This document shows, piece by piece, positions 1 to 64,000 of a stretch of 64,000 nucleotides of DNA (position 1 is the first letter of the stretch; each line of letters begins with the position of its first letter). A program made the position numbers and the translations under genes. The DNA is taken from contig CALXSY010000001.1 of assembly GCA_944391285.1 (NCBI GenBank), positions 62,001 through 126,000 of the forward strand. The letters are read 5' to 3'. The stretch is from an uncultured Clostridia bacterium (GTDB lineage: Bacteria; Bacillota; Peptococcia; Peptococcales; Peptococcaceae). Under the pieces are notes generated by a model that saw nothing but the letters and a program-made list of their open reading frames with translations, did not search any database and was not told the DNA's origin.

Positions 1-1455
1 CAAGTTTACAATACCATTTGCTCTGCTACCCAGGAGAGGCAAAATGATGCGTTGGATTTGGCAAAAAAGGTCGATATCATGATCGTTATCGGCGGCAAAA
101 ACAGCGCCAATACGCAAAAGCTGGTGAGCTTATGCGAAAAGCAGACCAAAACGTACCATGTAGAATCAGCTCAAGATTTAACACCGCAGATGTATAATGC
201 GGTTAAGATAGGCATCACAGCAGGGGCCTCAACACCTGACTGGATTATTAGGGAGGTTATTGACAAGATGAATGAAGAATTAATGACGATGGAAGAATGT
301 TTAGAACAAGAAGGAGCCAGCATCAAACCGGTTGAATTGCATGAAATCGTTACCGGTGTAGTTGTTAAAGTTAACAATGACGAAGTACTGGTTGATATAG
401 GAGGCAAGTCCGAAGGTGTAATTCCTGCTAAAGAATTAGGCAATGACGAAGTTAATGTCGGCGACGAAGTTCAGGTAATGGTTATCCGCATGGAAAACAA
501 AGAGGGCAACATGGTATTGTCCAAAAAGAGAGTAGACCAACAATTGGCTATCAATAAGCTGGCTGAAGATTTTGAGCAGGGCAATATCATCGAAGCAAAG
601 GTAACTGAAGCTGTCAAAGGCGGCGTTATCGTTAATATCGGTGTTCGCGGCTTTGTACCGGCATCTTTGTTAGACACCAAATATATCGAAGATATCAACA
701 GCTTTGTAGGACAAACCTTGAAATTCAAAATCGTAGAATACAAACCGGAAGACAGAAAAGTTATCCTGTCCCGCCGGGCAGTAGTTGAAGAAGAAGAAAA
801 AGCTTTGAAAGAAAAATTCTGGAATGAAATCGAAGAAGGTCAAACTGTAAAAGGTACTGTCAGAAGATTGTCCAACTTCGGTGCATTTATTGATTTAGGC
901 GGAGTTGACGGCTTACTCCATATCTCCGAAATGGGCTGGGGTCGTGTAAGAAGACCGGGCGATGTTGTAAAGGTAGGTCAGGAAGTAGAAGTTTATGTTT
1001 TGAGCGTTGACAAAGAAAATGAGAAAATTTCTTTAAGCTTGAAGAAATTGATTGCTAATCCTTGGGAAGATGCTGCGGAAAAATTTGCTGTCGGCAATAT
1101 CGTTACCGGTAAGGTTGTACGCATCGCCTCCTTTGGTGCATTTGTGGAATTGGCTGATGGTGTTGATGGTTTGGTTCATATTTCTCAGATTTCCTGGAGC
1201 AGAGTAGAAAAGGTAGAAGATGCTTTAACTATCGGTCAAGAGGTTCAGGCTAAAGTTTTGGATTTGGATTTAGAAAACAAAAAAATCAGCTTGAGCATCA
1301 AAGAAACCACCGAAAGACCGCAAAAAACCGTTGCTGAAAAAATTGCAGACAAGGTTGAAGAGGTAGCAGATAAAGTAGAAGAGGCTATGGATAAAATCGA
1401 AGACAAGGTTGAAGACGTAGTTGACGCTATCAAAGATGCTATTGACAGAGACTAA
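1..1455 (+). CDS. ispH: IspH-S1 fusion (HMBPP reductase / ribosomal protein S1-like), 5' partial
   Basis: The frame is open from base 1, so the gene begins upstream of the window. The first visible residues contain the IspH motif NTICSATQERQ, whose Cys is the third [4Fe-4S] ligand of HMBPP reductase, the last step of the MEP isoprenoid pathway. The IspH end (GGKNSANTQKL, ITAGASTPDW) is followed by a linker and four S1 RNA-binding repeats; the last two carry the classic FGAF(I/V)(D/E)L and DGL(L/V)HIS signatures. IspH-S1 fusions are known in Clostridia and Negativicutes. The last 40 residues are an acidic amphipathic repeat (DKVEEVADKVEEAMDK). A terminator follows the stop. The S1 part probably serves translation; whether both halves act together is unknown. 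Confidence 0.93.
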   Translation, partial: QVYNTICSATQERQNDALDLAKKVDIMIVIGGKNSANTQKLVSLCEKQTKTYHVESAQDLTPQMYNAVKIGITAGASTPDWIIREVIDKMNEELMTMEECLEQEGASIKPVELHEIVTGVVVKVNNDEVLVDIGGKSEGVIPAKELGNDEVNVGDEVQVMVIRMENKEGNMVLSKKRVDQQLAINKLAEDFEQGNIIEAKVTEAVKGGVIVNIGVRGFVPASLLDTKYIEDINSFVGQTLKFKIVEYKPEDRKVILSRRAVVEEEEKALKEKFWNEIEEGQTVKGTVRRLSNFGAFIDLGGVDGLLHISEMGWGRVRRPGDVVKVGQEVEVYVLSVDKENEKISLSLKKLIANPWEDAAEKFAVGNIVTGKVVRIASFGAFVELADGVDGLVHISQISWSRVEKVEDALTIGQEVQAKVLDLDLENKKISLSIKETTERPQKTVAEKIADKVEEVADKVEEAMDKIEDKVEDVVDAIKDAIDRD

Positions 1456-1468
1456 TTGGGTTGAATAA

Positions 1469-1508
1469 AAAGCGAGGTTTATCAAAAAACGATAGGCTTC
1501 GCTTTTTT
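1469..1508 (+). terminator. Intrinsic terminator after ispH-rpsA
   Basis: AAGCGAGGTTTATC pairs, with G-U pairs, with GATAGGCTTCGCTT across a short A-rich loop and is followed by a run of T. Confidence 0.8.
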
Positions 1509-1799
1509 CATGGGGAAAAGAAGAAAATAAATATTTAATAATGATAAAATTTTATAATTGAGCGGTCAGTGATAAAAAAACCTTTTTAGATTGCAATAGT
1601 TATTTTAATAGAGAAATAGCATATAATATATAGGAATTTTGCGAGAATAATGATATACTATATGTAATGTATGTATCTCTTAAACAATAGATTAAATTTG
1701 AAAGGTGATGCCTTTGGCCCAAACTTTTTGCGATGCCGCAAATCATTAAAAAGATTAAGAAAAAATTAGAAAAATTTGAGACAACAAGGAGTAGGTGTT
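1509..1799 (+). other. Leader region of the sdh operon
   Basis: This 291-base AT-rich stretch separates the terminator from sdhC. A TATAAT lies at 1622-1627 but no convincing -35 is correctly spaced. A 6-bp inverted repeat (TTTGCG/CGCAAA) lies at 1727-1742. The sdh promoter is probably here but I cannot place it. Confidence 0.4.
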
Positions 1800-2471
1800 A
1801 TGAGTCAAAAGGAAAGTAAGTTAGAGTTTGCATTGCGTAAACTCCAATCATTGAGTGGCTTTTTGCCATTGTGCGTATTTTTAATGTTTCACTTGGTAGC
1901 TAATGCTGTAATTATGATAAGTCCTGGGTATTACTATAAGTTTATAAACACTATGGCTACCATCCCGGGGCTGATCGTCATTGAGTTGGTTATCATTTTC
2001 CTGCCGTTAATTCTCCATGGCTGCATGGGTTTGTATATTGTTTTAACCGGCAGAAACAACCCGAGACGTTACCCATACTTCCGCAACTGGGCGTTTCTTT
2101 TGCAAAGAATCAGCGGTGTAGTTATCTTTGCATTCTTGATTTATCACGTTTTAACCATTAAATATGGCTCTGATCACAGTGCAGCAACTATGATACTTAG
2201 TTTAAATGCTCAATTTAACACTACTTGGAGCGCTATCTTCTATGTAATCGCTTTGATCTGTGTTTCCTTCCATGTATGTAACGGTTTATGGGGCTTTGCT
2301 ATCAACTGGGGTATTTTAGTTGGTATGAGAGCGCAAAAAGTATTTGGCTATGTTTGCATCGTATTGTTTATCATTTTGTTGATTTTCTGGCTGTTCGTAA
2401 TGATGAATTTTTTAGGCTTGAGCGATGGCGTATTGAAAGATTTGTTCATTTTGCAAATAAACGGATTTTAA
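1800..2471 (+). CDS. sdhC: Succinate dehydrogenase/fumarate reductase cytochrome b558 subunit
   Basis: A membrane anchor of 223 residues with five predicted hydrophobic helices. His31, His73, His116 and His158 lie in helices and are the expected axial ligands for two haems b, as in the single-polypeptide anchor of B-type succinate:quinone oxidoreductases (Bacillus, Wolinella). The ATG at 1800 is chosen because AAGGAG at 1786-1791 is eight bases upstream; an in-frame extension to 1776 has no ribosome binding site. First gene of sdhCAB. It passes electrons between the iron-sulfur subunit and menaquinone; the direction (succinate oxidation or fumarate reduction) cannot be read from the sequence. 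Confidence 0.92.
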   Translation: MSQKESKLEFALRKLQSLSGFLPLCVFLMFHLVANAVIMISPGYYYKFINTMATIPGLIVIELVIIFLPLILHGCMGLYIVLTGRNNPRRYPYFRNWAFLLQRISGVVIFAFLIYHVLTIKYGSDHSAATMILSLNAQFNTTWSAIFYVIALICVSFHVCNGLWGFAINWGILVGMRAQKVFGYVCIVLFIILLIFWLFVMMNFLGLSDGVLKDLFILQINGF

Positions 2472-2519
2472 TAGATGGTGAATTCAGAACAAATTGAGAT
2501 AATTTAAGGAGGATTTAAA

Positions 2520-4259
2520 ATGTCCAATAAAATAGTAATCGTTGGCGGCGGTTTGGCTGGTTTGATGTGCGCTATCAAAGCCACAGAAACTCCGGGCACA
2601 ACCGTTGATTTACTCTCGTTAGTACCGGTAAAACGTTCTCACTCCGTATGTGCCCAAGGCGGTATCAACGGCGCCTTAGATATTAAACACGAAGGCGACT
2701 CTACCTACCAACATTTTTATGACAGTGTTTACGGCGGTGACTTTTTGGCCAACCAAGTGCCGGTTAAAAAAATGTGCGATGCGGCACCGGGTATTATTCA
2801 AATGTTTGACCGCATGGGCGTACCATTTAACCGTACTCCCGAAGGAAATTTGGACTTCCGTCGTTTCGGCGGCGCTTTGTTTGCCCGTACTGCCTTTGCC
2901 GGTGCTACTACCGGTCAGCAATTATTGTATGCTTTGGACGAGCAAGTTCGCCGTTTGGAAGCAGAAGGCAAAGTAACCAAATATGAAGGCTGGGATTTCC
3001 TCTCCATTATTATGAATGAGGAAGGTCGCTGTGTTGGTTGTACCGCTCAAGAGTTAAATACTATGGAAATTCGGGTATTCAAAGGTGACACCGTAGTTAT
3101 GGCAACCGGCGGTATCGGTATGGTTTACAATAAGAGCACCAACTCCGTTATCAATACCGGTTCTGCTCAAGCAAGCTGCTATTTGCAAGGCGCTATTTAT
3201 GCTAATGGCGAATTTGTCCAAATTCACCCTACCGCAATTCCCGGTGATGACAAACTGCGCTTGATGAGTGAATCTGCCCGTGGTGAAGGCGGTCGTGTTT
3301 GGACTTACAAAGACGGCAAACCATGGTACTTCTTAGAAGAAAAATATCCTGCTTACGGCAACTTAGTTCCTCGTGATATCGCCACCAGAGAAATTTTCGA
3401 TGTTTGTGTCAACCAAGGCTTAGGCATTGACGGCAAAAACGAAGTTTACTTGGATATTTCCCATATTCCGGCTGAAGTTTTGGATAAAAAATTGGGCGGT
3501 ATCATGGAAATTTATGAGAAATTCAAAGGCGTAGATCCTCGTAAGTTCCCCATGAAAGTATTCCCCGGCATGCATTATACCATGGGCGGCTTGTGGGTTG
3601 ACTATGAGCATATGACCTCCATCCCCGGCTTGTTTGCTATCGGCGAATGTGACTATGAATATCACGGAGCTAACCGCTTAGGCGCTAACTCCTTGTTGTC
3701 CGCAGTATTCTCCGGCATGGACTCCGCTCCTTATATCAATAAATATATGAAAGAAAACGGCAATGCCGTAGCTCCGGAAGAAGTTTACACCAAAGAATTA
3801 GAACGTCAAAAAGGCGAAATCGCTAAGATTTATGCGATGAATGGTACGGAAAATCCCCATCAGATTCATGTGGAATTGGGCGATATAATGACCAAATATG
3901 TCAGCGTTGTTCGCCGCAATGATGAGCTGCAAATGGCTGACAAGATGATCTTAGATTTGATGGAGCGCTATAAAAACATTAATGTTTGCGATAAATCCCA
4001 ATGGGCTAACCAAGAAGTACATTTCACCAGACGTCTGTGGGATATGCTTGAGTTGGCAAGAGTTATCGTTTTAGGCGCCTTGAATCGTAATGAAAGCCGT
4101 GGTGCCCATTACAAACCGGAATTCCCAGAGCGTGACGATGAGAATTGGCTGAAGACTACTAAAGCAAAATGGACTCCCGATGGACCGGTATTCTCTTATG
4201 ATCCGGTAGATGTTTCTATTGTTACTCCGGTAAAACGTGACTACACTAAAGCTCACTAA
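2520..4259 (+). CDS. sdhA: Succinate dehydrogenase/fumarate reductase flavoprotein subunit
   Basis: 579 residues, normal for B-type enzymes. An N-terminal dinucleotide fold (VIVGGGLAGL, residues 6-15) binds FAD, and His41 in RSHSVCAQGG is the expected covalent FAD attachment site. Further family signatures are HPTAIPG, ESARGEGG, MHYTMGGLWVD and GANRLGANSLL, which cover the dicarboxylate site and FAD contacts. A strong RBS (AAGGAGG) precedes the ATG. It interconverts succinate and fumarate on the cytoplasmic face of the SdhC anchor. It lies between sdhC and sdhB, followed by fumarase and malic enzyme, which suggests a linked C4-dicarboxylate pathway. Confidence 0.96.
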   Translation: MSNKIVIVGGGLAGLMCAIKATETPGTTVDLLSLVPVKRSHSVCAQGGINGALDIKHEGDSTYQHFYDSVYGGDFLANQVPVKKMCDAAPGIIQMFDRMGVPFNRTPEGNLDFRRFGGALFARTAFAGATTGQQLLYALDEQVRRLEAEGKVTKYEGWDFLSIIMNEEGRCVGCTAQELNTMEIRVFKGDTVVMATGGIGMVYNKSTNSVINTGSAQASCYLQGAIYANGEFVQIHPTAIPGDDKLRLMSESARGEGGRVWTYKDGKPWYFLEEKYPAYGNLVPRDIATREIFDVCVNQGLGIDGKNEVYLDISHIPAEVLDKKLGGIMEIYEKFKGVDPRKFPMKVFPGMHYTMGGLWVDYEHMTSIPGLFAIGECDYEYHGANRLGANSLLSAVFSGMDSAPYINKYMKENGNAVAPEEVYTKELERQKGEIAKIYAMNGTENPHQIHVELGDIMTKYVSVVRRNDELQMADKMILDLMERYKNINVCDKSQWANQEVHFTRRLWDMLELARVIVLGALNRNESRGAHYKPEFPERDDENWLKTTKAKWTPDGPVFSYDPVDVSIVTPVKRDYTKAH

Positions 4260-4297
4260 TTGAAAACAAGGGATAAATTTTTTAGGAGGATTCGAGT

Positions 4298-5041
4298 ATG
4301 AGTACCATTACTTTAAAAATAAAAAGACAAGATGGACCCAACAGCCCGTCTTACTGGGAAGAATTTGCTCTTCCTTATAAAGAAAACTTAAATGTTATCT
4401 CCCTTTTGCAGATGATCGCTTTAAATCCGGTCAATGCTAAAGGCGAAAAAGTAACTCCTGTAGTATATGAAAGCAACTGCTTAGAGGAAGTTTGCGGTGC
4501 TTGCTCCATGGTTATCAACGGCAGAGCCCGTCAAGCCTGCTCCGCTTTGGTTGACCAATTAAGCCAGCCGATCACCTTAGAGCCGCTCAACAAATTCCCG
4601 ATCGTTCGCGATTTGTTGGTTGACCGCAGTGCTTTGTTTAAAGCTTTGACTAAGGTTAAGGCTTGGGTTGATATCGACGGTATCTATGACATGGGCTTTG
4701 GACCTAAAGATTATGAAGCTAACCAAGCTATCCGTTACGACTTCTCCCGCTGCATGACTTGCGGCTGCTGCGCACAGTCTTGCCCGAACTATACTTTAAA
4801 CGGCGATTTCATCGGTCCTGCTGCTGTAGGTCAGGCATTGTTGTTCAATCTTCATCCGACCGGCAGCCAGCTCCGCGGCGACCGTTACGAAGCTTTGATG
4901 GCTCCCGGCGGTTTGTTTGAGTGCGGCAACTCCCAAAACTGTGTTCGCACTTGCCCCAAAGAAATTCCGTTAACCAGTGCTTTGGCTAAAATGAAGCAAA
5001 AGGTAACCTGGTATGCTATTAAATCGATCTTTGTAAAATAA
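4298..5041 (+). CDS. sdhB: Succinate dehydrogenase/fumarate reductase iron-sulfur subunit
   Basis: 247 residues. Cys61, Cys66, Cys69 and Cys81 form the plant-ferredoxin type [2Fe-2S] site. The C-terminal part has CMTCGCCAQSCP (Cys152, 155, 158, 162) and CGNSQNCVRTCP (Cys209, 215, 219), which match ligands for the [4Fe-4S] and [3Fe-4S] clusters. The subunit carries electrons between the SdhA flavin and the haems of SdhC. An AGGAGG lies upstream of the ATG. It ends the sdhCAB cluster; the 65-base gap to the fumarase gene has no clear terminator, so read-through is likely. Confidence 0.96.
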   Translation: MSTITLKIKRQDGPNSPSYWEEFALPYKENLNVISLLQMIALNPVNAKGEKVTPVVYESNCLEEVCGACSMVINGRARQACSALVDQLSQPITLEPLNKFPIVRDLLVDRSALFKALTKVKAWVDIDGIYDMGFGPKDYEANQAIRYDFSRCMTCGCCAQSCPNYTLNGDFIGPAAVGQALLFNLHPTGSQLRGDRYEALMAPGGLFECGNSQNCVRTCPKEIPLTSALAKMKQKVTWYAIKSIFVK

Positions 5042-5106
5042 TGTTTAATTAAGGTGTATGTCGCTACGATATATACCTTAATTTAGCAAAGAAAAGAGGA
5101 GAAACG

Positions 5107-5952
5107 ATGAAAGAAATCACTACTGAGCAAATCACTCAAGCAGTAAGGGATTTATGCATTAAAGTAAGCTATGATTTGCCTAAAGATGTGGAGAGCTGCT
5201 TAAGAAAATCTTTAGAAAAAGAGGAATCTCCTTTCGGCAAATATTGCTTAGAGCAAATCGTCAATAATGCTGTCTTGGCAAGAGATACCGAGCAGGCAAT
5301 GTGTCAGGACACCGGTATGGCAGTAGTTTATGTCGAAGTCGGTCAGGATGTGCATATTGTGGGCGGTTCGATAAATGATGCTATTCATGAAGGCGTACGT
5401 CAAGGCTATAATGACGGCTATCTGCGCAAGAGCGTTTGCGCTGATCCGGTTTTTGACCGGGTTAATACCGGCGATAACACTCCTGCCGTTATCCATACCG
5501 AGATAGTTGAGGGTGAAAATTTAAAAATCACCGTTGTGCCCAAAGGTGCAGGCAGTGAAAACATGGGTGCTTTAAAAATGCTCAAACCTACTGCCGGAGT
5601 AGAGGCGGTAAAACAATTCATCATTGATACCGTAAATACTGCCGGAGGCAATCCTTGCCCGCCGATTATTGTCGGTGTAGGTATCGGCGGCACCATGGAA
5701 AAATGCGCTGAATTAGCCAAAGAGGCGCTCAAAAGAGAAATCGGCTCCAAAAATCCCGATGCCCGCTATGCAGCATTAGAAGAAGAATTGCTGGAGAAAA
5801 TCAATAAATCCGGTATCGGACCGCAAGGTTTAGGCGGCAGAGTTACCGCATTGGCTGTGCATATCGAGCAATATCCTACTCATATCGCTACCATGCCTGT
5901 GGCTGTTAACTTAAACTGCCATGCGGCAAGACATAGAGAAGTTATCTTATAA
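5107..5952 (+). CDS. fumA: Class I fumarate hydratase, alpha subunit
   Basis: 281 residues of the two-subunit, oxygen-sensitive Fe-S hydro-lyase family (fumarase / L(+)-tartrate dehydratase alpha). Candidate cluster Cys residues are in MCQDTGMAVV, GGNPCPPIIVGVGIGG and NLNCHAARH. It hydrates fumarate to L-malate together with the beta subunit 14 bases downstream. Position after sdhCAB and before malic enzyme favours fumarase over tartrate dehydratase, but the family does not separate cleanly by sequence. The class I iron-sulfur form suits an anaerobe. Confidence 0.88.
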   Translation: MKEITTEQITQAVRDLCIKVSYDLPKDVESCLRKSLEKEESPFGKYCLEQIVNNAVLARDTEQAMCQDTGMAVVYVEVGQDVHIVGGSINDAIHEGVRQGYNDGYLRKSVCADPVFDRVNTGDNTPAVIHTEIVEGENLKITVVPKGAGSENMGALKMLKPTAGVEAVKQFIIDTVNTAGGNPCPPIIVGVGIGGTMEKCAELAKEALKREIGSKNPDARYAALEEELLEKINKSGIGPQGLGGRVTALAVHIEQYPTHIATMPVAVNLNCHAARHREVIL

Positions 5953-5966
5953 GGGAGGGTGTAATC

Positions 5967-6527
5967 ATGAGTCAAGTAAAAAAAGTTACTATGCCTTTGA
6001 CTGATGAAGTGGTTTCCACTTTAAAAGCCGGCGACCAAGTTGCTTTATCCGGCGTGATTTACACTGCCCGTGACAAAGCTCATAAAAAATTTGTCGATAT
6101 GCTTAATGCCGGCGAGGAATTGCCTGTTGATTTAAACGGTCAATTAATCTATTATGCTGGACCTACTCCTGCTAAACCCGGTCAGGCAATTGGTTCAGTT
6201 GGACCTACTACCAGCAGCCGTATGGACGCTTTTGCCCCTGTATTAATGGATAAAGTAGGCTTAAAAGGCATGCTGGGCAAAGGACCCCGTGATAAAGGCG
6301 TAGTTGATGCAATGCTCAGAAACAATTGCGTATATATGGTTGCTATCGGCGGAACCGGTGCGGCTATTTCTCATTCGGTCAAAGAAGCAGAAGTAATCGC
6401 TTATCCCGAATACCAAAGTGAAGCAGTTCGTCGTTTGGTTGTAGAAGATTTGCCTTGCATTGTCGCTATCGACTCAGAAGGCAACAATCTTTTTGAACAG
6501 GGCATTGCCCAATATAAACAAGACTAA
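5967..6527 (+). CDS. fumB: Class I fumarate hydratase, beta subunit
   Basis: 186 residues, matching the C-terminal swivelling domain of class I fumarases. Signatures are IYYAGPTPAKPG, GPTTSSRMD and MLGKGPRDK, the last near the substrate-binding loop. GGGAGG precedes the start closely. It is coded directly after the alpha subunit, as is usual for two-subunit enzymes; Enterobacteria have a single fused chain. The symbol is positional only; ttdB-like names are also used. Confidence 0.88.
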   Translation: MSQVKKVTMPLTDEVVSTLKAGDQVALSGVIYTARDKAHKKFVDMLNAGEELPVDLNGQLIYYAGPTPAKPGQAIGSVGPTTSSRMDAFAPVLMDKVGLKGMLGKGPRDKGVVDAMLRNNCVYMVAIGGTGAAISHSVKEAEVIAYPEYQSEAVRRLVVEDLPCIVAIDSEGNNLFEQGIAQYKQD

Positions 6528-6550
6528 TTAATCCGAGGAGGAAAAGTAAA

Positions 6551-7783
6551 ATGGCAAACACAAATGAAGAAGCAGTAAAATTGCACGCAGAGCATAGAGG
6601 TAAAGTAGCCGTCGAGTGCAAAGTGCCGCTGAAAACTGCTTGGGATATGACATTAGCTTATACCCCCGGCGTGGCTGAGCCTTGCCGCTTAATCAATCAA
6701 GATGTGACAAAAGTTTATGATTACACCAACAAAGGCAATTTTGTTGCTGTAGTAACTGACGGTACTGCAGTTTTGGGTTTGGGTGATATCGGACCTGAGG
6801 CAGGTATGCCTGTTATGGAAGGCAAAGCAGTATTATTTAAAACATTTGCCGGTGTAGATGCTTTTCCTATTTGCGTAGGCACTAAAGATGTTGATGAGAT
6901 TGTAAAAGTAGTAAAATTATTAGAGCCTACTTTTGGCGGCGTTAACTTAGAAGATATTGCCGCTCCTCGCTGCTTTGAGATTGAAAGAAAGTTGAAAGAA
7001 TGCACCAATATTCCTATCTTCCATGACGACCAGCATGGCACAGCAATCATCACCATGGCAGCTGTAGCTAATGCCTGCCGCATTGTAGGCAAGGATTTAG
7101 GCTCAGTTAGAGTTGTTATCAACGGTGCCGGTGCGGCTGCTATCGCTATTGTTAAATTGCTCTTGAGCATGGGCATTCACAACGCTATTTTGGTTGACCG
7201 CAAAGGTGCTATTTACGAGGGTCGTGATGGCTTAAACTTTGCTAAAGAAGAAATTGCTAAGAAAACCAATTTGGAGAAAAAGGCTGGCTCTTTGGCTGAT
7301 GTTATCGTAGGTGCTGATGTCTTTATCGGCGTATCTGCTCCCGGCGTACTGACCGGCGAAATGGTTAAAACCATGGCTAAAGATCCTATTATCATGGCTA
7401 TGGCTAATCCGACTCCGGAAATTATGCCTGATGAAGCCAAAGCTGCCGGTGCAGCTGTTGTTTGCACCGGAAGAAGCGACTTCCCGAACCAAGTTAACAA
7501 CGTCTTGGCATTCCCCGGCATCTTCCGCGGTGCTTTAGATGTCAGAGCCACCGATATTAATGAAGAGATGAAAGTTGCTGCCGTTTATGCTTTGGCTGAC
7601 AAGGTAGGCGATAAATTGTCTCCGGAATTTGTAATTCCTTCGGCATTAGACCCGACTGTTGCTCCGGCTGTAGCTAAGGCTGTAGCTCAGGCCGCTATTG
7701 ACAGCGGTGTGGCGCAAAACAAAAACATCACTCCCGATGAAGTAGCAGAGCGCTGCCGTCAAATGATGACTTTGGATAAATAA
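6551..7783 (+). CDS. Malic enzyme (oxaloacetate-decarboxylating malate dehydrogenase)
   Basis: 410 residues, the short bacterial malic enzyme form. The N-terminal part has YTPGVAEPC and TDGTAVLGLGDIG; FHDDQHGTA carries acidic metal-binding residues; VVINGAGAAA is the nicotinamide dinucleotide fold. It oxidatively decarboxylates L-malate to pyruvate and CO2. NAD or NADP preference is not decided here. It is the last gene of the run that leads from succinate through fumarate and malate to pyruvate. An intrinsic terminator follows. Confidence 0.93.
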   Translation: MANTNEEAVKLHAEHRGKVAVECKVPLKTAWDMTLAYTPGVAEPCRLINQDVTKVYDYTNKGNFVAVVTDGTAVLGLGDIGPEAGMPVMEGKAVLFKTFAGVDAFPICVGTKDVDEIVKVVKLLEPTFGGVNLEDIAAPRCFEIERKLKECTNIPIFHDDQHGTAIITMAAVANACRIVGKDLGSVRVVINGAGAAAIAIVKLLLSMGIHNAILVDRKGAIYEGRDGLNFAKEEIAKKTNLEKKAGSLADVIVGADVFIGVSAPGVLTGEMVKTMAKDPIIMAMANPTPEIMPDEAKAAGAAVVCTGRSDFPNQVNNVLAFPGIFRGALDVRATDINEEMKVAAVYALADKVGDKLSPEFVIPSALDPTVAPAVAKAVAQAAIDSGVAQNKNITPDEVAERCRQMMTLDK

Positions 7784-7796
7784 TGAAACCTTGATT

Positions 7797-7832
7797 TAAA
7801 ACGGCTGTCCTTATTCGGACAGTCGTTTTTTG
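7797..7832 (+). terminator. Intrinsic terminator after malic enzyme
   Basis: ACGGCTGTCC and GGACAGTCGT pair around a TTATTC loop, followed by TTTTTTGTT. Confidence 0.9.
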
Positions 7833-7887
7833 TTAAGATATTGAGAAAAAAAGTTGGTAAAAATAAGTTAAAGAAGTATAAAAACCA

Positions 7888-7916
7888 TTGACAGCGTCTT
7901 ATAAATAGGTTACAAT
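7888..7916 (+). promoter_or_regulatory. Sigma-A promoter of tuf copy 1
   Basis: TTGACA (7888-7893), a 17-base spacer and TACAAT (7911-7916) give a near-consensus promoter about 65 bases before the tuf start, just after the terminator of the previous operon. Confidence 0.9.
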
Positions 7917-7980
7917 ATAGGCTGTATGGGTATATAAAGCTTGTTTGCTCAGATGACTATTTTTAGGAGGAGTATAAAAA

Positions 7981-9171
7981 ATGGCAAAACAAAAATTTGA
8001 ACGTACAAAACCCCATGTTAACATTGGAACAATCGGTCACGTAGACCATGGTAAAACCACCACTACTGCAGCAATCACCGCAGTATTGGCATTGAGAGGT
8101 CAAGCAACCGCAACCAAATTCGATGAAATTGACAAAGCACCGGAAGAAAAAGAGCGTGGAATTACCATTAACACCGCGCACGTAGAGTATGAAACCGACA
8201 AACGTCACTATGCACACGTAGACTGCCCCGGTCACGCTGACTATGTAAAGAACATGATCACCGGTGCAGCACAAATGGACGGAGCAATCTTGGTAGTATC
8301 CGCAGCTGACGGTCCAATGCCGCAGACTCGTGAGCACATTTTGTTAGCTCGCCAAGTAGGTGTACCGTACATTGTAGTATGGATGAACAAATGCGACTTA
8401 GTAGATGACGAAGAGTTGTTAGATTTAGTAGAGATGGAAATCAGAGAATTATTAAATGAATATGAATTCCCCGGCGATGAGGTACCGGTAATCAGAGGAT
8501 CCGGCTACCAAGCATTGCAAGACCCAACCGGACCATGGGCAGATAAAATCATTGAATTGATGAATGCAGTAGACGAGTACATTCCTACTCCTGTACGTGA
8601 CATCGACAAACCGTTCTTGATGCCGGTAGAGGATGTATTCTCCATCACCGGACGCGGCACAGTAGCAACCGGACGTGTAGAGAGAGGCGCAGTAAAAGTA
8701 GGCGATGAATTACAAATCGTAGGTATCAAACCGGAGACCAAGAAAACCGTCTGCACCGGTGTAGAGATGTTCCGTAAATTGTTAGACATGGCAGAAGCAG
8801 GAGATAACATCGGCTGCTTATTGCGCGGTGTAGACAGAAAAGAAATCGAAAGAGGACAAGTATTGGCAAAACCAGGCAGTATTACTCCTCATACCAAATT
8901 CCATTGCGAAGTATATGTATTGACCAAAGAAGAGGGTGGCAGACATAAACCATTCTTTGATGGCTACAGACCGCAGTTTTATTTCAGAACAACTGACGTA
9001 ACCGGCGTAATCAAATTACCGGAAGGTGTAGAGATGGTAATGCCCGGTGACAACGTAAAAATGGAAGTAGACTTAATCACAACCGTAGCAATGGACAAAG
9101 GCTTGCGTTTCGCAATTCGTGAAGGCGGACGTACAGTTGGCTCCGGCGTTGTATCTGACATTATTGAATAA
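7981..9171 (+). CDS. tuf: Elongation factor Tu, copy 1
   Basis: 396 residues. GTPase motifs are GHVDHGKT (19-26), DCPGH and NKCD, followed by the two beta-barrel domains ending in the usual SGVVSDI(I)E. It delivers aminoacyl-tRNA to the ribosome. The protein is identical to copy 2 at 23937. Codon use differs from neighbours, with very frequent GTA, GCA and ACC, as expected for a highly expressed gene. This copy stands outside the str operon with its own promoter and terminator. Confidence 0.98.
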
Positions 9172-9191
9172 TTTAGGCACGCTGTGCGCTT

Positions 9192-9223
9192 AAAAGGAAT
9201 AGGCAATTGCCTATTCCTTTTTT
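9192..9223 (+). terminator. Intrinsic terminator of tuf copy 1
   Basis: GGAATAGGC and GCCTATTCC pair around AATT, with flanking A and T runs. The same element follows tuf copy 2. Confidence 0.92.
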
Positions 9224-9238
9224 GAAATGGAGGGAAAA

Positions 9239-10597
9239 ATGGAGAGGATTTACAGCTACATAGAAAAAATGGGCTTGCTTCAGCCTCAAGAAACGGTGAT
9301 TGTCGCTGTTTCCGGAGGAGCAGACTCCATGCTTGCCCTGAATGCCATTTATAGATTGAGAGAAAAATACAACCTAAAGCTTGCAGCAGTACATATCAAT
9401 CACAATCTGCGCCCATCTGCATCTGCGGAAGCCGAAATGGTAGCAGAAACCTGCCGAGAGCTGTCTGTTCCCTGCATGGTGTACAACGAAGATGTGGATA
9501 AATATGCTAAAGAGCACCATTTAAGCTTAGAAGCAGCCGGTCATGAGGTGCGCTATAGAATATTTGCCGCAGAAACGGCGAAAATATCGGCAGATAAGCT
9601 GGTCTTGGGGCATCATTTAAACGACCAGGCAGAAACGGTGCTGATGCATTTGCTCAAAGGCTGCGGCATCAGTGGTTTGGCGGCACTGCCGGCGAAGCAG
9701 GGGAAAATTATTCGTCCTCTTTTAGCGCTTACTAAGGAAGAAATACTGCAAATTTGCGCACGAGAAAAGATTGCTTACTGCACGGACGAAAGCAACTTTG
9801 CGCCGGTTTGCCTGAGAAATAAGCTGCGGCTGGAATTGTTGCCCGAGCTGCGAGCGGAGTATAATCCTAAGCTGGATCAGGCATTGGCTAATTTGGCACA
9901 GCTGGCAGCGGAGGATGAGGAGTTTTTTGCCCAAATTTGCGCCGCCAAATATGAGGAATGTGTAAAAGAGGAAGAAAAGGGCACTGTTTTGGATTTGAAT
10001 TTTTGGCACACCTATCCTATCAGCCTCAAACGAAGATTATTGCAGATTCTTTGGCAGAGAATAAGCGGTGAGCAAAAACTGGATTTTGCTCAGATTGAGC
10101 AGATTATTAAGCTGGCGGGCGAAGAAAAAGGGAACAAAACGATGCACCTGCCCGATAATTGGCAGCTTTCCAAGCAGTATGACCGGTTAATTTTTGGGAA
10201 AAAAAGTGCAGAGGAGCAGACAAGCTTTAGCTTGAGCTGGGCGGAAGGGCAGGAAGAATTAATTTTACCTTTCGGTCGGATAATCCGCCGGGAATGTGCC
10301 GGCGGTGATTTCAAGCTGGCGGTCAATCAAATAGCGGTGGATAAAGCCAAGCTGCGAGAGCCGCTTATCGTCCGCAGCCGATTAAACGGGGATCGGATGC
10401 GACCTTTAGGCTGCGGCGAAAAAAAGGTGAAGGATATTTTGATCGATAAAAAAATTCCGGCAGCTTTGCGCAGCAGCGTGCCGATTATCGAAAGCGGCGG
10501 CAAAATTCTTTGCCTGGGTTCATTGGCGCTAAGCGAAGAATTTAAGGTTACCAAAGAGACAAAATCGATGGTTGTTTTTACTTTTTACACAAAATAA
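9239..10597 (+). CDS. tilS: tRNA(Ile)-lysidine synthetase
   Basis: 452 residues. The N-terminal PP-loop ATP pyrophosphatase has SGGADS at residues 25-30, then HINHNLRPSA and LGHHLNDQAET, typical of TilS. The C-terminal region (IVRSRLNGDRMRPLG, KKVKDILIDKKIP) is the TilS C-terminal substrate domain. It converts C34 of the CAU-anticodon tRNA-Ile to lysidine so that AUA is read as Ile. An ATG at 9227 lies inside the RBS region; the GGAGGG at 9229-9234 supports the ATG at 9239. ftsH follows, a common tilS neighbour in Firmicutes. Confidence 0.95.
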   Translation: MERIYSYIEKMGLLQPQETVIVAVSGGADSMLALNAIYRLREKYNLKLAAVHINHNLRPSASAEAEMVAETCRELSVPCMVYNEDVDKYAKEHHLSLEAAGHEVRYRIFAAETAKISADKLVLGHHLNDQAETVLMHLLKGCGISGLAALPAKQGKIIRPLLALTKEEILQICAREKIAYCTDESNFAPVCLRNKLRLELLPELRAEYNPKLDQALANLAQLAAEDEEFFAQICAAKYEECVKEEEKGTVLDLNFWHTYPISLKRRLLQILWQRISGEQKLDFAQIEQIIKLAGEEKGNKTMHLPDNWQLSKQYDRLIFGKKSAEEQTSFSLSWAEGQEELILPFGRIIRRECAGGDFKLAVNQIAVDKAKLREPLIVRSRLNGDRMRPLGCGEKKVKDILIDKKIPAALRSSVPIIESGGKILCLGSLALSEEFKVTKETKSMVVFTFYTK

Positions 10598-10630
10598 GGC
10601 AGGATTTTAGATATTTTTTGGTGAAAGTAA

Positions 10631-10659
10631 TTGTAAAATATATTGCTTTGTGTTAAAAT
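10631..10659 (+). promoter_or_regulatory. Probable promoter of ftsH
   Basis: TTGTAA (10631-10636), 17 bases, then TAAAAT (10654-10659), about 55 bases before the ftsH TTG start. Confidence 0.6.
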
Positions 10660-10712
10660 AAAACTCAAAGCATTTATTGAGAATTACTATTTATTAAGGA
10701 TGGTGGAAGTGT

Positions 10713-12776
10713 TTGAATAATAAGTTTATAAAAAACTTGCTCATCTACGCCCTGATCGTTCTTTTGGCTGTATCCTTTTTGCGGATGAGTGCCGGCGGCA
10801 TGACCGGTCAGCCGCAGGTAGAGCTGGTGTACGGTGAGTCTTATACCCAGTTTCTCAATGGGGTAGAAAACGGCGAAATCAAAGAAGTCGTCATAACTTC
10901 TTATGAGGAATATCAGACTATCAGCGGTACGACTGTTGATAATAAAAAGTTTGAGATGGCAATCAATAAGGACAGCGGCGATTTGATTAATCAGCTGGTT
11001 GAAAAAGGAGTCAATGTTATCCAAAAAGAAACTCCGACACCCTCTGTTTGGTGGAGCTTATTGAGCAGTGTGCTGCCGTTGTTATTAATGGTAGGCTTAT
11101 TGTTCTTCATCATGAGCCAAAGCCAGGGCGGCGGCGGTAAAGTCATGCAGTTCAGCAAGAGCAAAGCGCGGGTAACTATTGATGACAAAAATCGCAAAAC
11201 TTTTGCCGATGTGGCAGGCGCTGATGAAGTTAAAGAAGAATTGGAAGAAATCGTCGAATTTTTGAAGGATCCTAAGAAATATAACGCTTTGGGAGCAAAA
11301 ATTCCTAAAGGCGTGCTCCTTTACGGACCTCCCGGAACCGGTAAAACCTTGCTTGCCAGAGCAGTAGCCGGTGAAGCAGGAGTAGCATTTTTCAGCATCA
11401 GCGGTTCCGATTTCGTAGAAATGTTTGTTGGTGTCGGTGCATCCAGAGTCAGAGATTTGTTTGAGCAGGCAAAGAAAAATTCACCTTGCATCATCTTTAT
11501 CGATGAAATTGACGCCGTAGGTCGTCAGAGAGGTGCCGGCGTAGGCGGCGGACACGATGAAAGAGAGCAAACCTTGAACCAGTTGCTGGTTGAGATGGAC
11601 GGCTTTAATGCTAATGAAGGCATTATCATTATCGCTGCTACCAACCGTCCGGATATCTTAGACCCGGCGTTATTGCGCCCCGGTCGTTTTGACAGACAGA
11701 TTACCGTTGACAGACCGGATGTAAAAGGCAGAGAGGAAATCTTAAAAGTGCATGGGCGCAATAAGCCTTTGGCATCGGATGTTGATTTTAAGGTTATCGC
11801 CCAGCAGACAGCCGGCTTTACCGGAGCGGATTTAGCCAATGTTATTAACGAGGCAGCATTATTGGCAGCCCGTTTAAATTTAAAGAAAATCGGGCAGACT
11901 CAGTTAGAGCAATCTATCGAAAGAGTTATCGCCGGACCGGAAAAGAAAAACCGGGCAGTTATCAGCGATTTTGAAAAGGATATCGTATCCTATCACGAAT
12001 CCGGTCACGCCTTAGTAGGACATTTAATGCCTCAGTGCGATCCGGTGCATAAAATTTCCATCATTCCCCGCGGCAGAGCCGGCGGCTATACCCTGCTTTT
12101 GCCGGTAGAGGATCGTAATTATATGACCAGAACTCACCTGATGAGTGAAGTTACCATGATGTTAGGCGGTCGGGTTGCTGAGCAAATCGTGCTCAATGAA
12201 ATCAGCACCGGCGCGCAGAATGACTTGGAGCGAGCTACCAAGACCGTACGCAAGATGATTACTCAATGGGGTATGAGCGAGGAATTGGGACCGATTACCT
12301 TCGGCGAAAATCAGGATCAAGTATTCTTGGGTCGTGATTTGGGCAGAGAGCGCAATTACAGTGAAGCGGTGGCTTACTCTATCGATAAGGAAGTTAAACG
12401 CATTATTGATCAGTGCTATAATAAAGCTGTGGAAATTTTGACCGAAAACCGCGATAAATTGGAGCTCTTGGCACAGACCTTAAAAGAGCGCGAAGTCATC
12501 GAAAAAGAACAATTCCTGGCATTGATGGAAGGTCGCTCTTTAGAAGAGGTTGACCGGCAGAAAGAAATAATTTTGGAAGAGCAGAAAAACGGCGAACTCA
12601 AGAAGAAAAAGAAAAGAAAAATAGCTTCTGAGGAAGAAACCGCCGAAGAAACTATGCAGGAGCCAAAAGAAAATGCTCAGCAGCCCGCAGAAGCAGCTAC
12701 AGAGCAGACTGATGATACTGCTTGCGTCTGTGATTTGCCCGAGGAAGAGGAAAAGCCGAGCGAAAAGAAAGAATAA
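10713..12776 (+). CDS. ftsH: ATP-dependent zinc metalloprotease FtsH
   Basis: 687 residues. Two N-terminal membrane segments (about 8-25 and 113-134) flank an extracytoplasmic domain. The AAA module has Walker A GPPGTGKT (205-212), Walker [12 protein letters not shown] and the second region of homology ([20 protein letters not shown]). The protease site is HESGH at 428-432. The start is TTG; AAGGATGGTGG lies just upstream and no better ATG exists before the first membrane helix. The last 80 residues are lysine/glutamate-rich and low in complexity. FtsH degrades membrane and short-lived cytoplasmic proteins. Confidence 0.96.
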
Positions 12777-12832
12777 TGCTATTGAGCAAGAAAAACCTTG
12801 CTTAGGATAAAAGATTAAAAGGAGAAAAGAAA

Positions 12833-13282
12833 ATGGAAAGAACTTTTGCAATGATTAAACCCGATGGTGTACAAAGAGGATTGGCCGGCGAAATCATCGC
12901 TCGCTATGAAAGAAAAGGCTTGCGGATCGTAGGCATGAAAATTATGCAGGTAACCGAAGAGATTGCCAATGCTCATTATGCAGAGCATGTAGGCAAACCT
13001 TTCTTTAAAGGCTTGGTTGAATACATCACTGCTGCTCCGGTAGTTGCTTTAGTATTAGAAGGCGCTAATGCTGTAGCAGAGGTTAGAAAAATGAATGGTG
13101 CTACCAATCCGGCTAATGCTGACATGGGCACTATCCGCGGTGATTATGCACAGGAAGTCGGACGCAATATTGTTCATGGTTCCGACAGTGTAGAAAGTGC
13201 TGAAAGAGAAATTGCTATTTACTTCAAACCGGAAGAATTATTGAGCTACGACTATTTGCCGAACAAATGGTTATATGAATAA
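12833..13282 (+). CDS. ndk: Nucleoside diphosphate kinase
   Basis: 149 residues, the usual NDK length. It starts [16 protein letters not shown] and carries the phospho-accepting His115 in NIVHGSDS. It transfers the gamma phosphate between nucleoside triphosphates and diphosphates. An AAGGAGA RBS precedes the ATG. It sits between ftsH and rpoB and is closed by a terminator, so it is not part of the rpo transcript. Confidence 0.96.
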
Positions 13283-13288
13283 GATTTT

Positions 13289-13314
13289 AAGCCGTCCTCA
13301 GGGACGGCTTTTAC
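13289..13314 (+). terminator. Intrinsic terminator after ndk
   Basis: GCCGTCC and GGGACGGC pair with a TCA loop and are followed by TTTTA. Confidence 0.85.
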
Positions 13315-13417
13315 ATTTTGCGATTTGCTAAAAAGATTATGAAGGCTAAATGAGCGCTTTTTTAGTAAATATAACGGTTGGCGAGGAAAAAAAGAGGTAA
13401 AAGTTTGAAAAAAATGC

Positions 13418-13446
13418 TTGACAAGCCATTTTGAATGTGCTATGAT
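13418..13446 (+). promoter_or_regulatory. Sigma-A promoter of rpoBC
   Basis: TTGACA (13418-13423), 17 bases, TATGAT (13441-13446), with an extended -10 TG at 13438-13439. The transcript would have a leader of about 125 bases, which includes a GCTGCA/TGCAGC hairpin near 13522-13537. Confidence 0.9.
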
Positions 13447-13577
13447 AAAACAGCATGACTAAATGATAGAATGGATATGTTTTACGATAAAAATGTTAAA
13501 ATATTTCCATTAGATACATATGTGCTGCAATGTGCAGCCATAAATGCGAAAGATAATCTTTAAGGGGTGAGTGAGCA

Positions 13578-16500
13578 TTGGTCAATTATATGGCACATGC
13601 ACTGACGAAAAGAAAGAGCTTTGCAAAGATCGAAGAAATCATGGAAATGCCTAATTTGATCGAAATCCAGCGGGATTCTTACCAATGGTTTTTGGATGAG
13701 GGCTTAATGGAGATGTTTGAAGAGATATCTCCTATTTCTGATTTTACCGGCAATTTATCTTTGGAGTTTGTGGATTATAGCTTAGGTGAGCCGAAATATG
13801 ATGTAGACGAATGCCGTGAAAGAGATGCGACATTTGCTGCACCTTTGAGAGTAAAAGTTCGGCTGATTAATAAGGAAACCGGCGAGGTAAAAGAGCAGGA
13901 AGTCTTTATGGGAGATTTTCCGCTGATGACGAAAAAAGGCACATTTATTATTAATGGTGCTGAGCGTGTTATCGTCAGCCAATTGGTGCGTTCACCGGGT
14001 GTTTATTATTCCAAAACCATTGACCAATCGGGCAAGGCTATCTTTGGTGCGACTATTATCCCCAATCGCGGCGCTTGGTTAGAGTTTGAAACCGATGTCA
14101 ATGAAAATATTTTTGTGCGTATTGACCGCACCCGTAAGGTACCGGTAACGGTGCTTTTAAAAGCTTTGGGCTATTCCAGCAAAGGTCAGATTTTGGAGAT
14201 GTTCCACAATGATGAACGCATTCGTTTGACCTTGGAGAAGGATCACACTGAAAACGAAGCAGAAGCTTTGATCGAAATTTATAAACGCTTACGCCCCGGA
14301 GATCCGCCGACGGTAGAAAACTCCCGCAGCTTGCTTTATTCTTTATTTTTTGAGCATCGCCGCTACGATTTCGCTAAAGTCGGTCGGTATAAAATCAATA
14401 AAAAGTTAGGCTTAGATACCGATCCTAAATTAAAAACTATTACTAAGGAAGATATTATTGCTACAATAGAGTACCTCTTGCATTTGATTAACGATGAAGA
14501 AGGCTATGAGCCCGATGATATCGACCATTTGGGCAACCGCCGCATCCGTTCGGTGGGTGAATTATTGCAGAACCAATTCCGCATCGGTTTAACTAGGATG
14601 GAGAGAGTTATTCGTGAGAGAATGACTATTCAAGATGTTGAGGGTGTTACTCCGCAGGGCTTAATCAATATCCGCCCGGTAGTAGCGGCAGTGAAAGAGT
14701 TCTTCGGCTCCAGCCAGTTGAGCCAGTTTATGGATCAGATCAACCCATTAGGTGAGTTAACCCATAAACGCCGTTTGAGCGCCTTGGGACCCGGTGGTTT
14801 GAGCAGAGAGAGAGCGGGATTTGAAGTTCGTGACGTTCACCATTCTCACTATGGTCGTATGTGCCCGATTGAGACTCCTGAAGGACCAAACATCGGCTTG
14901 ATCAACTCTTTGAGTACTTATGCCCGAGTCAACCAATACGGCTTTATTGAAACACCTTACCGCAAAGTCGATAAGGAAAGCGGCAAAGTAACCAAAAATA
15001 TCGAATATTTAACTGCCGATGAAGAGGAAAAATACACTATCGCCCAAGCTAATACTTTGCTTGACAGCGAAGGTGTAATTTTAGATAAAAAAGTTAATGC
15101 CCGCCGCGGCAGTGAAACTTTAGTTGTGTTGCCAACTGAGGTTGATTATATGGACGTATCGCCGAAGCAGGTGGTATCTATCGCTACGGCATTGATTCCG
15201 TTCTTAGAGCATGACGATGCTAACCGTGCTTTGATGGGTGCCAACATGCAGCGCCAAGCTGTGCCTTTATTAAAAACTGACGCGCCTTACATCGGCACCG
15301 GTGTTGAGTTTAAAGCAGCTTACGACAGCGGTATTGTGGCTATTGCCGATCATGACGGCGTGGTCGAGTATGTCAGTGCCGATGAAATCATCATCCGTAC
15401 CAATTCCGGCAACAGAGACCGCTATAAACTCACTAAGTTTGAGCGCTCCAACCAAGGCACTTGCGTCAACCAAAAACCGTTGGTTAAAAAGGGTCAGATA
15501 GTTAAAGCCGGAGCTGTTTTGGCAGACGGACCTTCTACAGACCATGGCGAGCTGGCATTGGGTCGCAATGTTTTGATCGCCTTTATGAACTGGGAAGGTT
15601 ATAACTACGAGGACGCTGTTTTATTAAGCGAAAAATTGGTCAAAGAGGATTATTATACCTCTATTCATATCGAAGAATACGAATGCGACGCTCGCGATAC
15701 TAAATTGGGACCGGAAGAAATCACCCGGGATATTCCCAATGTGGGTGAAGATGTTTTGAAAAACTTAGACGAAAAAGGCATTATCCGCATCGGTGCTGAA
15801 GTTCGCCCCGGCGATATTTTGGTTGGCAAGGTTACCCCTAAAGGCGAAACCGAGTTAACCGCCGAAGAAAGACTGTTAAGAGCCATCTTCGGCGAAAAAG
15901 CCCGTGAGGTTCGTGATACTTCTTTGCGCGTGCCTCATGGTGAATCAGGAATTATCGTTGATGTTAAACTCTTCACCAGAGAAAACGGTGATGAAATGTC
16001 CCCCGGTGTTAATGAAATCGTGCGGGTCTACATTGCCCAAAAGAGAAAAATCTCCCAAGGTGACAAAATGGCAGGTCGACATGGTAATAAGGGTGTTATT
16101 TCCCGCATTATGCCGGAATGTGACATGCCGTTTCTTCCTGACGGCACTCCTGTAGAAATTGTGCTCAATCCTTTGGGCGTACCGAGTCGTATGAATATCG
16201 GTCAGGTATTGGAAGTGCATTTAGGCATGGCAGCCAAAGCATTGGGACTGCATTTAGCAACTCCAGTCTTTGACGGTGCTACTGAGCAGGATATCGAAGA
16301 TTTGCTCACTCAGACAGGCTATCCGACAACCGGTAAATTCCGTCTTCGTGACGGCCGTACCGGTGAGGAATTTGACAATCCTGTTACTGTCGGCTATATG
16401 TATTATCTCAAATTAGCCCACTTGGTAGACGACAAAATCCATGCTCGTTCTACCGGTCCTTACTCGCTGGTTACTCAGCAGCCTTTGGGCGGTAAAGCTC

Positions 16501-17021
16501 AATTTGGCGGACAGCGTTTCGGTGAGATGGAGGTTTGGGCATTAGAGGCTTACGGCGCTTCCTACACCTTGCAGGAAATCATGACTGTGAAGAGTGACGA
16601 TATCGTCGGCCGTGTTAAAACTTATGAGGCTATTGTTAAAGGTGAAAATATTCCGGAGCCGGGATTGCCTGAATCCTTCAAAGTATTGATGAAAGAGTTG
16701 CAAAGCTTGTGCTTAGATGTCAATATTTTGAATGAATACGGCGAAGAAGTGGAAATCGGAGACGATGACGATGATTTGATGGAGCCAAGCAAAGATTTAG
16801 GCTTGGATATTGATCTGGGCAAGCCAAACGGTCCGGTGATGGATACCAATGGCGAATTAGCCAATGAGTATTTGACCTTGGATCAGGACGGCGAGATCAT
16901 CGAAGATGAGGAAGAAGACGATTTTGACAGCGAGGATTTCCCCGATGATGCCGATATGGAGGACGAAAACTTCGATTTTGATGCTTTAGGCGAATTCGAG
17001 GAGGATTCCGAGGAGTTTTAA
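13578..17021 (+). CDS. rpoB: RNA polymerase beta subunit
   Basis: 1,147 residues. Expected blocks are present: the rifampicin region around [22 protein letters not shown] and [10 protein letters not shown], and [15 protein letters not shown] and [27 protein letters not shown] near the C terminus. The TTG at 13578 is preferred because AAGGGGTG lies eight bases before it; the ATG at 13590 is too far. The final 70 residues are strongly acidic ([20 protein letters not shown]) beyond the usual C-terminal end. The rifampicin-site residues look wild type. rpoC follows 59 bases later. Confidence 0.98.
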
Positions 17022-17080
17022 TAATTAAAGGCAAGTGCTTAGATAGATCAGGTTGATGAGATGAGAAGGGAGCGAGCCTT

Positions 17081-20000
17081 TTGTTGGATGTAAACAATTT
17101 TGATTGTATGCGTATCGGGTTAGCATCTCCTGAAAGAATCAGAGAATGGTCCTGGGGAGAAGTAAAGAAACCTGAAACTATAAATTATCGAACCTTAAAA
17201 CCGGAGCGTGACGGTTTATTTTGCGAGCGTATCTTTGGACCGCAAAAAGACTGGGAATGCTCCTGTGGTAAATACAAACGCATTAGATACAAAGGCATAG
17301 TCTGCGATCGATGCGGTGTAGAGGTTACCCGCAGCAAGGTACGCCGTGAAAGAATGGGTCATATCGAACTGGCGGCACCTTGTTCCCATATTTGGTATTT
17401 TAAAGGAATTCCCAGCCGCATGGGTATCCTTTTAAATATCTCCCCCAGACAGTTGGAAAAAGTAATTTACTTTGTTTCCTATATAGTATTGGATCCCGGC
17501 GAAACCAATTTGGATAAAATGCAGCTTTTAAGCGAAAGCGAGTATCGTGAATTGCGTTCGCAATATGGTGATACTTTTAGAGTAGGTATCGGTGCGGAAG
17601 CAATCAAAGAGCTGTTGATGGAGCTGGATTTAGATTCATTATATGCTGAGCTGAAAGAAGAAATCCGCACTACCTCCGGACAGCGCAATATTAAAGCTGT
17701 GCGCCGTATGGAAGTAGTAGAGGCGTTTAAAAAGTCCAAAAATGAGCCCAGCTGGATGATTCTCGATGCGCTGCCGGTTATTCCGCCGGAAATCCGCCCG
17801 ATGGTTCAATTAGACGGCGGCAGATTTGCGACCAGCGACTTGAACGATTTATATCGCCGGGTTATCAATCGTAACAATCGTTTAAAACGTTTGTTGGATT
17901 TGGGTGCGCCGGAAATTATCGTGCGCAACGAAAAACGCATGCTGCAAGAAGCAGTTGACGCTTTGATCGATAACGGCCGCCGCGGCAGAGCAGTAACCGG
18001 ACCGGGCAACCGTCCGTTAAAATCCTTGAGCGATATGCTTAAAGGCAAGCAAGGTCGTTTCCGTCAAAATCTTTTAGGTAAACGTGTTGACTACTCCGGA
18101 CGTTCGGTTATCGTTGTCGGACCGGATTTGAAGATGCATCAGTGCGGTCTGCCGAAAGAAATGGCTATCGAATTATTCAAGCCTTTCGTTATGAAAAAGT
18201 TAGTTAACGATGGCTATGCGCATAATATTAAAAGCGCCAAACGCATGGTTGAGCGTTTGCGTCCGGAAGTATGGGGAGTATTGGAAGATGTTATCAAAGA
18301 TCATCCGGTCTTGTTAAACCGTGCTCCGACCTTGCATAGATTAGGTATTCAAGCCTTTGAACCGGTGTTGGTAGAAGGCAGAGCTTTGCGTTTGCATCCG
18401 TTGGTTTGTACAGCGTACAACGCTGACTTCGACGGTGACCAAATGGCTGTGCACGTGCCGCTTTCCAGTGAGGCTCAAGCAGAAGCCCGCATTTTGATGC
18501 TGGCTGCGCACAACATTTTGAACCCTAAAGACGGCAAACCGGTAACTACTCCTACTCAGGACATGATTTTGGGTTCTTACTATTTGACTATTTTGAGAGA
18601 GGCAAAAGACCAAAATGGTGAACCGGTATTAGGCGAAGGCAAATTATTTATGGATAATGATGAGGCACTTTTGGCTTATGATGCCGGAGTTGTTCATCTG
18701 CAAGCCAAAATTTATGTTCGTCAGCCCGACGGCAGCCGCAAGGAAACTACTGTCGGACGAATTATCTTTAATTCGGTAATCCCGCCGGAAGTAGAGCTGG
18801 ATAAAGATCCTAAAGCTTATCCGGTTGGCAAAAAGCAATTAGGCAATATCATTGCCAAATGCTACAGCCGCTTGGGCGCTACCGCTACTGCGCAAATGCT
18901 GGACGGTATTAAATCCTTAGGCTTTAAATATTCTACCAGAGCCGGTATTACCGTAAGCTTCAGCGATATCATCATTCCTGATGAGAAAAACGCTATTTTG
19001 GCAGAAGCTGACGAAAAGGTAGAAAAAATCACCAGAAAATATCGCCGTGGTTTAGCTACCAATGACGAAAGATATCAATTAGTCATCGATGTTTGGAACA
19101 AAGCCACTAAAGATGTAACCGATGCTTTGCTGGCAAACTTAGGTAAATTCAACAATATTAACATGATGGCAACCTCCGGTGCCCGCGGTAATAACCAACA
19201 GATTAGACAGCTTGCCGGTATGCGTGGTCTGATGGCTGACCCGTCCGGTAAAACTATCGAGATGCCGATCAAAGCTAACTTCCGTGAAGGCTTAACAGTC
19301 TTGGAATACTTTATTTCCAGCCACGGTGCTCGTAAAGGTTTGAGTGACACCGCCTTAAGAACTGCGGACAGTGGTTATTTGACCAGACGTTTGGTTGACG
19401 TTGCTCAAGAGGTTATTGTCCGTGAGGATGACTGCGGTACTACTGAAGGCTTGATTGTCGAAAGCATTATGAACGGCAATGAGGTTATTGAACCGTTAAA
19501 AGAGCGCATCGCCGGCAGATATATTATGGAGGATATTATCAATCCTGCTACCGGTGAGATCATGGCTCATAATGGTGATTATATAGAAGATGAACTGGCA
19601 GAGGAGATTCAAAATGCCGGAGTTAAACAGGTTAAGATTCGTTCTGCTTTGACCTGCAAGAGCCATTACGGTGTTTGCCGCAAATGCTATGGTCGCAATT
19701 TGGCTACCGGCGGTCATGTAGATATCGGTGAAGCAGTGGGCATTATTGCTGCTCAATCTATCGGTGAGCCCGGCACTCAGTTAACCATGCGTACCTTCCA
19801 TACCGGCGGTGTAGCCAGCGGCGACATCACTCAAGGTTTGCCCCGTGTTGAAGAGTTGTTCGAAGCACGCAAACCAAAAGGTCAGGCAATAATCGCGGAA
19901 AACAGCGGTGTGGTCAAATTAGGCGAAGTTAAAAACCGCCGGGAAATTGTCATCACTTCTCCCGACGGAGAAATTGCCAGTTACTTGGCTCCGTTCGGCG

Positions 20001-20755
20001 CCCGTTTGAAGGTTAAGGACGGCGATATAGTCGAGCTGGGTGCTCCTTTAACCGAAGGCTCTATCAATCCTCATGATTTATTGCGGGTTTGCGGACCCTT
20101 GGCAGTACAGACTTATCTTCTGAAAGAGGTACAGAGCGTTTACCGCCTGCAAGGTGTTGATATCAACGACAAGCATATTGAGGTTATGGTCAGACAAATG
20201 CTGCGACGGGTTAAGGTTGAGCATAGCGGCGATACCGAATTATTGCCGGGCAGTCAGGTTGATGTTTTTGATTTTGACACTGAAAATGCTAAGGCAATAG
20301 CAAACGGCGGTGAACCGGCTACCGGCACTACCATGCTTTTAGGCATTACCAAAGCAAGCTTGGCAACTGATTCATTCTTATCGGCAGCATCCTTCCAAGA
20401 AACAACCCGTGTTTTGACTGATGCCGCTATCAAAGGCAAAATCGACCATTTAATCGGTTTAAAAGAAAACATCATTTTAGGCAAATTGATTCCTGCCGGC
20501 ACCGGCATGAACCGTTACCGCAACTTGAAGATTCATCCCAATATGGACGATCCGGAAGTAGCAGAGATTATTGAAGAGCAAAACCGTGAGCGTCAAGCGT
20601 GGGAAGAAGCCAACAGGCAGAAGGCGGCTTTGGAAAAAGAGGTTGATTTTGAAGCCGATGACGATGATGAGCAAATTTTAGACGATGAATTTGAGGAATC
20701 CGGGGAATTTGCGGAAGAAGAATTTGTCGAAGATGAGTTAGAAACAGAAGAATAA
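17081..20755 (+). CDS. rpoC: RNA polymerase beta' subunit
   Basis: 1,224 residues. It starts MLDVNNFD like Bacillus RpoC. The N-terminal zinc site is CSCGKYKR...CDRCG; the catalytic Mg loop is NADFDGDQM; the second zinc site is in the region ending CRKCYGR. The trigger loop region [12 protein letters not shown] and HTGGVAS are present. TTG at 17081 is selected from AAGGGAG eight bases upstream and from the conserved start. The C-terminal tail is acidic ([20 protein letters not shown]), like that of RpoB. Confidence 0.98.
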
Positions 20756-20772
20756 CTATTATTATATTTTAT

Positions 20773-20807
20773 CCATCGGCAGCAAGCTTTGTCTTGACAG
20801 CCGATGG
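20773..20807 (+). other. Inverted repeat overlapping the rpsL promoter
   Basis: CCATCGGC (20773-20780) pairs with GCCGATGG (20800-20807), with an inner CAAG/CTTG pair. No T-run follows, so a simple terminator is unlikely. The right half overlaps the TTGACA element of the next promoter. Confidence 0.7.
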
Positions 20808-20822
20808 GTAAAGTGATAAAAT
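20794..20822 (+). promoter_or_regulatory. Promoter of the rpsL-rpsG-fusA-tuf unit
   Basis: TTGACA (20794-20799), 17 bases, TAAAAT (20817-20822), with an extended -10 TG at 20814-20815. It would allow str operon transcription independent of rpoBC. Confidence 0.8.
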
Positions 20823-20921
20823 ATCATGTGGATTTGTACATTGATAAGCAATGTCAAATATAATAAAGAGTGTTAAAACTCAAAAATTTGGTGAGTACAG
20901 AAGGAAGGAGGACCTAAAAAA

Positions 20922-21305
20922 ATGCCAACAATTAATCAATTAATCAAACAAGGCAGATATGCTGCTGGCAAAAAATCCACTGCTCCTGCATTAAAGAATA
21001 ATCCGCAAAAACGTGGCGTATGCACCAGAGTATATACTACAACCCCGAAAAAACCAAACTCTGCATTGCGTAAAGTAGCCCGTGTAAGATTGACTAACGG
21101 TATCGAAGTAACTGCATACATTCCCGGTATCGGTCATAACTTACAAGAACACAGTGTTGTTTTAGTAAGAGGCGGCAGAGTTAAAGACCTGCCTGGTGTT
21201 CGTTATCACTTGGTACGTGGTACTTTGGACGCTGCCGGTGTTGCTAACCGCAACCAATCTCGCTCCAAATACGGCGCTAAAAAACCCAAAGCAGGTAAGA
21301 AATAA
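20922..21305 (+). CDS. rpsL: 30S ribosomal protein S12
   Basis: 127 residues with conserved starts and ends. [13 protein letters not shown] and [13 protein letters not shown] carry the lysines (43/44 and 88) in which streptomycin-resistance changes usually fall; both sites are wild type. S12 sits at the decoding centre. A strong GGAAGGAGG RBS precedes it. The L7Ae-like gene often found between rpoC and rpsL in Firmicutes is absent. Confidence 0.98.
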
Positions 21306-21312
21306 TTTTTAA

Positions 21313-21819
<507 letters not shown>

Positions 21820-21848
21820 TCTTCAAACATTACAAGGAGGAAAAACAA

Positions 21849-23921
21849 GTGGGAAGAAAATTTCCATTAGAACGTACCAGAAATATTGGTATTATGGCTC
21901 ACATTGATGCCGGTAAAACCACTACAACCGAGCGTATCTTATTTTACACCGGTCGTGTGCATAAAATCGGCGAGGTTCATGACGGAGCTGCTACCATGGA
22001 CTGGATGGTTCAAGAGCAAGAGCGTGGTATTACCATTACCTCTGCAGCAACTACTGCACAATGGAAAAACCATCGCATAAATATTATAGACACACCCGGA
22101 CACGTTGATTTTACAGTAGAGGTTGAACGTTCTTTACGTGTTCTTGACAGTGCTGTCGGCGTATTCTGTGCCGTTGGCGGTGTTGAGCCCCAATCAGAAA
22201 CTGTATGGCGCCAAGCTGATAAATATCATGTACCTCGTATTGCTTATGTTAATAAAATGGACAGAACCGGCGCTAACTTCTTAAACGTTGTTGGTCAAAT
22301 CAAAGAGCGTTTAGGACACAATGCCGTTCCGGTTCAATTGCCAATTGGTGCAGAAAACTATTTTGACGGTATTGTTGACTTGGTATTAAACAAAGCATTT
22401 TTCTTCACTGATGAGTTGGGATCTACTGAGGAAAGAGATATTCCGGCAGATATGGCTGATGACGTTCAATTATGGCGTGAACATTTGCTGGAATCCGTAG
22501 CAGAAACCGACGAGGATCTCATGATGAAATATCTTGAGGGCGAAGAATTGACTGTTGATGAAATCAAAGCGGGCTTGCGCAAAGCTACCGTCAATGTTAA
22601 AGCTATTCCGGTATTCTGCGGATCTTCCTTCAAAAATAAAGGTGTACAGATGTTATTGGATGGTATCGTTGATTACTGCCCGTCACCGATTGATATTCCT
22701 GCTATTAAGGGTATCATGGCTGACAGCGGCGACGATGCTGAGAGAATTGCTTCCGATAAGGAAGAATTCAGCGCTTTAGCGTTTAAGATCATGACTGACC
22801 CTTATGTTGGTAAATTAACTTTCTTTAGAGTTTATTCCGGTACTTTAACCTCCGGCTCTTATGTATACAACTCCACTAAGGGCAAGAGAGAGCGTATCGG
22901 TCGTATTCTGCAAATGCATGCTAATCACCGTGAAGAAATCGACCAGGTTTATGCCGGTGATATTGCAGCAGCTGTTGGCTTGAAAGAAACTACCACCGGT
23001 GATACTTTATGCCTGGAAGACAACCCGATTATTTTGGAATCCATGGTATTCCCTGATCCGGTTATCGAGATTGCTATCGAGCCCAGCACTAAAGCTGACC
23101 AAGAGAAAATGGGTATCGCTTTGGCTAAATTAGCTGAAGAGGATCCTACATTCCGCACTTATACCGACCATGAAACCGGTCAAACCATCATCGCCGGTAT
23201 GGGTGAATTACACTTAGATATTATCGTTGACCGTTTGAAACGCGAGTTTAAAGTAGAAGCTCAAGTTGGCAAACCGCAGGTTTCTTACAAAGAAACCATC
23301 CGCAAGGCTGTTCAAGCCGAAGGCAAATTCGTTCGTCAGTCCGGCGGTCGTGGTCAATACGGTCATGCTATCATTACTTTGGAGCCGTTGGAGCCAGGCA
23401 GTGGTTTCATCTTCGAGAGCAAAATCGTCGGTGGCGCTGTGCCTAAAGAGTACATCGGACCTATCGAAGCCGGTATTAAAGAGGCTATGCAAAATGGTAT
23501 CGTAGCCGGCTATGAGACTGTTGACATTAAGGCAACCTTGATCGATGGTTCTTACCATGATGTCGACTCTTCTGAAATGGCATTTAAAGTTGCCGGTTCT
23601 ATGGCATTCAAAGCGGCAGCTGCTAAAGCCAGCCCGGTTTTGTTAGAGCCTATCATGCGTATTGAGATTACCGTGCCTGAAGAATACATGGGCGACGTTA
23701 TGGGTGATTTGAACTCTCGCCGCGGTCGTATTGAAGGTATGGAAGCTCGCAACAATGCGCAAATTATCAGAGGCTTTGTTCCTTTAAGCGAAATGTTCGG
23801 TTATGCAACCGACTTGCGTTCTAAGACGCAAGGTCGTGGTGTTTACACCATGCAATCCGACCATTTCGAGGAAGTTCCGAAAAATATTGCTGAAGAAATC
23901 ATTGCTAAACGCAAAGGTTAA
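21849..23921 (+). CDS. fusA: Elongation factor G
   Basis: 690 residues with a GTG start behind AAGGAGG. GTPase motifs are [17 protein letters not shown] and NKMD. The rest matches the EF-G domain order, ending in [14 protein letters not shown]...EEIIAKRKG. It drives translocation. Its TAA stop overlaps the first base of the tuf repeat unit, so the duplicated tuf segment was joined, or is corrected, exactly to this point. Confidence 0.98.
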
Positions 23922-23936
23922 GGAGGAGTATAAAAA

Positions 23937-25127
23937 ATGGCAAAACAAAAATTTGAACGTACAAAACCCCATGTTAACATTGGAACAATCGGTCACGTAG
24001 ACCATGGTAAAACCACCACTACTGCAGCAATCACCGCAGTATTGGCATTGAGAGGTCAAGCAACCGCAACCAAATTCGATGAAATTGACAAAGCACCGGA
24101 AGAAAAAGAGCGTGGAATTACCATTAACACCGCGCACGTAGAGTATGAAACCGACAAACGTCACTATGCACACGTAGACTGCCCCGGTCACGCTGACTAT
24201 GTAAAGAACATGATCACCGGTGCAGCACAAATGGACGGAGCAATCTTGGTAGTATCCGCAGCTGACGGTCCAATGCCGCAGACTCGTGAGCACATTTTGT
24301 TAGCTCGCCAAGTAGGTGTACCGTACATTGTAGTATGGATGAACAAATGCGACTTAGTAGATGACGAAGAGTTGTTAGATTTAGTAGAGATGGAAATCAG
24401 AGAATTATTAAATGAATATGAATTCCCCGGCGATGAGGTACCGGTAATCAGAGGATCCGGCTACCAAGCATTGCAAGACCCAACCGGACCATGGGCAGAT
24501 AAAATCATTGAATTGATGAATGCAGTAGACGAGTACATTCCTACTCCTGTACGTGACATCGACAAACCGTTCTTGATGCCGGTAGAGGATGTATTCTCCA
24601 TCACCGGACGCGGCACAGTAGCAACCGGACGTGTAGAGAGAGGCGCAGTAAAAGTAGGCGATGAATTACAAATCGTAGGTATCAAACCGGAGACCAAGAA
24701 AACCGTCTGCACCGGTGTAGAGATGTTCCGTAAATTGTTAGACATGGCAGAAGCAGGAGATAACATCGGCTGCTTATTGCGCGGTGTAGACAGAAAAGAA
24801 ATCGAAAGAGGACAAGTATTGGCAAAACCAGGCAGTATTACTCCTCATACCAAATTCCATTGCGAAGTATATGTATTGACCAAAGAAGAGGGTGGCAGAC
24901 ATAAACCATTCTTTGATGGCTACAGACCGCAGTTTTATTTCAGAACAACTGACGTAACCGGCGTAATCAAATTACCGGAAGGTGTAGAGATGGTAATGCC
25001 CGGTGACAACGTAAAAATGGAAGTAGACTTAATCACAACCGTAGCAATGGACAAAGGCTTGCGTTTCGCAATTCGTGAAGGCGGACGTACAGTTGGCTCC
25101 GGCGTTGTATCTGACATTATTGAATAA
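23937..25127 (+). CDS. tuf: Elongation factor Tu, copy 2 (str operon)
   Basis: 396 residues, identical in protein to copy 1 and apparently in DNA. This is the canonical copy at the end of rpsL-rpsG-fusA-tuf, 15 bases after fusA. GTPase motifs are [13 protein letters not shown] and NKCD. It has the same codon bias as copy 1. The absence of silent differences suggests ongoing gene conversion. Confidence 0.98.
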
Positions 25128-25147
25128 TTTAGGCACGCTGTGCGCTT

Positions 25148-25179
25148 AAAAGGAATAGGCAATTGCCTATTCCTTTTTT
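25148..25179 (+). terminator. Intrinsic terminator of tuf copy 2
   Basis: GGAATAGGC and GCCTATTCC pair around AATT, followed by six T. It ends the str operon. Confidence 0.92.
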
Positions 25180-25202
25180 ATGTTTTAAAATCCATAGATA
25201 GA

Positions 25203-25237
25203 AGAAAAAACCTGAATTCCTTAGAGAAATTCAGGTT
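25203..25237 (-). terminator. Intrinsic terminator of the DUF1015 gene
   Basis: AACCTGAATT (25209-25218) pairs with AATTCAGGTT (25228-25237). The T-run is on the minus-strand side, just past the stop at 25245. Confidence 0.85.
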
Positions 25238-25244
25238 AAAAAAC

Positions 25245-26438
25245 TTATTTAATTTTACGGCATTCCATGTAGTAGCGCTTGTCATTGGCATGTCCCAGGG
25301 AAAAAGTTTTTCGGGGGAGAGAGCCTTCGTTGGCAACAGCTTCAAAAAGTTCAGTTTTATCTAAGCTGTCAAAAATAAAGCCCAAGGTGTTCGGCGCCTG
25401 ACAAATTTTTTCTACTGCGCCGACTCCGTGAATATAATCCAAGCTTAAGGAAGGTTTATCGGCTAAATATTCATCCAGCCATTTTTGCAGCGTACCGATG
25501 GGCAGCTTGGAGGTCGCCTTAAGAAACATTTCGCCCTCTGAATCAGCGGTTACATAGCGGAGATGATGAGAGTTTTCTCCTTGTGCAGCTGCCAAATCCC
25601 GGCTTAAATCAGCAATAACCTGCTGAGGCTCACAGTTAAACAGCACCCGATAGATGGGCTCAAATTCAATAGCTTCATCATGAATATTGACAATCTCCAC
25701 TAACGCTTGCTGAGCTAAGGGTGAATGATTTAAAGCCGTGCACTCTTTAGCGGCAGCCAAGGAATGATTGCCGTCGCCGACCGCAAAAAGCAAGGGTGAT
25801 TCTTTGCCCTCGACCAGAGCATTTAAGGCAGTTTGAACATTTTTAATGGTCTCTTTATCCAGCAAATAACCGCTTAGATGTCCGCCGTTAAGCATTAAAT
25901 CAAAGTCGTAAAGGCATTTAAATTGGCTTTTTTGCTGAGATAAGGGGGCAATTACCTGAAAGCGTGGATCGTCCATTAAAAGCAAAACATGGGGCATTTC
26001 CAAGGCGGCATCCCGGCGAATAGCAACCCGGGAGGGCAGCCGTTCCACAATAGTTTTTTCTGTTGAACGCACTAAAGAATGGGCGCTGGCGTGATAATCA
26101 AAATCAGCCAGATTGACTGCACCGACGATGCCGCTGATAATTTTGCCGTCTGCCTGCGTGCGCTCGACATATATCATGCTTGCTTCAAAACAGTCGAAAA
26201 TATCATCTTTTAAATACTCTTGCATAGTTTGATTGATTTTTTCAATGCGCTCTTGAGGATTATCTTCCAGATAAATCTCCGGCAGCATAATTTTTAACGC
26301 AGAAGGGGCATCGCCTACAATTTTTCCTACCTCTTGCCAATAATGGGGTTCAGAAGTGTATTGGTCACAAGCTATAACAGCCCAGCGAAAAAAATCTTTT
26401 TTGGGCAATAAAATATCGGCGGGAAAGAAATGATCCAT
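25245..26438 (-). CDS. DUF1015 family protein
   Basis: 397 residues. It begins DHFFPADILLPKKDFFRWAV and carries the typical DUF1015 stretch around LLFAVGDGNHSLAAAK, plus LPSRVAIRRDAALEMPHVLLL. No function is established for the family. The GDGNHS block resembles the G-x-H-R loops of ParB/SerK-like folds, but that is only a weak visual likeness. The ATG at 26438 is chosen because AGGAGG lies just upstream; a longer start has a hydrophobic stretch but no RBS. It follows the nine-gene nitrogenase-like unit but is separated from it by a terminator. Confidence 0.8.
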   Translation of the reverse strand: MDHFFPADILLPKKDFFRWAVIACDQYTSEPHYWQEVGKIVGDAPSALKIMLPEIYLEDNPQERIEKINQTMQEYLKDDIFDCFEASMIYVERTQADGKIISGIVGAVNLADFDYHASAHSLVRSTEKTIVERLPSRVAIRRDAALEMPHVLLLMDDPRFQVIAPLSQQKSQFKCLYDFDLMLNGGHLSGYLLDKETIKNVQTALNALVEGKESPLLFAVGDGNHSLAAAKECTALNHSPLAQQALVEIVNIHDEAIEFEPIYRVLFNCEPQQVIADLSRDLAAAQGENSHHLRYVTADSEGEMFLKATSKLPIGTLQKWLDEYLADKPSLSLDYIHGVGAVEKICQAPNTLGFIFDSLDKTELFEAVANEGSLPRKTFSLGHANDKRYYMECRKIK

Positions 26439-26515
26439 GGTAAGCCTCCTTGCGAAATGTAAAAAGAATAATATAAAAATTATAGCATTAATCCTCAGCC
26501 GAGGCAAGAATTTTT

Positions 26516-26559
26516 TTAGAAAAAACTCGGAAATTCCGTCATAGACGAAAACATCCGAG
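26516..26559 (-). terminator. Intrinsic terminator ending the nitrogenase-like operon
   Basis: On the minus strand CTCGGA pairs with TCCGAG, with an inner TTTCGTC/GACGGAA stem, followed by TTTTTTC. It lies 22 bases after the hydF stop. Confidence 0.85.
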
Positions 26560-26580
26560 CTGATGAAGTGAGCAAAAATA

Positions 26581-27786
26581 TTAAAGATTTAATCCGGCTA
26601 AGATATCGGGAAAAATCTCTAAGCTGCGGGGTAAAATGCCTTGCATATAGGCGATAAGGGTGCCGTAATTGGTGATAGGAATATCTTGATCCACCGCGCA
26701 TTTGGTGCGGTAGCGCATTTCCCGCTCTTTGAGCATACAGCCGCCGCAGTGGATAACCAAAGCATAAGGCGACAAATCGTCGGGAAATTCGGTGCCGGAA
26801 ACAGTTTTAAAGACCAAATCTTTTTTGGTGTATTCTTTGAGCCAGCAGGGAATTTTGACACTGCCGATATCATCGCACTGGCGGTGATGGGTGCAGCCTT
26901 CAGCCATTAAAATGACATCGCCGTCCTTTAAATGGTTGATAGCCGCTACTCCTTTTACTGCCGCCTCAAGCAAGCCTTTGTAGCGTGCCATGAGAATTGA
27001 GAAGGAGGTCAGGGGGATATCCGCAGGTGTCTCGGCAGAAACTCGGGCAAAAACCTGGCTGTCGGTAATAACCATGGCAGGCTTTTGGGCTAAGCCGGCT
27101 AAAGTTTGGGTTAATTCGGATTCTTTGCAGACGATGCTGATGGCATTCGCCTCCAAAATATCGCGGATAGTCTGCTGCTGAGGCAAAATCAAGCGACCCT
27201 TGGGTGCTGCTTTGTCGATAGGCACAACTAAAACCAGAAAATCGCCGGGGTTGATTAAATCACCGACCAGCCTTAAGGTCATATCCTCATTGGGCACGGA
27301 AGCGGCGATTTTTTCTTTTAATTCATAAATGCCGGACTTGGTTTCAGCGCTGACATACATTACATTGCCCTCTGAGGGCGGAACCTCGCGGAGCAAATCG
27401 CATTTGTTGTAAACGATGATGTGGGCAATATTTTTGGCTTTAAACAAATCCAGCAATTCCCGGTCACAGACCTGCAAGCCTTCAGTGGCATCTACTACCA
27501 AAATGGCGATGTCGGTTTTGTTTAAGACATTTTTGGTTTTGCGCACTCTGAGCTCGCCCAAAGAGCCGACATCATCAAAGCCGGGAGTGTCAATAATCAT
27601 AACCGGTCCTAAAGGCAGAAGCTCCATAGCCTTATAGACCGGGTCGGTAGTAGTACCCAAAACATCGGATACTACTGCCAAATCCTGACCGGTTACGGCG
27701 TTGACCAAGGAGGATTTGCCGGCATTGCGGCGTCCAAAAAAGCCGATATGAATTCTTTCGCCGCTGGGGGTATCATTTAATCCCAT
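26581..27786 (-). CDS. hydF: HydF-like GTPase ([FeFe]-hydrogenase H-cluster maturation)
   Basis: 401 residues. The N-terminal GTPase has GRRNAGKS (18-25), a TTT switch, DTPGFDD and NKCD. The C-terminal part holds GCTHH and, further on, HCGGC, matching the CxH...HCxxC ligands of the HydF [4Fe-4S] cluster. HydF is the scaffold that carries the di-iron precursor to HydA. ATG at 27786 is chosen because GAGAGGTGA lies five bases before; a GTG at 27795 overlaps that site. It is the last gene of the nine-gene unit, 15 bases after the solute-binding protein. No hydrogenase or hydG is in the window, so it may serve another metallo-enzyme. Confidence 0.9.
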   Translation of the reverse strand: MGLNDTPSGERIHIGFFGRRNAGKSSLVNAVTGQDLAVVSDVLGTTTDPVYKAMELLPLGPVMIIDTPGFDDVGSLGELRVRKTKNVLNKTDIAILVVDATEGLQVCDRELLDLFKAKNIAHIIVYNKCDLLREVPPSEGNVMYVSAETKSGIYELKEKIAASVPNEDMTLRLVGDLINPGDFLVLVVPIDKAAPKGRLILPQQQTIRDILEANAISIVCKESELTQTLAGLAQKPAMVITDSQVFARVSAETPADIPLTSFSILMARYKGLLEAAVKGVAAINHLKDGDVILMAEGCTHHRQCDDIGSVKIPCWLKEYTKKDLVFKTVSGTEFPDDLSPYALVIHCGGCMLKEREMRYRTKCAVDQDIPITNYGTLIAYMQGILPRSLEIFPDILAGLNL

Positions 27787-27801
27787 AAAAATCACCTCTC
27801 A

Positions 27802-28920
27802 TTAATAAGCAGAAGCGCTGGTGGAAGGAGTAAAGATTTGCGCTACTTGTTCATCGGTTAATTCAACACCGAATACTTCCAGGTAATAATCCTTTACTTC
27901 CTGATTTAAGTCAATATCGCTGAAAAGTTCGGGATAAGCAGTTTGCGCTAACCATAATAAGGTTAAAGGCGTATCTACACCGGGAGTGTAGCTGCGGTAC
28001 ATTCCTAAAGGCATTTTGTAAACATTTTTGTCTTGAATAGCTTGCACAACACTCCAGTCATAGGAGCCGATGGTGTTATTGTATAAATCTTCCGGCATAG
28101 CCGAAGTGAAATTGGTAATAAAAATGGTGTCCGGATTCCAGGAGTAAACCTGCTCCATATTAACGGCAACAGAGTTATCGGCGGTTAATTCGTTGGCTAC
28201 GTTAACAGCGCCGATAGCATCTGCCCACCATTGACCGAAGAAATGAGCACCGGAGGTAACCAAAGTAGTTTCGCTGTAGTTAAAGAGGAAGAAGACTCTG
28301 GCTCTTTCTTCATCGCTTAAGTTAGCAGTGCGTTCTTGAATCATATCGTAAATTTCATAGCTTTTGTCGTGAACTAAAGCAGTGCGGTCATTATCCGGCC
28401 AGATTTCGCTTAAAAGAGCGATCCAGTTGTCTAAAGTTTCGATAGCATCGTAATCCCATTTGTTGACGGAGACGGCAACAGCGCTTAAGCCGGCTTGGGT
28501 TAACTGCTCGCCGATGGACGGATTGGCAGCATTGTAAAAGACGATATCCGGTTCAAGGGAGAGCAATTCTTCGATATTGAGCTCGCCGCCTTGTGCATAG
28601 GAGGTTTCAACGTCTAAAATGTCTGGATAAAGCTCGCCCAAAAGACCGTTTTCGGCAGCAGTCATGCATTCCGGCGGCATGCCGACGATTTTTTCGGCAG
28701 AGTCAAAGAAGATAGCAAAAACAGAAGGCAAAGGCCAGATGCCGTGGAAGGCAACTCTTTGGGGATTTTTTATAACTTGTACTTGGTTGTCATTGTGGTC
28801 GGTAATGGTGATGTACTCTGTTTCACCGGATTGTTGTTCATCTTGCGCACCGCAGGCAGCAAGGGTTAAGCATAAAGCTAAAATTAAGATGAGGCTGATA
28901 AATTTAGTAAATTTACGCAT
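27802..28920 (-). CDS. ABC transporter solute-binding lipoprotein (iron-complex/cobalamin type)
   Basis: 372 residues. A signal sequence ends in the lipobox LAAC with Cys23, so it is a lipoprotein. The body matches the periplasmic-binding class III fold of iron-siderophore, haem and cobalamin binders: NPQRVAFHGIWPLPSVF, LNIEELLSLEPDIVFYN, WNPDTIFITNF. The start lies two bases after the upstream component-1 gene, so it is tightly coupled to the nitrogenase-like proteins rather than to its own permease and ATPase at 33.2-35.3 kb. The ligand is unknown; a tetrapyrrole, metal chelate or bare metal are possible. Confidence 0.87.
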   Translation of the reverse strand: MRKFTKFISLILILALCLTLAACGAQDEQQSGETEYITITDHNDNQVQVIKNPQRVAFHGIWPLPSVFAIFFDSAEKIVGMPPECMTAAENGLLGELYPDILDVETSYAQGGELNIEELLSLEPDIVFYNAANPSIGEQLTQAGLSAVAVSVNKWDYDAIETLDNWIALLSEIWPDNDRTALVHDKSYEIYDMIQERTANLSDEERARVFFLFNYSETTLVTSGAHFFGQWWADAIGAVNVANELTADNSVAVNMEQVYSWNPDTIFITNFTSAMPEDLYNNTIGSYDWSVVQAIQDKNVYKMPLGMYRSYTPGVDTPLTLLWLAQTAYPELFSDIDLNQEVKDYYLEVFGVELTDEQVAQIFTPSTSASAY

Positions 28921-28921
28921 G

Positions 28922-30058
28922 TTAATTCTCCTTTTTTAATGGTTTATTGATTAAATTAGGCAATTTGTCCCGGTACATTCTGCCGGAAAAAGCTTCGTGG
29001 GGCAAATTGTAAAATTTAGCTGAGGAAGGAACAACAGGCTCATATAAGCCGTCGGCTATAACGAGCGGCGCATCTTTTAAGAGCGCTGTCAAATCATCTT
29101 CATCGGTGCAGGTGCGGTCAATTTCACGCAGAAGCTCCGGAGAAGCCGCTAAAGGGGTGACAACCTGGCAGTTTAAATTTAAATCCATTGCCAGGCTTTG
29201 GGCTAAGGAGCAAGCGGTTACGCTTTCGCCGATGATAATGCCCTGAGGCTTGCAAGCGGTATTTTTAGCATAGCTTACGCTTGAGTTGCCGGAAGCTATG
29301 GCTGCCTTTAAGTCGCCGGCAAGCTTTTGGGAAAATTTTTCGCCGTAAGGCACGCCAACTACATAAGGAATACCGTATTTTTTTTGAAATAGCTTAGCTA
29401 AAGGCAAGGAATCGGAAGAAAGCACCAGATTAACCTCTGCTTGAGCACTTTGGGCAATTTCCTCAAGGCTTGAGCCCATGCTCCAGCAGGATTGAATTTT
29501 AAAGCCTTGACCTTCGAGAAAAGCTCGGATATCTTCCACTTGGGAGTTGATGGAGAAATCCAAAGGCGTGGCTCCCAAAATATTAACCGCACCTTTGACC
29601 TTAGCAGTCTGCGGGCAGACAAAGCGGTTAAATAACGCTTGGTAAGCCTGCGAAACGCCGGAAAGGTAGGAGTGCATGCCGTTGGTGGCGATGCCGAGGG
29701 AAGGTATGCCGCATTTATTTTCGCACATGGTGGCAAGAGCGGCAAAATCCACTCCGCTGATCAGCGGAATAGGAGTGCCGCAGATGGCGATAAAATTAGG
29801 GTTTAACTCTTTAGCGGCAACGAGAATATCGTTTACTAAGCGGTCATCGCCGCCCATGACTGCTTCCATTTCAGTTAAAGCAGAAACATAAACAGCGCTG
29901 TCCATATAATAAGCTCGTGGTTCATCGTGGGTATGATAAGTAGAGTTGCAGCCGGAGGCATCGTGCATGATGACGAGTCCGCCTAACTCATACAAGGCTG
30001 AGCAGACGCCGGAGGTATCGGCGGTGTAGGCCGAAATAAATGATGCAGTTTGTTTCAT
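28922..30058 (-). CDS. Nitrogenase component 1-like protein, shorter subunit
   Basis: 378 residues, shorter than NifD/NifK (about 480-520). The fold-typical pieces are HDASGCNSTYHTHDEPR, NPNFIAICGTPIPLISGVDF and KYGIPYVVGVPYGEKF. Cys19, Cys37 and Cys93 have the order and rough spacing of the three P-cluster/[4Fe-4S] ligands of the family. I see no clear match to the NifD Cys275/His442 FeMo-cofactor ligands. The ATG overlaps the stop of the previous gene by four bases (ATGA). It probably forms a heteromer with the product of 30055-31377. Substrate unknown. Confidence 0.82.
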   Translation of the reverse strand: MKQTASFISAYTADTSGVCSALYELGGLVIMHDASGCNSTYHTHDEPRAYYMDSAVYVSALTEMEAVMGGDDRLVNDILVAAKELNPNFIAICGTPIPLISGVDFAALATMCENKCGIPSLGIATNGMHSYLSGVSQAYQALFNRFVCPQTAKVKGAVNILGATPLDFSINSQVEDIRAFLEGQGFKIQSCWSMGSSLEEIAQSAQAEVNLVLSSDSLPLAKLFQKKYGIPYVVGVPYGEKFSQKLAGDLKAAIASGNSSVSYAKNTACKPQGIIIGESVTACSLAQSLAMDLNLNCQVVTPLAASPELLREIDRTCTDEDDLTALLKDAPLVIADGLYEPVVPSSAKFYNLPHEAFSGRMYRDKLPNLINKPLKKEN

Positions 30059-31377
30059 ATCAGTTCACACCCCCAAGCTTTCTTTTGCACCAATTTGGCG
30101 GTATCTTTTTCCTTAAGGAAGGCTTCGATGATTAAATCCAGCATTTTTAAAATGCCGTTAAAGCCGTAAAAACCGCCATTGTTGATTGTATTGACAAAAT
30201 AAGGAGTATCGGTAAAGTAGGCAGCCTTTTGTCCTATAGCCAAAACTTTAGTGCCGGTGGAGTAATGATTGAACCGCATTTTAAAATTATTGACCGAAAA
30301 AATCTGCAATTGAGGATAATGCTCCTTTAAATAGTAAAAATCATCTTTTTCCACCGCTTCAAACCCGTCGGCATAGATGCGGCAGACATTAAAGCCGTGG
30401 TCCAAAAGCAAGCGCGCCAGGCTTAAAATGCGCATAGAAACCGTATAGTCAATAGCAATCGGCGCATCTTGAATAATTTCTTTGGCTTGCATTAATTTGG
30501 CTTCAATCAGTTCTTGGTAATGGCTGTAATCCGGCAAAGTAATATCAAAATATTGAGCTAATTTTGTCAAAGTAGCATTCATCTCGTCGTAATTATAGCT
30601 CGTCGGCAAATAGAGATAATCCTGACCGTAGGTTTCTTTTAAATATTTAACTGCCGGCCAGGCTACCGAGTTGTAGAAAATATTGACAGCACCTTTAGCC
30701 ATCTCCTGATAGTCTTCGTAAGTATGGCAGTCATGAATCTCTGTGACCTTGAGATCGTTAGTGCTTAAAAGCTTGATTAAATCGCTTTCTTTGTCGGTAG
30801 CCAGATTATTGCCGATGATATTGACTCTTTTGGGGTCTAAATCTTTTTTGTGCCAGAGCGAGTACAGCTGCCGGCACATCAATTCTTCCGGATTAAGCCC
30901 GCTTTTGCGCATGGTAGGAGTCATGTAGCAGTCGATAAAGTCGATGTGAGGGAATTTTTCCCGCAAGGTTTTGTAGACATAGTTTAAATCACAGGCGATA
31001 AAATGATGAATACAGCTGGTATAAAGCAAAACAGCCCGGGGAGTGTATTTCAGCTTGCTTAAAATATCGCTGACCCCGTCGATAATCAACGATTCCATAT
31101 CGCCGTTTAAAACATTGTTTTCCTGCACAAAAATGCTGGAGAAACGCTCCATTTTGCCCATTTCGGCGGCTGTTAAAACGACACCGCGCAGACAGCCTTG
31201 AGCACAGACAAATATTTCATGGGCTTCGGGAATAAGCATGCCGGTATTAACAATATTCCAAGTACCTCTGACTGCCGCCGAATATTCGAGTGTAGGGTCA
31301 AAGGGTGCCGGAAAAGGAGCATCTTTAATGGCTTTCTGGGCGATGGCTCCTTGAGTTAAATCTACTTTTTTTAACAT
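30055..31377 (-). CDS. Nitrogenase component 1-like protein, longer subunit
   Basis: 440 residues of the nitrogenase component 1 superfamily. FVCAQGCLRGVV (Cys58, Cys62) and LYTSCIHHFIACD (Cys122, Cys129) occupy the places of P-cluster ligands in NifD/NifK. The next parts (KRVNIIGNNLATDKESDLIKL, IAIDYTVSMRILSLARLLLDHGF) resemble the Rossmann-like domains of the family. The ATG shares one base with the stop of the NifH-like gene (TAATG), so translation is coupled. It is likely one half of the catalytic component that receives electrons from the NifH-like protein. It is not a true nitrogenase subunit by length or motif set. Confidence 0.85.
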   Translation of the reverse strand: MLKKVDLTQGAIAQKAIKDAPFPAPFDPTLEYSAAVRGTWNIVNTGMLIPEAHEIFVCAQGCLRGVVLTAAEMGKMERFSSIFVQENNVLNGDMESLIIDGVSDILSKLKYTPRAVLLYTSCIHHFIACDLNYVYKTLREKFPHIDFIDCYMTPTMRKSGLNPEELMCRQLYSLWHKKDLDPKRVNIIGNNLATDKESDLIKLLSTNDLKVTEIHDCHTYEDYQEMAKGAVNIFYNSVAWPAVKYLKETYGQDYLYLPTSYNYDEMNATLTKLAQYFDITLPDYSHYQELIEAKLMQAKEIIQDAPIAIDYTVSMRILSLARLLLDHGFNVCRIYADGFEAVEKDDFYYLKEHYPQLQIFSVNNFKMRFNHYSTGTKVLAIGQKAAYFTDTPYFVNTINNGGFYGFNGILKMLDLIIEAFLKEKDTAKLVQKKAWGCELI

Positions 31378-32144
31378 TATTTCACCCCGCTTTGGCTGAG
31401 GCGAAGGATATTATCTGCCAGCTTGCGGTATTCCTGCGCTTGCTCGCTGTCAGGATAAGCCTCCAGCACACACATGTGCTGATCTTCTGCCAGCTGCACC
31501 AGTTCATTGCGGTTAATGGTGCCGACGATGGGAGCAGAAAAATCTTGGGCTAATTGGCTGACTTTTTCGTCCTCGTGGGGAACATTGCGTTTGTTTAAAA
31601 TAAAGCCGCCTAAGGAAGCATAGCCGCGGTTTTTAAAATTGGCGACGGCGGTGGCAATATTGGCGGCGGCGTAGATGGACATATTTTCGCCGCTGGTGAC
31701 GATATAAACCATGTCAGCGTAGCCTTGGCGCATGGGCATGGAGAAACCGCCGCAAACCACATCACCGGGGCAGTCGTAAAGCACTACATCGGGAGTGAAT
31801 TTTTCATAAGCGCCTTTTTCGTTCAATTTTTCTAAAGCGGCAATGATACCTCTGCCGGCACAGCCAACTCCCGGAGTAGGACCGCCGGATTCTACGCAGA
31901 TGACACCATTAAAGCCAATTTGCGTAACGTCATCTAAGGTGAAATCATCGCCTTTTTGGCGCATAGTTTCCAAAATGCTCATCATAGGTTTAGTGCCGTG
32001 ATAAAGATTTAAGGTCGAATCGGATTTAGGGTCGCAGCCGATCTGCATGACTTTTAATCCTTTTTCGGCTAAAGCGGCGGAAATATTGCTCAAGGTGGTG
32101 GATTTACCGATGCCGCCTTTGCCGTAGATTGCTAATTTTATCAT
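31377..32144 (-). CDS. NifH-like ATP-dependent electron-transfer protein
   Basis: 255 residues. P-loop GKGGIGKST (8-16), CDPKSDST, and the two Cys that hold the intersubunit [4Fe-4S] cluster of Fe proteins: Cys95 in GVGCAGRG and Cys131 in GDVVCGGFSMPMR. Family members (NifH, BchL, BchX, CfbC, MarH) couple ATP hydrolysis to one-electron transfer to a component 1 partner. The ATG at 32144 is chosen from AAAGGAG upstream; a longer start has no RBS. Two component 1-like genes follow directly. The neighbours do not match nif, bch, cfb or mar gene sets. Confidence 0.92.
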   Translation of the reverse strand: MIKLAIYGKGGIGKSTTLSNISAALAEKGLKVMQIGCDPKSDSTLNLYHGTKPMMSILETMRQKGDDFTLDDVTQIGFNGVICVESGGPTPGVGCAGRGIIAALEKLNEKGAYEKFTPDVVLYDCPGDVVCGGFSMPMRQGYADMVYIVTSGENMSIYAAANIATAVANFKNRGYASLGGFILNKRNVPHEDEKVSQLAQDFSAPIVGTINRNELVQLAEDQHMCVLEAYPDSEQAQEYRKLADNILRLSQSGVK

Positions 32145-32158
32145 AAAAAGTTCTCCTT

Positions 32159-33208
32159 TCAAGATATACTGAAATAATCGCCTTTGGCACAATAGAGAGT
32201 GTAGCCGATTTCTTCCATGTGCTTTTGCAGTACCTGCAATTCTTCGCCGCCGTCTTCGCCGCTTATGGCTTTGTTGTCATAAAGGGTGTATTTTTTGCGG
32301 TTGGTGAAGGGGGAGACATTGGGCATGATGACATTGCAGCCGGCTAAAACTCCGGCCTTTCGTCCGTCGGTATCCAATGAACCCAAGGCAGTAGTGGCAG
32401 GCAAAAGCACTGTTGGCAGCATGATGCGGCAAAGTGAGAGCAAAAATATAGTTAAATCCACACTGCCGTGGGCATATTGGCTAAAGGGCGTCTGATGATG
32501 AGGGATAAAAGGTCCCATGCCGATCATCTGCGGTTTAAAGCTCGCCATGTAATACATATCTTCCGCTAAGGTTTGCACTGTTTGAAAGGGAGCGCCGATC
32601 ATAGCGCCGCAGCCGGTTTGATAGCCGATGCTTTTTAAATCTTCCAAACACTTCATGCGGTGCTCAAAACTCATTTCAGCGGGGTGGAGCGCATTATAAT
32701 GCTCCTTGGTAGCTGTTTCGTGGCGGAGCAGATAACGGTTGGCGCCTGCCTCAAAAAACGCTTGGTAGGAGTCATGTTCCTTTTCCCCGATGGAGAGGGT
32801 AATAGCACAGTCAGGATAAGCGGCGTGAATAGCCTTGATGATTTCTAACATCTTTTCATCGGTGTAGTAGGGATCTTCGCCGCTTTGCAGGACAAAGGTG
32901 CGAAATCCCCAGTCGTAAGCGTTGGCACAGCAGTTTAAAATATCCTCCAAACTCATGCGGTAGCGGCTGCACTCGGAATTGCTTTTGCGGATACCGCAAT
33001 AGTAGCAGTCGTTTTTGCAAAAGTTGGTGAATTCGATAATGCCGCGGAAAAATATCCGACTGCCGAAATGTTTTTGGGCTATTTTTTGCGCTGTTTCTTG
33101 AGCATAGGCTTTATCCTCTGGGGTATAAGTGGAGATAAGCTGAGCAAATTCCTCGCGGGATAAAATGTGCTCTTCTTTTAATTTATCGATAAGCTCTTGA
33201 TTATTCAT
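32159..33208 (-). CDS. hydE: HydE-like radical SAM enzyme
   Basis: 349 residues, the usual HydE length. The radical SAM motif is CKNDCYYC with Cys64, Cys68 and Cys71. FGSRIFFRGIIEFTNFC, VLQSGEDPYYTDEKM, LRHETATKEHY and GPFIPHHQTPF match the HydE/BioB-like family. HydE acts on the HydG-made iron-Cys-CO-CN synthon in H-cluster assembly. No hydG is nearby, so either hydG lies elsewhere or this enzyme has another substrate in the nitrogenase-like pathway. It lies between the ABC ATPase and the NifH-like gene with 12- and 14-base gaps. Confidence 0.85.
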   Translation of the reverse strand: MNNQELIDKLKEEHILSREEFAQLISTYTPEDKAYAQETAQKIAQKHFGSRIFFRGIIEFTNFCKNDCYYCGIRKSNSECSRYRMSLEDILNCCANAYDWGFRTFVLQSGEDPYYTDEKMLEIIKAIHAAYPDCAITLSIGEKEHDSYQAFFEAGANRYLLRHETATKEHYNALHPAEMSFEHRMKCLEDLKSIGYQTGCGAMIGAPFQTVQTLAEDMYYMASFKPQMIGMGPFIPHHQTPFSQYAHGSVDLTIFLLSLCRIMLPTVLLPATTALGSLDTDGRKAGVLAGCNVIMPNVSPFTNRKKYTLYDNKAISGEDGGEELQVLQKHMEEIGYTLYCAKGDYFSIS

Positions 33209-33220
33209 ATTAATTTCTCC

Positions 33221-34282
33221 TTAAGTTAAGGTAGCGTAAGTAGCTTTGACATTGACCTTAGGCAAAAGGCTCAAAGCATGAACCAATTCCTCGATGCGTT
33301 CTTTGGGCGCTTTTAAGGTGATATTGATAATGTAAACATTGTCTTCTTTATAAGGCATACCCATGCGCCCGATTAAATACTCGCTGTAGCAATGCAGGAG
33401 ATTGTTGATGTTTTCCGCCTGGGCAAAATCGCCGTTGATGATGGAAATGACGGCTAAAGCTTCTTTGTCGGGAGTATCGGTGTAGTTTAAAGGATCGGTA
33501 AGCACGCTTAAGGGGATAACGTCGGTAAACATCTGCCCCGGGGTTTCTACCTGACCGATGACCGCCTTGACGCCAAAGGCTTTGGCGATGTTTTCTTCGG
33601 TAATCAGACTGCGGGTCGGTCCGAATTGATATTCGCCGCCTTTGGAGAGAATAAAAGCCTTATTGGAGCGCTGAAGAGCGTGGGCGGGATAGTGGGTGTT
33701 GAAAAGGCAAATCATGCCTTGAGCTGCCAAAGCAGAAATGGTATCTAAAACGATCAGTTGGTTTTTAAAATCCAAATTGCTCTCCGGCTCATCAAGAATG
33801 AGAATCTGGGCGTTGCTGGCTAAAGCCCGGGCGATTAAAACCATTTGCAGCTCGCCGCCGCTTAATTGGTTGCAGTGCTTGCCTTTAAGCTTGGTGATGT
33901 GCAGGCGTTCCAACAATTCATCGACCAACTCAAAATCCTTAGCCTGGGGCTTGCTGAAAAAGTTTAAATGACTGCCTCTGCCCAAAAGCACCATTTCTTC
34001 CACGCTGAATGCCGAAGAAACGCCTTTGGCTTGGGGCACATAAGCTATTTGCTGCCAAAGATTTTTGGCAGAGATAGTGCGGATATCTACTCCGTTTAAG
34101 TAGCTTGCTCCCTGGCGCCAGGGAAGCAGTCCCATAAGGCACTTGAGGAGAGTTGTTTTGCCGGCGCCGTTGGGTCCTAAGATGGCTAAAACATCGCCGT
34201 CGGTAACAGAAAGATTGACATTTTTAAAGATTAATTTATCTTTGCGGTAGCCGAAGCTAGCGTCTTTTATTTCTAATTTCAT
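33221..34282 (-). CDS. ABC transporter ATPase fused to a TM1266-like regulatory domain
   Basis: 353 residues. The FepC/BtuD-type ATPase occupies about 1-250: Walker A GPNGAGKT, signature LSGGELQ, Walker B ILILDEPESNLD. Residues from about 272 to the end form a separate domain (EALAVISIING, YLIGRMGMPYKEDN, LKAPKERIEELV). This resembles the whole of the small regulator at 35496-35756, including the shared IGRMG(I/M)PY. TM1266-type proteins are linked to [FeFe]-hydrogenase systems. By analogy with the C-terminal sensor domain of MetN, it may gate transport by binding a small ligand. ATG at 34282 is supported by GGAGG nine bases before and overlaps the permease stop (ATGA). Confidence 0.87.
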   Translation of the reverse strand: MKLEIKDASFGYRKDKLIFKNVNLSVTDGDVLAILGPNGAGKTTLLKCLMGLLPWRQGASYLNGVDIRTISAKNLWQQIAYVPQAKGVSSAFSVEEMVLLGRGSHLNFFSKPQAKDFELVDELLERLHITKLKGKHCNQLSGGELQMVLIARALASNAQILILDEPESNLDFKNQLIVLDTISALAAQGMICLFNTHYPAHALQRSNKAFILSKGGEYQFGPTRSLITEENIAKAFGVKAVIGQVETPGQMFTDVIPLSVLTDPLNYTDTPDKEALAVISIINGDFAQAENINNLLHCYSEYLIGRMGMPYKEDNVYIINITLKAPKERIEELVHALSLLPKVNVKATYATLT

Positions 34283-35298
34283 AATTGCCAACCTCCGCTT
34301 TTACGCATGAGAATGATGAAAAATGGTGCGCCGATAATCGCCGTTAGGATGGAAATAGGAATTTCCGCCGCTAAAAGGCTGCGGGCAATAGTATCAACGA
34401 TGACCATAAAGCTGGCGCCCAAGGAAGCCGAAGCCGGCACCAAAGACAAATGATTGTTGCCAAAACGCATCCGGCAGATGTGGGGAATCAAAAGTCCCAC
34501 CCAGCCAACCTGACCGCACATGGCGATGCAGGCACCGGTCATCATAGTTGCGCAGATAATGGTGATGAGGCGCAGGGTGCGGATATTAACACCGCTGGAT
34601 TTGGCTTCGTCGTCGCTGAGGGGAAGAATATTGAGCCGCCAGCGCAGAGCATAGAGCACAACAGCGCCGATAATGATTAAAGGAGCGCCGATTTTTAAGG
34701 AATCAAAGCCGGTTTGCTGCAAACTGCCCATCAGCCAGTAAGTGATTTCCGGCAGCTGGGAGTCAGTATCGGCGGTGTATTTAACTAAGGAAACCAAGGC
34801 GCTGAAAAGTGAGCCGATCATGATACCGCCCAAAACTAAGCTGGTAGTAGAGCGGTTTTTGCCGCTGGAGGACAAATAGGTTAAAAAGACAGCGACAGCG
34901 CCGAAGAAAAAAGCGGCGATTTCTATGCCTATAAGATTAAATCCCAATAAAATACCCAGCGCTGCGCCAAAGGAAGCGCCGCTGGCTACACCTAAAGTGT
35001 CCGGCGTGGCTAAAGGATTAGCAAATAAGCTTTGGAAGGCTAAACCGGAAAGGGACAGCCCTAAGCCAACCAATAAAGCCAGGATAATGCGGGGAAGCCG
35101 GACATTATAGATGGTAGCGTAGGTAAGGGGATTGACTGTAATATCGGAGTTAAAGGAAGAATGCAGTGCATTTAAGACTTCAGCGGGCGAAATATTCATC
35201 CGTCCGATGCCTAAAGCAAAAAATGCGCAGATAAAAGGCAAAATTAACAGAACGATTTTGCTTAATAGGGATAATTCACCGATAAGTGGTTTTTTCAA
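34279..35298 (-). CDS. FecCD/BtuC-type ABC transporter permease
   Basis: 339 residues and about ten membrane helices. Family signatures are NVRLPRIILALLVGLGLSLSG, FANPLATPDTLGVASGASFGA, LGGIMIGSLFSAL and GWVGLLIPHICRM. It forms the channel for iron-complex, haem, cobalamin or similar substrates. The TTG at 35298 is selected: GGAGG lies ten bases upstream, and any longer start would run through the terminator hairpin at 35323-35349. It is coupled to the ATPase gene by a four-base overlap. Confidence 0.9.
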   Translation of the reverse strand: MKKPLIGELSLLSKIVLLILPFICAFFALGIGRMNISPAEVLNALHSSFNSDITVNPLTYATIYNVRLPRIILALLVGLGLSLSGLAFQSLFANPLATPDTLGVASGASFGAALGILLGFNLIGIEIAAFFFGAVAVFLTYLSSSGKNRSTTSLVLGGIMIGSLFSALVSLVKYTADTDSQLPEITYWLMGSLQQTGFDSLKIGAPLIIIGAVVLYALRWRLNILPLSDDEAKSSGVNIRTLRLITIICATMMTGACIAMCGQVGWVGLLIPHICRMRFGNNHLSLVPASASLGASFMVIVDTIARSLLAAEIPISILTAIIGAPFFIILMRKSGGWQL

Positions 35299-35315
35299 GA
35301 TTAGTACACCTCCAA

Positions 35316-35349
35316 AGAAAAAAGGCTGCACCAAAAAAAGGTGCAGCCT
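35316..35349 (-). terminator. Leader terminator (attenuator) before the permease
   Basis: AGGCTGCACC and GGTGCAGCCT form a perfect 10-bp stem with a seven-base loop. On the minus strand TTTTTTC follows, directly before the permease RBS. Its 5' arm can pair with the conserved hairpin motif upstream (35405-35441). Confidence 0.88.
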
Positions 35350-35404
35350 AAGAAACGCAAGATAGCTAAAATTCATAAGATAATAAATTGTAGTTTGCAA
35401 ATAA

Positions 35405-35441
35405 AGGGCTTTCACCGCAAAAAATATTTTTGGTGTCAGGG
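35405..35441 (-). ncRNA. Conserved hairpin motif, copy B (permease leader)
   Basis: On the minus strand CTGACACC, an A/T-rich loop and TTGCGGTGAAAGCC. CACC pairs with GGTG. It shares flanking bases with copy A at 35837-35867, where the pair reads CATC/GATG, a compensatory change. It lies between the regulator stop and the permease terminator. Not recognised as a known riboswitch class. Confidence 0.55.
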
Positions 35442-35495
35442 ATTATTAAATTAAAAATCTTTGTGAAAAGTAAACTCGTCACGCAGAAAGATTGA

Positions 35496-35756
35496 TTATT
35501 CTTGATGGGAGACCACATGGGAAAGGACGGTTTTGGCGCTAACTCCTTTCAGACGACCGACTTTGCCGGATAAAGCATTGATGATATCCTGGGGAGCGTC
35601 AATGGCAACACTGATAAGGTTAATGCCTTTATCGCGGTAAGGTATGCCCATGCGTCCGATGATATATGTACCGTATTCGTGCAAAATAGCATTGACTCCG
35701 TCAACGGAATTTCGTTCTTCCACAATAATAGCCACCACGGCAACTCTGCTTTCCAT
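35496..35756 (-). CDS. TM1266-type iron-only hydrogenase system regulator
   Basis: 86 residues. It starts ESRVAVVAIIVEERNSV and has the family core YIIGRMGIPYRDKG and SVAIDAPQDIINALSGKVG. The family has a small ferredoxin-like/ACT-like fold and normally lies with hydEFG; it has no helix-turn-helix, so direct DNA binding is not evident. ATG at 35756 has AGGAGGG upstream; a longer start has none. It is the first gene of the nine-gene unit, behind a strong promoter and a leader terminator. A homologous domain is fused to the ABC ATPase two genes downstream. Confidence 0.9.
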   Translation of the reverse strand: MESRVAVVAIIVEERNSVDGVNAILHEYGTYIIGRMGIPYRDKGINLISVAIDAPQDIINALSGKVGRLKGVSAKTVLSHVVSHQE

Positions 35757-35768
35757 AAAAACCCTCCT

Positions 35769-35802
35769 AAAAATAAAAATAGCTATACTGCGAGTATAGC
35801 CC
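35769..35802 (-). terminator. Leader terminator (attenuator) before the TM1266-type regulator
   Basis: GCTATACT and AGTATAGC pair around a three-base loop; on the minus strand TATTTTTATTTTT follows, then the AGGAGG RBS. It lies between the promoter and the first gene, so it should regulate the operon. Confidence 0.82.
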
Positions 35803-35836
35803 AAATAAACGAAAAAATTGCTTTTCATCTCTAAGA

Positions 35837-35867
35837 AGGCTTCCATCGCAATAAAATTTTGATGTCA
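35837..35867 (-). ncRNA. Conserved hairpin motif, copy A (regulator leader)
   Basis: On the minus strand CTGACATC, an A/T-rich loop, then TTGCGATGGAAGCC. CATC pairs with GATG. Same layout as copy B at 35405-35441 with one covarying pair. It would be at the very 5' end of the transcript, about ten bases after the -10 element, followed by the attenuator at 35769-35802. Confidence 0.55.
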
Positions 35868-35879
35868 GAATCTAATTTT

Positions 35880-35907
35880 ATTATAGCAAAGAGTTAAATT
35901 TTGTCAA
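35880..35907 (-). promoter_or_regulatory. Sigma-A promoter of the nitrogenase-like operon
   Basis: On the minus strand TTGACA (35902-35907), a 16-base spacer and TATAAT (35880-35885). Both hexamers are consensus. Confidence 0.9.
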
Positions 35908-36027
35908 GGAGTCCTAAAAAAGTTAGCAATAAGAATAATTATAATTAAAAATAAGCCATTTGCTAAAGATAAGGACAAATTAGGATAACAATTAGAAAAA
36001 TTAAGAGGTAAAAACTAAGGCGATATC

Positions 36028-36055
36028 TTGACATTTGCCAAAGAAAGATTATAAT
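36028..36055 (+). promoter_or_regulatory. Sigma-A promoter of thrS
   Basis: TTGACA (36028-36033), 16 bases, TATAAT (36050-36055), just upstream of the T-box leader. Confidence 0.9.
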
Positions 36056-36077
36056 TAAAATATTAGCTATAGTAAGC

Positions 36078-36297
36078 TTTGATGAGGACAAGAAAGAAAG
36101 GACAAGCACTAAAGAGAATGACGTCTCAGGCTGCAAGCGTCTGTGCCGAGCTTATCTTTTACCGCCTCGGAGCAGTTAGGGCGAACCCTAACCGGCTTAT
36201 CCCCGTTAAAGGATCGAGAGTGGGAGCTATGCTTCAACTTGGGTGGAAACACGGGAAATATATTCTCGTCCCAAAAGGGACGGGAATTTTTTTTATT
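36078..36297 (+). promoter_or_regulatory. T-box leader of thrS
   Basis: A structured leader of about 220 bases. The antiterminator core reads CTTGGGTGGAAACACGGG, close to the T-box consensus, with TGGA to pair with the tRNA acceptor end. Stem I closes GAGG with CCTC, and ACC (36161-36163), a Thr codon, sits where the specifier is expected. TTCTCGTCCC (36263-36272) and GGGACGGGAA (36277-36286) form the terminator with eight T. Uncharged tRNA-Thr should allow read-through into thrS. The specifier call is inference. Confidence 0.9.
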
Positions 36298-36326
36298 TAG
36301 ACGAAAATTTTAAGGAGGAAATTAAG

Positions 36327-38249
36327 ATGATAAACATTACCTTACCGGACAACTCAGTCCGCAGTTTTGAAGGAGAAAGCATTACGCCGTTAGAAATCGC
36401 TAAAAATATCAGCAACGGTTTAGCGAAAAAAGCTGTTGCCGCCAGCGTAGACGGCGAAGCAGTAAGCTTAATGGAGCCAATCACCAAAGATGCTAAGGTG
36501 GCAATTTACACTTTTGACGATGAAGAAGGTCGTCATGTTTTCCGCCACAGTGCTTCGCATATTTTGGCAGAGGCAGTAGTAAGATTATTCCCCGGCACTA
36601 AGTTAGCCATCGGACCGGCTATCAAAGACGGCTTTTACTATGATTTAGACAGCGAGCATAAATTTGTGCCGGAAGATCTGGAAAAGATCGAAGCCGAAAT
36701 GATGAAAATCGTCAAAGAAAATCAAGAGTATATCCGCAAGGAAATTTCCCGCCAAGATGCTTTAGAATTGTTTAAAGCCAAGGAAGAGCCCTATAAAGTT
36801 GAATTAATCGAGGATTTGCCGGAAGACGCGGTAATCACCACCTACCAAAACGGCGAATTTTTGGATCTCTGTGCCGGTCCTCATTTGCCCAGCACCGGCT
36901 ATGTCAAAGCAATAAAGCTGATGAGCGTTGCCGGAGCATACTGGAGAGGCAGCGAGAAAAATAAAATGTTGCAGCGTATCTATGGTACTTGTTTCCCGAA
37001 AAAAGCCGATTTGGACGAGTATTTGTTCTTGCTTGAAGAAGCAAAACGCCGTGACCACCGCAAGTTAGGTCAAGAATTACAATTATTCACTTTTGTTGAT
37101 GAGGCTCCGGGCTTTCCGTTATTTTATCCCAAAGGAATGGTTCTGCGCAATGAGCTGGAGAATTTCTGGAAGGAAGTTCACCGCAAAGCCGGCTATGAGG
37201 AGATCAAAACTCCTTTAATCATGAACCGTGTGCTCTGGGAGCGCTCCGGTCACTGGGATCATTATAAAGAGAATATGTATTTCACCCAGATTGACGATGA
37301 ACCTTATGCGATTAAACCGATGAACTGCCCCGGCGGTATCTTGCTTTACAACAGCACCTTGCACAGCTACAGAGATTTGCCTTTGCGCTGGGGTGAATTG
37401 GGCTTGGTACACCGCCATGAATTATCCGGTGCTTTGCATGGCTTGATGAGAGTAAGAGCCTTTACCCAAGACGATGCCCACATTTTTATGCTGCCGGAGC
37501 AAATTACCGATGAGGTAAAAGGGGTTATCAAATTAATCGACAGCATTTACAAACTCTTTGGCTTTGAGTACCATGTAGAATTATCCACCAGACCGGAAAA
37601 TTCCATGGGCGACGATGCTTTGTGGGAGAGAGCTACCAATGCTTTGAGAGATTCCTTAGTGGATATGGGCATGAATTACATCGTTAACGAAGGCGACGGC
37701 GCTTTCTACGGTCCGAAGATTGACTTCCATCTGAGAGATTCATTAGGCAGAACCTGGCAGTGCGGTACTATCCAGTTAGACTTCCAGATGCCGGAGAAAT
37801 TTGACATGTGCTATATCGGCGAGGACGGCGAAAAACACCGTCCGGTCATGGTTCACCGCACCTGCTTCGGCAGTATCGAGAGATTTATCGGTATTTTGAC
37901 CGAGCATTATGCCGGTGCCTTCCCCACTTGGTTATCACCGGTGCAGGCGGTTATCATTCCTATTACCGATAAATTTAAAGACTATGCCGATGAAGTAGCT
38001 AAGAAATTAGAGGCTGCCGGAGTCAGAGTTGAGGTAGACGGTCGTAACGAAAAGGTTGGCTATAAAATCCGTGAAGCACAATTACAAAAAGTGCCTCATA
38101 TGTTGATTGTCGGCGAAAAAGAGGCTACCAGTGGCACTGTTGGTCACCGTGATAGAGCTAAAGGTGACATGGGCGCTGTAGCAGTTGATGAATTTATTGC
38201 CGAAATTTGTCGGGAAATCTCCTCCCGCGAGAGTGTGTTGACAAAATAA
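36327..38249 (+). CDS. thrS: Threonyl-tRNA synthetase
   Basis: 640 residues. Domain order is TGS (NITLPDNSVRSFEG), the editing/SAD region with HSASHILAEAV, the class II catalytic core (MNCPGGILLYNS, LHRHELSGALHGLMRVR-like motif 2, QCGTIQLDF, MVHRTCFGSIERFIGIL motif 3) and the anticodon-binding domain. It charges tRNA-Thr. ATG at 36327 follows AAGGAGG; an in-frame start at 36243 lies within the T-box terminator and is not used. Controlled by the T-box upstream. Confidence 0.97.
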   Translation: MINITLPDNSVRSFEGESITPLEIAKNISNGLAKKAVAASVDGEAVSLMEPITKDAKVAIYTFDDEEGRHVFRHSASHILAEAVVRLFPGTKLAIGPAIKDGFYYDLDSEHKFVPEDLEKIEAEMMKIVKENQEYIRKEISRQDALELFKAKEEPYKVELIEDLPEDAVITTYQNGEFLDLCAGPHLPSTGYVKAIKLMSVAGAYWRGSEKNKMLQRIYGTCFPKKADLDEYLFLLEEAKRRDHRKLGQELQLFTFVDEAPGFPLFYPKGMVLRNELENFWKEVHRKAGYEEIKTPLIMNRVLWERSGHWDHYKENMYFTQIDDEPYAIKPMNCPGGILLYNSTLHSYRDLPLRWGELGLVHRHELSGALHGLMRVRAFTQDDAHIFMLPEQITDEVKGVIKLIDSIYKLFGFEYHVELSTRPENSMGDDALWERATNALRDSLVDMGMNYIVNEGDGAFYGPKIDFHLRDSLGRTWQCGTIQLDFQMPEKFDMCYIGEDGEKHRPVMVHRTCFGSIERFIGILTEHYAGAFPTWLSPVQAVIIPITDKFKDYADEVAKKLEAAGVRVEVDGRNEKVGYKIREAQLQKVPHMLIVGEKEATSGTVGHRDRAKGDMGAVAVDEFIAEICREISSRESVLTK

Positions 38250-38266
38250 TATTTTTAAGCTAAACT

Positions 38267-38298
38267 AAAAGCCGAGGTTAAAACCTCGGCTTTTGTTT
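38267..38298. terminator. Bidirectional terminator between thrS and trpS
   Basis: GCCGAGGTTAAAACCTCGGC with A-run before and T-run after; usable on both strands of these convergent genes. Confidence 0.9.
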
Positions 38299-38299
38299 T

Positions 38300-39295
38300 T
38301 TATAAGGATAAATGCATCGCATCTTTAACTTTGCGCACCGTTTCATTGCCGATTTGGTTGGCAAGAGCTGTGCCGGATTCGATAATTTCTTTAACTTCGT
38401 TACGATGATTTTCGTAATAGGCTCTGCGTTCCCGGATAGGATCTAAAAGGTTATTTAAAGCGGCGGCTAAATTTTTCTTGCAGGCTACACAGCCGATTTG
38501 GGCGTTTTTGCACATCTCGCAAACATTGGCATGCTCGGCGGTGTTGAAAATCTGGTGATATTTATTGACCACGCAGATATCCGGATGCCCCGGATCCTTT
38601 AAGCTGATGCGGGAAGGATCGGTGATTGCTGATTTAACCTTGCTTGCTACGGTTTCGGCGCTGTCAGAAAGATAGATAGCGTTGCCTAAGCTTTTGCCCA
38701 TCTTGGCATTGCCGTCCAAGCCCATCAGGCGGGAGCAGGTGCTGAGCATGGTTTTAGGCTCAACTAAAACCGGATTGTCCGGAGCGTACATTTCGTTGAA
38801 GCGGCGGACGATTTTGCGGGTAACCTCCATGTGAGGCAACTGATCCTCGCCTACAGGCACTAAATCGGCATTCAGGAAGGTAATGTCTGCCGACTGACTG
38901 ACCGGATAACCTAAGAAACCGTAGGTCATATCATCATAGCCGTAATTAGCGGCTTCGGTTTTAATGGTAGGGTTATGACGGAGGGAATTAACGCTGACTA
39001 ACATGGAATAAAAAATGGTTAATTCGGCGATAGCCGGAACATGGGACTGCCAAACCCATTTAACCTTATTGGGGTCGAGTCCTACTGCCAGATTGTCAAT
39101 AGCTACTTCGTAAATGCTCTGCTTGATAAGCTCCGGATGCTCGAAATGGGTAGTCAAAGCTTGGATATCAGCGATTAAAATAAATGTATCGTATTGGTCC
39201 TGCAATTTTACTCTGTTTTGCAGACTGCCGACATAATGTCCTAAATGAAGTTTACCGGTCGGGCGGTCGCCGGTTAAAATGCGTTTTTGTGCCAT
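38300..39295 (-). CDS. trpS: Tryptophanyl-tRNA synthetase
   Basis: 331 residues, class I synthetase. HLGH (17-20) is the HIGH motif and KMGKS (198-202) the KMSKS motif. The region Cys241-x20-Cys262-x6-Cys269-x2-Cys272 matches the [4Fe-4S] motif of Thermotoga TrpRS (x22, x6, x2), so this enzyme probably binds a cluster near the anticodon domain. RBS AAGGAG precedes. It has its own consensus promoter. Confidence 0.96.
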   Translation of the reverse strand: MAQKRILTGDRPTGKLHLGHYVGSLQNRVKLQDQYDTFILIADIQALTTHFEHPELIKQSIYEVAIDNLAVGLDPNKVKWVWQSHVPAIAELTIFYSMLVSVNSLRHNPTIKTEAANYGYDDMTYGFLGYPVSQSADITFLNADLVPVGEDQLPHMEVTRKIVRRFNEMYAPDNPVLVEPKTMLSTCSRLMGLDGNAKMGKSLGNAIYLSDSAETVASKVKSAITDPSRISLKDPGHPDICVVNKYHQIFNTAEHANVCEMCKNAQIGCVACKKNLAAALNNLLDPIRERRAYYENHRNEVKEIIESGTALANQIGNETVRKVKDAMHLSL

Positions 39296-39334
39296 AAAAG
39301 AAAAACTCCTTTTTATCGTAAATTGTTATCTTTT

Positions 39335-39363
39335 ATTATATATGTTTCAGAGAAGTTTGTCAA
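39335..39363 (-). promoter_or_regulatory. Consensus promoter of trpS
   Basis: On the minus strand TTGACA (39358-39363), exactly 17 bases, TATAAT (39335-39340). Confidence 0.92.
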
Positions 39364-39392
39364 ATTATTTAGCTTAAAATGGGGGGATAATT

Positions 39393-39629
39393 ATGGAGAA
39401 ACCAAGACTGGGAGAAATGTATTGGTATATTGAAGTGGATAGCGATGACAGTTGGCGGATATTGCAGAAAGAAAATCATTTGGAAGATATGGATAAATAT
39501 AATTTCGCCAGTGAAAATTTTTACCAAAGTAAAGATGAGGCACAGGACAATGCCTTTGAAATGCTGATGAAATTAACTCTTTTATCCGCCGAAGAAGTGG
39601 GCAGAATGATAATGAATTATAAAGAATAA
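39393..39629 (+). CDS. Small acidic protein of unknown function
   Basis: 78 residues, soluble and acidic (EKPRLGEMYWYIEVDSDDSW at the start). GGGGGG lies upstream of the ATG, and a bidirectional terminator follows at once, so it behaves as a single-gene unit divergent from trpS. The start is rich in aromatic residues, the end helical. I do not recognise a family. Confidence 0.7.
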   Translation: MEKPRLGEMYWYIEVDSDDSWRILQKENHLEDMDKYNFASENFYQSKDEAQDNAFEMLMKLTLLSAEEVGRMIMNYKE

Positions 39630-39655
39630 AAACTCGCCATAGGGCGAGTTTTTTT
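39628..39655. terminator. Bidirectional terminator
   Basis: AACTCGCC and GGGCGAGTT around ATA, with A-run and T-run; it serves the small protein gene (+) and the YitT gene (-), whose stop lies at its edge. Confidence 0.88.
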
Positions 39656-40535
39656 AAAGCTTTTTCATGAAATTGCCGTAAACCCGGGCTTTGCCTTTAA
39701 CAACTACAAAGGCATGAGGGTCGATATGGGCAACGATACGCTGCATATGGGCAACCTCGTATTTGGACATAACCGAGTAAAGCACTTCTTCCTGATCGTT
39801 GGTATAACCGCCGACGCTTTGCCAGCGGGTGACGCCTCTGCCCAAAGCATTGGTCAAGGCTTGGGTGATCTCCGAAGCGTGGTTTTTGGAGATAATCAGA
39901 ACTTCCATATTGATATTCTGCGTATGCACTAAATCAATAGTTAAGGAAGAGATAACGGAAAAAACGATGGAGTACAAAGCGGTAGTGATATCAAAAAGGA
40001 AGAAACACATTACATAGATGCAGAAATTTATAGCCATGTTTAACCGTCCGACGCTGAAGTTAGGCTTCTTTTTGATGAGGTAAATGCCGATAATATCCGT
40101 GCCTCCCAAAGAACCGCCGGCGTGCAGTGCCAAGCCTAAGCCTATTCCGCACATGATGCCGCCGAAAAGGCAGGAGCCTAAGGTGTCATCCGGCAGCAAA
40201 GATTCCGCCGGCAACGGAATAACAGAAAGACAAATAGTCGTCACTGAAACACAAATCAAAGTGCGCAGGCAAAAATGCCGTCCTACTCCTAAAAAGGCTA
40301 AGATGAACAACGGGACATTGAAAATATAATATAAAATACCGGCGATATCCAGGCTGCCGAAGGATAAATCGGTAAACATCAGCAAAGAGGAGCGAATCAG
40401 CTGACAAAGTCCCAAAAGACCGCCGTTGTAGAGGTTGATTGGGGCGATAAATAAATTAACGCCGCAGCTAAAGAGCAAAATGCCGCATAACGCTTCAAAG
40501 GGGCGGAAAAACTTGAGAAAAGAATTGGCTGCCAT
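39654..40535 (-). CDS. YitT family membrane protein
   Basis: 293 residues. Five to six membrane helices (for example ALCGILLFSCGVNLFIAP and GGIMCGIGLGLALHAGGSLGGTDI) followed by a soluble C-terminal domain of about 80 residues (NINMEVLIISKNHASEITQAL, VAHIDPHAFVVVKGKARVYG), the DUF2179-type domain. This is the standard YitT architecture. Function is not settled. A GGAGG RBS and its own promoter are present. Confidence 0.9.
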   Translation of the reverse strand: MAANSFLKFFRPFEALCGILLFSCGVNLFIAPINLYNGGLLGLCQLIRSSLLMFTDLSFGSLDIAGILYYIFNVPLFILAFLGVGRHFCLRTLICVSVTTICLSVIPLPAESLLPDDTLGSCLFGGIMCGIGLGLALHAGGSLGGTDIIGIYLIKKKPNFSVGRLNMAINFCIYVMCFFLFDITTALYSIVFSVISSLTIDLVHTQNINMEVLIISKNHASEITQALTNALGRGVTRWQSVGGYTNDQEEVLYSVMSKYEVAHMQRIVAHIDPHAFVVVKGKARVYGNFMKKL

Positions 40536-40576
40536 GATGATCCTCCGAAAAAATATTTTTAGTAGTTACAATATAT

Positions 40577-40605
40577 ATTATAGCAGATTTTAGGGTAATT
40601 TCCAA
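40577..40605 (-). promoter_or_regulatory. Promoter of the yitT-like gene
   Basis: On the minus strand TTGGAA (40600-40605), 17 bases, TATAAT (40577-40582), with an extended -10 TGC. Confidence 0.75.
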
Positions 40606-40638
40606 TAAAAATTTGTGAGTAATTGTTATTTCCTTTAA

Positions 40639-41394
40639 TCAGCTGATCAAGGCTTTGAGCTTTTTTAAGGCATTGCGCTCCAAACGGGAAACCTGTACTT
40701 GAGAGATACCGATAATCTTAGCAACTTCGCTTTGAGTTTTGTCCTGAAAAAAGCGCAAATTTAAAATATCCTGTTCTCTTTGGGGAAGAGAGGAGAGCAC
40801 CTCTTTGAGCGCCAGGTGATCAAGCCAGCTTTCGCTGTTATGGCTGGGGTCAGCCAGCTGTTCCAAAACGCTTAAGTTATCATCACTGTCCCGGTAGGCT
40901 TGTTCGTTTAACGAACTAACTGCTTGATTGGCATCGAGGGCATAGAGCACATCCTCAAGGGGGGCGTCAATTTCAGCGGCGATTTCGGCAGGGGTTGGTT
41001 CGCGGTTTAAGCTGTTGCTCAATGTGCTTTCCGCTAAGCGGATTTTGGCGCCTAATTCTTTAATAGAGCGGGAAATGCGGATAGGGCTGTCGTCCCGCAA
41101 AAAACGCTTGATTTCACCGATAATCATCGGCACGGCATAGGTAGAAAATTTCACATCATAGTTTAAGTCAAACTTGTCAATGGTTTTAATAAGCCCGATG
41201 GTGCCTATTTGAAACAGATCTTCCGCATCATAGCCGCGGTTTTGAAAGCGATTGATGAGGTTAGCTACCAGACGTAGGTTAGAATTGATTAGTAATTCCC
41301 GGGCATTTTGGTCGCCGGCTTGCGCCAGCCGCAAAAGCCTTTTGGTTTCTTCGTCGTTCAAAAGAGGCAGGGCTTGAAAATTGATATTGAGCAT
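40639..41394 (-). CDS. sigF: Sporulation sigma factor F
   Basis: 251 residues, sigma-70 family without region 1. Region 2 is around NLRLVANLINRFQNRGYDAEDLFQIG, region 3 around PTPAEIAAEIDAPLEDV, and region 4 ends with TQSEVAKIIGISQVQVSRLE. It lies directly after spoIIAA and spoIIAB (TGAATG junction), which fixes it as sigma-F (spoIIAC), the first forespore sigma factor. No separate RBS is visible, so translation is probably coupled to spoIIAB. Confidence 0.95.
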   Translation of the reverse strand: MLNINFQALPLLNDEETKRLLRLAQAGDQNARELLINSNLRLVANLINRFQNRGYDAEDLFQIGTIGLIKTIDKFDLNYDVKFSTYAVPMIIGEIKRFLRDDSPIRISRSIKELGAKIRLAESTLSNSLNREPTPAEIAAEIDAPLEDVLYALDANQAVSSLNEQAYRDSDDNLSVLEQLADPSHNSESWLDHLALKEVLSSLPQREQDILNLRFFQDKTQSEVAKIIGISQVQVSRLERNALKKLKALIS

Positions 41395-41841
41395 TCAGAC
41401 GGCGTCGGCGTTAAAAAGCTGCTCGCTTTTTAAATTGCGCTTCATGAGGACGGTAGTGCCATGACCTAACGTACTCGTGACCTCCAGCGAATCCATAAAA
41501 CTGTCCATAAAGACAAATCCCAGTCCCATATGCTCCGGACGAGTGGAAAAGGTCGGCTCCATTGCTTGCTTGATATCGGCAATGCCTACTCCTTGGTCAA
41601 TGACGGCAAGGGTCAAAATGTCATCGGCTATGGTGAATTCCACGGTGACCATTTGGCTGGCATCTTCACCGTAGCCGTGAATAATCGAGTTGGAAACGGC
41701 TTCCGAAAGGGCAATTTTCAGCTCGTCCAAAGCAGATAAGGATAAGTCATAGCCGGCTAAAAGGCTGCTTAAGACCATGCGGCTGGTGGCAACATTTTCA
41801 CCGATGGCGGCAAAGGTTAATTTTACATAGTTGTCTTTCAT
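41395..41841 (-). CDS. spoIIAB: Anti-sigma F factor / serine kinase
   Basis: 148 residues of the GHKL kinase family. N box ALSEAVSNSIIHGY, G1 DQGVGI and G2 GLGFVFM are present. It binds sigma-F with ATP and phosphorylates SpoIIAA. Its start shares one base with the spoIIAA stop. Middle gene of the spoIIA operon. Confidence 0.96.
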   Translation of the reverse strand: MKDNYVKLTFAAIGENVATSRMVLSSLLAGYDLSLSALDELKIALSEAVSNSIIHGYGEDASQMVTVEFTIADDILTLAVIDQGVGIADIKQAMEPTFSTRPEHMGLGFVFMDSFMDSLEVTSTLGHGTTVLMKRNLKSEQLFNADAV

Positions 41842-42167
41842 TATAAGACCTCCTTTTTGGCTTTTTTGGTCTCCAGCAGCTTTTTCAGCCCGGCCATTTC
41901 CAGTATGCGGCGCACATTGTCGCTGGCGTTGGTGATAACCAAGCTGCCCTGGCGCAGAGAAATATTTTTGTAGCGTCCGATGATGGCACCTAAACCGGAG
42001 CTGTCGATAAAGCTGACATCGGCTAAATCTATTTGCAGAATTTTTATCTGGGGATTGAGCAAAAGAAAGGTATCGACGGTGTCCTTAAAATTTTTTGCTT
42101 CTACCATATCCAAATCCCGATCGAGAGAAACGATCATCGTTTCGCCAACAGTCTGCATATTAAGCAT
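41841..42167 (-). CDS. spoIIAA: Anti-sigma F factor antagonist
   Basis: 108 residues, STAS domain. VSFIDSSGLGAIIGRYK contains the Ser (Ser57) phosphorylated by SpoIIAB. Dephosphorylated SpoIIAA frees sigma-F. AGGAGTGATTCT precedes the ATG. First gene of the operon, with a sigma-H type promoter upstream. Confidence 0.96.
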   Translation of the reverse strand: MLNMQTVGETMIVSLDRDLDMVEAKNFKDTVDTFLLLNPQIKILQIDLADVSFIDSSGLGAIIGRYKNISLRQGSLVITNASDNVRRILEMAGLKKLLETKKAKKEVL

Positions 42168-42200
42168 AGAATCACTCCTTAGAAAAAAAGTACAAATAAG

Positions 42201-42229
42201 ATATTCGCCAAAAATTGGAAAAATCCTTT
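42201..42229 (-). promoter_or_regulatory. Sigma-H type promoter of the spoIIA operon
   Basis: On the minus strand AAAGGATTT (42221-42229), 11 bases, GGCGAATAT (42201-42209). This matches the Bacillus sigma-H consensus RNAGGAWWW-N11/12-RNNGAATWW at every fixed base. spoIIA is a known sigma-H target in Bacillus. Confidence 0.85.
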
Positions 42230-42320
42230 TTTCTTTGGCATATAATGGTAATTAACTTTGTTTAAATTCAGTATATCTTCACTTTCTTTCGGAGAAAATA
42301 GCAAAAGGAGGTGAGATTGA

Positions 42321-42593
42321 ATGTTTAAAAATAAAAATGATAACTCTATGCAGGATTTTCCCAAAGAATTATCTCAGGTGATTTTGGACGGTGAAAAACA
42401 CGGCATCGGTGATGAGCTGATGATTAAAGGCATGGTGTCCGTGGGCAATTTGATGGGCAGATTTGTTTCTCCTGATTCGCCGGAGGAAGCGCTGATGAAG
42501 GAAATGTGGGAGATTGCCGACGACAATGAAAAAAATACTATCGCCGGTTTAGTTTTAAAAATGGGTAAAAGCAAACTGCGCAGGGATAATTAA
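42321..42593 (+). CDS. DUF3243 family protein
   Basis: 90 residues. QVILDGEKHGIGDELMIKGM, FVSPDSPEEALMKEMWEIAD and EKNTIAGLVLKM match the DUF3243 pattern of Bacillus YmfJ-like proteins, mostly helical, function unknown. A very strong RBS (AAAGGAGGTGA) precedes the ATG. It is divergent from the spoIIA operon and closed by a terminator. Confidence 0.75.
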   Translation: MFKNKNDNSMQDFPKELSQVILDGEKHGIGDELMIKGMVSVGNLMGRFVSPDSPEEALMKEMWEIADDNEKNTIAGLVLKMGKSKLRRDN

Positions 42594-42604
42594 AAAGCTA
42601 AAAT

Positions 42605-42637
42605 AAAAAAGGACTTTTCGGCGAAAGTCCTTTTTTA
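42605..42637. terminator. Bidirectional terminator
   Basis: AAAAAGGACTTTT pairs with GAAAGTCCTTTTTT between the convergent DUF3243 gene and the small membrane protein gene. Confidence 0.88.
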
Positions 42638-42647
42638 AAATATTTAT

Positions 42648-42845
42648 TTACATAAAAAATTTGCTGTAAATAAGCAAGATCGCTCCGGGCAGAAGAAAAA
42701 CATAGCAAAGGATATTCCAGCGCCAGTAATTTTTTTTGCGTTTTGCCATATCCCACTTGACATTGCTTAAATTATGCAGAGCGATTCCTTTGAACAGAGC
42801 AGAGATTAAAATTAGGACAAATGCGATATTATCAAGACTTAGCAA
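42648..42845 (-). CDS. Small two-helix membrane protein
   Basis: 65 residues. Two hydrophobic segments (about 5-20 and 46-62) flank a basic loop (DMAKRKKNYWRW). TTG start with AAGGAG nine bases upstream. It lacks a recognised family. It may sit in the cytoplasmic membrane with both ends on the same side. Confidence 0.6.
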   Translation of the reverse strand: MLSLDNIAFVLILISALFKGIALHNLSNVKWDMAKRKKNYWRWNILCYVFLLPGAILLIYSKFFM

Positions 42846-42877
42846 ACAAGTTCACTCCTTTTATAATGGATAAAACT

Positions 42878-42907
42878 ATTATAGCAAATCAAAAGGCGCT
42901 TGTCCAA
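42878..42907 (-). promoter_or_regulatory. Possible promoter of the small membrane protein gene
   Basis: On the minus strand TTGGAC (42902-42907), 18 bases, TATAAT (42878-42883), with TGC before the -10. Confidence 0.5.
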
Positions 42908-42951
42908 ACAAATTTATTTTTGATTATAAAAAATGAAAGGAGTAAGCAGTG

Positions 42952-43656
42952 ATGGTTGAATTTTTCGTAAGACTGCCGGTGGTTTATCTGGTGTTGCTTT
43001 TGGCCACCAGAATAATGGGCAAGCGGGAAATCGGACAGCTTTCCAGTATAGATTTTGTAGTGGCAATAGTAGTGGCAGAGCTGGCAACTATGCCCATAAC
43101 CGATATTAAACTGCCGCTTATGCAGAGCTTGATTCCGATTCTGCTGCTTACTTTGTTACAGATTATAACCTCCATGGTTTGCCTGAAAAGTGACAAATTT
43201 CGTCAGTTTTTGTACGGCAAGCCCAGCATATTGATTAGCAACGGGCAGATGCAGGTGCGGGAAATGCGCAAAGCCCGCTATAATATTGATGATCTTTTGA
43301 CTCAGCTGAGACAAAGAGACGTTTTTGATATAGCCGATGTGGATCATGCTGTGCTGGAAACCTCGGGAGATTTGACCGTCGTTTTACGTCCGGCAAAGCG
43401 GGGCGTGACTTTGGAGGATATTAAAGATGATATTCCCGACAACGAAGCCATGCCTTTAAGCCTGATAGTCGACGGTGATGTCAACCGTATAGGTTTGAAT
43501 GAGGCGGGTTTGGACGAGAATTGGCTGAAAGACAGACTAAAAGAACGGGGAGTAAAGGATTTTTCCGAGGTGTTTTTTGCTTCGTTAAGTGCTAACGGCA
43601 GTATTTATTTAATGAAAAAATCTGCGGACCAACGTCCGCAGAGAAATATTAATTAG
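42952..43656 (+). CDS. DUF421 (YetF-like) membrane protein
   Basis: 234 residues. Two to three N-terminal membrane helices (LPVVYLVLLLATRIMGKRE, FVVAIVVAELATMPI, LIPILLLTLLQIITSMV) and a soluble C-terminal domain with GKPSILISNGQ, the DUF421 signature. Relatives occur in many spore formers and some affect spore properties. ATG at 42952 has AAGGAG nine bases before; GTG at 42949 is the alternative. Its 3' end overlaps the convergent glycosidase gene by eight bases. Confidence 0.88.
   Translation: MVEFFVRLPVVYLVLLLATRIMGKREIGQLSSIDFVVAIVVAELATMPITDIKLPLMQSLIPILLLTLLQIITSMVCLKSDKFRQFLYGKPSILISNGQMQVREMRKARYNIDDLLTQLRQRDVFDIADVDHAVLETSGDLTVVLRPAKRGVTLEDIKDDIPDNEAMPLSLIVDGDVNRIGLNEAGLDENWLKDRLKERGVKDFSEVFFASLSANGSIYLMKKSADQRPQRNIN
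43613..43642 (-). terminator. Terminator of the GHL10 gene, lying inside the DUF421 coding end
   Basis: TCTGCGGAC and GTCCGCAGA pair; the T-run is on the minus strand. On the plus strand the same bases code for the last residues of the DUF421 protein. Confidence 0.8.
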
Positions 43657-44887
43657 CATAGAAATTAAAAAGGTAATCGTTGATGTTGTTGTAGTTTTGG
43701 CGGATTTTGCTGTAGCCGTAGAAACACTCACCATCGATGCCTAAAGAACGGTTTAAGTTAAGCTGGCGAATGATTTCCTCACATTCCAGCCAAGCGTCCG
43801 ATTGAGTGTTGTCGCCTAATTTGTATAAGGCGATACCGGGATAAAGCCGGACAGAGGTGTCTTTGGTCAAATCATGCCACCAGTTGATGAGGATTTCATA
43901 ATCAGCGGGAGCATAGCCGATATTCCAGTAAATCTGGGGTGTAATGTAGTCCAGCCAGCCTTCCAAAACCCACTGGCGGCTGTCGGCGTAATGGGTGTAA
44001 TAGGTTTCACTGCCGCCCCAGGTAGCTGAGCCCTCCGGGCGAGAAGTTTGATTTGCCCAGACACCGGCAGGAGAGACACCGAACAATAAATCATCGCCGT
44101 AGGCTTTAACCAGTTGGTAGGTTTTTTCGATTAAGTTGTTGACATTGTCTCGGCGCCAGTCTTCCACCGAGTCAAAGTCCTGCCCGTATTTTTTGAAGGA
44201 ATCTTCGTCTTCAAAATCGCCGTCCGGATAAAAGTAATCATCATAGTGAATGCCGGCTAAATCGTAATTTTGTAAAAGCTCCTCCACCGCCGCTAAAATC
44301 AGCTTCAGGCTTTGCGGCTCGCCGGGATCCATATAAACCTCACCGCTGGAGTGGTAAACTAAAATTTCCGGATACTGGCGCAAAGGATTATCCTCTGCCA
44401 TATAGCTTAAATCAAAGGACGGATTAGCTTGCGAGCCACGAGTTACCTTGTAAGGATTGAGCCAAGCGTGAACGGAAATGCCTTTTTTCTTAGCCTCGTC
44501 AATTAAATAAGCCAACGGGTCGAAATCAGCGGCTAAGCTCTGCCCTTCCTTGGCAACTAACCAGCGGGATAAAGGGAAAATATCCGACTGGTAGAGAGCA
44601 TCGGCAGTGGGTCGCACTTGAAAAAAGATGGCATTAGCGCCGATAGAAGCGGTATTGTCAACGATTGCCGAAAGTTCAGCCTTTAAGCTATCGACCGAAA
44701 GGGTGTTGGAAGAGGGAAAGTCGATATTGTAAACCGAAGCAATCCACACTGCCCGCAAGGGTTCAACCGCTGTCAGCTGACGGGTACTGCTTTCTTCTTC
44801 GCTTTCTCCGCCGAACGAAAAGGGCAGACCGAAGGGGATAAACAAAAGACAAACTAAAACCAGGAATAGAAAGAAAAATTTTTTCAT
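43649..44887 (-). CDS. GHL10-type glycosyl hydrolase-like secreted protein
   Basis: 412 residues with an N-terminal signal or anchor (FFFLFLVLVCLLFIPFGLPF). The body matches the DUF187/GHL10 family: RAVWIASVYNIDFPS, NAIFFQVRPTADALY, HAWLNPYKVTRG, DLAGIHYDDYFYPDG, FGVSPAGVWAN and DYITPQIYW. Related proteins have a TIM barrel and are thought to act on cell-wall or exopolymer sugars; activity here is not shown. GAGGTGAT precedes the ATG. Confidence 0.87.
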   Translation of the reverse strand: MKKFFFLFLVLVCLLFIPFGLPFSFGGESEEESSTRQLTAVEPLRAVWIASVYNIDFPSSNTLSVDSLKAELSAIVDNTASIGANAIFFQVRPTADALYQSDIFPLSRWLVAKEGQSLAADFDPLAYLIDEAKKKGISVHAWLNPYKVTRGSQANPSFDLSYMAEDNPLRQYPEILVYHSSGEVYMDPGEPQSLKLILAAVEELLQNYDLAGIHYDDYFYPDGDFEDEDSFKKYGQDFDSVEDWRRDNVNNLIEKTYQLVKAYGDDLLFGVSPAGVWANQTSRPEGSATWGGSETYYTHYADSRQWVLEGWLDYITPQIYWNIGYAPADYEILINWWHDLTKDTSVRLYPGIALYKLGDNTQSDAWLECEEIIRQLNLNRSLGIDGECFYGYSKIRQNYNNINDYLFNFYAN

Positions 44888-45065
44888 AAAATTAAATCAC
44901 CTCAGAGCATTATATGAAAGAGCCCGGGGGTATATCCCAAAAGGAGTCTCTTTTTAATAAAAGTATAACGAAAAGCTGGCGAAAGCGCAAGGAGAAAATA
45001 CAGGTAAAAGAGACACATAAATAAATATAATTTATAATAATGATAAAAAACAAAACAGAAAAAAT
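44888..45065. other. Intergenic region upstream of the GHL10 gene
   Basis: AT-rich and without a gene I can support. The GHL10 promoter probably lies here, but no clean -35/-10 pair stands out. Confidence 0.4.
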
Positions 45066-45070
45066 CAAAA

Positions 45071-45087
45071 TTTGACCTTCTTTGACT
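45071..45087 (-). promoter_or_regulatory. CtsR operator, upstream site
   Basis: On the minus strand AGTCAAAGAAGGTCAAA fits the CtsR heptad consensus RGTCAAA-NAN-RGTCAAA exactly. Confidence 0.85.
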
Positions 45088-45088
45088 A

Positions 45089-45116
45089 TTGCATTTTTGC
45101 CAAAGCGTGCTATAAT
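45089..45116 (+). promoter_or_regulatory. Promoter of the ctsR operon
   Basis: TATAAT (45111-45116) with an extended -10 TGC and a weak TTGCAT -35 (45089-45094), 16-base spacer. It lies between two CtsR operators. Confidence 0.75.
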
Positions 45117-45125
45117 ACAATTAAA

Positions 45126-45142
45126 GGTCAAAGAAAGTCAAA
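45126..45142 (+). promoter_or_regulatory. CtsR operator, downstream site
   Basis: GGTCAAAGAAAGTCAAA matches the CtsR consensus exactly; an extra half-site AAAGTCAAA follows at 45152-45160. Confidence 0.9.
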
Positions 45143-45180
45143 AGGTTAGCGAAAGTCAAAACACAAAAGAGGTGATATCT

Positions 45181-45639
45181 ATGAATAGTCTATCCTGGGA
45201 AATCGAACAATATATTAAAGAGCTGATGAATAAACAGCATCTGGACGTCTTGGAAATTCAGCGCAGTATGCTTTCCGAATTATTCAACTGCGTACCGTCG
45301 CAAATCAATTACGTCTTGAGTACTCGCTTTACACCGGCTCAAGGTTATCTGGTCGAGTCCAAAAGAGGCGGCGGCGGATTTGTGCGGATTGTTTGTTTAT
45401 CTTTGGATGATGATAACGATATCCAGCATATCTTAGCAGAAACTCTTGGCGATTCGATCAACCAAAACGAAGCTGAAGGGCTGTTGGATTACCTTTACCA
45501 GCAGGGCTTCTTAGAAGAAAGAGAAAAAACTATCTTAAAGACTATGCTTAAAGACCGAGTGTTAGGCAAAGAAAAAAAAAGCAGAGACAGCCTGCGGGCG
45601 AGTTTATTGCAGCACGCTTTAGGGGCTATCTGCCAATAG
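45181..45639 (+). CDS. ctsR: CtsR transcriptional repressor of stress genes
   Basis: 152 residues. The N-terminal winged helix region (EIEQYIKELMNK, FNCVPSQINYVLSTRFTPAQGYLVESKRGGGG) includes the glycine-rich wing that senses heat. The C-terminal part is the dimer/McsB-interaction domain. ATG at 45181 has GAGGTGA upstream; a longer reading runs through the operator and is rejected. It represses its own operon via the heptad repeats just upstream. Confidence 0.95.
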   Translation: MNSLSWEIEQYIKELMNKQHLDVLEIQRSMLSELFNCVPSQINYVLSTRFTPAQGYLVESKRGGGGFVRIVCLSLDDDNDIQHILAETLGDSINQNEAEGLLDYLYQQGFLEEREKTILKTMLKDRVLGKEKKSRDSLRASLLQHALGAICQ

Positions 45640-45689
45640 ATAAGCCAGTAAGTAAAATAACAATATGAAAAATTAGGAGGCGTTGGTTT

Positions 45690-46253
45690 ATGTATTGTGA
45701 AGTTTGTAAAAAAAATCCGGCGACTATCCATTATACAAAAGTAGTCAACGGTTTAAAAGAGGAAAAACATCTTTGTGAGGAATGTGCCGCTAAGTTAAAA
45801 CAAAACGGCGAATTTGCTGATTTTTGGCAGTTGGATAATAAAACTAAATTTGGGCTTTTGCCGGACTTTTCTATGGCAGATTTTATCGGAGGGTTCTTTA
45901 ATAATATCGGACAAAATCAAGGCTATGTCCAGCAAATCAACCAAAACAGTGCTTGCCCTTTGTGCGGCATGACTTTGGCTGAGTTCCGCCGCGAAGGCAG
46001 AGTCGGCTGTAAGGAATGCTACAGATTTTTCGGCGATTATATGCCGTCCCTTTTGAGAAGAATTCACGGCAGTACCGTGCACAGCGGCAAGGTGCCGAAG
46101 GTTGGGCATGCTAAATTAAGCGCTAAACGGCAGATCGATGATTTAAGAGAAAAGCTGAAATTAGCAGTTGCTAATGAGGATTTTGAAAAAGCTGTAGAGC
46201 TGAGAGATCAGATCAGAGAATTAGAAAAACAGGAAAACGAGAAGGAGGCGTAA
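45690..46253 (+). CDS. mcsA: McsA, activator of the McsB arginine kinase
   Basis: 187 residues. Two zinc-binding regions: CEVC with CEEC at the N terminus, and CPLCG with CKEC in the middle. The C-terminal UVR motif is DDLREKLKLAVANEDFEKAVELRDQI. McsA stimulates McsB and binds heavy metals in related bacteria. AGGAGG precedes the ATG. Confidence 0.93.
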   Translation: MYCEVCKKNPATIHYTKVVNGLKEEKHLCEECAAKLKQNGEFADFWQLDNKTKFGLLPDFSMADFIGGFFNNIGQNQGYVQQINQNSACPLCGMTLAEFRREGRVGCKECYRFFGDYMPSLLRRIHGSTVHSGKVPKVGHAKLSAKRQIDDLREKLKLAVANEDFEKAVELRDQIRELEKQENEKEA

Positions 46254-46259
46254 TAAATT

Positions 46260-47297
46260 ATGGCTGATTTATTTACCAGCACCATAAGCCCTTGGAGCAG
46301 CGGCAAAGGTGAACAGGCAGATGTAGTATTATGCTCCAGAATTCGTTTGGCCCGTAACTTTGCGCCTTATCCTTTCCCGTTAAAAGCCACCGAGGAAAGC
46401 AGCCAAAAGGTCTTGGATATTATGAAAGACTTTTGCCAAAAGCATGAGGGCTACCGCTTTTTAAGCTTGGGCGAGTTAAGCCCGTTACAAAAAAGAGTAT
46501 TGGTGGAAAAACATCTAATCAGCCCTGAGCATGCTCAAGGCGACGGCAAGTATAAAGGTTTGGTGTTAGACGATGAGGCGACTGTCAGCATTATGGTTAA
46601 CGAAGAAGACCATTTACGCTTGCAATGTTTTGCCCCGGGCATGGATTTGATGGGGCTTTGGGATAAAGCCGATAAATTAGATGATTTAATCGAAGCGGAT
46701 AATGAATACGCTTTTGACGAACAATATGGTTACCTGACTTGCTGTCCCACCAATTTGGGCAATGGCTTGAGAGGCTCAGTGATGATGCATTTGCCGGCCT
46801 TAAGCTTAAGCGGTCAGTTAGGTGTTTTAAATCAATTAGGCAATATTGGTATGACCGTGCGCGGGCTTTACGGCGAAGGCAGTGAAGCTATCGGGGATTT
46901 GTACCAAATCTCCAACCAGTTAACCTTAGGTCAAAGTGAAAATGATATTTTGACCAATCTTTACGGTGTCAACCAGCAATTGATCCGTGAAGAGCGCAAT
47001 GCCCGCGATTATCTCTTGGAGCATAATCGGGTTCAGTTGGAAGACCGTTGCTGGAGAGCTTTGGGCACCTTAACTCATGCCCGTTATTTATCCTCCAGAG
47101 AAGCCTTAAGCTTGATTTCCTTAGTGCGCTTAGGCGTAGCGGTAGGCATAATCGGGCATTTGACTTTGGAGGCAGTCAGCAATCTGTATATGCTGGTTCA
47201 ACCGGGATATTTACAGTTGATTGCTAAGAATAATGACATCAACGAAACAGAAAGAGACTTATTGAGAGCTAAACAAGTAAAAGAATATTTAGCCTAA
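46260..47297 (+). CDS. mcsB: Protein-arginine kinase McsB
   Basis: 345 residues of the phosphagen kinase family. VLCSRIRLARNFAPYPFP, MVNEEDHLRLQC, GYLTCCPTNLGNGLRGSVMMHLP and RGLYGEGSEA are the nucleotide and guanidino-substrate motifs. It marks proteins with phospho-arginine for ClpC-ClpP degradation. Six bases after mcsA. Confidence 0.95.
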   Translation: MADLFTSTISPWSSGKGEQADVVLCSRIRLARNFAPYPFPLKATEESSQKVLDIMKDFCQKHEGYRFLSLGELSPLQKRVLVEKHLISPEHAQGDGKYKGLVLDDEATVSIMVNEEDHLRLQCFAPGMDLMGLWDKADKLDDLIEADNEYAFDEQYGYLTCCPTNLGNGLRGSVMMHLPALSLSGQLGVLNQLGNIGMTVRGLYGEGSEAIGDLYQISNQLTLGQSENDILTNLYGVNQQLIREERNARDYLLEHNRVQLEDRCWRALGTLTHARYLSSREALSLISLVRLGVAVGIIGHLTLEAVSNLYMLVQPGYLQLIAKNNDINETERDLLRAKQVKEYLA

Positions 47298-47314
47298 AAA
47301 AGGAGTGAAGAAAC

Positions 47315-49774
47315 ATGTTTGAAAGATTAACTGCGAAAGCGCAGAGAGTAGTATATTTGGCTCAAGAGGAAGCTCGCAATATGCGCCATCAGGCAGTAGG
47401 TACCGAGCATCTTTTGTTGGGCATTTTAGGTGAAGGTCAAGGCGTTGCCGCCAGAGCCTTGGCTTCCTTGGGAATTCAGGCTAACGATGTGCGGGAGATG
47501 GTTTTAAAGATGATTGCTCCCGGCAATGCCATCGTTACCAATGAGATGACCTTAACTCCCAGAGCAAAAAGAGTATTTGAATTGGCACAGGATGAAGCTG
47601 TGCGCTGGGGTGTAAATTATATCGCTACCGAGCATATTTTGTTAGGCTTGGTTAGAGAAGGCGAAGGCGTGGCTTTCCAAGTATTAAACGCTTTGGGAGC
47701 AACTCCTGATAAAATCCGTAAGCAAGTAGCCGCTTTGTTAAACGGCGCCAGTACCGTTAACGATTTAAACAGCTATCAAGCCGGCGGCAGTGATGCAGAT
47801 AATACTAATCGGGAAACTATCAATGAATTCGGTCGCAACTTAAATGAATTGGTTAAAGCCGGCAAAATCGACCCGGTTATCGGCAGAGAAAAAGAGATTG
47901 AAAGAGTTATCCAAATCCTCTGCCGCCGCAGCAAAAACAATCCGGTCTTGTTAGGCGAGCCCGGTGTCGGCAAAACTGCTATTGCCGAAGGCTTGGCGCA
48001 AAGAATAGTTCAAGGCAAAGTTCCGGAGATTTTGCGGGATAAGGAAATCGTAACTTTGGATATGGGTACTTTGGTTGCCGGCAGTAAATACCGTGGTGAT
48101 TTTGAGGAAAGACTGAAGAAAATCATGGATGAAGTGAAGAAGAATAAAAATATTATCCTCTTCATCGACGAAATGCATACTTTGGTCGGTGCCGGTGCAG
48201 CAGAAGGCGCTCTTGATGCGGCTAATATCTTAAAACCCGAATTAGCCCGTGGTGATTTGCAGGTAATCGGTGCTACTACCCTGGACGAATACCGCAAACA
48301 CATCGAAAAAGATGCCGCTTTGGAGCGTAGATTCCAGCCTATCATGGTTGATGAACCTTCCGAAGAAGACGCTATCGAGATTTTGAAAGGTATCCGTGAC
48401 AAATACGAAGCCCATCACAATGTTGAAATTACTGACGATGCTATCGAAGCAGCGGTTAAATTGTCCTCCCGCTACATTTCCGACAGATTTTTGCCGGATA
48501 AGGCAATCGACTTAATCGATGAGGCTGCTTCCAGAGTTCGTTTGCAGGCTTATACTGCACCGGTTGATTTAAAATCTTTGGAAGAGGAAATTGCTAAAAT
48601 TTCCAAAGAAAAAGAAGCCGCAGTAGTTGCCCAAGAATACGAAAAAGCCGCTGAATACCGCGATAAAGAAAAACAATTAAAGGCTCAGCTGGAAGAGCAG
48701 ACTAAAGAGTGGAAAAACCAAGCCAATACCCGCACCGAAAAGGTTACTGCTGAAGAAATCGCCCAGATTGTTTCTTCTTGGAGCGGCGTACCGGTTACTA
48801 AATTGAAAGAAGCCGATGCTGAAAGACTCTTAAAGATGGAAGAAATCTTGCACCAGAGAGTTGTCGGTCAGGACGATGCGGTAACAGCTGTGGCTAAAGC
48901 TATCCGCAGAGCTCACAGCGGCTTGAAAAATCCGAAACGTCCTATCGGTTCCTTCATGTTCCTTGGACCTACCGGTGTTGGTAAGAGTGAATTAGCTAAG
49001 GCTTTAGCAGAAAGCTTGTTTGACAACGAAGATGCCATTGTCCGTATCGACATGAGTGAATACATGGAGAAACACTCCGTATCCCGTTTGGTTGGCGCAC
49101 CTCCCGGATACGTCGGCTATGACGAGGGTGGTCAGTTAACCGAAGCAGTCCGCAGAAAACCTTATTCGGTTATTCTTTTGGACGAAATCGAAAAGGCTCA
49201 TCCTGATGTCTTTAACATCTTGCTGCAAATCTTGGATGACGGTCGTTTGACGGACTCTCAGGGCAGAACCGTTGACTTTAAAAACACCGTTATCATCATG
49301 ACCTCCAATGTCGGTGCCAGCAACATTAAGGGTATCGGCAAATTAGGCTTCAGCAACGGTTTAGAGGAGGAAAAAGATGATTTTGCTAAAACAAAGGAAC
49401 GGATGCTGGAAGAAATGCGCCGTACCTTCCGTCCGGAGTTTATCAACCGTATTGATGAGATTATCGTTTTCCATCCGCTTAACGAAGAGCATATCTCCAG
49501 CATCGTTGATTTGATGATGAAAGATCTGCATAAACGCTTGGCTGATAAAGAGATGAAGCTGGAATTCACCCCGGAAGCTAAGGAAAAACTCATCAAGGAA
49601 GGCTATAACCCCGAGTATGGTGCTCGTCCGCTGCGCAGAGCTATTCAGCGTTTGGTCGAAGATCCCTTGGCAGAGGAGCTTTTGAAAGGCACCTTTGTCA
49701 GCGGTGATACTGTAGTGGTAGATGTCAAGGACGAGGATATCGTCTTAAAGAAAAAAGAAGCAGTAACTGCTTAA
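47315..49774 (+). CDS. clpC: ClpC ATPase
   Basis: 819 residues. Two Clp N repeats (1-145), AAA-1 with GEPGVGKT, a UVR-containing middle domain ([32 protein letters not shown]), AAA-2 with GPTGVGKS and a C-terminal D2-small domain. The loop [11 protein letters not shown] contains the LGF tripeptide expected for ClpP docking. It unfolds McsB-marked substrates. Final gene of the CtsR operon. Confidence 0.96.
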
Positions 49775-49776
49775 GC

Positions 49777-49812
49777 AAAATGGTTCTTGCCTTTTGGCAA
49801 GAACCATTTTTT
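49777..49812 (+). terminator. Intrinsic terminator after clpC
   Basis: AAATGGTTCTTGCC and GGCAAGAACCATTT form a 14-bp stem with a TTTT loop, followed by T. Confidence 0.93.
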
Positions 49813-49882
49813 GTGTAAAATAACAGACAAAAATTGGCTGTAATTTAAAGGCAGAGTTGGCTTGGTTTTTCCTCACAGCTAC

Positions 49883-49911
49883 TTGACAGAGGATAGGATT
49901 TTTGGTATAGT
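49883..49911 (+). promoter_or_regulatory. Sigma-A promoter of uraA-upp
   Basis: TTGACA (49883-49888), 17 bases, TATAGT (49906-49911). A leader of about 205 bases follows. Confidence 0.85.
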
Positions 49912-49940
49912 AAAAAAAACAGAGGGGAAGATTGTGAACT

Positions 49941-50039
49941 ATGTCAAATGCCGGATTATTAAACAAAAAAACAAACCGCATGTTAGACCAAGAAATTGGT
50001 TTATTTATAGACCGCAATATTACCCCCAAAGCAGCATAG
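49941..50039 (+). CDS. Possible 32-residue leader peptide of uraA
   Basis: A short open frame that starts SNAGLLNKKTNRMLDQEIGL and ends NITPKAA. It lies between the uraA promoter and a terminator-like hairpin. GAGGGG lies 13 bases upstream, which is far for an RBS, so translation is uncertain. Composition is unremarkable, without a run of one amino acid. It could be a leader peptide or chance. Confidence 0.3.
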   Translation: MSNAGLLNKKTNRMLDQEIGLFIDRNITPKAA

Positions 50040-50049
50040 GAAACATATT

Positions 50050-50084
50050 AACTGACCATGATTTATTTCACCGTCAGTTTTTTT
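50050..50084 (+). terminator. Possible attenuator hairpin before uraA
   Basis: AACTGAC (50050-50056) pairs with GTCAGTT (50073-50079), a 16-base loop, followed by TTTTT. The position before the permease RBS suggests attenuation; no PyrR-binding sequence was recognised. Confidence 0.5.
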
Positions 50085-50123
50085 ATGGGAAAAATGCTTG
50101 AAAAAACAGGAGGTATTGGCAAG

Positions 50124-51473
50124 ATGAGAATGATTTATAATGTGAGCGATAAGCCACCCTTTGGGCAGCTGATTATTTTTGCTCTTCAGCAGCTTCTGGC
50201 AATTATGGCAGCTACCTTGGTGGTACCGGTTATTATCGGTAATGACATGAGTCCGGCAGCGGCTTTGTTTGGCGCCGGTGCAGGCACATTGGTATATATT
50301 GCGTTTACCAAAAGGCGTTCGCCGGTATTTTTGGGCAGCTCGTTCGCTTTTATCGGCTCTATGAGCACCGCTTTTGCCGGAGCAGTATCGGTTAGTGTAG
50401 GTTATGTGGGTTTAATTATCGGTGCATTTTTTGCCGGCTTGGTGTATGTAGGGATTGCAGCCGTTGTCAAAATTGCCGGTGTAGGCTGGGTCAATAAATT
50501 GATGCCGGCAGTGGTTATCGGACCTACAGTAGCCATCATCGGTTTGTCCTTAGCCGGCAATGCTATCGGCGATTTATTAAGCGGCGATGCTCATATCATA
50601 GTTGACGGTGCCAGTGTAATGGCGACCTCACCTTATGTAGCTTTAATTTGCGGCTTGGTTACGCTCTTTGTAACGATGATTGCCAGTACCTACGGCAGAG
50701 CAATGGTTAAATTAATTCCCTTTATTATCGGCATTTTAGCCGGCTATGCGGTAGCAGCAGTCTTTACAGTTATCGGCAATTCTACCGGCATGGATAGTTT
50801 GTGCGTCATCAATTTCGGAGTATTTAGCTCTATGGACAGCATTTTATCCCTGCCCCAATTTACCTTCGTAACTGCCAAAGAAGGACTGGCTATGGTTGAC
50901 GGAGCGTATTTGGCAACAGTGGCAGTGGCGTATGTGCCGGTAGCTTTTGTAGTATTTGCCGAGCATATCGCCGATCATAAAAATTTGTCCTCCATTATTG
51001 AAAAAGATTTGCTGGAAGATCCGGGACTGCACCGCACCTTGCTTGGTGACGGCGTTGGCTCGATGGTCGGTGCCTTTTTCGGCGGCTGCCCCAATACGAC
51101 CTACGGCGAATCGGTAGGGTGTGTGGCTATCACCCGCAACGCTTCGGTAGTGAGCATTATTGCGGCGGCTTTAGGCGCCATCATCATTTCTTTTGTAACG
51201 CCATTTGTTGCTTTTGTTGAATCTATTCCGCCGTGTGTTATGGGCGGGGTGTGCATGGCATTGTACGGCTTTATCGCAGTCAGCGGTTTAAAGATGCTGC
51301 AAAAGGTGGATTTGGACGAGGAGAAAAATTTATTTGTTGCTTCGGTTATTTTGATTGCCGGTATCGGCGGCTTAACTTTAACCTTTGGCAAGGTTACCTT
51401 GACCTCGGTTGCCTGCGCGCTTATTTTAGGTATTATCACTAATGTCATTCTTTCCAAGAAGAAAGAATATTAA
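50124..51473 (+). CDS. uraA: Uracil/xanthine permease family protein
   Basis: 449 residues, 12-14 hydrophobic segments, NCS2 family. [19 protein letters not shown] at the start, [12 protein letters not shown] and [13 protein letters not shown] are the substrate-site motifs of UraA. upp follows 22 bases later, so uracil is the likely substrate. ATG at 50124 has AGGAGG ten bases upstream. Confidence 0.93.
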
Positions 51474-51495
51474 TATTAAGAAAGGTCGGGATTGC

Positions 51496-52125
51496 ATGGG
51501 AAAATTGACGGTTTTTGATCATCCGCTTATTCAGCATAAAACTTCAATCATGCGGGATAAGCGCACCGGCAATAAGGAATTTAAGGAGTTGGTAGAGGAA
51601 ATTACTACTTTGATGTGCTATGAAGCCTTAAGGGATCTGCCGTTAGAAGAAGCAGAAATTGAAACGCCTATCTGTAAAACAACGGTGAAGGTGCTTTCCG
51701 GCAGGAAATTAGCGGTAGTACCGATTTTGCGAGCCGGCTTGGGCATGGTCGGCGGCATATTGTCCTTAGTGCCCAATGCTCCGGTGGGACATATCGGTAT
51801 GTATCGAGACGAGGAAACCTTGGAGCCCCATGAGTATTACTGCAAGCTGCCGAAGGATATCAGCGAGCGCTTAATTGTTGTAGTTGATCCGATGCTGGCT
51901 ACCGGCGGTTCGGCAGTAGATGCTATTCGGCAAATAAAAAGCTACGGCGGCAAATGGATTAAATTTATGTGCTTGATTGCCGCTCCGGAGGGCATAAAAG
52001 CCTTGTCAGAGGCTCATCCGGATGTGGAAATTTACTGCGCTAATGTGGACGAAAAATTAAATGAAAAAGGCTACATCGTTCCCGGGTTGGGCGATGCAGG
52101 AGATAGAATATTCGGCACCAAATAA
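51496..52125 (+). CDS. upp: Uracil phosphoribosyltransferase
   Basis: 209 residues. [19 protein letters not shown] at the start, [12 protein letters not shown] and the PRPP loop [12 protein letters not shown] are typical. It makes UMP from uracil and PRPP. ATG at 51496 follows GAAAGGTCGGG; a longer start overlaps uraA and is less likely. Forms a uracil salvage unit with uraA. Confidence 0.95.
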
Positions 52126-52154
52126 AAAGAGCTCAAGGGCAACCTTGAGCTTTT
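52126..52154. terminator. Bidirectional terminator after upp
   Basis: AGCTCAAGG and CCTTGAGCT pair around GCAA with A-run and T-run on either side. It also serves the minus-strand membrane protein gene, whose stop lies at 52153. Confidence 0.88.
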
Positions 52155-52608
52155 AACGCATACGTATCACAGAAAGAATATTGATTATTACCAAAAGCAC
52201 TATCTGAGCTGCGGTGAAGGCAAAAAGACCGTTGCCGCCGGCAAGGGACAAAGCATTAGACGGAGTTTCAGCCAAAATGGTGAATACTTGATTGATGCTG
52301 CCAAAGCCGGTGCATAAAGCGATTAAAATCACACAAAGCCATTTCAGCCCTAACCATTTTTGGCGGATAAAGCCGAAATGGAAGGCGGTGGCGTAAATGA
52401 TGCCCTGCACCAGGCAGATTAGGGCTGCCGGCAAAACGATGGTACGGTAAAGAGCAGGAACGAGCAAGAGGATTAATTGCCCATCGGCGACCAAAGGCTG
52501 CTGAAAGGCTTGCCAGCTTAAAAATAAAGCTGCCGCTGCTCCGCCCAGCCAAAGCTGCGAGCAGATGAGGTGAACGATTTTCATCAGCTTAAACAAACTT
52601 TTTTTCAT
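52153..52608 (-). CDS. Four-helix membrane protein of unknown function
   Basis: 151 residues with four membrane segments. The start KLMKIVHLICSQLWLGGAAAALFL has a His in the first helix followed by WLGG, which recalls DUF2269/HemJ-like membrane proteins, but I cannot assign a family. ATG at 52608 has AGGAGG upstream. It is 14 bases after the membrane-bound HTH gene and is probably its partner or target. Confidence 0.65.
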   Translation of the reverse strand: MKKSLFKLMKIVHLICSQLWLGGAAAALFLSWQAFQQPLVADGQLILLLVPALYRTIVLPAALICLVQGIIYATAFHFGFIRQKWLGLKWLCVILIALCTGFGSINQVFTILAETPSNALSLAGGNGLFAFTAAQIVLLVIINILSVIRMR

Positions 52609-52622
52609 AAGGAACCTCCTTG

Positions 52623-53111
52623 TCAGTCCTTGCGCTTTAAAAGAATAATGGCGTGAGCAGTCAGCCCAAAAACTAAAGATACAGTGATACCTAAAAACAG
52701 GGACATCGCCCAAATATTGTAGGTCATAAAATATAAACCCACGCAGAAAAAGATACCAAAGCCTAAAACAATGCCGATAGCATAAAAAAGTCCGATAGCG
52801 ATATCATATTTGCTGAAGCGTTTTTTGGGTTTAGCGCTTATTTCCTGGCTCATATTTTTGTGCCCTCCTTTGATGAGTTCATCCATAGTAACGCCGAAAA
52901 TGCCGCAGATTTTGCAGAGGGTAGAAAAATCCGGCTCAGATTTATTGCGCTCCCAGTTGGAAATAGCCTGGCGGGAGACGTTGAGTTCTTCTGCTAATTT
53001 TTCCTGAGAGAGATTGTGTTGATTGCGCAGAGAAACTATTTTACTGCCTAAATCATCTATTTGGTTATTTTGATTTGAGGTGAAATCGGCTTTGAGCAAA
53101 TTATTTTCCAT
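52623..53111 (-). CDS. XRE-type HTH regulator with C-terminal membrane helices
   Basis: 162 residues. An HTH_3 domain at about 25-80 (SLRNQHNLSQEKLAEELNVS, RQAISNWERNKSEPD) is followed by a linker and two membrane helices (about 105-155). Such proteins usually control a neighbouring membrane-protein gene. Its promoter carries a 12-bp palindrome in the spacer, a good candidate for autoregulation. Confidence 0.88.
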   Translation of the reverse strand: MENNLLKADFTSNQNNQIDDLGSKIVSLRNQHNLSQEKLAEELNVSRQAISNWERNKSEPDFSTLCKICGIFGVTMDELIKGGHKNMSQEISAKPKKRFSKYDIAIGLFYAIGIVLGFGIFFCVGLYFMTYNIWAMSLFLGITVSLVFGLTAHAIILLKRKD

Positions 53112-53134
53112 AGAAACACTCCTTTCTTGAATTT

Positions 53135-53163
53135 AGTATAGCCGAAAAGGCGCCTTTGCACAA
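53135..53163 (-). promoter_or_regulatory. Promoter of the HTH gene with palindromic operator
   Basis: On the minus strand TTGTGC (53158-53163), 17 bases, TATACT (53135-53140). The spacer contains the palindrome AAAGGCGCCTTT at 53146-53157. Confidence 0.75.
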
Positions 53164-53216
53164 GAAATGCTTCGTTGCTATAGGGCAAAGCATCTTTGCA
53201 GCAAGGTTTTTGGGTT

Positions 53217-53249
53217 AAAATTAGCTAAGCTTGAGCAAAGCTTAGCTAA
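53217..53249 (-). terminator. Intrinsic terminator of leuA
   Basis: TTAGCTAAGCTT and AAGCTTAGCTAA form a perfect 12-bp stem with a five-base loop, then TTTTAA on the minus strand. Confidence 0.82.
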
Positions 53250-53252
53250 AAA

Positions 53253-54917
53253 TTATTTGTCTAAAAGCTGATGGTTGACAGCGCTGATTAAAGCATAGAC
53301 CGAGGAAGTGATGATGTCGTCTTGAATACCGACACCCCAGCTGACTTTGCCTTCCGGCGAGGTGATGCTGACATAGGAAATAGCCTGAGTGTCGGTGCCG
53401 CTGCCGATGGCGTGCTCATGATAGGTTAAGTCGTGAAAATCTATACCCAAATTATCATGCAAAGCATTGCTGACGGCGTCCAAGTGACCGTTAGCCGAAG
53501 CGACAAACTGATGGGTTTTGCCTTGGTAGCGGAGATAAACCGTTACCATGATCACCTTGCCTAAGTTAAAATGGAAATCCAAAAGTTCTAAAGGCGCATT
53601 GATATTGACAAATTCTGCGCAAAAGGAATCGTAAACCTCTTTGGCAGTGAGCTCGGTGTGCTTGTGGTCAGAAATATTTTTGATAGCAGAGCTTACCGCT
53701 GCCCTTAAAGGCAAGGGCAAAATGATTTGGTAGTAATGCTCCAAAAGATAAGCGATGCCGCCTTTGCCGGATTGGGAATTGATGCGGATAACGTCGGTCT
53801 CGTATTCTCTGCCGACATCGGTAGGGTCTATAGGCAGGTAGGGCACATTCCAAAAGGGGCAGTCATGCTCTTCCCGCCATTTTAAACCTTTGGCAATAGC
53901 GTCCTGATGCCCGCCGGCAAAGCTGGCAAAAACTAATTTGCCGCTGTAAGGAGAGCGGTCATCGACATTCATATGAGTCAAATGCTCATATTGATTGACT
54001 AAAGAGGGGATATCGGAGAAATCCAGCTGCGGATCAATGCCTTGGGAGTAGAGATTTAAAGCCAAGGTTATCAAATCCACATTGCCGGTGCGTTCGCCGT
54101 TGCCGAAAAGAGTGCCTTCGATGCGGTCAGCACCGGCTAAAAGCCCCATTTCCGCATCAGCTACCGCACAGCCCCGGTCATTGTGCGGGTGCAGGGAGAG
54201 GATGATGTTTTCCCGATAGTTAAGGTTGCGGGACATATATTCCACCTGAGCGGCGTAAACATGGGGCATGGAATGCTCTATGGTTGCCGGCAGATTGATG
54301 ATATGTTTGCAGCAGGAGGTGGGGGTCAAAATATCCAAAACGCTGTTGCAGATATCTAAAGCAAAATCAATTTCGGCGCCGGTAAAAGATTCAGGCGTGT
54401 ATTCCATGGAGTAATTGACACCGTACTCCTGACAGAGGTCAAAAAAGGTGTTGGCACCGTCGGTGGCAATTTTTTTGATTTCTTCTTTAGTTTTGCCGAA
54501 AACCTGTTCACGCTGAGCGACAGAAATAGGATTATACAAATGGACGATGGCTTTTTTGAGTCCTTTTAAGGATTCAAAGGTTTGGCGCATGATATGCTCC
54601 CGCATCTGGCTCATGACCTGAATAGTCACATCAGCGGGAATTAAATCTTTCTCGATTAAGGTGCGCACAAAGCTAAACTCCGTTTCCGAGGAGGCGGGAA
54701 AGCCTACTTCGATTTCCTTAAAGCCTAAATCCACTAAAATCTGAAAAAATTTCACCTTTTCCTCCAGACTCATGGGATTGACCAAGGCTTGGTTGCCGTC
54801 TCGTAAATCAACTGAGCACCAGATGGGCGCTTTAGTGAGGCTGTCGGTTTTCGACCAGTCATAGCTCATTTGCGGCGGGAGAAAAAATTGCTTTTTGTAT
54901 TTTTCGTAACCTTTCAT
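53253..54917 (-). CDS. leuA: 2-isopropylmalate synthase (LeuA2 type)
   Basis: 554 residues, the long LeuA form. SVDLRDGNQALVNPM and HPHNDRGCAVADAEMGL are the metal and active-site motifs of the HMGL-like TIM barrel; the C-terminal regulatory domain ends GTDTQAISYVSITSPEG. It condenses acetyl-CoA and 2-ketoisovalerate, the first step of leucine synthesis. ATG at 54917 has AAGGAAG upstream. leuBCD are not adjacent. It has its own promoter and terminator. Confidence 0.94.
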   Translation of the reverse strand: MKGYEKYKKQFFLPPQMSYDWSKTDSLTKAPIWCSVDLRDGNQALVNPMSLEEKVKFFQILVDLGFKEIEVGFPASSETEFSFVRTLIEKDLIPADVTIQVMSQMREHIMRQTFESLKGLKKAIVHLYNPISVAQREQVFGKTKEEIKKIATDGANTFFDLCQEYGVNYSMEYTPESFTGAEIDFALDICNSVLDILTPTSCCKHIINLPATIEHSMPHVYAAQVEYMSRNLNYRENIILSLHPHNDRGCAVADAEMGLLAGADRIEGTLFGNGERTGNVDLITLALNLYSQGIDPQLDFSDIPSLVNQYEHLTHMNVDDRSPYSGKLVFASFAGGHQDAIAKGLKWREEHDCPFWNVPYLPIDPTDVGREYETDVIRINSQSGKGGIAYLLEHYYQIILPLPLRAAVSSAIKNISDHKHTELTAKEVYDSFCAEFVNINAPLELLDFHFNLGKVIMVTVYLRYQGKTHQFVASANGHLDAVSNALHDNLGIDFHDLTYHEHAIGSGTDTQAISYVSITSPEGKVSWGVGIQDDIITSSVYALISAVNHQLLDK

Positions 54918-54984
54918 AAAGTACACTTCCTTAAAATGCTAGAAAAAATTTGCGCGAAAATTAGTATGCTGTTAATTGATATTA

Positions 54985-55013
54985 ATTTTAGCAAGCTTAT
55001 CGGGGCTTGTCAA
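54985..55013 (-). promoter_or_regulatory. Sigma-A promoter of leuA
   Basis: On the minus strand TTGACA (55008-55013), 17 bases, TAAAAT (54985-54990). Confidence 0.87.
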
Positions 55014-55052
55014 GATTAATCAAAAGAGCGGCGAGATAATTGCTGGCTTTTG

Positions 55053-55081
55053 TTGTCAAAGGAGAGGATTTATGCTATAAT
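55053..55081 (+). promoter_or_regulatory. Promoter of the five-gene cluster at 55.1-58.3 kb
   Basis: TTGTCA (55053-55058), 17 bases, TATAAT (55076-55081), with an extended -10 TGC. Confidence 0.85.
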
Positions 55082-55108
55082 AAAGCAAAAAAGAAATGAG
55101 GGAATGTT

Positions 55109-55753
55109 ATGAAGATTATCGCTGTAAACGGCAGTCCGCGCAAAAATTGGAATACTGCCCGCTTATTGACTGCGGCTTTAGAGGGAGCAAAGGCTAAAGG
55201 CGCAGAAACCAAAATTTATCATCTCTATGAGCTTAATTACAAAGGCTGCCAAAGCTGTTTTACCTGTAAGCGTTTAGGCTCGCCTTTGTACGGCAAATGC
55301 GCCATGCGAGACGATTTAACGGACATCTTAAACGAAATTTATGAAGCTGACGGGTTAATTATGGGTTCGCCTATTTATTTTGGTTCATCTACCGGTGAGT
55401 TTCGTAGTTTTTTGGAAAGATTGCTTTTTCCCGTAAAAGCTTATGATAATGAAAAGCCGTCCCTTTTAAAGAAAAAAATCGTTTCAGGCTTAATTTACAC
55501 TATGGGAGTGAAGGATGAAAGTGTCTATATGACTGAGCGGATGATTACCCAAAGAATGTTGACGCAAACTTTCTTTGCAGAATCAGAAATTATGTGCCAT
55601 ACCGATGCTTATCAGTTTGAGGACTACAGCAAATATCATTGCCCGGCGTTTAATGTCGAGGAGAAAAAGGCGCATTATCAAGAATTCGACCAAGAGCTGG
55701 CTAAAGCCGGGGAATTGGGGCGGAGAATAGCGGAGAGAATTTTAGAAAAGTAA
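55109..55753 (+). CDS. Flavodoxin-fold NAD(P)H-dependent oxidoreductase, Isf-like
   Basis: 214 residues. IAVNGSPRKNWNTARLL is the FMN phosphate loop; MGSPIYFGSSTGEFRSFLERL is the second flavin loop. Cys47, Cys50, Cys53 and Cys64 form a compact CxxCxxC...C group like that of archaeal iron-sulfur flavoprotein, so it probably also holds a [4Fe-4S] cluster. Redox partner unknown. First gene of a plus-strand cluster. Confidence 0.82.
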   Translation: MKIIAVNGSPRKNWNTARLLTAALEGAKAKGAETKIYHLYELNYKGCQSCFTCKRLGSPLYGKCAMRDDLTDILNEIYEADGLIMGSPIYFGSSTGEFRSFLERLLFPVKAYDNEKPSLLKKKIVSGLIYTMGVKDESVYMTERMITQRMLTQTFFAESEIMCHTDAYQFEDYSKYHCPAFNVEEKKAHYQEFDQELAKAGELGRRIAERILEK

Positions 55754-55795
55754 AAAGGCGGTTAAAGGTCAGCCTATAAAGGAGAGGATAAAAAA

Positions 55796-56326
55796 GTGAG
55801 CAAAGTATTGGTAGTGGTTGATATGCAAACAGACTTTATAAACGGAGCTTTGGGCTCCGCTGATGCCGAAAAAATTGTGCCAAGAGCAGCAGAGATTATC
55901 GCAAATTTTGACGGGGAAATTTACTGCACCTTGGATACTCACGGTGAGGATTATTTAAAAACACAGGAAGGGAGAAATCTGCCTGTCGCACACTGCATCA
56001 AAGGCACTGACGGATGGAGGCTCGATAAACGAATAGCCGCCGCATTAAGCGGCAAGGCAAGATTTGTGGAGAAACCGTCCTTTGGATCACCGGAGCTGGC
56101 GCATATGCTGGCAGAAAAAAATAAACAGGAGAAAATAGAATCTATTGAAGTAATAGGGCTTTGCACCGATATTTGCGTGGTGAGCAATGCGCTGATTATT
56201 AAAGCCGCTTTGCCGGAGGTTAAAATTATTGTAGATGCTTCGGCTTGTGCCGGTATCAGCCCGGAAAGCCATCAGGCGGCGTTAAAAACGATGCAGATGT
56301 GCCAGATAGAGGTTTTAAATGGCTAA
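55796..56326 (+). CDS. Isochorismatase-family cysteine hydrolase (nicotinamidase-like)
   Basis: 176 residues with a GTG start and GGAGAGG upstream. Asp9 (VVVDMQTDF), Lys93 (VEKPSFGS) and Cys127 (GLCTDICV) form the catalytic triad. The nearest type is nicotinamidase/pyrazinamidase, but related amidases share the triad. Its 3' end overlaps the next gene by eight bases. Confidence 0.82.
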   Translation: MSKVLVVVDMQTDFINGALGSADAEKIVPRAAEIIANFDGEIYCTLDTHGEDYLKTQEGRNLPVAHCIKGTDGWRLDKRIAAALSGKARFVEKPSFGSPELAHMLAEKNKQEKIESIEVIGLCTDICVVSNALIIKAALPEVKIIVDASACAGISPESHQAALKTMQMCQIEVLNG

Positions 56327-56825
56327 GGTAACGCATAATATTGAACCGGTCTTTGACGAAAGAAGCCGAATTTTGATTTTAGGCAGTATTCCTTCGCCAA
56401 AATCCAGAGAAATCGGCTTTTATTATGGGCATAAGCAGAATAGATTTTGGCGGGTGCTGGGGGAAGTATTGGGCGTGGAAATACCGGAGAATATTGAAGG
56501 CAAAAAAGCGCTGCTTTTGGCTCAGCATATCGCCCTTTGGGATGTTTTGGCGGAGTGCGAAATTACCGGTGCGGCGGATCAATCCATCAAAGAAGCGCAG
56601 ATCAACGATTTAGGGCGGATATTAAAAAGCGCGCCCATCAGGCAAATCTTTACCACCGGCAAAAAAGCCGGCGAGCTTTACCAAAAGCTGCGCCATGAGG
56701 ATTGGCCCGAAAAATGCATTATTTTGCCATCCACCAGCGCTGCCAATGCCGCTTACAGTAAAGAGAGATTGGTGGAAAGCTATCGGGCGATTTTGCCTTA
56801 TCTGAAAGACGGAGATGAAAAATGA
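56319..56825 (+). CDS. DNA-deoxyinosine glycosylase (Mug/UDG superfamily)
   Basis: 168 residues. ILILGSIPSPKSREIGFYYGH and QNRFWRVLGEVLG at the start and LPSTSAANAAYS near the end are the UDG-fold motifs of the hypoxanthine-DNA glycosylase branch. It should remove deaminated adenine (hypoxanthine) from DNA. It overlaps both neighbours (8 and 4 bases), so it is translated with them. Confidence 0.85.
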   Translation: MAKVTHNIEPVFDERSRILILGSIPSPKSREIGFYYGHKQNRFWRVLGEVLGVEIPENIEGKKALLLAQHIALWDVLAECEITGAADQSIKEAQINDLGRILKSAPIRQIFTTGKKAGELYQKLRHEDWPEKCIILPSTSAANAAYSKERLVESYRAILPYLKDGDEK

Positions 56826-57160
56826 TTATTAAAGAAAACTGGCTTTTGCTCCCTGAAGACTGGGATAAAAAAGAAGAATATACGGAAATCATCTGGCAAA
56901 ATGAGCATTTGCGTTTGGAGAGAATTATTTCCTCGGGGCATATTTCGCCTGAAGGCTTTTGGTATGAGCAGGACGAAGACGAATGGGTTCTGGTTATGGC
57001 AGGAGAGGGAGAAATCAGTTGGGATGACGGTGGAGTCAGCCGTTTAAAAGGCGGCGAAAGCTTGTTAATCCCTAAGAAAAAACGCCATCGGGTGAGCTAT
57101 ACAAGCATAAATCCGCCGTGCATTTGGCTGGCGGTCTTTGCGGCTAATAAAGAAGGGTAG
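56822..57160 (+). CDS. Cupin domain protein
   Basis: 112 residues, one cupin fold. GFWYEQDEDEWVLVMAGEGE and GGESLLIPKKKRHRVSYTS carry the metal-binding positions. The first motif lacks the usual paired His, so metal use is uncertain. ATGA overlap with the glycosylase gene. Function unknown. Confidence 0.8.
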   Translation: MIIKENWLLLPEDWDKKEEYTEIIWQNEHLRLERIISSGHISPEGFWYEQDEDEWVLVMAGEGEISWDDGGVSRLKGGESLLIPKKKRHRVSYTSINPPCIWLAVFAANKEG

Positions 57161-57163
57161 AAG

Positions 57164-58294
57164 ATGAAAAATATTGCAGGAAAGATTTATCAAATATTGC
57201 GCACGCAAAAGGTGCTGGACTGTGCCTTTGTTTGCATGGTGGTATCCATGTTTTGGGTGCCGCCGTCTATAGGGTATATCAAAGCTATCGATTGGCGGGT
57301 TTTAGCGCTTTTGTTTTCTTTGATGCTGGTTATCGCCGCTTTGGAGCGGCAGGGAGTGTTTCGGCTTTTGGCGCAAAAACTGCTCCTTAAGGCAAAAACG
57401 CAAAGAAGCTTAGTGTTGATTTTAGTGCTGCTCACCTTTTTCAGCTCTATGCTTATCACCAATGATGTGGCGTTAATCACCTTTGTGCCCTTTGCTATTT
57501 TGATTTTGCAGATGGTTGGTTTGCAAAAAAGCATTGCCTATGTCGTAGTTTTACAGACTATCGCTGCCAATACCGGCAGCATGCTCACTCCTTTGGGCAA
57601 TCCGCAGAATTTATATCTCTATAATTATTATCAATACTCGGTCGGAGAGTTTATTTGGGCGATGCTGCCATTGACTTTGGTGGCGCTGATAGTGCTGGCA
57701 GGCGCAAGTCTTGTGCTTTCGGCTAAAGAATTAAGTGTGGATTTTGCCGAAAAAGAGCGTATCAAAGACCGCAATCTTTTGTGGGTCAATTTGTTATTGT
57801 TCGGCTTGTGCATTTTAAGCGTTTTAAGAATCTTGCCCTATTATATCTTAGTGGCAATTATTATTGCCGTGATGTTTGCGACCCAAAAGGATATGTTTAT
57901 CCGAGTGGACTACAGCTTATTGGGGACGTTTATTTGCTTTTTTGTCTTTGTGGGCAACTTGCAGGAGATTCCGGCGATTGCTGAATTTTTAAAGGCAAAC
58001 TTAGCTGATTATCCCTTAATTTTACCTATCATTACAAGCCAAATCATCAGTAATGTGCCGGCAGCCCTTTTATTGAGCGGTTTTGCTGAAAATGGACTAT
58101 TGCTTTTGTGGGGAGTAAATATCGGCGGCTTAGGTACGCTGATTGCTTCCATGGCCAGCTTGATTTCTTATAAATATTTCGTGCGCTTTGCACCTAAAGA
58201 AACGCTGCATTATATGAAGCTGTTTACTATCGCCAATATTATCGGGCTGATAGTGTTAATCGCCTGTGGTATGGCGGTGTTAAAGATTATGTAG
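57164..58294 (+). CDS. SLC13/ArsB-type anion permease
   Basis: 376 residues, about ten to eleven membrane helices. SSMLITNDVALITFVPF and NTGSMLTPLGNPQNLYLY are the two conserved N-D and N-P loops of the CitT/ArsB/NhaD superfamily. The substrate may be an anion such as a dicarboxylate, but is not decided. It starts three bases after the cupin gene and ends the cluster. Confidence 0.82.
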   Translation: MKNIAGKIYQILRTQKVLDCAFVCMVVSMFWVPPSIGYIKAIDWRVLALLFSLMLVIAALERQGVFRLLAQKLLLKAKTQRSLVLILVLLTFFSSMLITNDVALITFVPFAILILQMVGLQKSIAYVVVLQTIAANTGSMLTPLGNPQNLYLYNYYQYSVGEFIWAMLPLTLVALIVLAGASLVLSAKELSVDFAEKERIKDRNLLWVNLLLFGLCILSVLRILPYYILVAIIIAVMFATQKDMFIRVDYSLLGTFICFFVFVGNLQEIPAIAEFLKANLADYPLILPIITSQIISNVPAALLLSGFAENGLLLLWGVNIGGLGTLIASMASLISYKYFVRFAPKETLHYMKLFTIANIIGLIVLIACGMAVLKIM

Positions 58295-58402
58295 CAGGGT
58301 AAGGCCAAAAGGAAGGTGGCTTCCTCTGTGCCGGCTGCCAAGCATAATGGCTTTGGGTTTATAACGCTTGTTTATCTGGCGGCAAAACGCCGCAGAAACA
58401 GC

Positions 58403-58437
58403 AAAAATCCTTGAATCAAACGATTCAAGGATTTTTT
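58403..58437. terminator. Bidirectional terminator overlapping the birA stop
   Basis: AAATCCTTGAATC and GATTCAAGGATTT pair around AAAC, with T-runs on both strands. The birA stop codon (58425-58427) lies in the stem. Confidence 0.88.
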
Positions 58438-59228
58438 ATTTGCGGGATAATGCTGACCTCACCGCTGTTAAGATAACGAATTTCGCCACTAGCAAGCTGA
58501 ACTTTGAGGGCAAAGTCTTCCCTTAAATCCAAAACACGGGCTTGGAAGCTTTCGTTGCCTTGCTTAATTAAAATATCCTCGCCCAAAATAAACAGCCGTT
58601 TTTTGTACTCCTGATAAAAAAATGGTTCCTGTAAATGAGGAGCAAGCTGAAAATAATTATCCAAAACTGCCGCCACAATAACCGCCCGCAAATCTTCAGC
58701 GGGAGGTGTTGGAAAAAGACCGGTCGCTTTAGCGGCTAATTCGCCGTTAAAGGCATCGGCAGGGGGAAAAATATTGATGCCGATCCCCAAAAGGGCATAG
58801 GCAAGCCTGTCACCGCTTGGAGCGGGAATGCCTTCTGTTAAAATGCCGGCAGTTTTTTGGCGGTGGAGATAGACATCATTAACCCATTTGATTTGCGGTG
58901 CTAAGTTAAAGACCTGCTCTAATGCCCGGCAGATAGCAACTGCGGCGGCGGTGGTGATGAGATGATTGTCCTTTAAGGGCAAATCAGGCTTTAAAAGGAC
59001 GGAAAAATAAACGCCGCTTTCTTTAGGCGAATAAAAGGAACGGCCAAAGCGTCCCCGACCGCCGGTTTGCTCCTCTGCTACCAATACTAATCCAGCCGGA
59101 GCACCTTGCTCGGCTAATTGGCGCAAGACGGTGTTGGTAGAGGAGAGAGTAGGGCGCACATCTAAGGTAAGATTGGGCGTGTGCAAATGTTGGGCAATGT
59201 CTTCTGCCTTTAAAGGCGGATAAAGCAT
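58425..59228 (-). CDS. birA: Biotin--[acetyl-CoA-carboxylase] ligase (class I, no DNA-binding domain)
   Basis: 267 residues. EEQTGGRGRFGRSFYSP is the biotinyl-AMP loop; KWVNDVYLHRQKTAGILTE and LLGIGINI are further signatures. The N-terminal HTH of repressor-type BirA is missing. ATG at 59228 has GGAGGTC upstream; a much longer start runs antisense into cysE and is rejected. It attaches biotin to carboxylase carrier proteins. Confidence 0.92.
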   Translation of the reverse strand: MLYPPLKAEDIAQHLHTPNLTLDVRPTLSSTNTVLRQLAEQGAPAGLVLVAEEQTGGRGRFGRSFYSPKESGVYFSVLLKPDLPLKDNHLITTAAAVAICRALEQVFNLAPQIKWVNDVYLHRQKTAGILTEGIPAPSGDRLAYALLGIGINIFPPADAFNGELAAKATGLFPTPPAEDLRAVIVAAVLDNYFQLAPHLQEPFFYQEYKKRLFILGEDILIKQGNESFQARVLDLREDFALKVQLASGEIRYLNSGEVSIIPQIKNP

Positions 59229-59241
59229 AGTTTGACCTCCG

Positions 59242-59271
59242 TAAAAGGCTGCTCTCCGAAGAAAGCAGCCT
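59242..59271 (-). terminator. Terminator between cysE and birA
   Basis: AGGCTGCT and AGCAGCCT pair; on the minus strand a short TTTT follows, just before the birA RBS. Confidence 0.65.
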
Positions 59272-59277
59272 AAAAAA

Positions 59278-60111
59278 TTATTTTGCGTTGTAGTAAATGG
59301 TTTGGTTGGGCTCAACAGAGCTGGTGAGCCAAACGTTACCGCCAATAACGCAGTTGTCGCCGATAAAGGTGTTGCCGCCCAAGATGGTAGCATTGGCGTA
59401 GATGACAACGTTATTGCCAATATTGGGATGGCGTTTAATGTCTTTGATGGGGTTGCCGTTTTCGTCCAGCTTGAAGCTCTTAGCACCTAAGGTAACACCG
59501 TGATAGAGTTTGACGTGGTCGCCGATAACGGTAGTTTCACCGATAACGATGCCGGTGCCGTGGTCGATAAAGAAATATTCGCCGATAGTTGCGCCGGCAT
59601 GGATATCGATACCGGTTTTTTGGTGAGCATGTTCGGTCATGATGCGGGGAATCAGCGGTACATTGAGTTTGTAAAGCTCATGAGCCAAGCGATAGATGCT
59701 GATAGCATAAAAGCCCGGATAGCAAATCAAAATTTCCTCATAGGTTTTAGCAGCCGGGTCGCCTTCGTAGAGGGCAACGATGTCTTTTAAAAGCAGAGAT
59801 TTGATTTTAGGCAGAGTGGTTAAAAATTTATTGCAGATATCCTCGGCGGTTTGGTCATTTACTTGATTGCCGAAAAGGAAAGCTCTTTTTAGCTCTCTTT
59901 TTAAATTGTAGTAGATGCTTTCCAAAAGTTCACCGTCAGCGATATTGCTGTGGCGTTTGAAGCACATGGGGAACATGAGGGACTGCAAATCCTGAATGAT
60001 GCGGGCGATTTCGTCGGTGTCGATGATTTGACCGACATAATCAGCATCGGTTAAAACGTTCTCCATAGTAATTTGATCCAATTCTGCTACTGTCTTTTTG
60101 ATGATGTCCAT
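59278..60111 (-). CDS. cysE: Serine O-acetyltransferase (EpsC type)
   Basis: 277 residues. The N-terminal half is a helical domain; the C-terminal half is a left-handed beta helix of hexapeptide repeats (IDIHAGATIGEYFFIDHG, TVIGDHVKLYHGVTLGA, HPNIGNNVVIYANATILGG). His residues in IDHGTG and YHGVTLGA are in the active site. It makes O-acetylserine for CysK. Second gene of the cysK-cysE operon. Confidence 0.94.
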   Translation of the reverse strand: MDIIKKTVAELDQITMENVLTDADYVGQIIDTDEIARIIQDLQSLMFPMCFKRHSNIADGELLESIYYNLKRELKRAFLFGNQVNDQTAEDICNKFLTTLPKIKSLLLKDIVALYEGDPAAKTYEEILICYPGFYAISIYRLAHELYKLNVPLIPRIMTEHAHQKTGIDIHAGATIGEYFFIDHGTGIVIGETTVIGDHVKLYHGVTLGAKSFKLDENGNPIKDIKRHPNIGNNVVIYANATILGGNTFIGDNCVIGGNVWLTSSVEPNQTIYYNAK

Positions 60112-60145
60112 AATAATACACTCCTATTCTAAAATATATTTAAAA

Positions 60146-61072
60146 TTACTTAAACATGGGGGTAGATAAATAACGCTCGCCGCTGTCCGGAAGGATAGCA
60201 ACGATGTTTTTGCCTTTAAAATTTTCCCGCTTTGCTACTTCTGCGGCAGCAGATAAAGCGGCTCCGGAGGTGATGCCGACTAAGATTCCTTCTTTGGCGG
60301 CAAATTGACGACCGTAATGATAAGCGTCCTCTTCGGCGACGGTGATGATTTCATCGTAAATATTCTGATCAAGGGTTTCCGGTACGAAGTTGGCACCGAT
60401 GCCCATTAATCCGTGGGGACCGGCTTTGCCCTGGGAAAGCAGGGGAGAATTAGCCGGCTCGACGGCGACGATGTGAATGGAAGGATTTTTCTCCTTTAAA
60501 TATTTGCCGATACCGCTGATAGTACCGCCGGTACCCACACCGGCTATCAAAACCTCTACTTTACCGGCAGTATCTTCCCAGATTTCCGGGGCGGTAGAGC
60601 GGTAATGAGCTTGGGGGTTGGCTTGATTGGTAAACTGACCGGCGATGATGCTGCCGGGATTAGCGGCTTTAATCTCATCTGCCTTGGCTAAGGCGCCGCT
60701 CATGCCTTGGGCGGCAGGAGTTAAAACCAACTCAGCGCCGTAGGCTTTCATCAAAAGCTTGCGTTCCTCGCTCATGTTTTCCGGCATAACGATGATGGCT
60801 TTGTAGCCTTTGGCGGCGGCAATGGCAGCGATGCCGATGCCGGTGTTGCCGCTGGTCGGCTCAATGATGACTGAGCCGGGGACAAGAAGATTGTCTTTTT
60901 CCGCCTGCTCAATGATATTTAAGGCTACCCGGTCTTTGATGCTGCCGGCGGGGTTAAAATATTCCAGCTTGGCTAAAAGAGGGGTGTCGAGCCCTAAGCT
61001 TGCGCTGAAGTTTTTACACTCCAAAAGGGGCGTACGCCCTACCAGCTCGCTTAAATTATGATAAATTTTCAT
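60146..61072 (-). CDS. cysK: Cysteine synthase (O-acetylserine sulfhydrylase)
   Basis: 308 residues, PLP fold type II. Lys46 in PAGSIKDRVA binds PLP; PTSGNTGIG and GVGTGGTISG bind substrate and phosphate. It makes cysteine from O-acetylserine and sulfide. ATG at 61072 follows GGAGG. A leader with a Cys-rich peptide gene and a terminator lies upstream and probably controls expression. Confidence 0.95.
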   Translation of the reverse strand: MKIYHNLSELVGRTPLLECKNFSASLGLDTPLLAKLEYFNPAGSIKDRVALNIIEQAEKDNLLVPGSVIIEPTSGNTGIGIAAIAAAKGYKAIIVMPENMSEERKLLMKAYGAELVLTPAAQGMSGALAKADEIKAANPGSIIAGQFTNQANPQAHYRSTAPEIWEDTAGKVEVLIAGVGTGGTISGIGKYLKEKNPSIHIVAVEPANSPLLSQGKAGPHGLMGIGANFVPETLDQNIYDEIITVAEEDAYHYGRQFAAKEGILVGITSGAALSAAAEVAKRENFKGKNIVAILPDSGERYLSTPMFK

Positions 61073-61097
61073 GCTAAAAACCTCCAAATCTTAAGAA

Positions 61098-61132
61098 ATA
61101 AAAAAAGCAGAAAGCCAAAATGACTTTCTGCT
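61098..61132 (-). terminator. Attenuator in the cysK leader
   Basis: AGCAGAAAG and CTTTCTGCT form a 9-bp stem; on the minus strand TTTTTTTATTT follows. It lies between the leader peptide gene and cysK. Confidence 0.88.
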
Positions 61133-61179
61133 CAAAATAATCTCGAAACTACACCCTGCAATAACCCCTTTAAATAGGC

Positions 61180-61305
61180 TTAACAGGTGTGAGAGACAGG
61201 CGAAAGCATTTTGCTAAAATCGGCGCACAAAACTACAGACATAGCGTTACAACACATGCCTTCGCAACAGATAGCGTTAAAGAATTGGCTGCCTTTTTGC
61301 ATCAT
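61180..61305 (-). CDS. Cysteine-rich leader peptide of cysK-cysE
   Basis: 41 residues. It starts MMQKGSQFFNAICCEGMCC and ends SHTC. Cys lies at 13, 14, 18, 19, 27 and 41, the last sense codon being Cys. AAGGAGG precedes the ATG at a good distance, and a promoter lies just before it. An intrinsic terminator separates it from cysK. This is the layout of ribosome-mediated attenuation: stalling at Cys codons when Cys-tRNA is short would change the RNA fold. The final CACACCTG can pair with CAGGGTGT downstream, which could be part of the switch. No match to a named leader family is claimed. Confidence 0.75.
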   Translation of the reverse strand: MMQKGSQFFNAICCEGMCCNAMSVVLCADFSKMLSPVSHTC

Positions 61306-61334
61306 TGCTTCCTCCTTTTCCATAGATTAAATTT

Positions 61335-61363
61335 AGTTTAACACTAATAAATGACTCTGTCAA
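61335..61363 (-). promoter_or_regulatory. Sigma-A promoter of the cys leader and cysKE
   Basis: On the minus strand TTGACA (61358-61363), 17 bases, TAAACT (61335-61340), about 30 bases before the leader peptide start. Confidence 0.85.
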
Positions 61364-61404
61364 GAACGGAGATTAAAAATATTTACGTTAAACATATAAA
61401 AATG

Positions 61405-62577
61405 TTAAATACCTAAATACGGATTAGGTTTGGTATGCTGACCGTTGATACGTACCTCAAAATGCAAATGAGGACCGGTGCTTAAGCCGGTTGAACCGAC
61501 TAAACCGATAACTTCGCCGACAGTGACCGTATCTCCTACACCTACTAAACGCTTGGACATATGAGCGTAAAGAGTACTCATGCCGCCGCCGTGGTCGATT
61601 ACAACATAATTGCCGTAGGCGCTGTTGTAGGTGGAAACGATAACAGTGCCGCTGGCTGCTGCTAAAATATTGGTGCCGTTGCCGGCGCCGATGTCAATAC
61701 CAGTGTGGAAAGAGTTCTGTACCTTGGTTACCGGATGAATTCGCGGACCATAGACGGAAGTAATATAACGGCTTGCCGGAGCGGGCCACATCAAGGTGGA
61801 AGGAGCAGTGCCGCCTCCGGACTGCAAAGCGGCAATATTGGCAGCAATGCGATCGGATTCTTCCTCAATAGCATCCAAAATAGCGGTAAGATTGCTTTCT
61901 TCCGCCGCTATCTCTGCAACCATAGCTTCTTTTTCCTGGCTGGCTAATTCTAATTCAGCCACTTTAGCCTCATGCTCTTTCTTTTGGGCTTCCAAAGAGG
62001 TTTTCTGCGTTTCTAAAGAAGCTTTTTGCTCCTCCAAGGAAGTTCGCAGTTCCACTACTTCCGCCAATAATTCTTTATCATTTTCTGCCACATAGCTTAA
62101 ATACTCAAAACGGGTGAGAAAATCGCTGAAGTCCGAAGATTGGAAAAGCACATCGACATAATTCATTTCGCCGTATTGGTAGAGCTCTTTTAAGCGGTTG
62201 CAGAATATTGCCATGCGCCCGTCATAATCCCTTTGCTTGTTGGCAATTTCACCTTCGGTATAAGCGATATCGCTTTCCGTTTGAGTGATACTGGCTTGCA
62301 GGGAATCAACAGTATTTTGCACTGATTCGATATTGTTGTTGATTTGGTTTAATTGTTTTAATTGTTCGTTTTTCTCGATAGTGGTATTTTGCAGTTCGTT
62401 TTTAGTAGACTCCATCTGCTCTTGCAGATTTTGCTGCTGCTGATTTAATGCGTTTAACTGATCGTCCGTTTCATCACCGAAGGCGAAATTGGGAACGACA
62501 GTAGTTGCTAAAAGGGAGCCGATCAAAACCACACTGCCAAAGATGGTAAATAGATTTTTTTTGCTTTTTTTCTGCAA
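61405..62577 (-). CDS. Secreted coiled-coil M23 family peptidase (EnvC/NlpD-like)
   Basis: 390 residues. A signal peptide (about 1-34) is followed by a long coiled coil (35-250) rich in Gln, Glu and Lys, and by a C-terminal LytM/M23 domain with HTGIDIGAG and GPHLHFEVRING, the zinc-binding motifs. It should cut peptidoglycan cross-links or activate an amidase. TTG start with AGGTGA upstream. Confidence 0.92.
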   Translation of the reverse strand: MQKKSKKNLFTIFGSVVLIGSLLATTVVPNFAFGDETDDQLNALNQQQQNLQEQMESTKNELQNTTIEKNEQLKQLNQINNNIESVQNTVDSLQASITQTESDIAYTEGEIANKQRDYDGRMAIFCNRLKELYQYGEMNYVDVLFQSSDFSDFLTRFEYLSYVAENDKELLAEVVELRTSLEEQKASLETQKTSLEAQKKEHEAKVAELELASQEKEAMVAEIAAEESNLTAILDAIEEESDRIAANIAALQSGGGTAPSTLMWPAPASRYITSVYGPRIHPVTKVQNSFHTGIDIGAGNGTNILAAASGTVIVSTYNSAYGNYVVIDHGGGMSTLYAHMSKRLVGVGDTVTVGEVIGLVGSTGLSTGPHLHFEVRINGQHTKPNPYLGI

Positions 62578-62646
62578 AAAACGTCACCTGCCTTAATATG
62601 TATAATTGGGAAAGTTAAATTTGAAAAAGATAAGCCTATTTAAGAT

Positions 62647-62675
62647 ATTTTACGCTAAAATTCTTCTTTTGGCAA
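62647..62675 (-). promoter_or_regulatory. Promoter of the M23 peptidase gene
   Basis: On the minus strand TTGCCA (62670-62675), 17 bases, TAAAAT (62647-62652). Confidence 0.75.
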
Positions 62676-62786
62676 GACTTTTCGCTAAAATAACAAATTT
62701 TCTTAAAGATTAGTCTAAAATTTTCCAGGTACTTAGGGACTCGCTAAAGGCATATATATAAATAAAGAGAGGAAGGGGAGAGATTT

Positions 62787-63002
62787 ATGCATCGATTGCT
62801 GGGGATGTTGGTGATAGTGAGCATGGAGATCGGACTTATCGGAGTTTTTTTCGCTTTAAACGGCGGCTGGATGACTATCGCAGCCAACGCGGAGCTTTGG
62901 GAAAGCCATATTTTGCGCGGCTATTCTTTAAGCACCATCATTATAGGGATTTGCGGTTTGGCATATTTAAAAATCATTTGGAAGCTGATCAACCGCTACT
63001 AA
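62787..63002 (+). CDS. Small membrane protein of unknown function
   Basis: 71 residues. Two membrane helices (about 5-24 and 48-65) with a soluble loop between. GAAGGGGAGA precedes the ATG. Single-gene unit with a terminator behind it. No family recognised. Confidence 0.65.
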   Translation: MHRLLGMLVIVSMEIGLIGVFFALNGGWMTIAANAELWESHILRGYSLSTIIIGICGLAYLKIIWKLINRY

Positions 63003-63005
63003 AAA

Positions 63006-63037
63006 AATAAGTACCGCTTAAGCGGTACTTATTTTTG
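63006..63037. terminator. Bidirectional terminator before tatA
   Basis: AAGTACCGCTTAAGCGGTACTT is a perfect palindrome with T and A runs, between convergent genes. Confidence 0.85.
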
Positions 63038-63040
63038 GTA

Positions 63041-63262
63041 TTATTCAGCTTTTTTCTCGTCCTGAGCAGCTTCAGTGGAAGCCTCGAGCTTATTTTGCTC
63101 TTTGCTTTCCTCTTTGCCGTCATTCATCTCAGTTTTAAATTCTTTAATGCTTTGACCGACAGCTTTGCCGACACCGGGCAATTTACCGGGTCCGAAAATA
63201 ACTAAAGCAACGACCAAAATCAGAATTAAACTGGGAACTCCAATATTTGCAAAACCCATCAT
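63041..63262 (-). CDS. tatA: Sec-independent translocase protein TatA
   Basis: 73 residues. One membrane helix ([19 protein letters not shown]) followed by an amphipathic helix ([19 protein letters not shown]) with the conserved FGPGKLP hinge, then an acidic tail. It forms the pore of the twin-arginine pathway. No tatC is adjacent. First ATG at 63262 has GGAGTGA upstream; the second ATG is three bases on. Confidence 0.92.
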
Positions 63263-63405
63263 AGATCACTCCTATCTGTGGATTAAAAATTTACTTAAAT
63301 CCTCATCTGTACTAATCATACATGATTTCAGTCAAAAAAACAAGGGGAAAAATGTTTTTTGCGGCTATAAAGATAGGTAATATGCATAGCAAAAATATAT
63401 GGGAA

Positions 63406-64000
63406 CTATTCAAGGCTGTATTTTTTCTTCCAATAGCGGGCGATATAAACTACCGGAGTATCTAAAATCGCCATGACAAAGAAGACTAAATAGCTGGACA
63501 AGCAGATGGAAATTAAGGTTTGCAGGCTGTAAACGCCGCCAAAACAGAAAACGTTGAATAAAACAGCGTTAAAAAGCTGGGAGATCAAGGTGGAGCCGTT
63601 ATTGCGCAGCCAGAGATAAGCGCTGGCGGAGCCTTGGCGTTTGTTGGTGAAATCCCACCATTTATGATAAAGCCAAACATCCAGCCGCTGGACAATGGCG
63701 AAAACTACCAAACCGCTTAAAAGCACCCGGGGGGTATTGGTAAAGATTGCTTGGAAATGGGGAAATGCCCAGTCGTTGGTGCTTGGCAGATAAGCTAACC
63801 ACACCTGGCTGATGACAATAAAGACAACAGCTGCCCCGATGCCCAAGTTAACCGCTTTTTTTGCCCAAGCTTTGGAGGCGTTTTCGCTTAAAATATCGGT
63901 GGCAATAAAGGTAGAGGCAAAAAGAATATTGCCTAAAGTCTGCTCTAAGCCGTAGGCATCGATTAAAATCAGCACCTCAATATTGGCTAAGATGGTAGCG
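63406..64000 (-). CDS. Queuosine precursor transporter (YhhQ/VUT family), 5' partial
   Basis: The frame runs off the right edge of the window without a start. The visible 198 residues have five membrane segments. ANIEVLILIDAYGLEQTLGN and FASTFIATDILSENASKAWA are typical of YhhQ proteins, which import queuine or preQ bases. The C-terminal end is complete (ARYWKKKYSLE). Confidence 0.87.
   Translation of the reverse strand, partial: ATILANIEVLILIDAYGLEQTLGNILFASTFIATDILSENASKAWAKKAVNLGIGAAVVFIVISQVWLAYLPSTNDWAFPHFQAIFTNTPRVLLSGLVVFAIVQRLDVWLYHKWWDFTNKRQGSASAYLWLRNNGSTLISQLFNAVLFNVFCFGGVYSLQTLISICLSSYLVFFVMAILDTPVVYIARYWKKKYSLE

Follow-up and report, generated by a model that had tools for sequence, protein, structure and literature searches.

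A TM1266-family domain fused to an importer ATPase in an operon of hydrogenase maturation and nitrogenase-like genes

The TM1266 protein family (TIGR03959 / PF21699) carries a sole label, putative iron-only hydrogenase system regulator. Among importer ATPases, those of the MetN type bear a C-terminal NIL/C2 sensor domain; the substrates of FecBCD-type importers are metal chelates, siderophores, heme, and corrinoids. NifEN is a scaffold in cofactor assembly, HypE and HypF make cyanide, and HydG is the usual enzyme making the CO and cyanide of hydrogenase; its lack in the genome analyzed here hints at a cofactor-building route that has not been described. Acetogens with HydE and HydF and no recognizable HydG have been reported, for which the explanation is unsettled (PMC9431212). 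How [NiFe] maturation obtains its CO ligand under anoxic conditions is likewise unsettled (PMC12134894); the gene clusters described below make both questions testable.

Within the 64,000-nucleotide stretch of DNA analyzed here (the window), a TM1266-family domain forms the C-terminal tail of an importer ATPase. The initial annotation knew of no such fusion, and none was found described in the openly licensed PMC papers searched. TM1266 proteins are encoded in hydrogenase operons, and the presence of the domain on a transporter ATPase encoded within such an operon provides a concrete handle on the role of the family, since ATPase rates are readily measured.

The fusion protein and its operon

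The fusion gene lies on the minus strand, running from position 34282 down to 33221 (stop codon at 33221-33223), and encodes 353 amino acids. Residues 1-271 (33470-34282) comprise an ABC ATPase domain of the FecE/BtuD type (PF00005, 111.7 bits) and a linker, and all of the motifs of ABC importer ATPases are intact: Walker A (GPNGAGKT) at residue 36, the Q-loop at Q84, the signature (LSGGE) at 140, Walker B (ILILDEP) at 160, and the H-loop at H197. The top NCBIfam matches of the ATPase domain are importer ATPases for corrinoids, F420-0, heme, and Fe-dicitrate, each scoring below its equivalog cut-off. The tail occupies residues 272-353 (33224-33469). PF21699 matches residues 276-347, scoring 61.8 bits when the whole protein is searched and 65.5 bits for the isolated tail (curated cut-off, 27 bits), and TIGR03959 matches the isolated tail with 72 bits (curated cut-off, 60.8 bits); the latter profile is not among the 25 NCBIfam matches listed for the whole fusion protein. 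The assignment of the tail to the TM1266 family in the initial annotation is therefore borne out, both profiles exceeding their cut-offs. The tail had also been aligned by eye with a stand-alone regulator at 35496-35756, and BLASTP recovered the same relationship (71 amino acids, 34% identity, gap-free, E 2e-14); both sequences match PF21699 and TIGR03959, and IGRMG(M)P, at residues 304-310 of the fusion, is common to the two. A phmmer search of the tail against the PDB gave a sole match, to the TM1266 structure 2NZC (E 5e-6). At E <= 1, Pfam gave no tail match to NIL (PF09383), TOBE, or other ABC C-terminal sensor families, and no NIL match for the whole protein either, the scan covering the best 25 of 28 matches to the whole protein and both matches to the tail. 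The ATPase-TM1266 fusion is certainly real.

The operon, all on the minus strand, has the order TM1266, FecC permease, tailed ATPase, HydE, NifH-like, two NifE-like subunits, binding protein, HydF. The initial annotation was right about family and fold but overlooked this context, i.e., HydE, HydF, and the NifH/D/E-like genes. The first gene encodes the stand-alone TM1266 family protein (TIGR03959, 112.7 bits; PF21699, 110.3 bits) and is followed by a FecCD/BtuC-type permease (34279-35304; PF01032, E 6e-87), the start of which is placed near 35304 by its RBS; the longest ORF begins at 35415. Beyond the fusion gene lie HydE, the radical SAM H-cluster maturase (32159-33208; TIGR03956, 536.5 bits, cut-off 254.6), and a NifH-like reductase (31377-32144; PF00142, E 6e-89) that, at 318 bits, falls below the equivalog cut-offs (394/402) of CfbC and NifH. 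Two PF00148 proteins come next, a NifD/NifE-like subunit ("NifD", 30055-31377), whose family profile has NifE as its best PDB match, and a second, NifE-like subunit ("NifE", 28922-30058; TIGR01283, 74 bits, below cut-off) with the same best PDB match; both Oxidored_nitro subunits are thus nearest in sequence to NifE among solved structures. Membership of nitrogenase NifHDK or CfbCD is not indicated, as no subunit in the window comes near an NCBIfam equivalog cut-off for NifH, NifD, NifK, or CfbC. The last two genes encode a substrate-binding protein (Peripla_BP_2, 27802-28920; PF01497, E 9e-15) with an N-terminal signal and a lipobox-like LAAC, and HydF, the H-cluster scaffold GTPase (26581-27795; TIGR03918, 561 bits, cut-off 325.6).

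By pattern, a perfect consensus promoter with a TG extension lies ahead of the operon (35880-35907, minus strand). A strong terminator-like hairpin and T tract on the same strand (35323-35349), between the TM1266 and permease genes and directly before the permease RBS, is a possible attenuator of the transporter genes. Folding of the leader gave a z of -3.5; a riboswitch was considered and rejected, the Rfam match being at chance level (E 0.85). Elsewhere in the window, on the plus strand, a T-box leader precedes thrS (36070-36276; 79.6 bits, below the Rfam gathering score of 93), and two EF-Tu genes (7981-9171 and 23937-25127) have translations that read identically.

We propose, as a moderately probable explanation, that an importer and a nitrogenase-like scaffold have been drawn into cofactor assembly for [FeFe] hydrogenase, where the tail would act as a regulatory or docking domain and tie uptake to assembly of the H-cluster. 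The fusion protein would be the ATPase of a FecBCD-type importer, working with the permease at 34279-35304 and the binding protein at 27802-28920. This importer would be one component of a nitrogenase-like/ABC cluster that is widely distributed (NifH, two NifE-like subunits, SBP, FecC, ATPase); in the window lineage, the cluster appears to have been captured by H-cluster biogenesis, placed as it is among TM1266, HydE, and HydF in a genome without HydG. What the importer takes up may be an iron complex or a cofactor precursor, and this compound would, together with the nitrogenase-like scaffold, feed assembly of the 2Fe subcluster or H-cluster. A link of the cluster and its importer to hydrogenase maturation is, taken by itself, likely.

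Fold and possible roles of the tail

An AlphaFold2 model of the isolated tail (pLDDT 86.7, from a two-row alignment) has the order beta-alpha-beta-beta-alpha-beta and, as the initial annotation had anticipated, superposes on 2NZC, with a Z of 15.9 and an rmsd of 0.9 Å over 79 residues (Foldseek E 2e-7). The next-best folds are NikR C-terminal domains (Z 12-13) and then ACT domains. When the full-length protein was modeled, the ATPase was well predicted, linker residues 264-271 had low confidence, and the order of strands and helices in the tail was unchanged, at a lower confidence than in the isolated-tail model. The models support a ferredoxin-like fold of the NikR-C/ACT type. Neither an unrelated ABC C-terminal domain nor a lack of structural likeness to TM1266 was found when both were checked. 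The idea of a MetN C2/NIL-like tail was not supported: there is no NIL match among the Pfam matches listed at E <= 1, and the nearest folds are TM1266, followed by NikR-C and ACT; the MetN C2 domain is not among the structural matches listed for the tail, which are part of the full set.

Some residues that are invariant in the TM1266 family are retained in the window tail (N293 and IGRMGMP), but SGKxG has been lost; the latter is kept in the tails from four genomes of a sister genus and in the stand-alone TM1266 protein of the window. NikR binds nickel through three His and one Cys, two of which we take to lie in the strand that matches NVYIINITLKA of the tail. By inspection, that strand has no His and no Cys, and the tail sequence offers no obvious counterparts to the nickel ligands.

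As a NikR-C/ACT-type regulatory domain, the tail would most likely couple the ATP cycle of the importer to H-cluster assembly. To do so, it would bind either a ligand or a partner in assembly, for which the stand-alone TM1266 protein, itself perhaps active at the same step, is a candidate, and would adjust the ATPase to the state of assembly and so gate transport. The initial annotation put forward a cofactor or metal as what the tail may sense, and suggested that the stand-alone regulator may share this ligand. We consider the chances that the tail is a ligand gate on the ATPase to be about evenly balanced. Alternatively, it may be a docking module and not a sensor: by pairing with either the stand-alone TM1266 protein or HydE/HydF, it would let the imported compound pass directly to the maturation machinery. 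The tail and the stand-alone protein are encoded in one operon, TM1266 genes adjoin hydE in relatives, and the tail has few conserved stretches and no obvious metal site, all of which would suit docking; members of the NikR-C/ACT fold family are, however, mainly ligand-binding regulatory domains, and we judge the docking explanation to be rather unlikely.

Nitrogenase-like clusters and the absence of HydG

The order NifH-NifD-NifE-SBP-FecC-ATPase is conserved in Clostridia, Spirochaetes, Synergistetes, Chloroflexi, and Methanospirillum; the block is widespread and apparently undescribed, no paper describing it having been found in the openly licensed PMC literature. The cluster scan returned at least 573 relatives, the best 80 of which were kept as named loci. 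In those 80, no HydE, HydG, or TM1266 lies beside the cluster, and the sole HydF match there (L178) is weak (26% identity, 69 bits). The base function of the cluster is not hydrogenase maturation, because many relatives are in genomes without HydF or HydG (e.g., Treponema, Tissierella, Lactococcus hodotermopsidis, and Methanospirillum). Note also that the NifD-like subunit of three sister-genus loci (L023-L025, from G010, G008, and G006, respectively) is only ~250 amino acids, versus ~400-440 in relatives, and that their NifE-like partner has Ser where the GC(T/N) motif otherwise has its conserved Cys.

The window transporter might have kept the general function of the cluster, in which a metal chelate or a compound resembling a tetrapyrrole would be taken up and reduced, with the hyd genes sharing only its promoter and the tail being a lineage-specific regulator that has no role in H-cluster assembly. 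The many cluster genomes lacking HydF and HydG fit such an explanation, as do the absence of any hyd gene clearly beside the cluster in the best 80 of at least 573 relatives and the BtuCD/FecCDE-like best matches of the ATPase. We nevertheless think it unlikely: the tail is from a family that takes its name from hydrogenase operons, the nif-like genes have HydE and HydF on either side, and in three other genomes the clade of the window NifD/NifE goes with HydF or HypFDE and with the absence of HydG.

Recruitment to H-cluster assembly, the reading we prefer, would have occurred in a genome (G000) that encodes four [FeFe]-hydrogenase catalytic domains (PF02906), HydE, and HydF. A gene-by-gene profile search of G000 for HydG gave only a 76-bit cross-match at the hydE gene (cut-off 312). 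Like most of the genomes used, G000 is a multi-contig assembly (36 contigs), but it is rated 100% complete, and an assembly gap is an unlikely reason for the absence of HydG, calls of which are from one profile throughout. HypD also had no match in G000, and HypDEF was rejected on that ground as its source of CN and CO. For sister-genus genome G006, a gap is excluded at the known locus, which is collinear with that of G008 except that hydE-hydG are missing from inside the contig; the flanking blocks are separated by 0.3 kb in G006 (L095, 10380-10661) and by 2.8 kb in G008 (L098, 7244-10061). G006 retains HydF and five hydrogenase domains; its hydE is absent in the two views taken, at the G008-syntenic locus and among the HydG-profile cross-matches.

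In a phylum sample of 289 genomes, 161 have HydF, 10 of which have no HydG above the cut-off. The cluster occurs in four of these 10 (G000, G114, G185, and G262) versus 5/151 genomes with both HydF and HydG (Fisher p 8e-4), a value that is only indicative because the four include a congeneric pair and kinship was uncorrected. Among HydF-containing cluster genomes, HydG is missing from 4/5 tailed genomes versus 2/21 untailed ones outside the window NifD/NifE clade (Fisher p 0.005, kinship uncorrected). G008 is the tailed genome that keeps HydG, and G327 and G345 have HydF and the cluster without either HydG or the tail. Replacement of HydG by the nitrogenase-like/ABC cluster as a whole is ruled out, as many cluster genomes are without HydF and most of those with HydF have HydG; the HydG-less pattern is restricted to the tailed lineage and a single clade of NifD/NifE. 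Separately, three genomes (G031, G035, and G041) have several [FeFe]-hydrogenase catalytic domains and no HydF or HydG match; in the first two, TM1266 is present alongside a distant HydE homologue (~29% identity).

Some genomes that have [FeFe] hydrogenases and HydF, and are without HydG, carry nitrogenase-like genes beside HydF or HypF-HypD-HypE. G114, G185, and G262 are all HydA-positive, HydF-positive, and HydG-less, and in each, HypFDE lies between two nitrogenase-like gene sets (L187 [G114:C49:27001-47000], 6000-18512; L188, 8884-19543; L189, 3682-14275). The order in G114 is TM1266, NifH, NifD, NifE, HypF, HypD, HypE, NifD2, NifE2, NifH2, HydF; that in G185 and G262 is NifH, NifD-NifE as one fused ORF, HypF, HypD, HypE, NifD2, NifE2; HydF is encoded elsewhere in the genome, as is a HydE homologue (35-37% identity). 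IQ-TREE groups the window NifD and NifE in one clade with those of the second set in each of the three genomes (100/99 and 99/97, respectively). The sister-genus proteins are very divergent, and their placement beside the window clade is weak (NifD 80/99, NifE 81/58). From gene content and the NifD/NifE clade, four genomes in three families therefore share a nitrogenase-like pair tied to HydF/HypFDE, without HydG. We tentatively suggest, as a possibility somewhat short of probable, a HydG-independent route to the H-cluster in which a NifH/NifE-like scaffold, together with the TM1266-tailed FecBCD-type importer (window) or HypF-HypD-HypE (G114, G185, and G262), would supply an iron-CO-CN unit to HydF, the tailed ATPase being a gated entry point. 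No HydG-less nitrogenase-like route is described in the openly licensed PMC literature searched.

Origin of the fusion and comparison with described systems

Across 46 genomes of the class, PF21699 is found mostly in small frames; frames of 359-406 amino acids containing it occur only in the window genome and in four genomes of one sister genus, G006, G008, G010, and G011 (the last two are incomplete, at 79% and 76%). These four have a continuous ATPase-tail ORF of 367-369 amino acids, and their recurrence means that the fusion is no assembly accident. All others among 80 related cluster ATPases from many phyla (the best 80 of at least 573 relatives) are without the tail. Sister-genus tails score 102-107 bits with PF21699, versus 65 bits for the window tail, which is the divergent outlier among the five. 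Within the sister genus, tail dN/dS is 0.03-0.05 versus 0.07 for the ATPase (three ATPase dS values are saturated), showing that the tail is under purifying selection and more constrained than the ATPase. Neutral read-through joining two adjacent genes, with no function of its own, is a very improbable explanation of the fusion: the divergence of the window tail, its loss of SGKxG, and an in-frame MTQ in the sister-genus linkers that could be a former start codon would fit, but the low tail dN/dS and the single open frame in five genomes already contradict it for the sister genus.

The ATPase tree (support 96) and the permease tree (98, with a long-branch warning) join the five tailed lineages, which tentatively favors a single origin of the fusion; the TM1266-domain tree has too few columns to resolve and gives the window tail a very long branch.

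Compared with described systems, the fusion resembles MetN methionine importer ATPases in its general architecture, with a ferredoxin-like, putatively regulatory domain behind an importer ATPase; MetN combines a NIL/C2 sensor with the MetI permease, whereas the fusion combines a TM1266 tail with a FecCD-type permease. The FecE/BtuD/FhuC importer ATPases share the ATPase domain, a FecCD permease, and a Peripla_BP_2 binding protein with the window, but the window ATPase has the extra tail, and NifH and NifE-like partners. The TM1266 family, represented by 2NZC, agrees with the tail and window in sequence family, fold, and an operon with HydE and HydF; its members are known as stand-alone proteins of ~80 amino acids, and the window copy is fused to an ABC ATPase.

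The group IV nitrogenase-like enzymes (Isr, the methylthio-alkane reductase Mar, and CfbCD) are like the cluster in that NifH and NifD/K-like subunits are tied to uptake of a compound, and among the systems in the papers found they come nearest to it, e.g., the isethionate reductase IsrBHDK (PMC11423573). Isr is also linked to a radical SAM protein, as is the window operon, but has SsuABC-type transporters and its own radical SAM protein, where the window has the FecBCD type, HydE/HydF, and TM1266 (PMC11423573). With respect to CfbCD and NifH, the window NifH-like protein scores below both cut-offs. HydE, HydF, and TM1266 of the HydEFG pathway of [FeFe]-hydrogenase maturation are present in the window too; unlike the canonical pathway, the genome has no HydG match, and nitrogenase-like and transporter genes lie between hydE and hydF. 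Finally, of the HypCDEF system, which assembles the Fe(CN)2CO unit of [NiFe] hydrogenase, the related clusters in G114, G185, and G262 contain HypF, HypD, and HypE; HypD was not found in the window genome, and in those three clusters, in contrast to HypCDEF, the Hyp genes stand beside NifE-like genes and, in G114, also HydF.

Follow-up and report, generated by a model that had tools for sequence, protein, structure and literature searches.

Transcription-attenuating riboswitches of the small classes, such as preQ1, consist of a small 5' leader with an intrinsic terminator and alternative pairing. The leader hairpins described here resemble such leaders in their small size and in the terminator that follows, and may do so in a predicted alternative pairing; they match no Rfam family and possess one hairpin core with two 2x2 purine-rich internal loops. 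T-box leaders likewise exert terminator/antiterminator control in Bacillota; however, no T-box match is present at the hairpins, and the T-box leader candidate of the neighbourhood is sub-threshold (79.6 bits against a gathering score of 93) and lies at 36070-36276 on the plus strand before thrS, divergent from the operon treated here. Kink-turns combine a three-base bulge with tandem GA pairs. This class was rejected for the hairpins studied here, which contain a symmetric 2x2 loop (CU-GA-stem / stem-RA-AG) and no three-base bulge. A further likeness exists to the hairpin bound by LoaP in dfn and mln leaders, which is also a short leader hairpin before an intrinsic terminator and which is described as being of the UNCG tetraloop type (PMC12691694). 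In the family described here it is the internal loops that are conserved and not the hairpin loop, which does not follow the UNCG consensus, and assignment as a LoaP target was dismissed.

With regard to named RNA classes in general, Rfam 15 contains no family that reaches its gathering score at the hairpins or their relatives, and searches by E-value with the hairpin region and 12 other TM1266 leaders yielded only matches below gathering score. Membership of a known class was rejected on these grounds, and the match to a named RNA class by which the earlier note would have had its claim refuted did not turn up in Rfam. No RNA of this kind is described in the literature searched for riboswitches together with hydrogenase maturation or TM1266, although subscription papers may hold one, and hydE, hydF and related words are absent from two collections of candidate RNAs (Brewer 2021, PMC8632094; Stav 2019, PMC6429828). 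On the protein side, members of the TM1266 family (TIGR03959/PF21699, PDB 2nzc) share the fold of the C-terminal domain of NikR and, in contrast to NikR, lack a DNA-binding domain. The full-text literature searched for TM1266 offered neither a function nor a regulatory target for this protein, which bears the label of putative regulator, and TM1266 and words denoting regulation do not occur in PMC9431212.

Two leader hairpins in a nitrogenase-like operon

The window, by which we mean the whole 64-kb stretch of DNA that was analysed, contains exactly two matches to the hairpin pattern CTGACAYC-N-TTGCGRTGRAAGCC, at 35838-35868 and 35407-35439, both on the minus strand, and 100 shuffles of the sequence contained none. 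The earlier note had reported two copies of a leader hairpin on this strand at 35837-35867 and 35405-35441; both are indeed there as the only matches of the pattern in the window, the sites being right and the ends one to two bases off. Its further observations are borne out by both sequences and by the gene order: one stem pair is U-A in copy 1 and C-G in copy 2 with unchanged flanks, and both hairpins are followed first by an intrinsic terminator and next by a gene of a single operon, which is TM1266 after copy 1 and the FecCD permease after copy 2. Neither a looser pattern nor covariance model R1 matched anywhere else in the window's genome.

On the minus strand, promoter, hairpin 1, terminator 1, TM1266, hairpin 2, terminator 2 and FecCD permease follow each other in this order. 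The sigma-70 promoter (35880-35907) has the form TTGACA-16-TATAAT, a TG standing ahead of the second hexamer. It matches the consensus at 12 of 12 positions (score 0) and leaves 11 nt between the second hexamer and hairpin copy 1. This copy (35840-35868; CU[GA]CAUC[AA]AAU..AUU[GC]GAUG[GA]AG) scores 44.1 bits with R1 and is followed by intrinsic terminator 1 (35781-35801; nine pairs, loop of three), while copy 2 (35409-35439; CU[GA]CACC[AA]...[GC]GGUG[AA]AG) scores 44.9 bits and is followed by intrinsic terminator 2 (35323-35349; ten pairs, loop of seven).

All genes of the operon are encoded on the minus strand. The first (35496-35756) specifies an 86-residue protein with a NikR C-terminal-like sensor domain, which belongs to the TM1266 family with 112.7 bits against the TIGR03959 cut-off of 60.8 and also matches PF21699; it is the operon's own putative regulator. 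It is followed by the FecCD/BtuC-type ABC permease (34279-35298; PF01032) and an ABC ATPase (33221-34291; PF00005) that carries a second TM1266 domain (PF21699) at its C-terminus, placed as a regulatory domain may be. The same ATPase-TM1266 fusion recurs in several relatives. Further downstream lie genes for the radical SAM maturase HydE (32159-33208; TIGR03956, 536.5 bits), a NifH-like reductase (31377-32192; PF00142) that stays under the cut-offs of the nifH, CfbC and BchL/BchX models, a NifK/NifE-like subunit (30055-31377; PF00148), a NifD/NifE-like subunit (28922-30058; PF00148) and the periplasmic binding protein of the transporter (27802-28920; PF01497). The window's genome has four matches to the [FeFe]-hydrogenase large domain, yet the hairpin was detected only in the nitrogenase-like operon.

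A family of covarying leader hairpins and its gene context

Among orthologous operons from other families of the phylum, located via their NifK-like protein, five (L065, L091, L092, L093 and L094) have the hairpin in front of TM1266; in two others (L066 and L090) a regular expression detected none. When about 85,000 species' genomes were scanned with the pattern CTGACANCRAAAN{4,9}TTGNGNTGRAAG, at least 119 matching stretches were obtained, the chance expectation being about three if base composition is uniform, for a pattern equivalent to 20 specified bases with six possible gap lengths in 2 x 257 Gb. Among the matches listed, the stem position that the pattern does not fix forms a standard pair at 75 of 80 loci, and all 75 are followed within 700 nt on the same strand by a gene of the system, a context found at none of the five unpaired loci. 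The downstream system gene at these 75 listed loci encodes TM1266 (59), HydF (5), HydE (5), FecCD (2), NifH (2), a binding protein (1) or an NMT1-like binding protein (1). Together with the two window copies the 75 loci represent 72 distinct sequences, with C-G (39), U-A (32) or A-U (1) as the free pair. The earlier note had pointed to TM1266, hydE and nifH-like genes as the places where homologues should be sought; they were found there and before hydF as well. A chance origin of the hairpin was rejected in view of the shuffles, the excess over expectation, the pairing and the gene context.

The consensus hairpin comprises CU-AG, a GA/RA internal loop and the stem CAYC/GRUG, then another internal loop, RA/GM, and a top stem rich in A-U pairs. 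While the hairpin loop is not conserved, the unpaired bases of the internal loops are; at R9/M25, the combinations G/A (48), A/C (13) and A/A (11) occur among the 72 sequences and G/C never does, which fits a non-Watson-Crick pair. In 51 sequences derived from the pattern only two pairs were free to vary: pair 7-27 is never unpaired and is changed on both sides in 25 sequences, and pair 13-21 occurs as four standard pair types and is unpaired in 12 of the 51. Since a pattern-derived set is biased, R1 was also applied to the order that includes Roseburia hominis, where 24 of 295 genomes had a match at E ≤ 0.001. The gene context was checked for 22 of these 24 matches, L343 and L349 being too short. 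All checked matches above 24.1 bits adjoin TM1266, HydF or FecCD. Below that score, L350, L351 and L356 also adjoin system genes, and no same-strand system gene adjoins L348, L352, L353, L354, L355 or L357. Members that depart from the pattern include a stem GGTC/GATC before NifH (L351), inner U-A instead of A-U pairs (L339, L340 and L347) and a stem TACC/GGTA (L303) in a TM1266 leader from the window's own family. Across 40 sequences that include such off-pattern members, pairs 5-29, 7-27, 12-22 and 13-21 change on both sides, and 96.7% of cells are paired, compared with 86.0% in shuffles and 21-49% in slid registers; cells that break a pair number two at 5-29, one at 6-28, two at 8-26 and seven at 13-21. 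Further homologues with covariation, on which the earlier note had let its claim stand or fall, exist with compensatory changes at four stem pairs, off-pattern members included.

A loose-core pattern matched 18 of 100 relatives, and all of these matches except the two sites in the window look like chance. A search of 398 genomes of the phylum with R1 gave few convincing matches (two in G000 and one each in G370 and G306). As TM1266 is nevertheless present in 212 of the 398, we inspected the upstream regions of other TM1266 genes, namely 40 leaders and 17 more, these being the ones from hairpin-negative genomes among 30 listed loci, for a generalised hairpin consisting of CUGA, a stem of at least four pairs and RARG. 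It is present in 23 of these 57 leaders of other clades (18 of 40 and 5 of 17), compared with a mean of 0.95 (maximum 4) in shuffles, none on the reverse strand and at most three leaders for any of the other 23 letter orders of C, T, G and A. The stems between the conserved ends are nearly unrelated in sequence (CCGG, GGGT, TAAA, CTTA etc.), and several of the TM1266 leaders have two consecutive hairpins of the CUGA/RARG type. Because the CUGA/RARG frame, the position and the terminators are shared, and not because a single model covers both, we take the window hairpin to be one form of a wider TM1266-leader RNA.

That the hairpins are a real and conserved family of cis-acting leader RNAs appears next to certain to us. 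The family is widespread and apparently unnamed, and precedes genes for the assembly of hydrogenases and related enzymes in many bacteria of the gut and in several phyla; the taxa among the matches listed include Lachnospiraceae, Oscillospiraceae, Ruminococcus, lactobacilli, Desulfovibrio and Lentisphaeria. At one locus (L106; genome G575, contig C78) the order hairpin-TM1266-hairpin-FecCD is the same as in the window. Tandem CUGM/RARG hairpins stand before a terminator in L285, L286, L291, L292, L302 and other TM1266 leaders. In L113, L130, L138, L162 and L168, the hairpin precedes an NMT1/SsuABC-like ABC transporter, either directly or together with TM1266; this naming rests on reading of the proteins and, for L168, on BLAST. 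The transporter is a possible clue to a transported precursor of the system.

Predicted attenuation and its direction

We know of no account of how cells decide to build the maturases of the H-cluster, and a conserved hairpin with a terminator constitutes a concrete, testable target for the control of their genes. A terminator score of at least 18 was reached after 65 of 77 sites, compared with 19 of 385 positions picked at random within those loci and 2 of 385 shuffles, and with an intrinsic terminator in the leader ahead of the gene the layout is that of a transcription attenuator. At 32 of 76 sites the promoter score is 2 or lower, as against 2% of shuffles, which places the hairpin near the 5' end of the transcript, often 7-16 nt from the -10 element. 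The proposal in the earlier note, a small riboswitch or protein-binding attenuator serving this system, stands as far as a conserved leader attenuator is concerned, on the strength of homologues, covariation, gene context and the lack of a match in Rfam.

The 3' strand of the hairpin (GRUGRAAG and the bases that follow) would compete with the 3' arm of the terminator for the terminator's 5' arm. For the 69 sites with a terminator score of at least 14, the duplex that the hairpin 3' strand, extended by 8 nt, forms with the terminator 5' arm and loop has a mean of -11.7 kcal/mol, compared with -7.1 for shuffled arms, and only at 36 of the 69 do no more than 2 of 50 shuffles equal it. The 3' strand of copy 2, GGUGAAAGCC (35407-35416, minus strand), is predicted to form an antiterminator with the 5' arm of terminator 2, GGCUGCACC (35348-35340), in which GGUG-AA-AGCC pairs with GGCU-G-CACC. 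Until the 3' arm of the terminator has been made, this fold is the one of lowest energy (-19.4; duplex -10.4), and 4 of 50 shuffles are as good, a fair outcome. In copy 1, AGCCU at the base of the hairpin (35837-35841, minus strand) pairs with GGGCU of terminator 1 (35802-35798) in the predicted pre-terminator fold; this is the sole pairing available and a weak one, 25 of 50 shuffles being as good. If the free hairpin opens, its 3' strand would form the antiterminator and the operon would be transcribed, and if a trans-acting factor keeps the hairpin closed, the terminator would form and the operon would be repressed. A closed hairpin should favour the terminator because hairpin and antiterminator use one and the same strand, and a repressing switch is what we consider the probable direction.

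TM1266 and other candidates for the sensing factor

The trans-acting factor could be the TM1266 protein itself, whose binding to the GA internal loops would depend on the state of the metal or cofactor handled by the system; this would make the operon self-repressing, and distant loci that bear the hairpin would likewise come under TM1266 control. TM1266 is encoded just downstream of 59 of the 75 listed sites, just upstream of 10 and near neither side of 6. It is present in 35 of 36 hairpin genomes, in most cases no more than about 150 nt from the hairpin on either side, and was not detected in one (G603). Five genomes with sites away from TM1266 were searched, that of L104 being left out, and four of them (G571, G579, G583 and G575) encode TM1266 elsewhere, G603 being the fifth. 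In the Roseburia order, all 17 hairpin genomes encode TM1266 above its cut-off, compared with 23 of 63 other genomes (Fisher 9e-7), a count that is optimistic and partly circular because gene context helped to choose the true hairpin matches. TM1266 can occur without this form of the hairpin, since 26 of the 63 hairpin-negative genomes carry it (23 over cut-off), and its nearness to the hairpin could be plain operon conservation. The structure model of TM1266 (pLDDT 93.8) has a ferredoxin-like fold closest to 2nzc and then to NikR, corresponding to the NikR sensor domain without the DNA-binding part. Standalone TM1266 proteins (47) retain R4 and a basic residue, K/R68, both of which are missing from the ATPase-fused domain (10). 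R4 together with a GKxG turn was discarded as a mark of hairpin binding, as it is also found in standalone TM1266 proteins without a visible hairpin.

The principal rival is a metabolite or metal riboswitch in which the GA internal loops would form the pocket and a ligand, for example an H-cluster precursor, iron, SAM or the transported compound, would close the hairpin and cause termination. A hairpin and terminator with alternative pairing, a regulon covering one cofactor pathway, the strict constraint on the R9/M25 loop, the six listed sites away from TM1266 and the hairpin genome without detected TM1266 all agree with such a riboswitch; however, the hairpin is very small and simple for an aptamer, and we regard this possibility as rather unlikely. 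The wider family preserves nothing but the CUGA/RARG frame and a stem whose sequence is free, which leaves little for a pocket. TM1266 is moderately favoured over a metabolite riboswitch as the binder of the hairpin, on the basis of co-occurrence, proximity and predicted fold. Binding by another protein, be it a ribosomal protein or an antitermination factor such as a NusG paralogue, with TM1266 as a mere neighbour, is improbable: the targets of LoaP do share the layout of a 5'-leader hairpin before a terminator, but their hairpin is described as being of the UNCG type (PMC12691694), no conserved loop exists in the present family and the regulon is narrow and specific. A constitutive element without sensing, serving mRNA 5'-end stability or as a fixed part of the terminator, would suit the frequent position within 7-16 nt of the -10 element and is highly improbable in view of the conserved unpaired bases, the complementarity of the 3' strand to the terminator 5' arm above that of shuffles and the 10 of 75 listed sites at which the hairpin stands between TM1266 and the next gene.

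Taken as a whole, we lean slightly towards an explanation in which the hairpins are conserved leader attenuators of a TM1266/[FeFe]-hydrogenase-maturation regulon that are bound by TM1266 and act as repressing elements. Whether TM1266 represents a new family of RNA-binding sensors, in which the NikR sensing domain would have been re-tasked onto tandem-GA hairpins in one multi-phylum regulon, we judge to be evenly balanced. If this holds true, [FeFe]-hydrogenase maturation, the nitrogenase-like enzyme with its transporter and other ABC transporters would constitute one RNA-attenuation regulon in several phyla. Through the common control element the nitrogenase-like/HydE/FecCD operon is linked with the hydrogenase system, which provides a clue to the chemistry of this operon. 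As a minor observation on TM1266 itself, position 49 (L314-L333) is Ser in the 11 genes sampled for which a hairpin was visible and Ala in six of the seven for which none was, a split that may be a clade effect.

Follow-up and report, generated by a model that had tools for sequence, protein, structure and literature searches.

A cysteine-rich leader frame and an intrinsic terminator ahead of cysK-cysE in a Clostridia bacterium: a candidate ribosome-mediated attenuator

The window analyzed is a stretch of 64,000 nucleotides of DNA from an uncultured Clostridia bacterium of the Peptococcaceae, and all coordinates refer to it. Its minus strand carries a cysteine synthase gene (cysK), followed by a cysE-like serine acetyltransferase gene and by a biotin-ligase-like gene. 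The cysK product matched TIGR01139 with 424.5 bits, versus a cut-off of 350.95. For the cysE-like gene, the best NCBIfam match was TIGR01172, with 160.8 bits and thus below the cut-off of 210.65; EpsC NF041874 scored 150.5 bits, just above its cut-off of 150, and there were Pfam matches to SATase_N and Hexapep. The features of the region are, in the direction of transcription:

61335..61363, minus strand: promoter-like site, TTGACA, 17 nt, TAAACT, with TG before the -10; a consensus match only
61311..61316, minus strand: leader Shine-Dalgarno AGGAGG, 5 nt ahead of the ATG at 61305; read directly
61180..61305, minus strand: leader peptide frame, 41 codons plus TAA, with Cys at codons 13, 14, 18, 19, 27 and 41
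61256..61265, minus strand: segment 1, GCGAAGGCAU, between the two CC codon pairs; predicted duplex with segment 2 of -15.7 kcal/mol
61200..61210, minus strand: segment 2, AAUGCUUUCGC, codons 32-36; candidate antiterminator strand, from predicted duplexes
61151..61191, minus strand: hairpin CACACCTG/CAGGGTGT across the peptide end and the stop codon; from folding
61105..61133, minus strand: intrinsic terminator, 13 pairs and a 3-nt loop, then a U tract; folded and read
61081..61085, minus strand: cysK Shine-Dalgarno GGAGG, 8 nt ahead of the ATG at 61072; read directly
60146..61072, minus strand: cysK, cysteine synthase A
59278..60111, minus strand: cysE-like serine acetyltransferase, from NCBIfam and Pfam matches

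The promoter, the strong ribosome-binding site and the 41-codon frame with six Cys codons that the first-pass annotation had picked out are all present on this strand. Concerning the promoter, seven such sites were found in the scanned region versus 5.5 expected from shuffles. The leader frame, which has a second in-frame ATG at 61302, 8 nt from AGGAGG, encodes the peptide MMQKGSQFFNAICCEGMCCNAMSVVLCADFSKMLSPVSHTC, whose six Cys include two CC pairs. Its Cys content was compared within the set of 17 frames of 15–60 aa that, on both strands of the window, start with ATG after a strong ribosome site: eleven of them contain no Cys, the runner-up has three and the leader frame six. The binomial chance of at least six Cys in 39 codons is, per frame, 1.2e-4 at a Cys frequency of 2% and 1.0e-3 at 3%. 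The parts of the leader, their order and the bias towards Cys codons are plain in the sequence. The spacing of the two CC pairs is not in itself unique, since as a DNA pattern it occurs nine times across the 1.7 Mb genome. Elsewhere in the window, a small frame of 44 aa at 50978 on the minus strand has a ribosome site, an HCHCC stretch and three Cys, and is possibly a chance frame.

The terminator folded with -17.5 kcal/mol (z -6.4), and none of 200 shuffles was as good. The first-pass annotation was right about its presence and underestimated its length, given there as 9 bp. From the end of its stem to the cysK ATG there are only about 30 nt, so that a second promoter has no room there, and a promoter scan of the same strand from the leader promoter to cysK gave no further promoter. 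With a strong terminator so close to cysK, the operon should therefore depend on read-through. Upstream of the terminator, the complementarity noticed earlier between the end of the peptide and the sequence just downstream was borne out as the hairpin across the stop codon, with a core formed by CACACCTG (61191-61184) and CAGGGTGT (61158-61151), an energy of -14.4 kcal/mol and a z of -2.17 (5/200 shuffles equally good). This hairpin has no overlap of its own with the terminator. The whole leader folded with z -3.83; minus the terminator the value was -1.71 (12/200 shuffles), the structure of the remainder thus exceeding that of shuffles only mildly.

Conservation was considered in a sample of 21 genomes of the order, 20 of them with cysK matches, which provided, besides the cysK of the window, 25 cysK-like loci from 19 other genomes. 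At none of these 25 loci was there a frame with at least two Cys preceded by a ribosome site. Thus, no conservation of the frame was seen at the loci sampled from the order. The order loci are nevertheless poor tests of leader conservation, because most of their cysK genes stand elsewhere in the cysK tree: a quick tree built from 135 CysK rows has a branch (SH-aLRT 95) uniting the window CysK with the other rows, and 23 of the 25 rows from the order fell outside it. The two remaining rows (L033 and L042), of the same family as the window, were placed near that branch without firm support, and nothing comparable to the leader was seen in the regions upstream of them. The window CysK is up to 66% identical to Clostridia-type CysK versus 40–59% within its own order, hinting at transfer or hidden paralogy, with which the quick tree agrees. 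The relatives compared were those of the order-level list and of a list of 100 genomes, both with the window organism as the only genome of its genus; among them, no relative was found that has the terminator and lacks the frame, the case that the first-pass annotation had named as refuting its reading.

A search with the peptide gave matches at E up to 1 in 24 of the 100 genomes, the own match having an E of 1.1e-24 and the next one 0.014. When 26 peptide-match loci were searched by tblastn, cysK was found only at the own locus, L001 (a duplicate of L027 in the set of upstream regions described below). These results bear on the alternative that the frame is a small independent gene, served by a promoter and a terminator of its own, whose Cys-rich product might bind metal, and that cysK transcripts arise by read-through or at a different start. 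The frame does have a promoter-like site, a ribosome site and a terminator of its own, and a CCxxxCC spacing might bind metal; but the peptide matches no Pfam or NCBIfam family, the 100 relatives gave no non-self match at E < 0.01, none of the 25 weaker matches stands beside a cysK, and the space between terminator and cysK is too little for a promoter. Such a gene is quite unlikely. The suggestion of the first-pass annotation that the peptide binds a metal or a cluster likewise finds no backing in a family match or in a homologue ahead of another cysK.

Other cysK upstream regions were collected by likeness to the window cysK. Of the loci added to the set, all from among the matches listed, 29 came automatically and 80 by hand, the latter in rank order with several rows skipped; from the resulting 216 regions, near-duplicates and regions shorter than 120 bases were dropped, leaving 208 including the own one. 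The criteria for a ribosome site were fixed after viewing examples. Of the 207 other regions, among the matches listed, 31 held ATG frames with a strong ribosome site, 33 in all. As the set was picked by similarity and the criteria followed the examples, the enrichment figures are indicative: Cys was, among the matches listed, the most enriched residue of the 33 frames (1.97-fold); 16 of them contain Cys, when 400 shuffles gave a mean of 7.5 and a maximum of 16, with a fraction as high in 4/400; and five contain CC, versus a shuffle mean of 0.33 and a maximum of 3 (400 shuffles). With laxer criteria (also GTG and TTG starts, and fewer loci), the excess was weaker, 4.4% Cys versus a shuffle mean of 3.0% (sd 0.8).

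One of these regions, L120, comes from an unrelated locus of Clostridia and is laid out like the window leader: MYGMMCCCQQSSCCGGQLCMAFHA, with Cys runs CCC, CC and C, is followed by a terminator-like hairpin and a U tract ahead of cysK. Judged from its sequence, L120 qualifies as an independent analogue of the window layout. When the 208 regions, among the matches listed, were scanned automatically for terminator-like elements, 22 had one; the scan missed that of L120, whose loop is longer than 8, and in the same scan only the window showed an ATG frame with a strong ribosome site and a Cys run reaching a terminator. A further locus, L092, from a Lachnospiraceae metagenome-assembled genome, has a 42-codon frame that contains seven Cys, CC and CCC among them, and ends 30 nt ahead of cysK; the automatic scan found no terminator between this frame and cysK.

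The recurrence of Cys-containing frames before cysK has to be weighed against the alternative that the leader frame is a chance open reading frame in a 5′ leader, and that the terminator is an ordinary polar or constitutive control element. The lack of conservation in the order would fit this, as would search lists devoid of another genome of the genus; however, chance alone would also have to provide the Cys richness, at the per-frame values given above, together with a strong ribosome site in the same frame. We regard a chance frame as improbable.

A different kind of short frame was met at eight loci (L053, L060, L061, L083, L084, L090, L100 and L170, with L086 and L111 as weaker members), about 50–125 bases before cysK. 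At the eight main loci the frames have 5–12 codons. The frames end in an Arg-Cys dicodon, and most are preceded by a strong promoter and by a palindrome of the type CCTATAAA..TAGG. Aligned in ten rows, the two weaker members included, they display a CGA-TGT dicodon, and several have the palindromic stretch after the -10. Frames with a strong ribosome site that end in [RK]C near the stop occurred at 7 of the 207 loci, versus a shuffle mean of 0.43 and a maximum of 2 (300 shuffles). The automatic scan found no terminator between frame and cysK at these loci. From sequence features, the group looks like a separate class of cysteine- or sulfur-linked uORFs of Oscillospiraceae-type genomes. Considering both kinds of leader, it is possible, and we put it forward tentatively, that Cys-sensing leaders have arisen repeatedly before cysK in otherwise T-box-using Clostridia-like bacteria, in at least two designs: one with inner Cys runs and an intrinsic terminator (the window and L120), and a terminator-less, Oscillospiraceae-type one with a near-invariant CGA-UGU (Arg-Cys) end downstream of a palindromic, operator-like stretch.

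Amino-acid genes of Gram-positive bacteria are usually thought of as controlled by repressors and T-boxes. A T-box or riboswitch at the leader was considered and rejected: no Rfam family reached its gathering score, the T-box covariance model (RF00230) gave no match there, and the sub-threshold matches were weak, as that to the L20 leader (21.5 bits versus a gathering score of 58.7). The same genome holds 21 T-box matches, 15 of them above the cut-off, ahead of genes that we take to be those of prephenate dehydrogenase, ileS, tyrS, pheS, thrS, serC, glyQ, asnB and O-acetylhomoserine sulfhydrylase. The organism thus uses T-boxes widely, with none recognized at cysK. In the window itself, a T-box leader lies at 36070-36276 on the plus strand, before a gene presumed to be thrS-like; with 79.6 bits it is under the gathering score of 93 and hence missing from the default scan. 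When 20 chosen loci of the upstream set were run against Rfam, anywhere in the locus, the matches were one T-box (L109), one pan motif (L030) and one 5S rRNA (L034).

The possibility of an RNA switch between the leader frame and the terminator was studied by folding nascent transcripts from the front edge of a ribosome to just before the 3′ arm of the terminator. Segment 2 is predicted to form, besides its duplex with segment 1, another with the 5′ arm of the terminator (segment 3); this second duplex contains two 1-nt bulges and has an energy of about -10 kcal/mol. As long as the ribosome stood at codons 1–10, segment 1 paired with segment 2 around AUGCUUUCGC with values of 0.70–0.98. The predicted pairing of segments 2 and 3 was 0.39, 0.83, 0.35, 0.26 and 0.90 with the A site at Cys 13, 14, 18, 19 and 27, respectively; it did not exceed 0.09 for ribosomes at codons 1–10, and was 0 without a ribosome or with the ribosome at codons 32–42. 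The complementarity of segment 2 to segments 1 and 3 was compared with shuffles of the codons (permuting codons 21–41) and of the bases, in a test set up post hoc, after the folds had been seen: the sum was equalled in 9/1500 codon shuffles and 8/1500 base shuffles, and in a stricter version, scored by the weaker of the two duplexes, in 101/1000 and 56/1000.

In equilibrium folds the terminator won at all ribosome positions. The energy cost of freeing its 5′ arm, evaluated at the inner Cys codons, gave an on-minus-off difference of 0.89 kcal/mol, with 89/272 shuffles as good. The same energy test on E. coli trpL gave 7.39, with 0/400 shuffles as good. A paired-fraction measure of the 5′ arm was equalled in 39/574 shuffles, and ribosomes at codons 1–8 likewise left the arm partly paired. 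For the L120 leader the energy test was only borderline (23/400 with the CCC codons, 116/200 with all Cys codons). A clean trp-like switch in the window leader, which the truncated folds had seemed to support, was thus not borne out by either shuffle null, and a three-hairpin switch is, from these models, plausible and weakly supported.

It could be argued from these folds that the terminator is a true attenuator whose sensor is an unrecognized RNA ligand or RNA-binding protein, or the translation of the leader in general, the Cys richness being incidental. The leader is structured, and its switch fold is not specific for the Cys positions beyond chance. Nevertheless, the weakness of the L20-leader match and the Rfam result speak against a known element of this sort, and six Cys codons ahead of a cysteine operon would have to be a coincidence; we hold this alternative to be unlikely.

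It seems reasonable to interpret the leader as a ribosome-mediated, cysteine-responsive transcription attenuator of the cysK-cysE operon, a reading that we consider probable and hold with moderate confidence. It is favored because a frame of Cys codons and an intrinsic terminator stand directly before cysteine-making genes, and because the frame has a near-consensus ribosome site and six Cys codons, two CC pairs among them; further support comes from the strong terminator close to cysK, from the pairing of segments 2 and 3 predicted at the inner Cys codons, from the summed complementarity of segment 2, from the repetition of the layout in L120 and from the Cys enrichment of frames upstream of other cysK genes. 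The first-pass annotation had proposed control by the supply of Cys-tRNA; this is supported in part, through the anatomy and the likeness to L120, but neither conservation of the frame at the order loci nor a convincing RNA switch was seen.

What we infer is that the frame is translated, that ribosomes stall on it, that the antiterminator pairs, and in which direction the operon responds, as follows. RNA polymerase would start at about 61328, followed by a ribosome that translates the leader peptide. With ample Cys-tRNA, this ribosome would pass the CC pairs and reach the stop codon, segment 2 would be covered or sequestered, and the terminator would form before cysK. During a shortage of Cys-tRNA, it would stall at codons 13–19 or 27, covering or clearing segment 1, so that segment 2 could pair with the 5′ arm of the terminator and the polymerase could enter cysK-cysE. 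If true, the leader would offer a small and testable device for sensing charged Cys-tRNA. Two things make it of interest, its presence alongside T-boxes and the hint that Cys-codon leaders recur ahead of cysK in Clostridia-like bacteria. Should cysK run on a Cys-codon leader despite the 15 T-boxes, both strategies of tRNA sensing would coexist in one organism, swapped gene by gene.

Concerning known systems, the E. coli trp attenuator shares with the window a leader frame, tandem regulatory codons and overlapping 1:2, 2:3 and 3:4 pairings, predicted ones in the window, but trpL shows a clear energetic switch in the same test and the window leader none. Cys leader peptides of actinobacterial cys operons are reportedly the subject of Canestrari 2020. 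Those operons have Cys leader peptides without conserved terminators, with the mechanism given as translation attenuation or possibly Rho-dependent (PMC1262725, PMC4633059). The likeness lies in a small Cys-rich frame before cysteine or sulfur genes, read as cysteine-responsive; the Cys run there is near the stop codon and no conserved terminator hairpin is described, whereas the window has inner CC pairs and an intrinsic terminator (PMC1262725, PMC4633059).

Similar in layout is the uORFC-8-2 motif before cysS in Rhodobacterales, a tandem-Cys uORF with a terminator that is read as ribosome-mediated attenuation: a short uORF with tandem Cys, usually at codons 14–15 (13–14 in the window), precedes an intrinsic terminator (PMC8632094). 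That motif, however, belongs to Alphaproteobacteria and to a cysteinyl-tRNA synthetase gene, and is described with 145 examples and a conserved two-stem structure, whereas the window offers a single cysK leader with no conserved model (PMC8632094). For hisS*/hisZ of bacilli, a His leader peptide of the regular kind is described, likewise in Firmicutes, a group whose usual sensor is the T-box; it differs in concerning histidine and other genes, and in that similar sequences are common to the bacilli paralogues (PMC2965389). A limited search of the open-license literature gave no description of a Cys leader peptide at cysK or in Firmicutes/Clostridia. The probable style of control is known, and its place, the cysK of a Clostridia bacterium, would be new.
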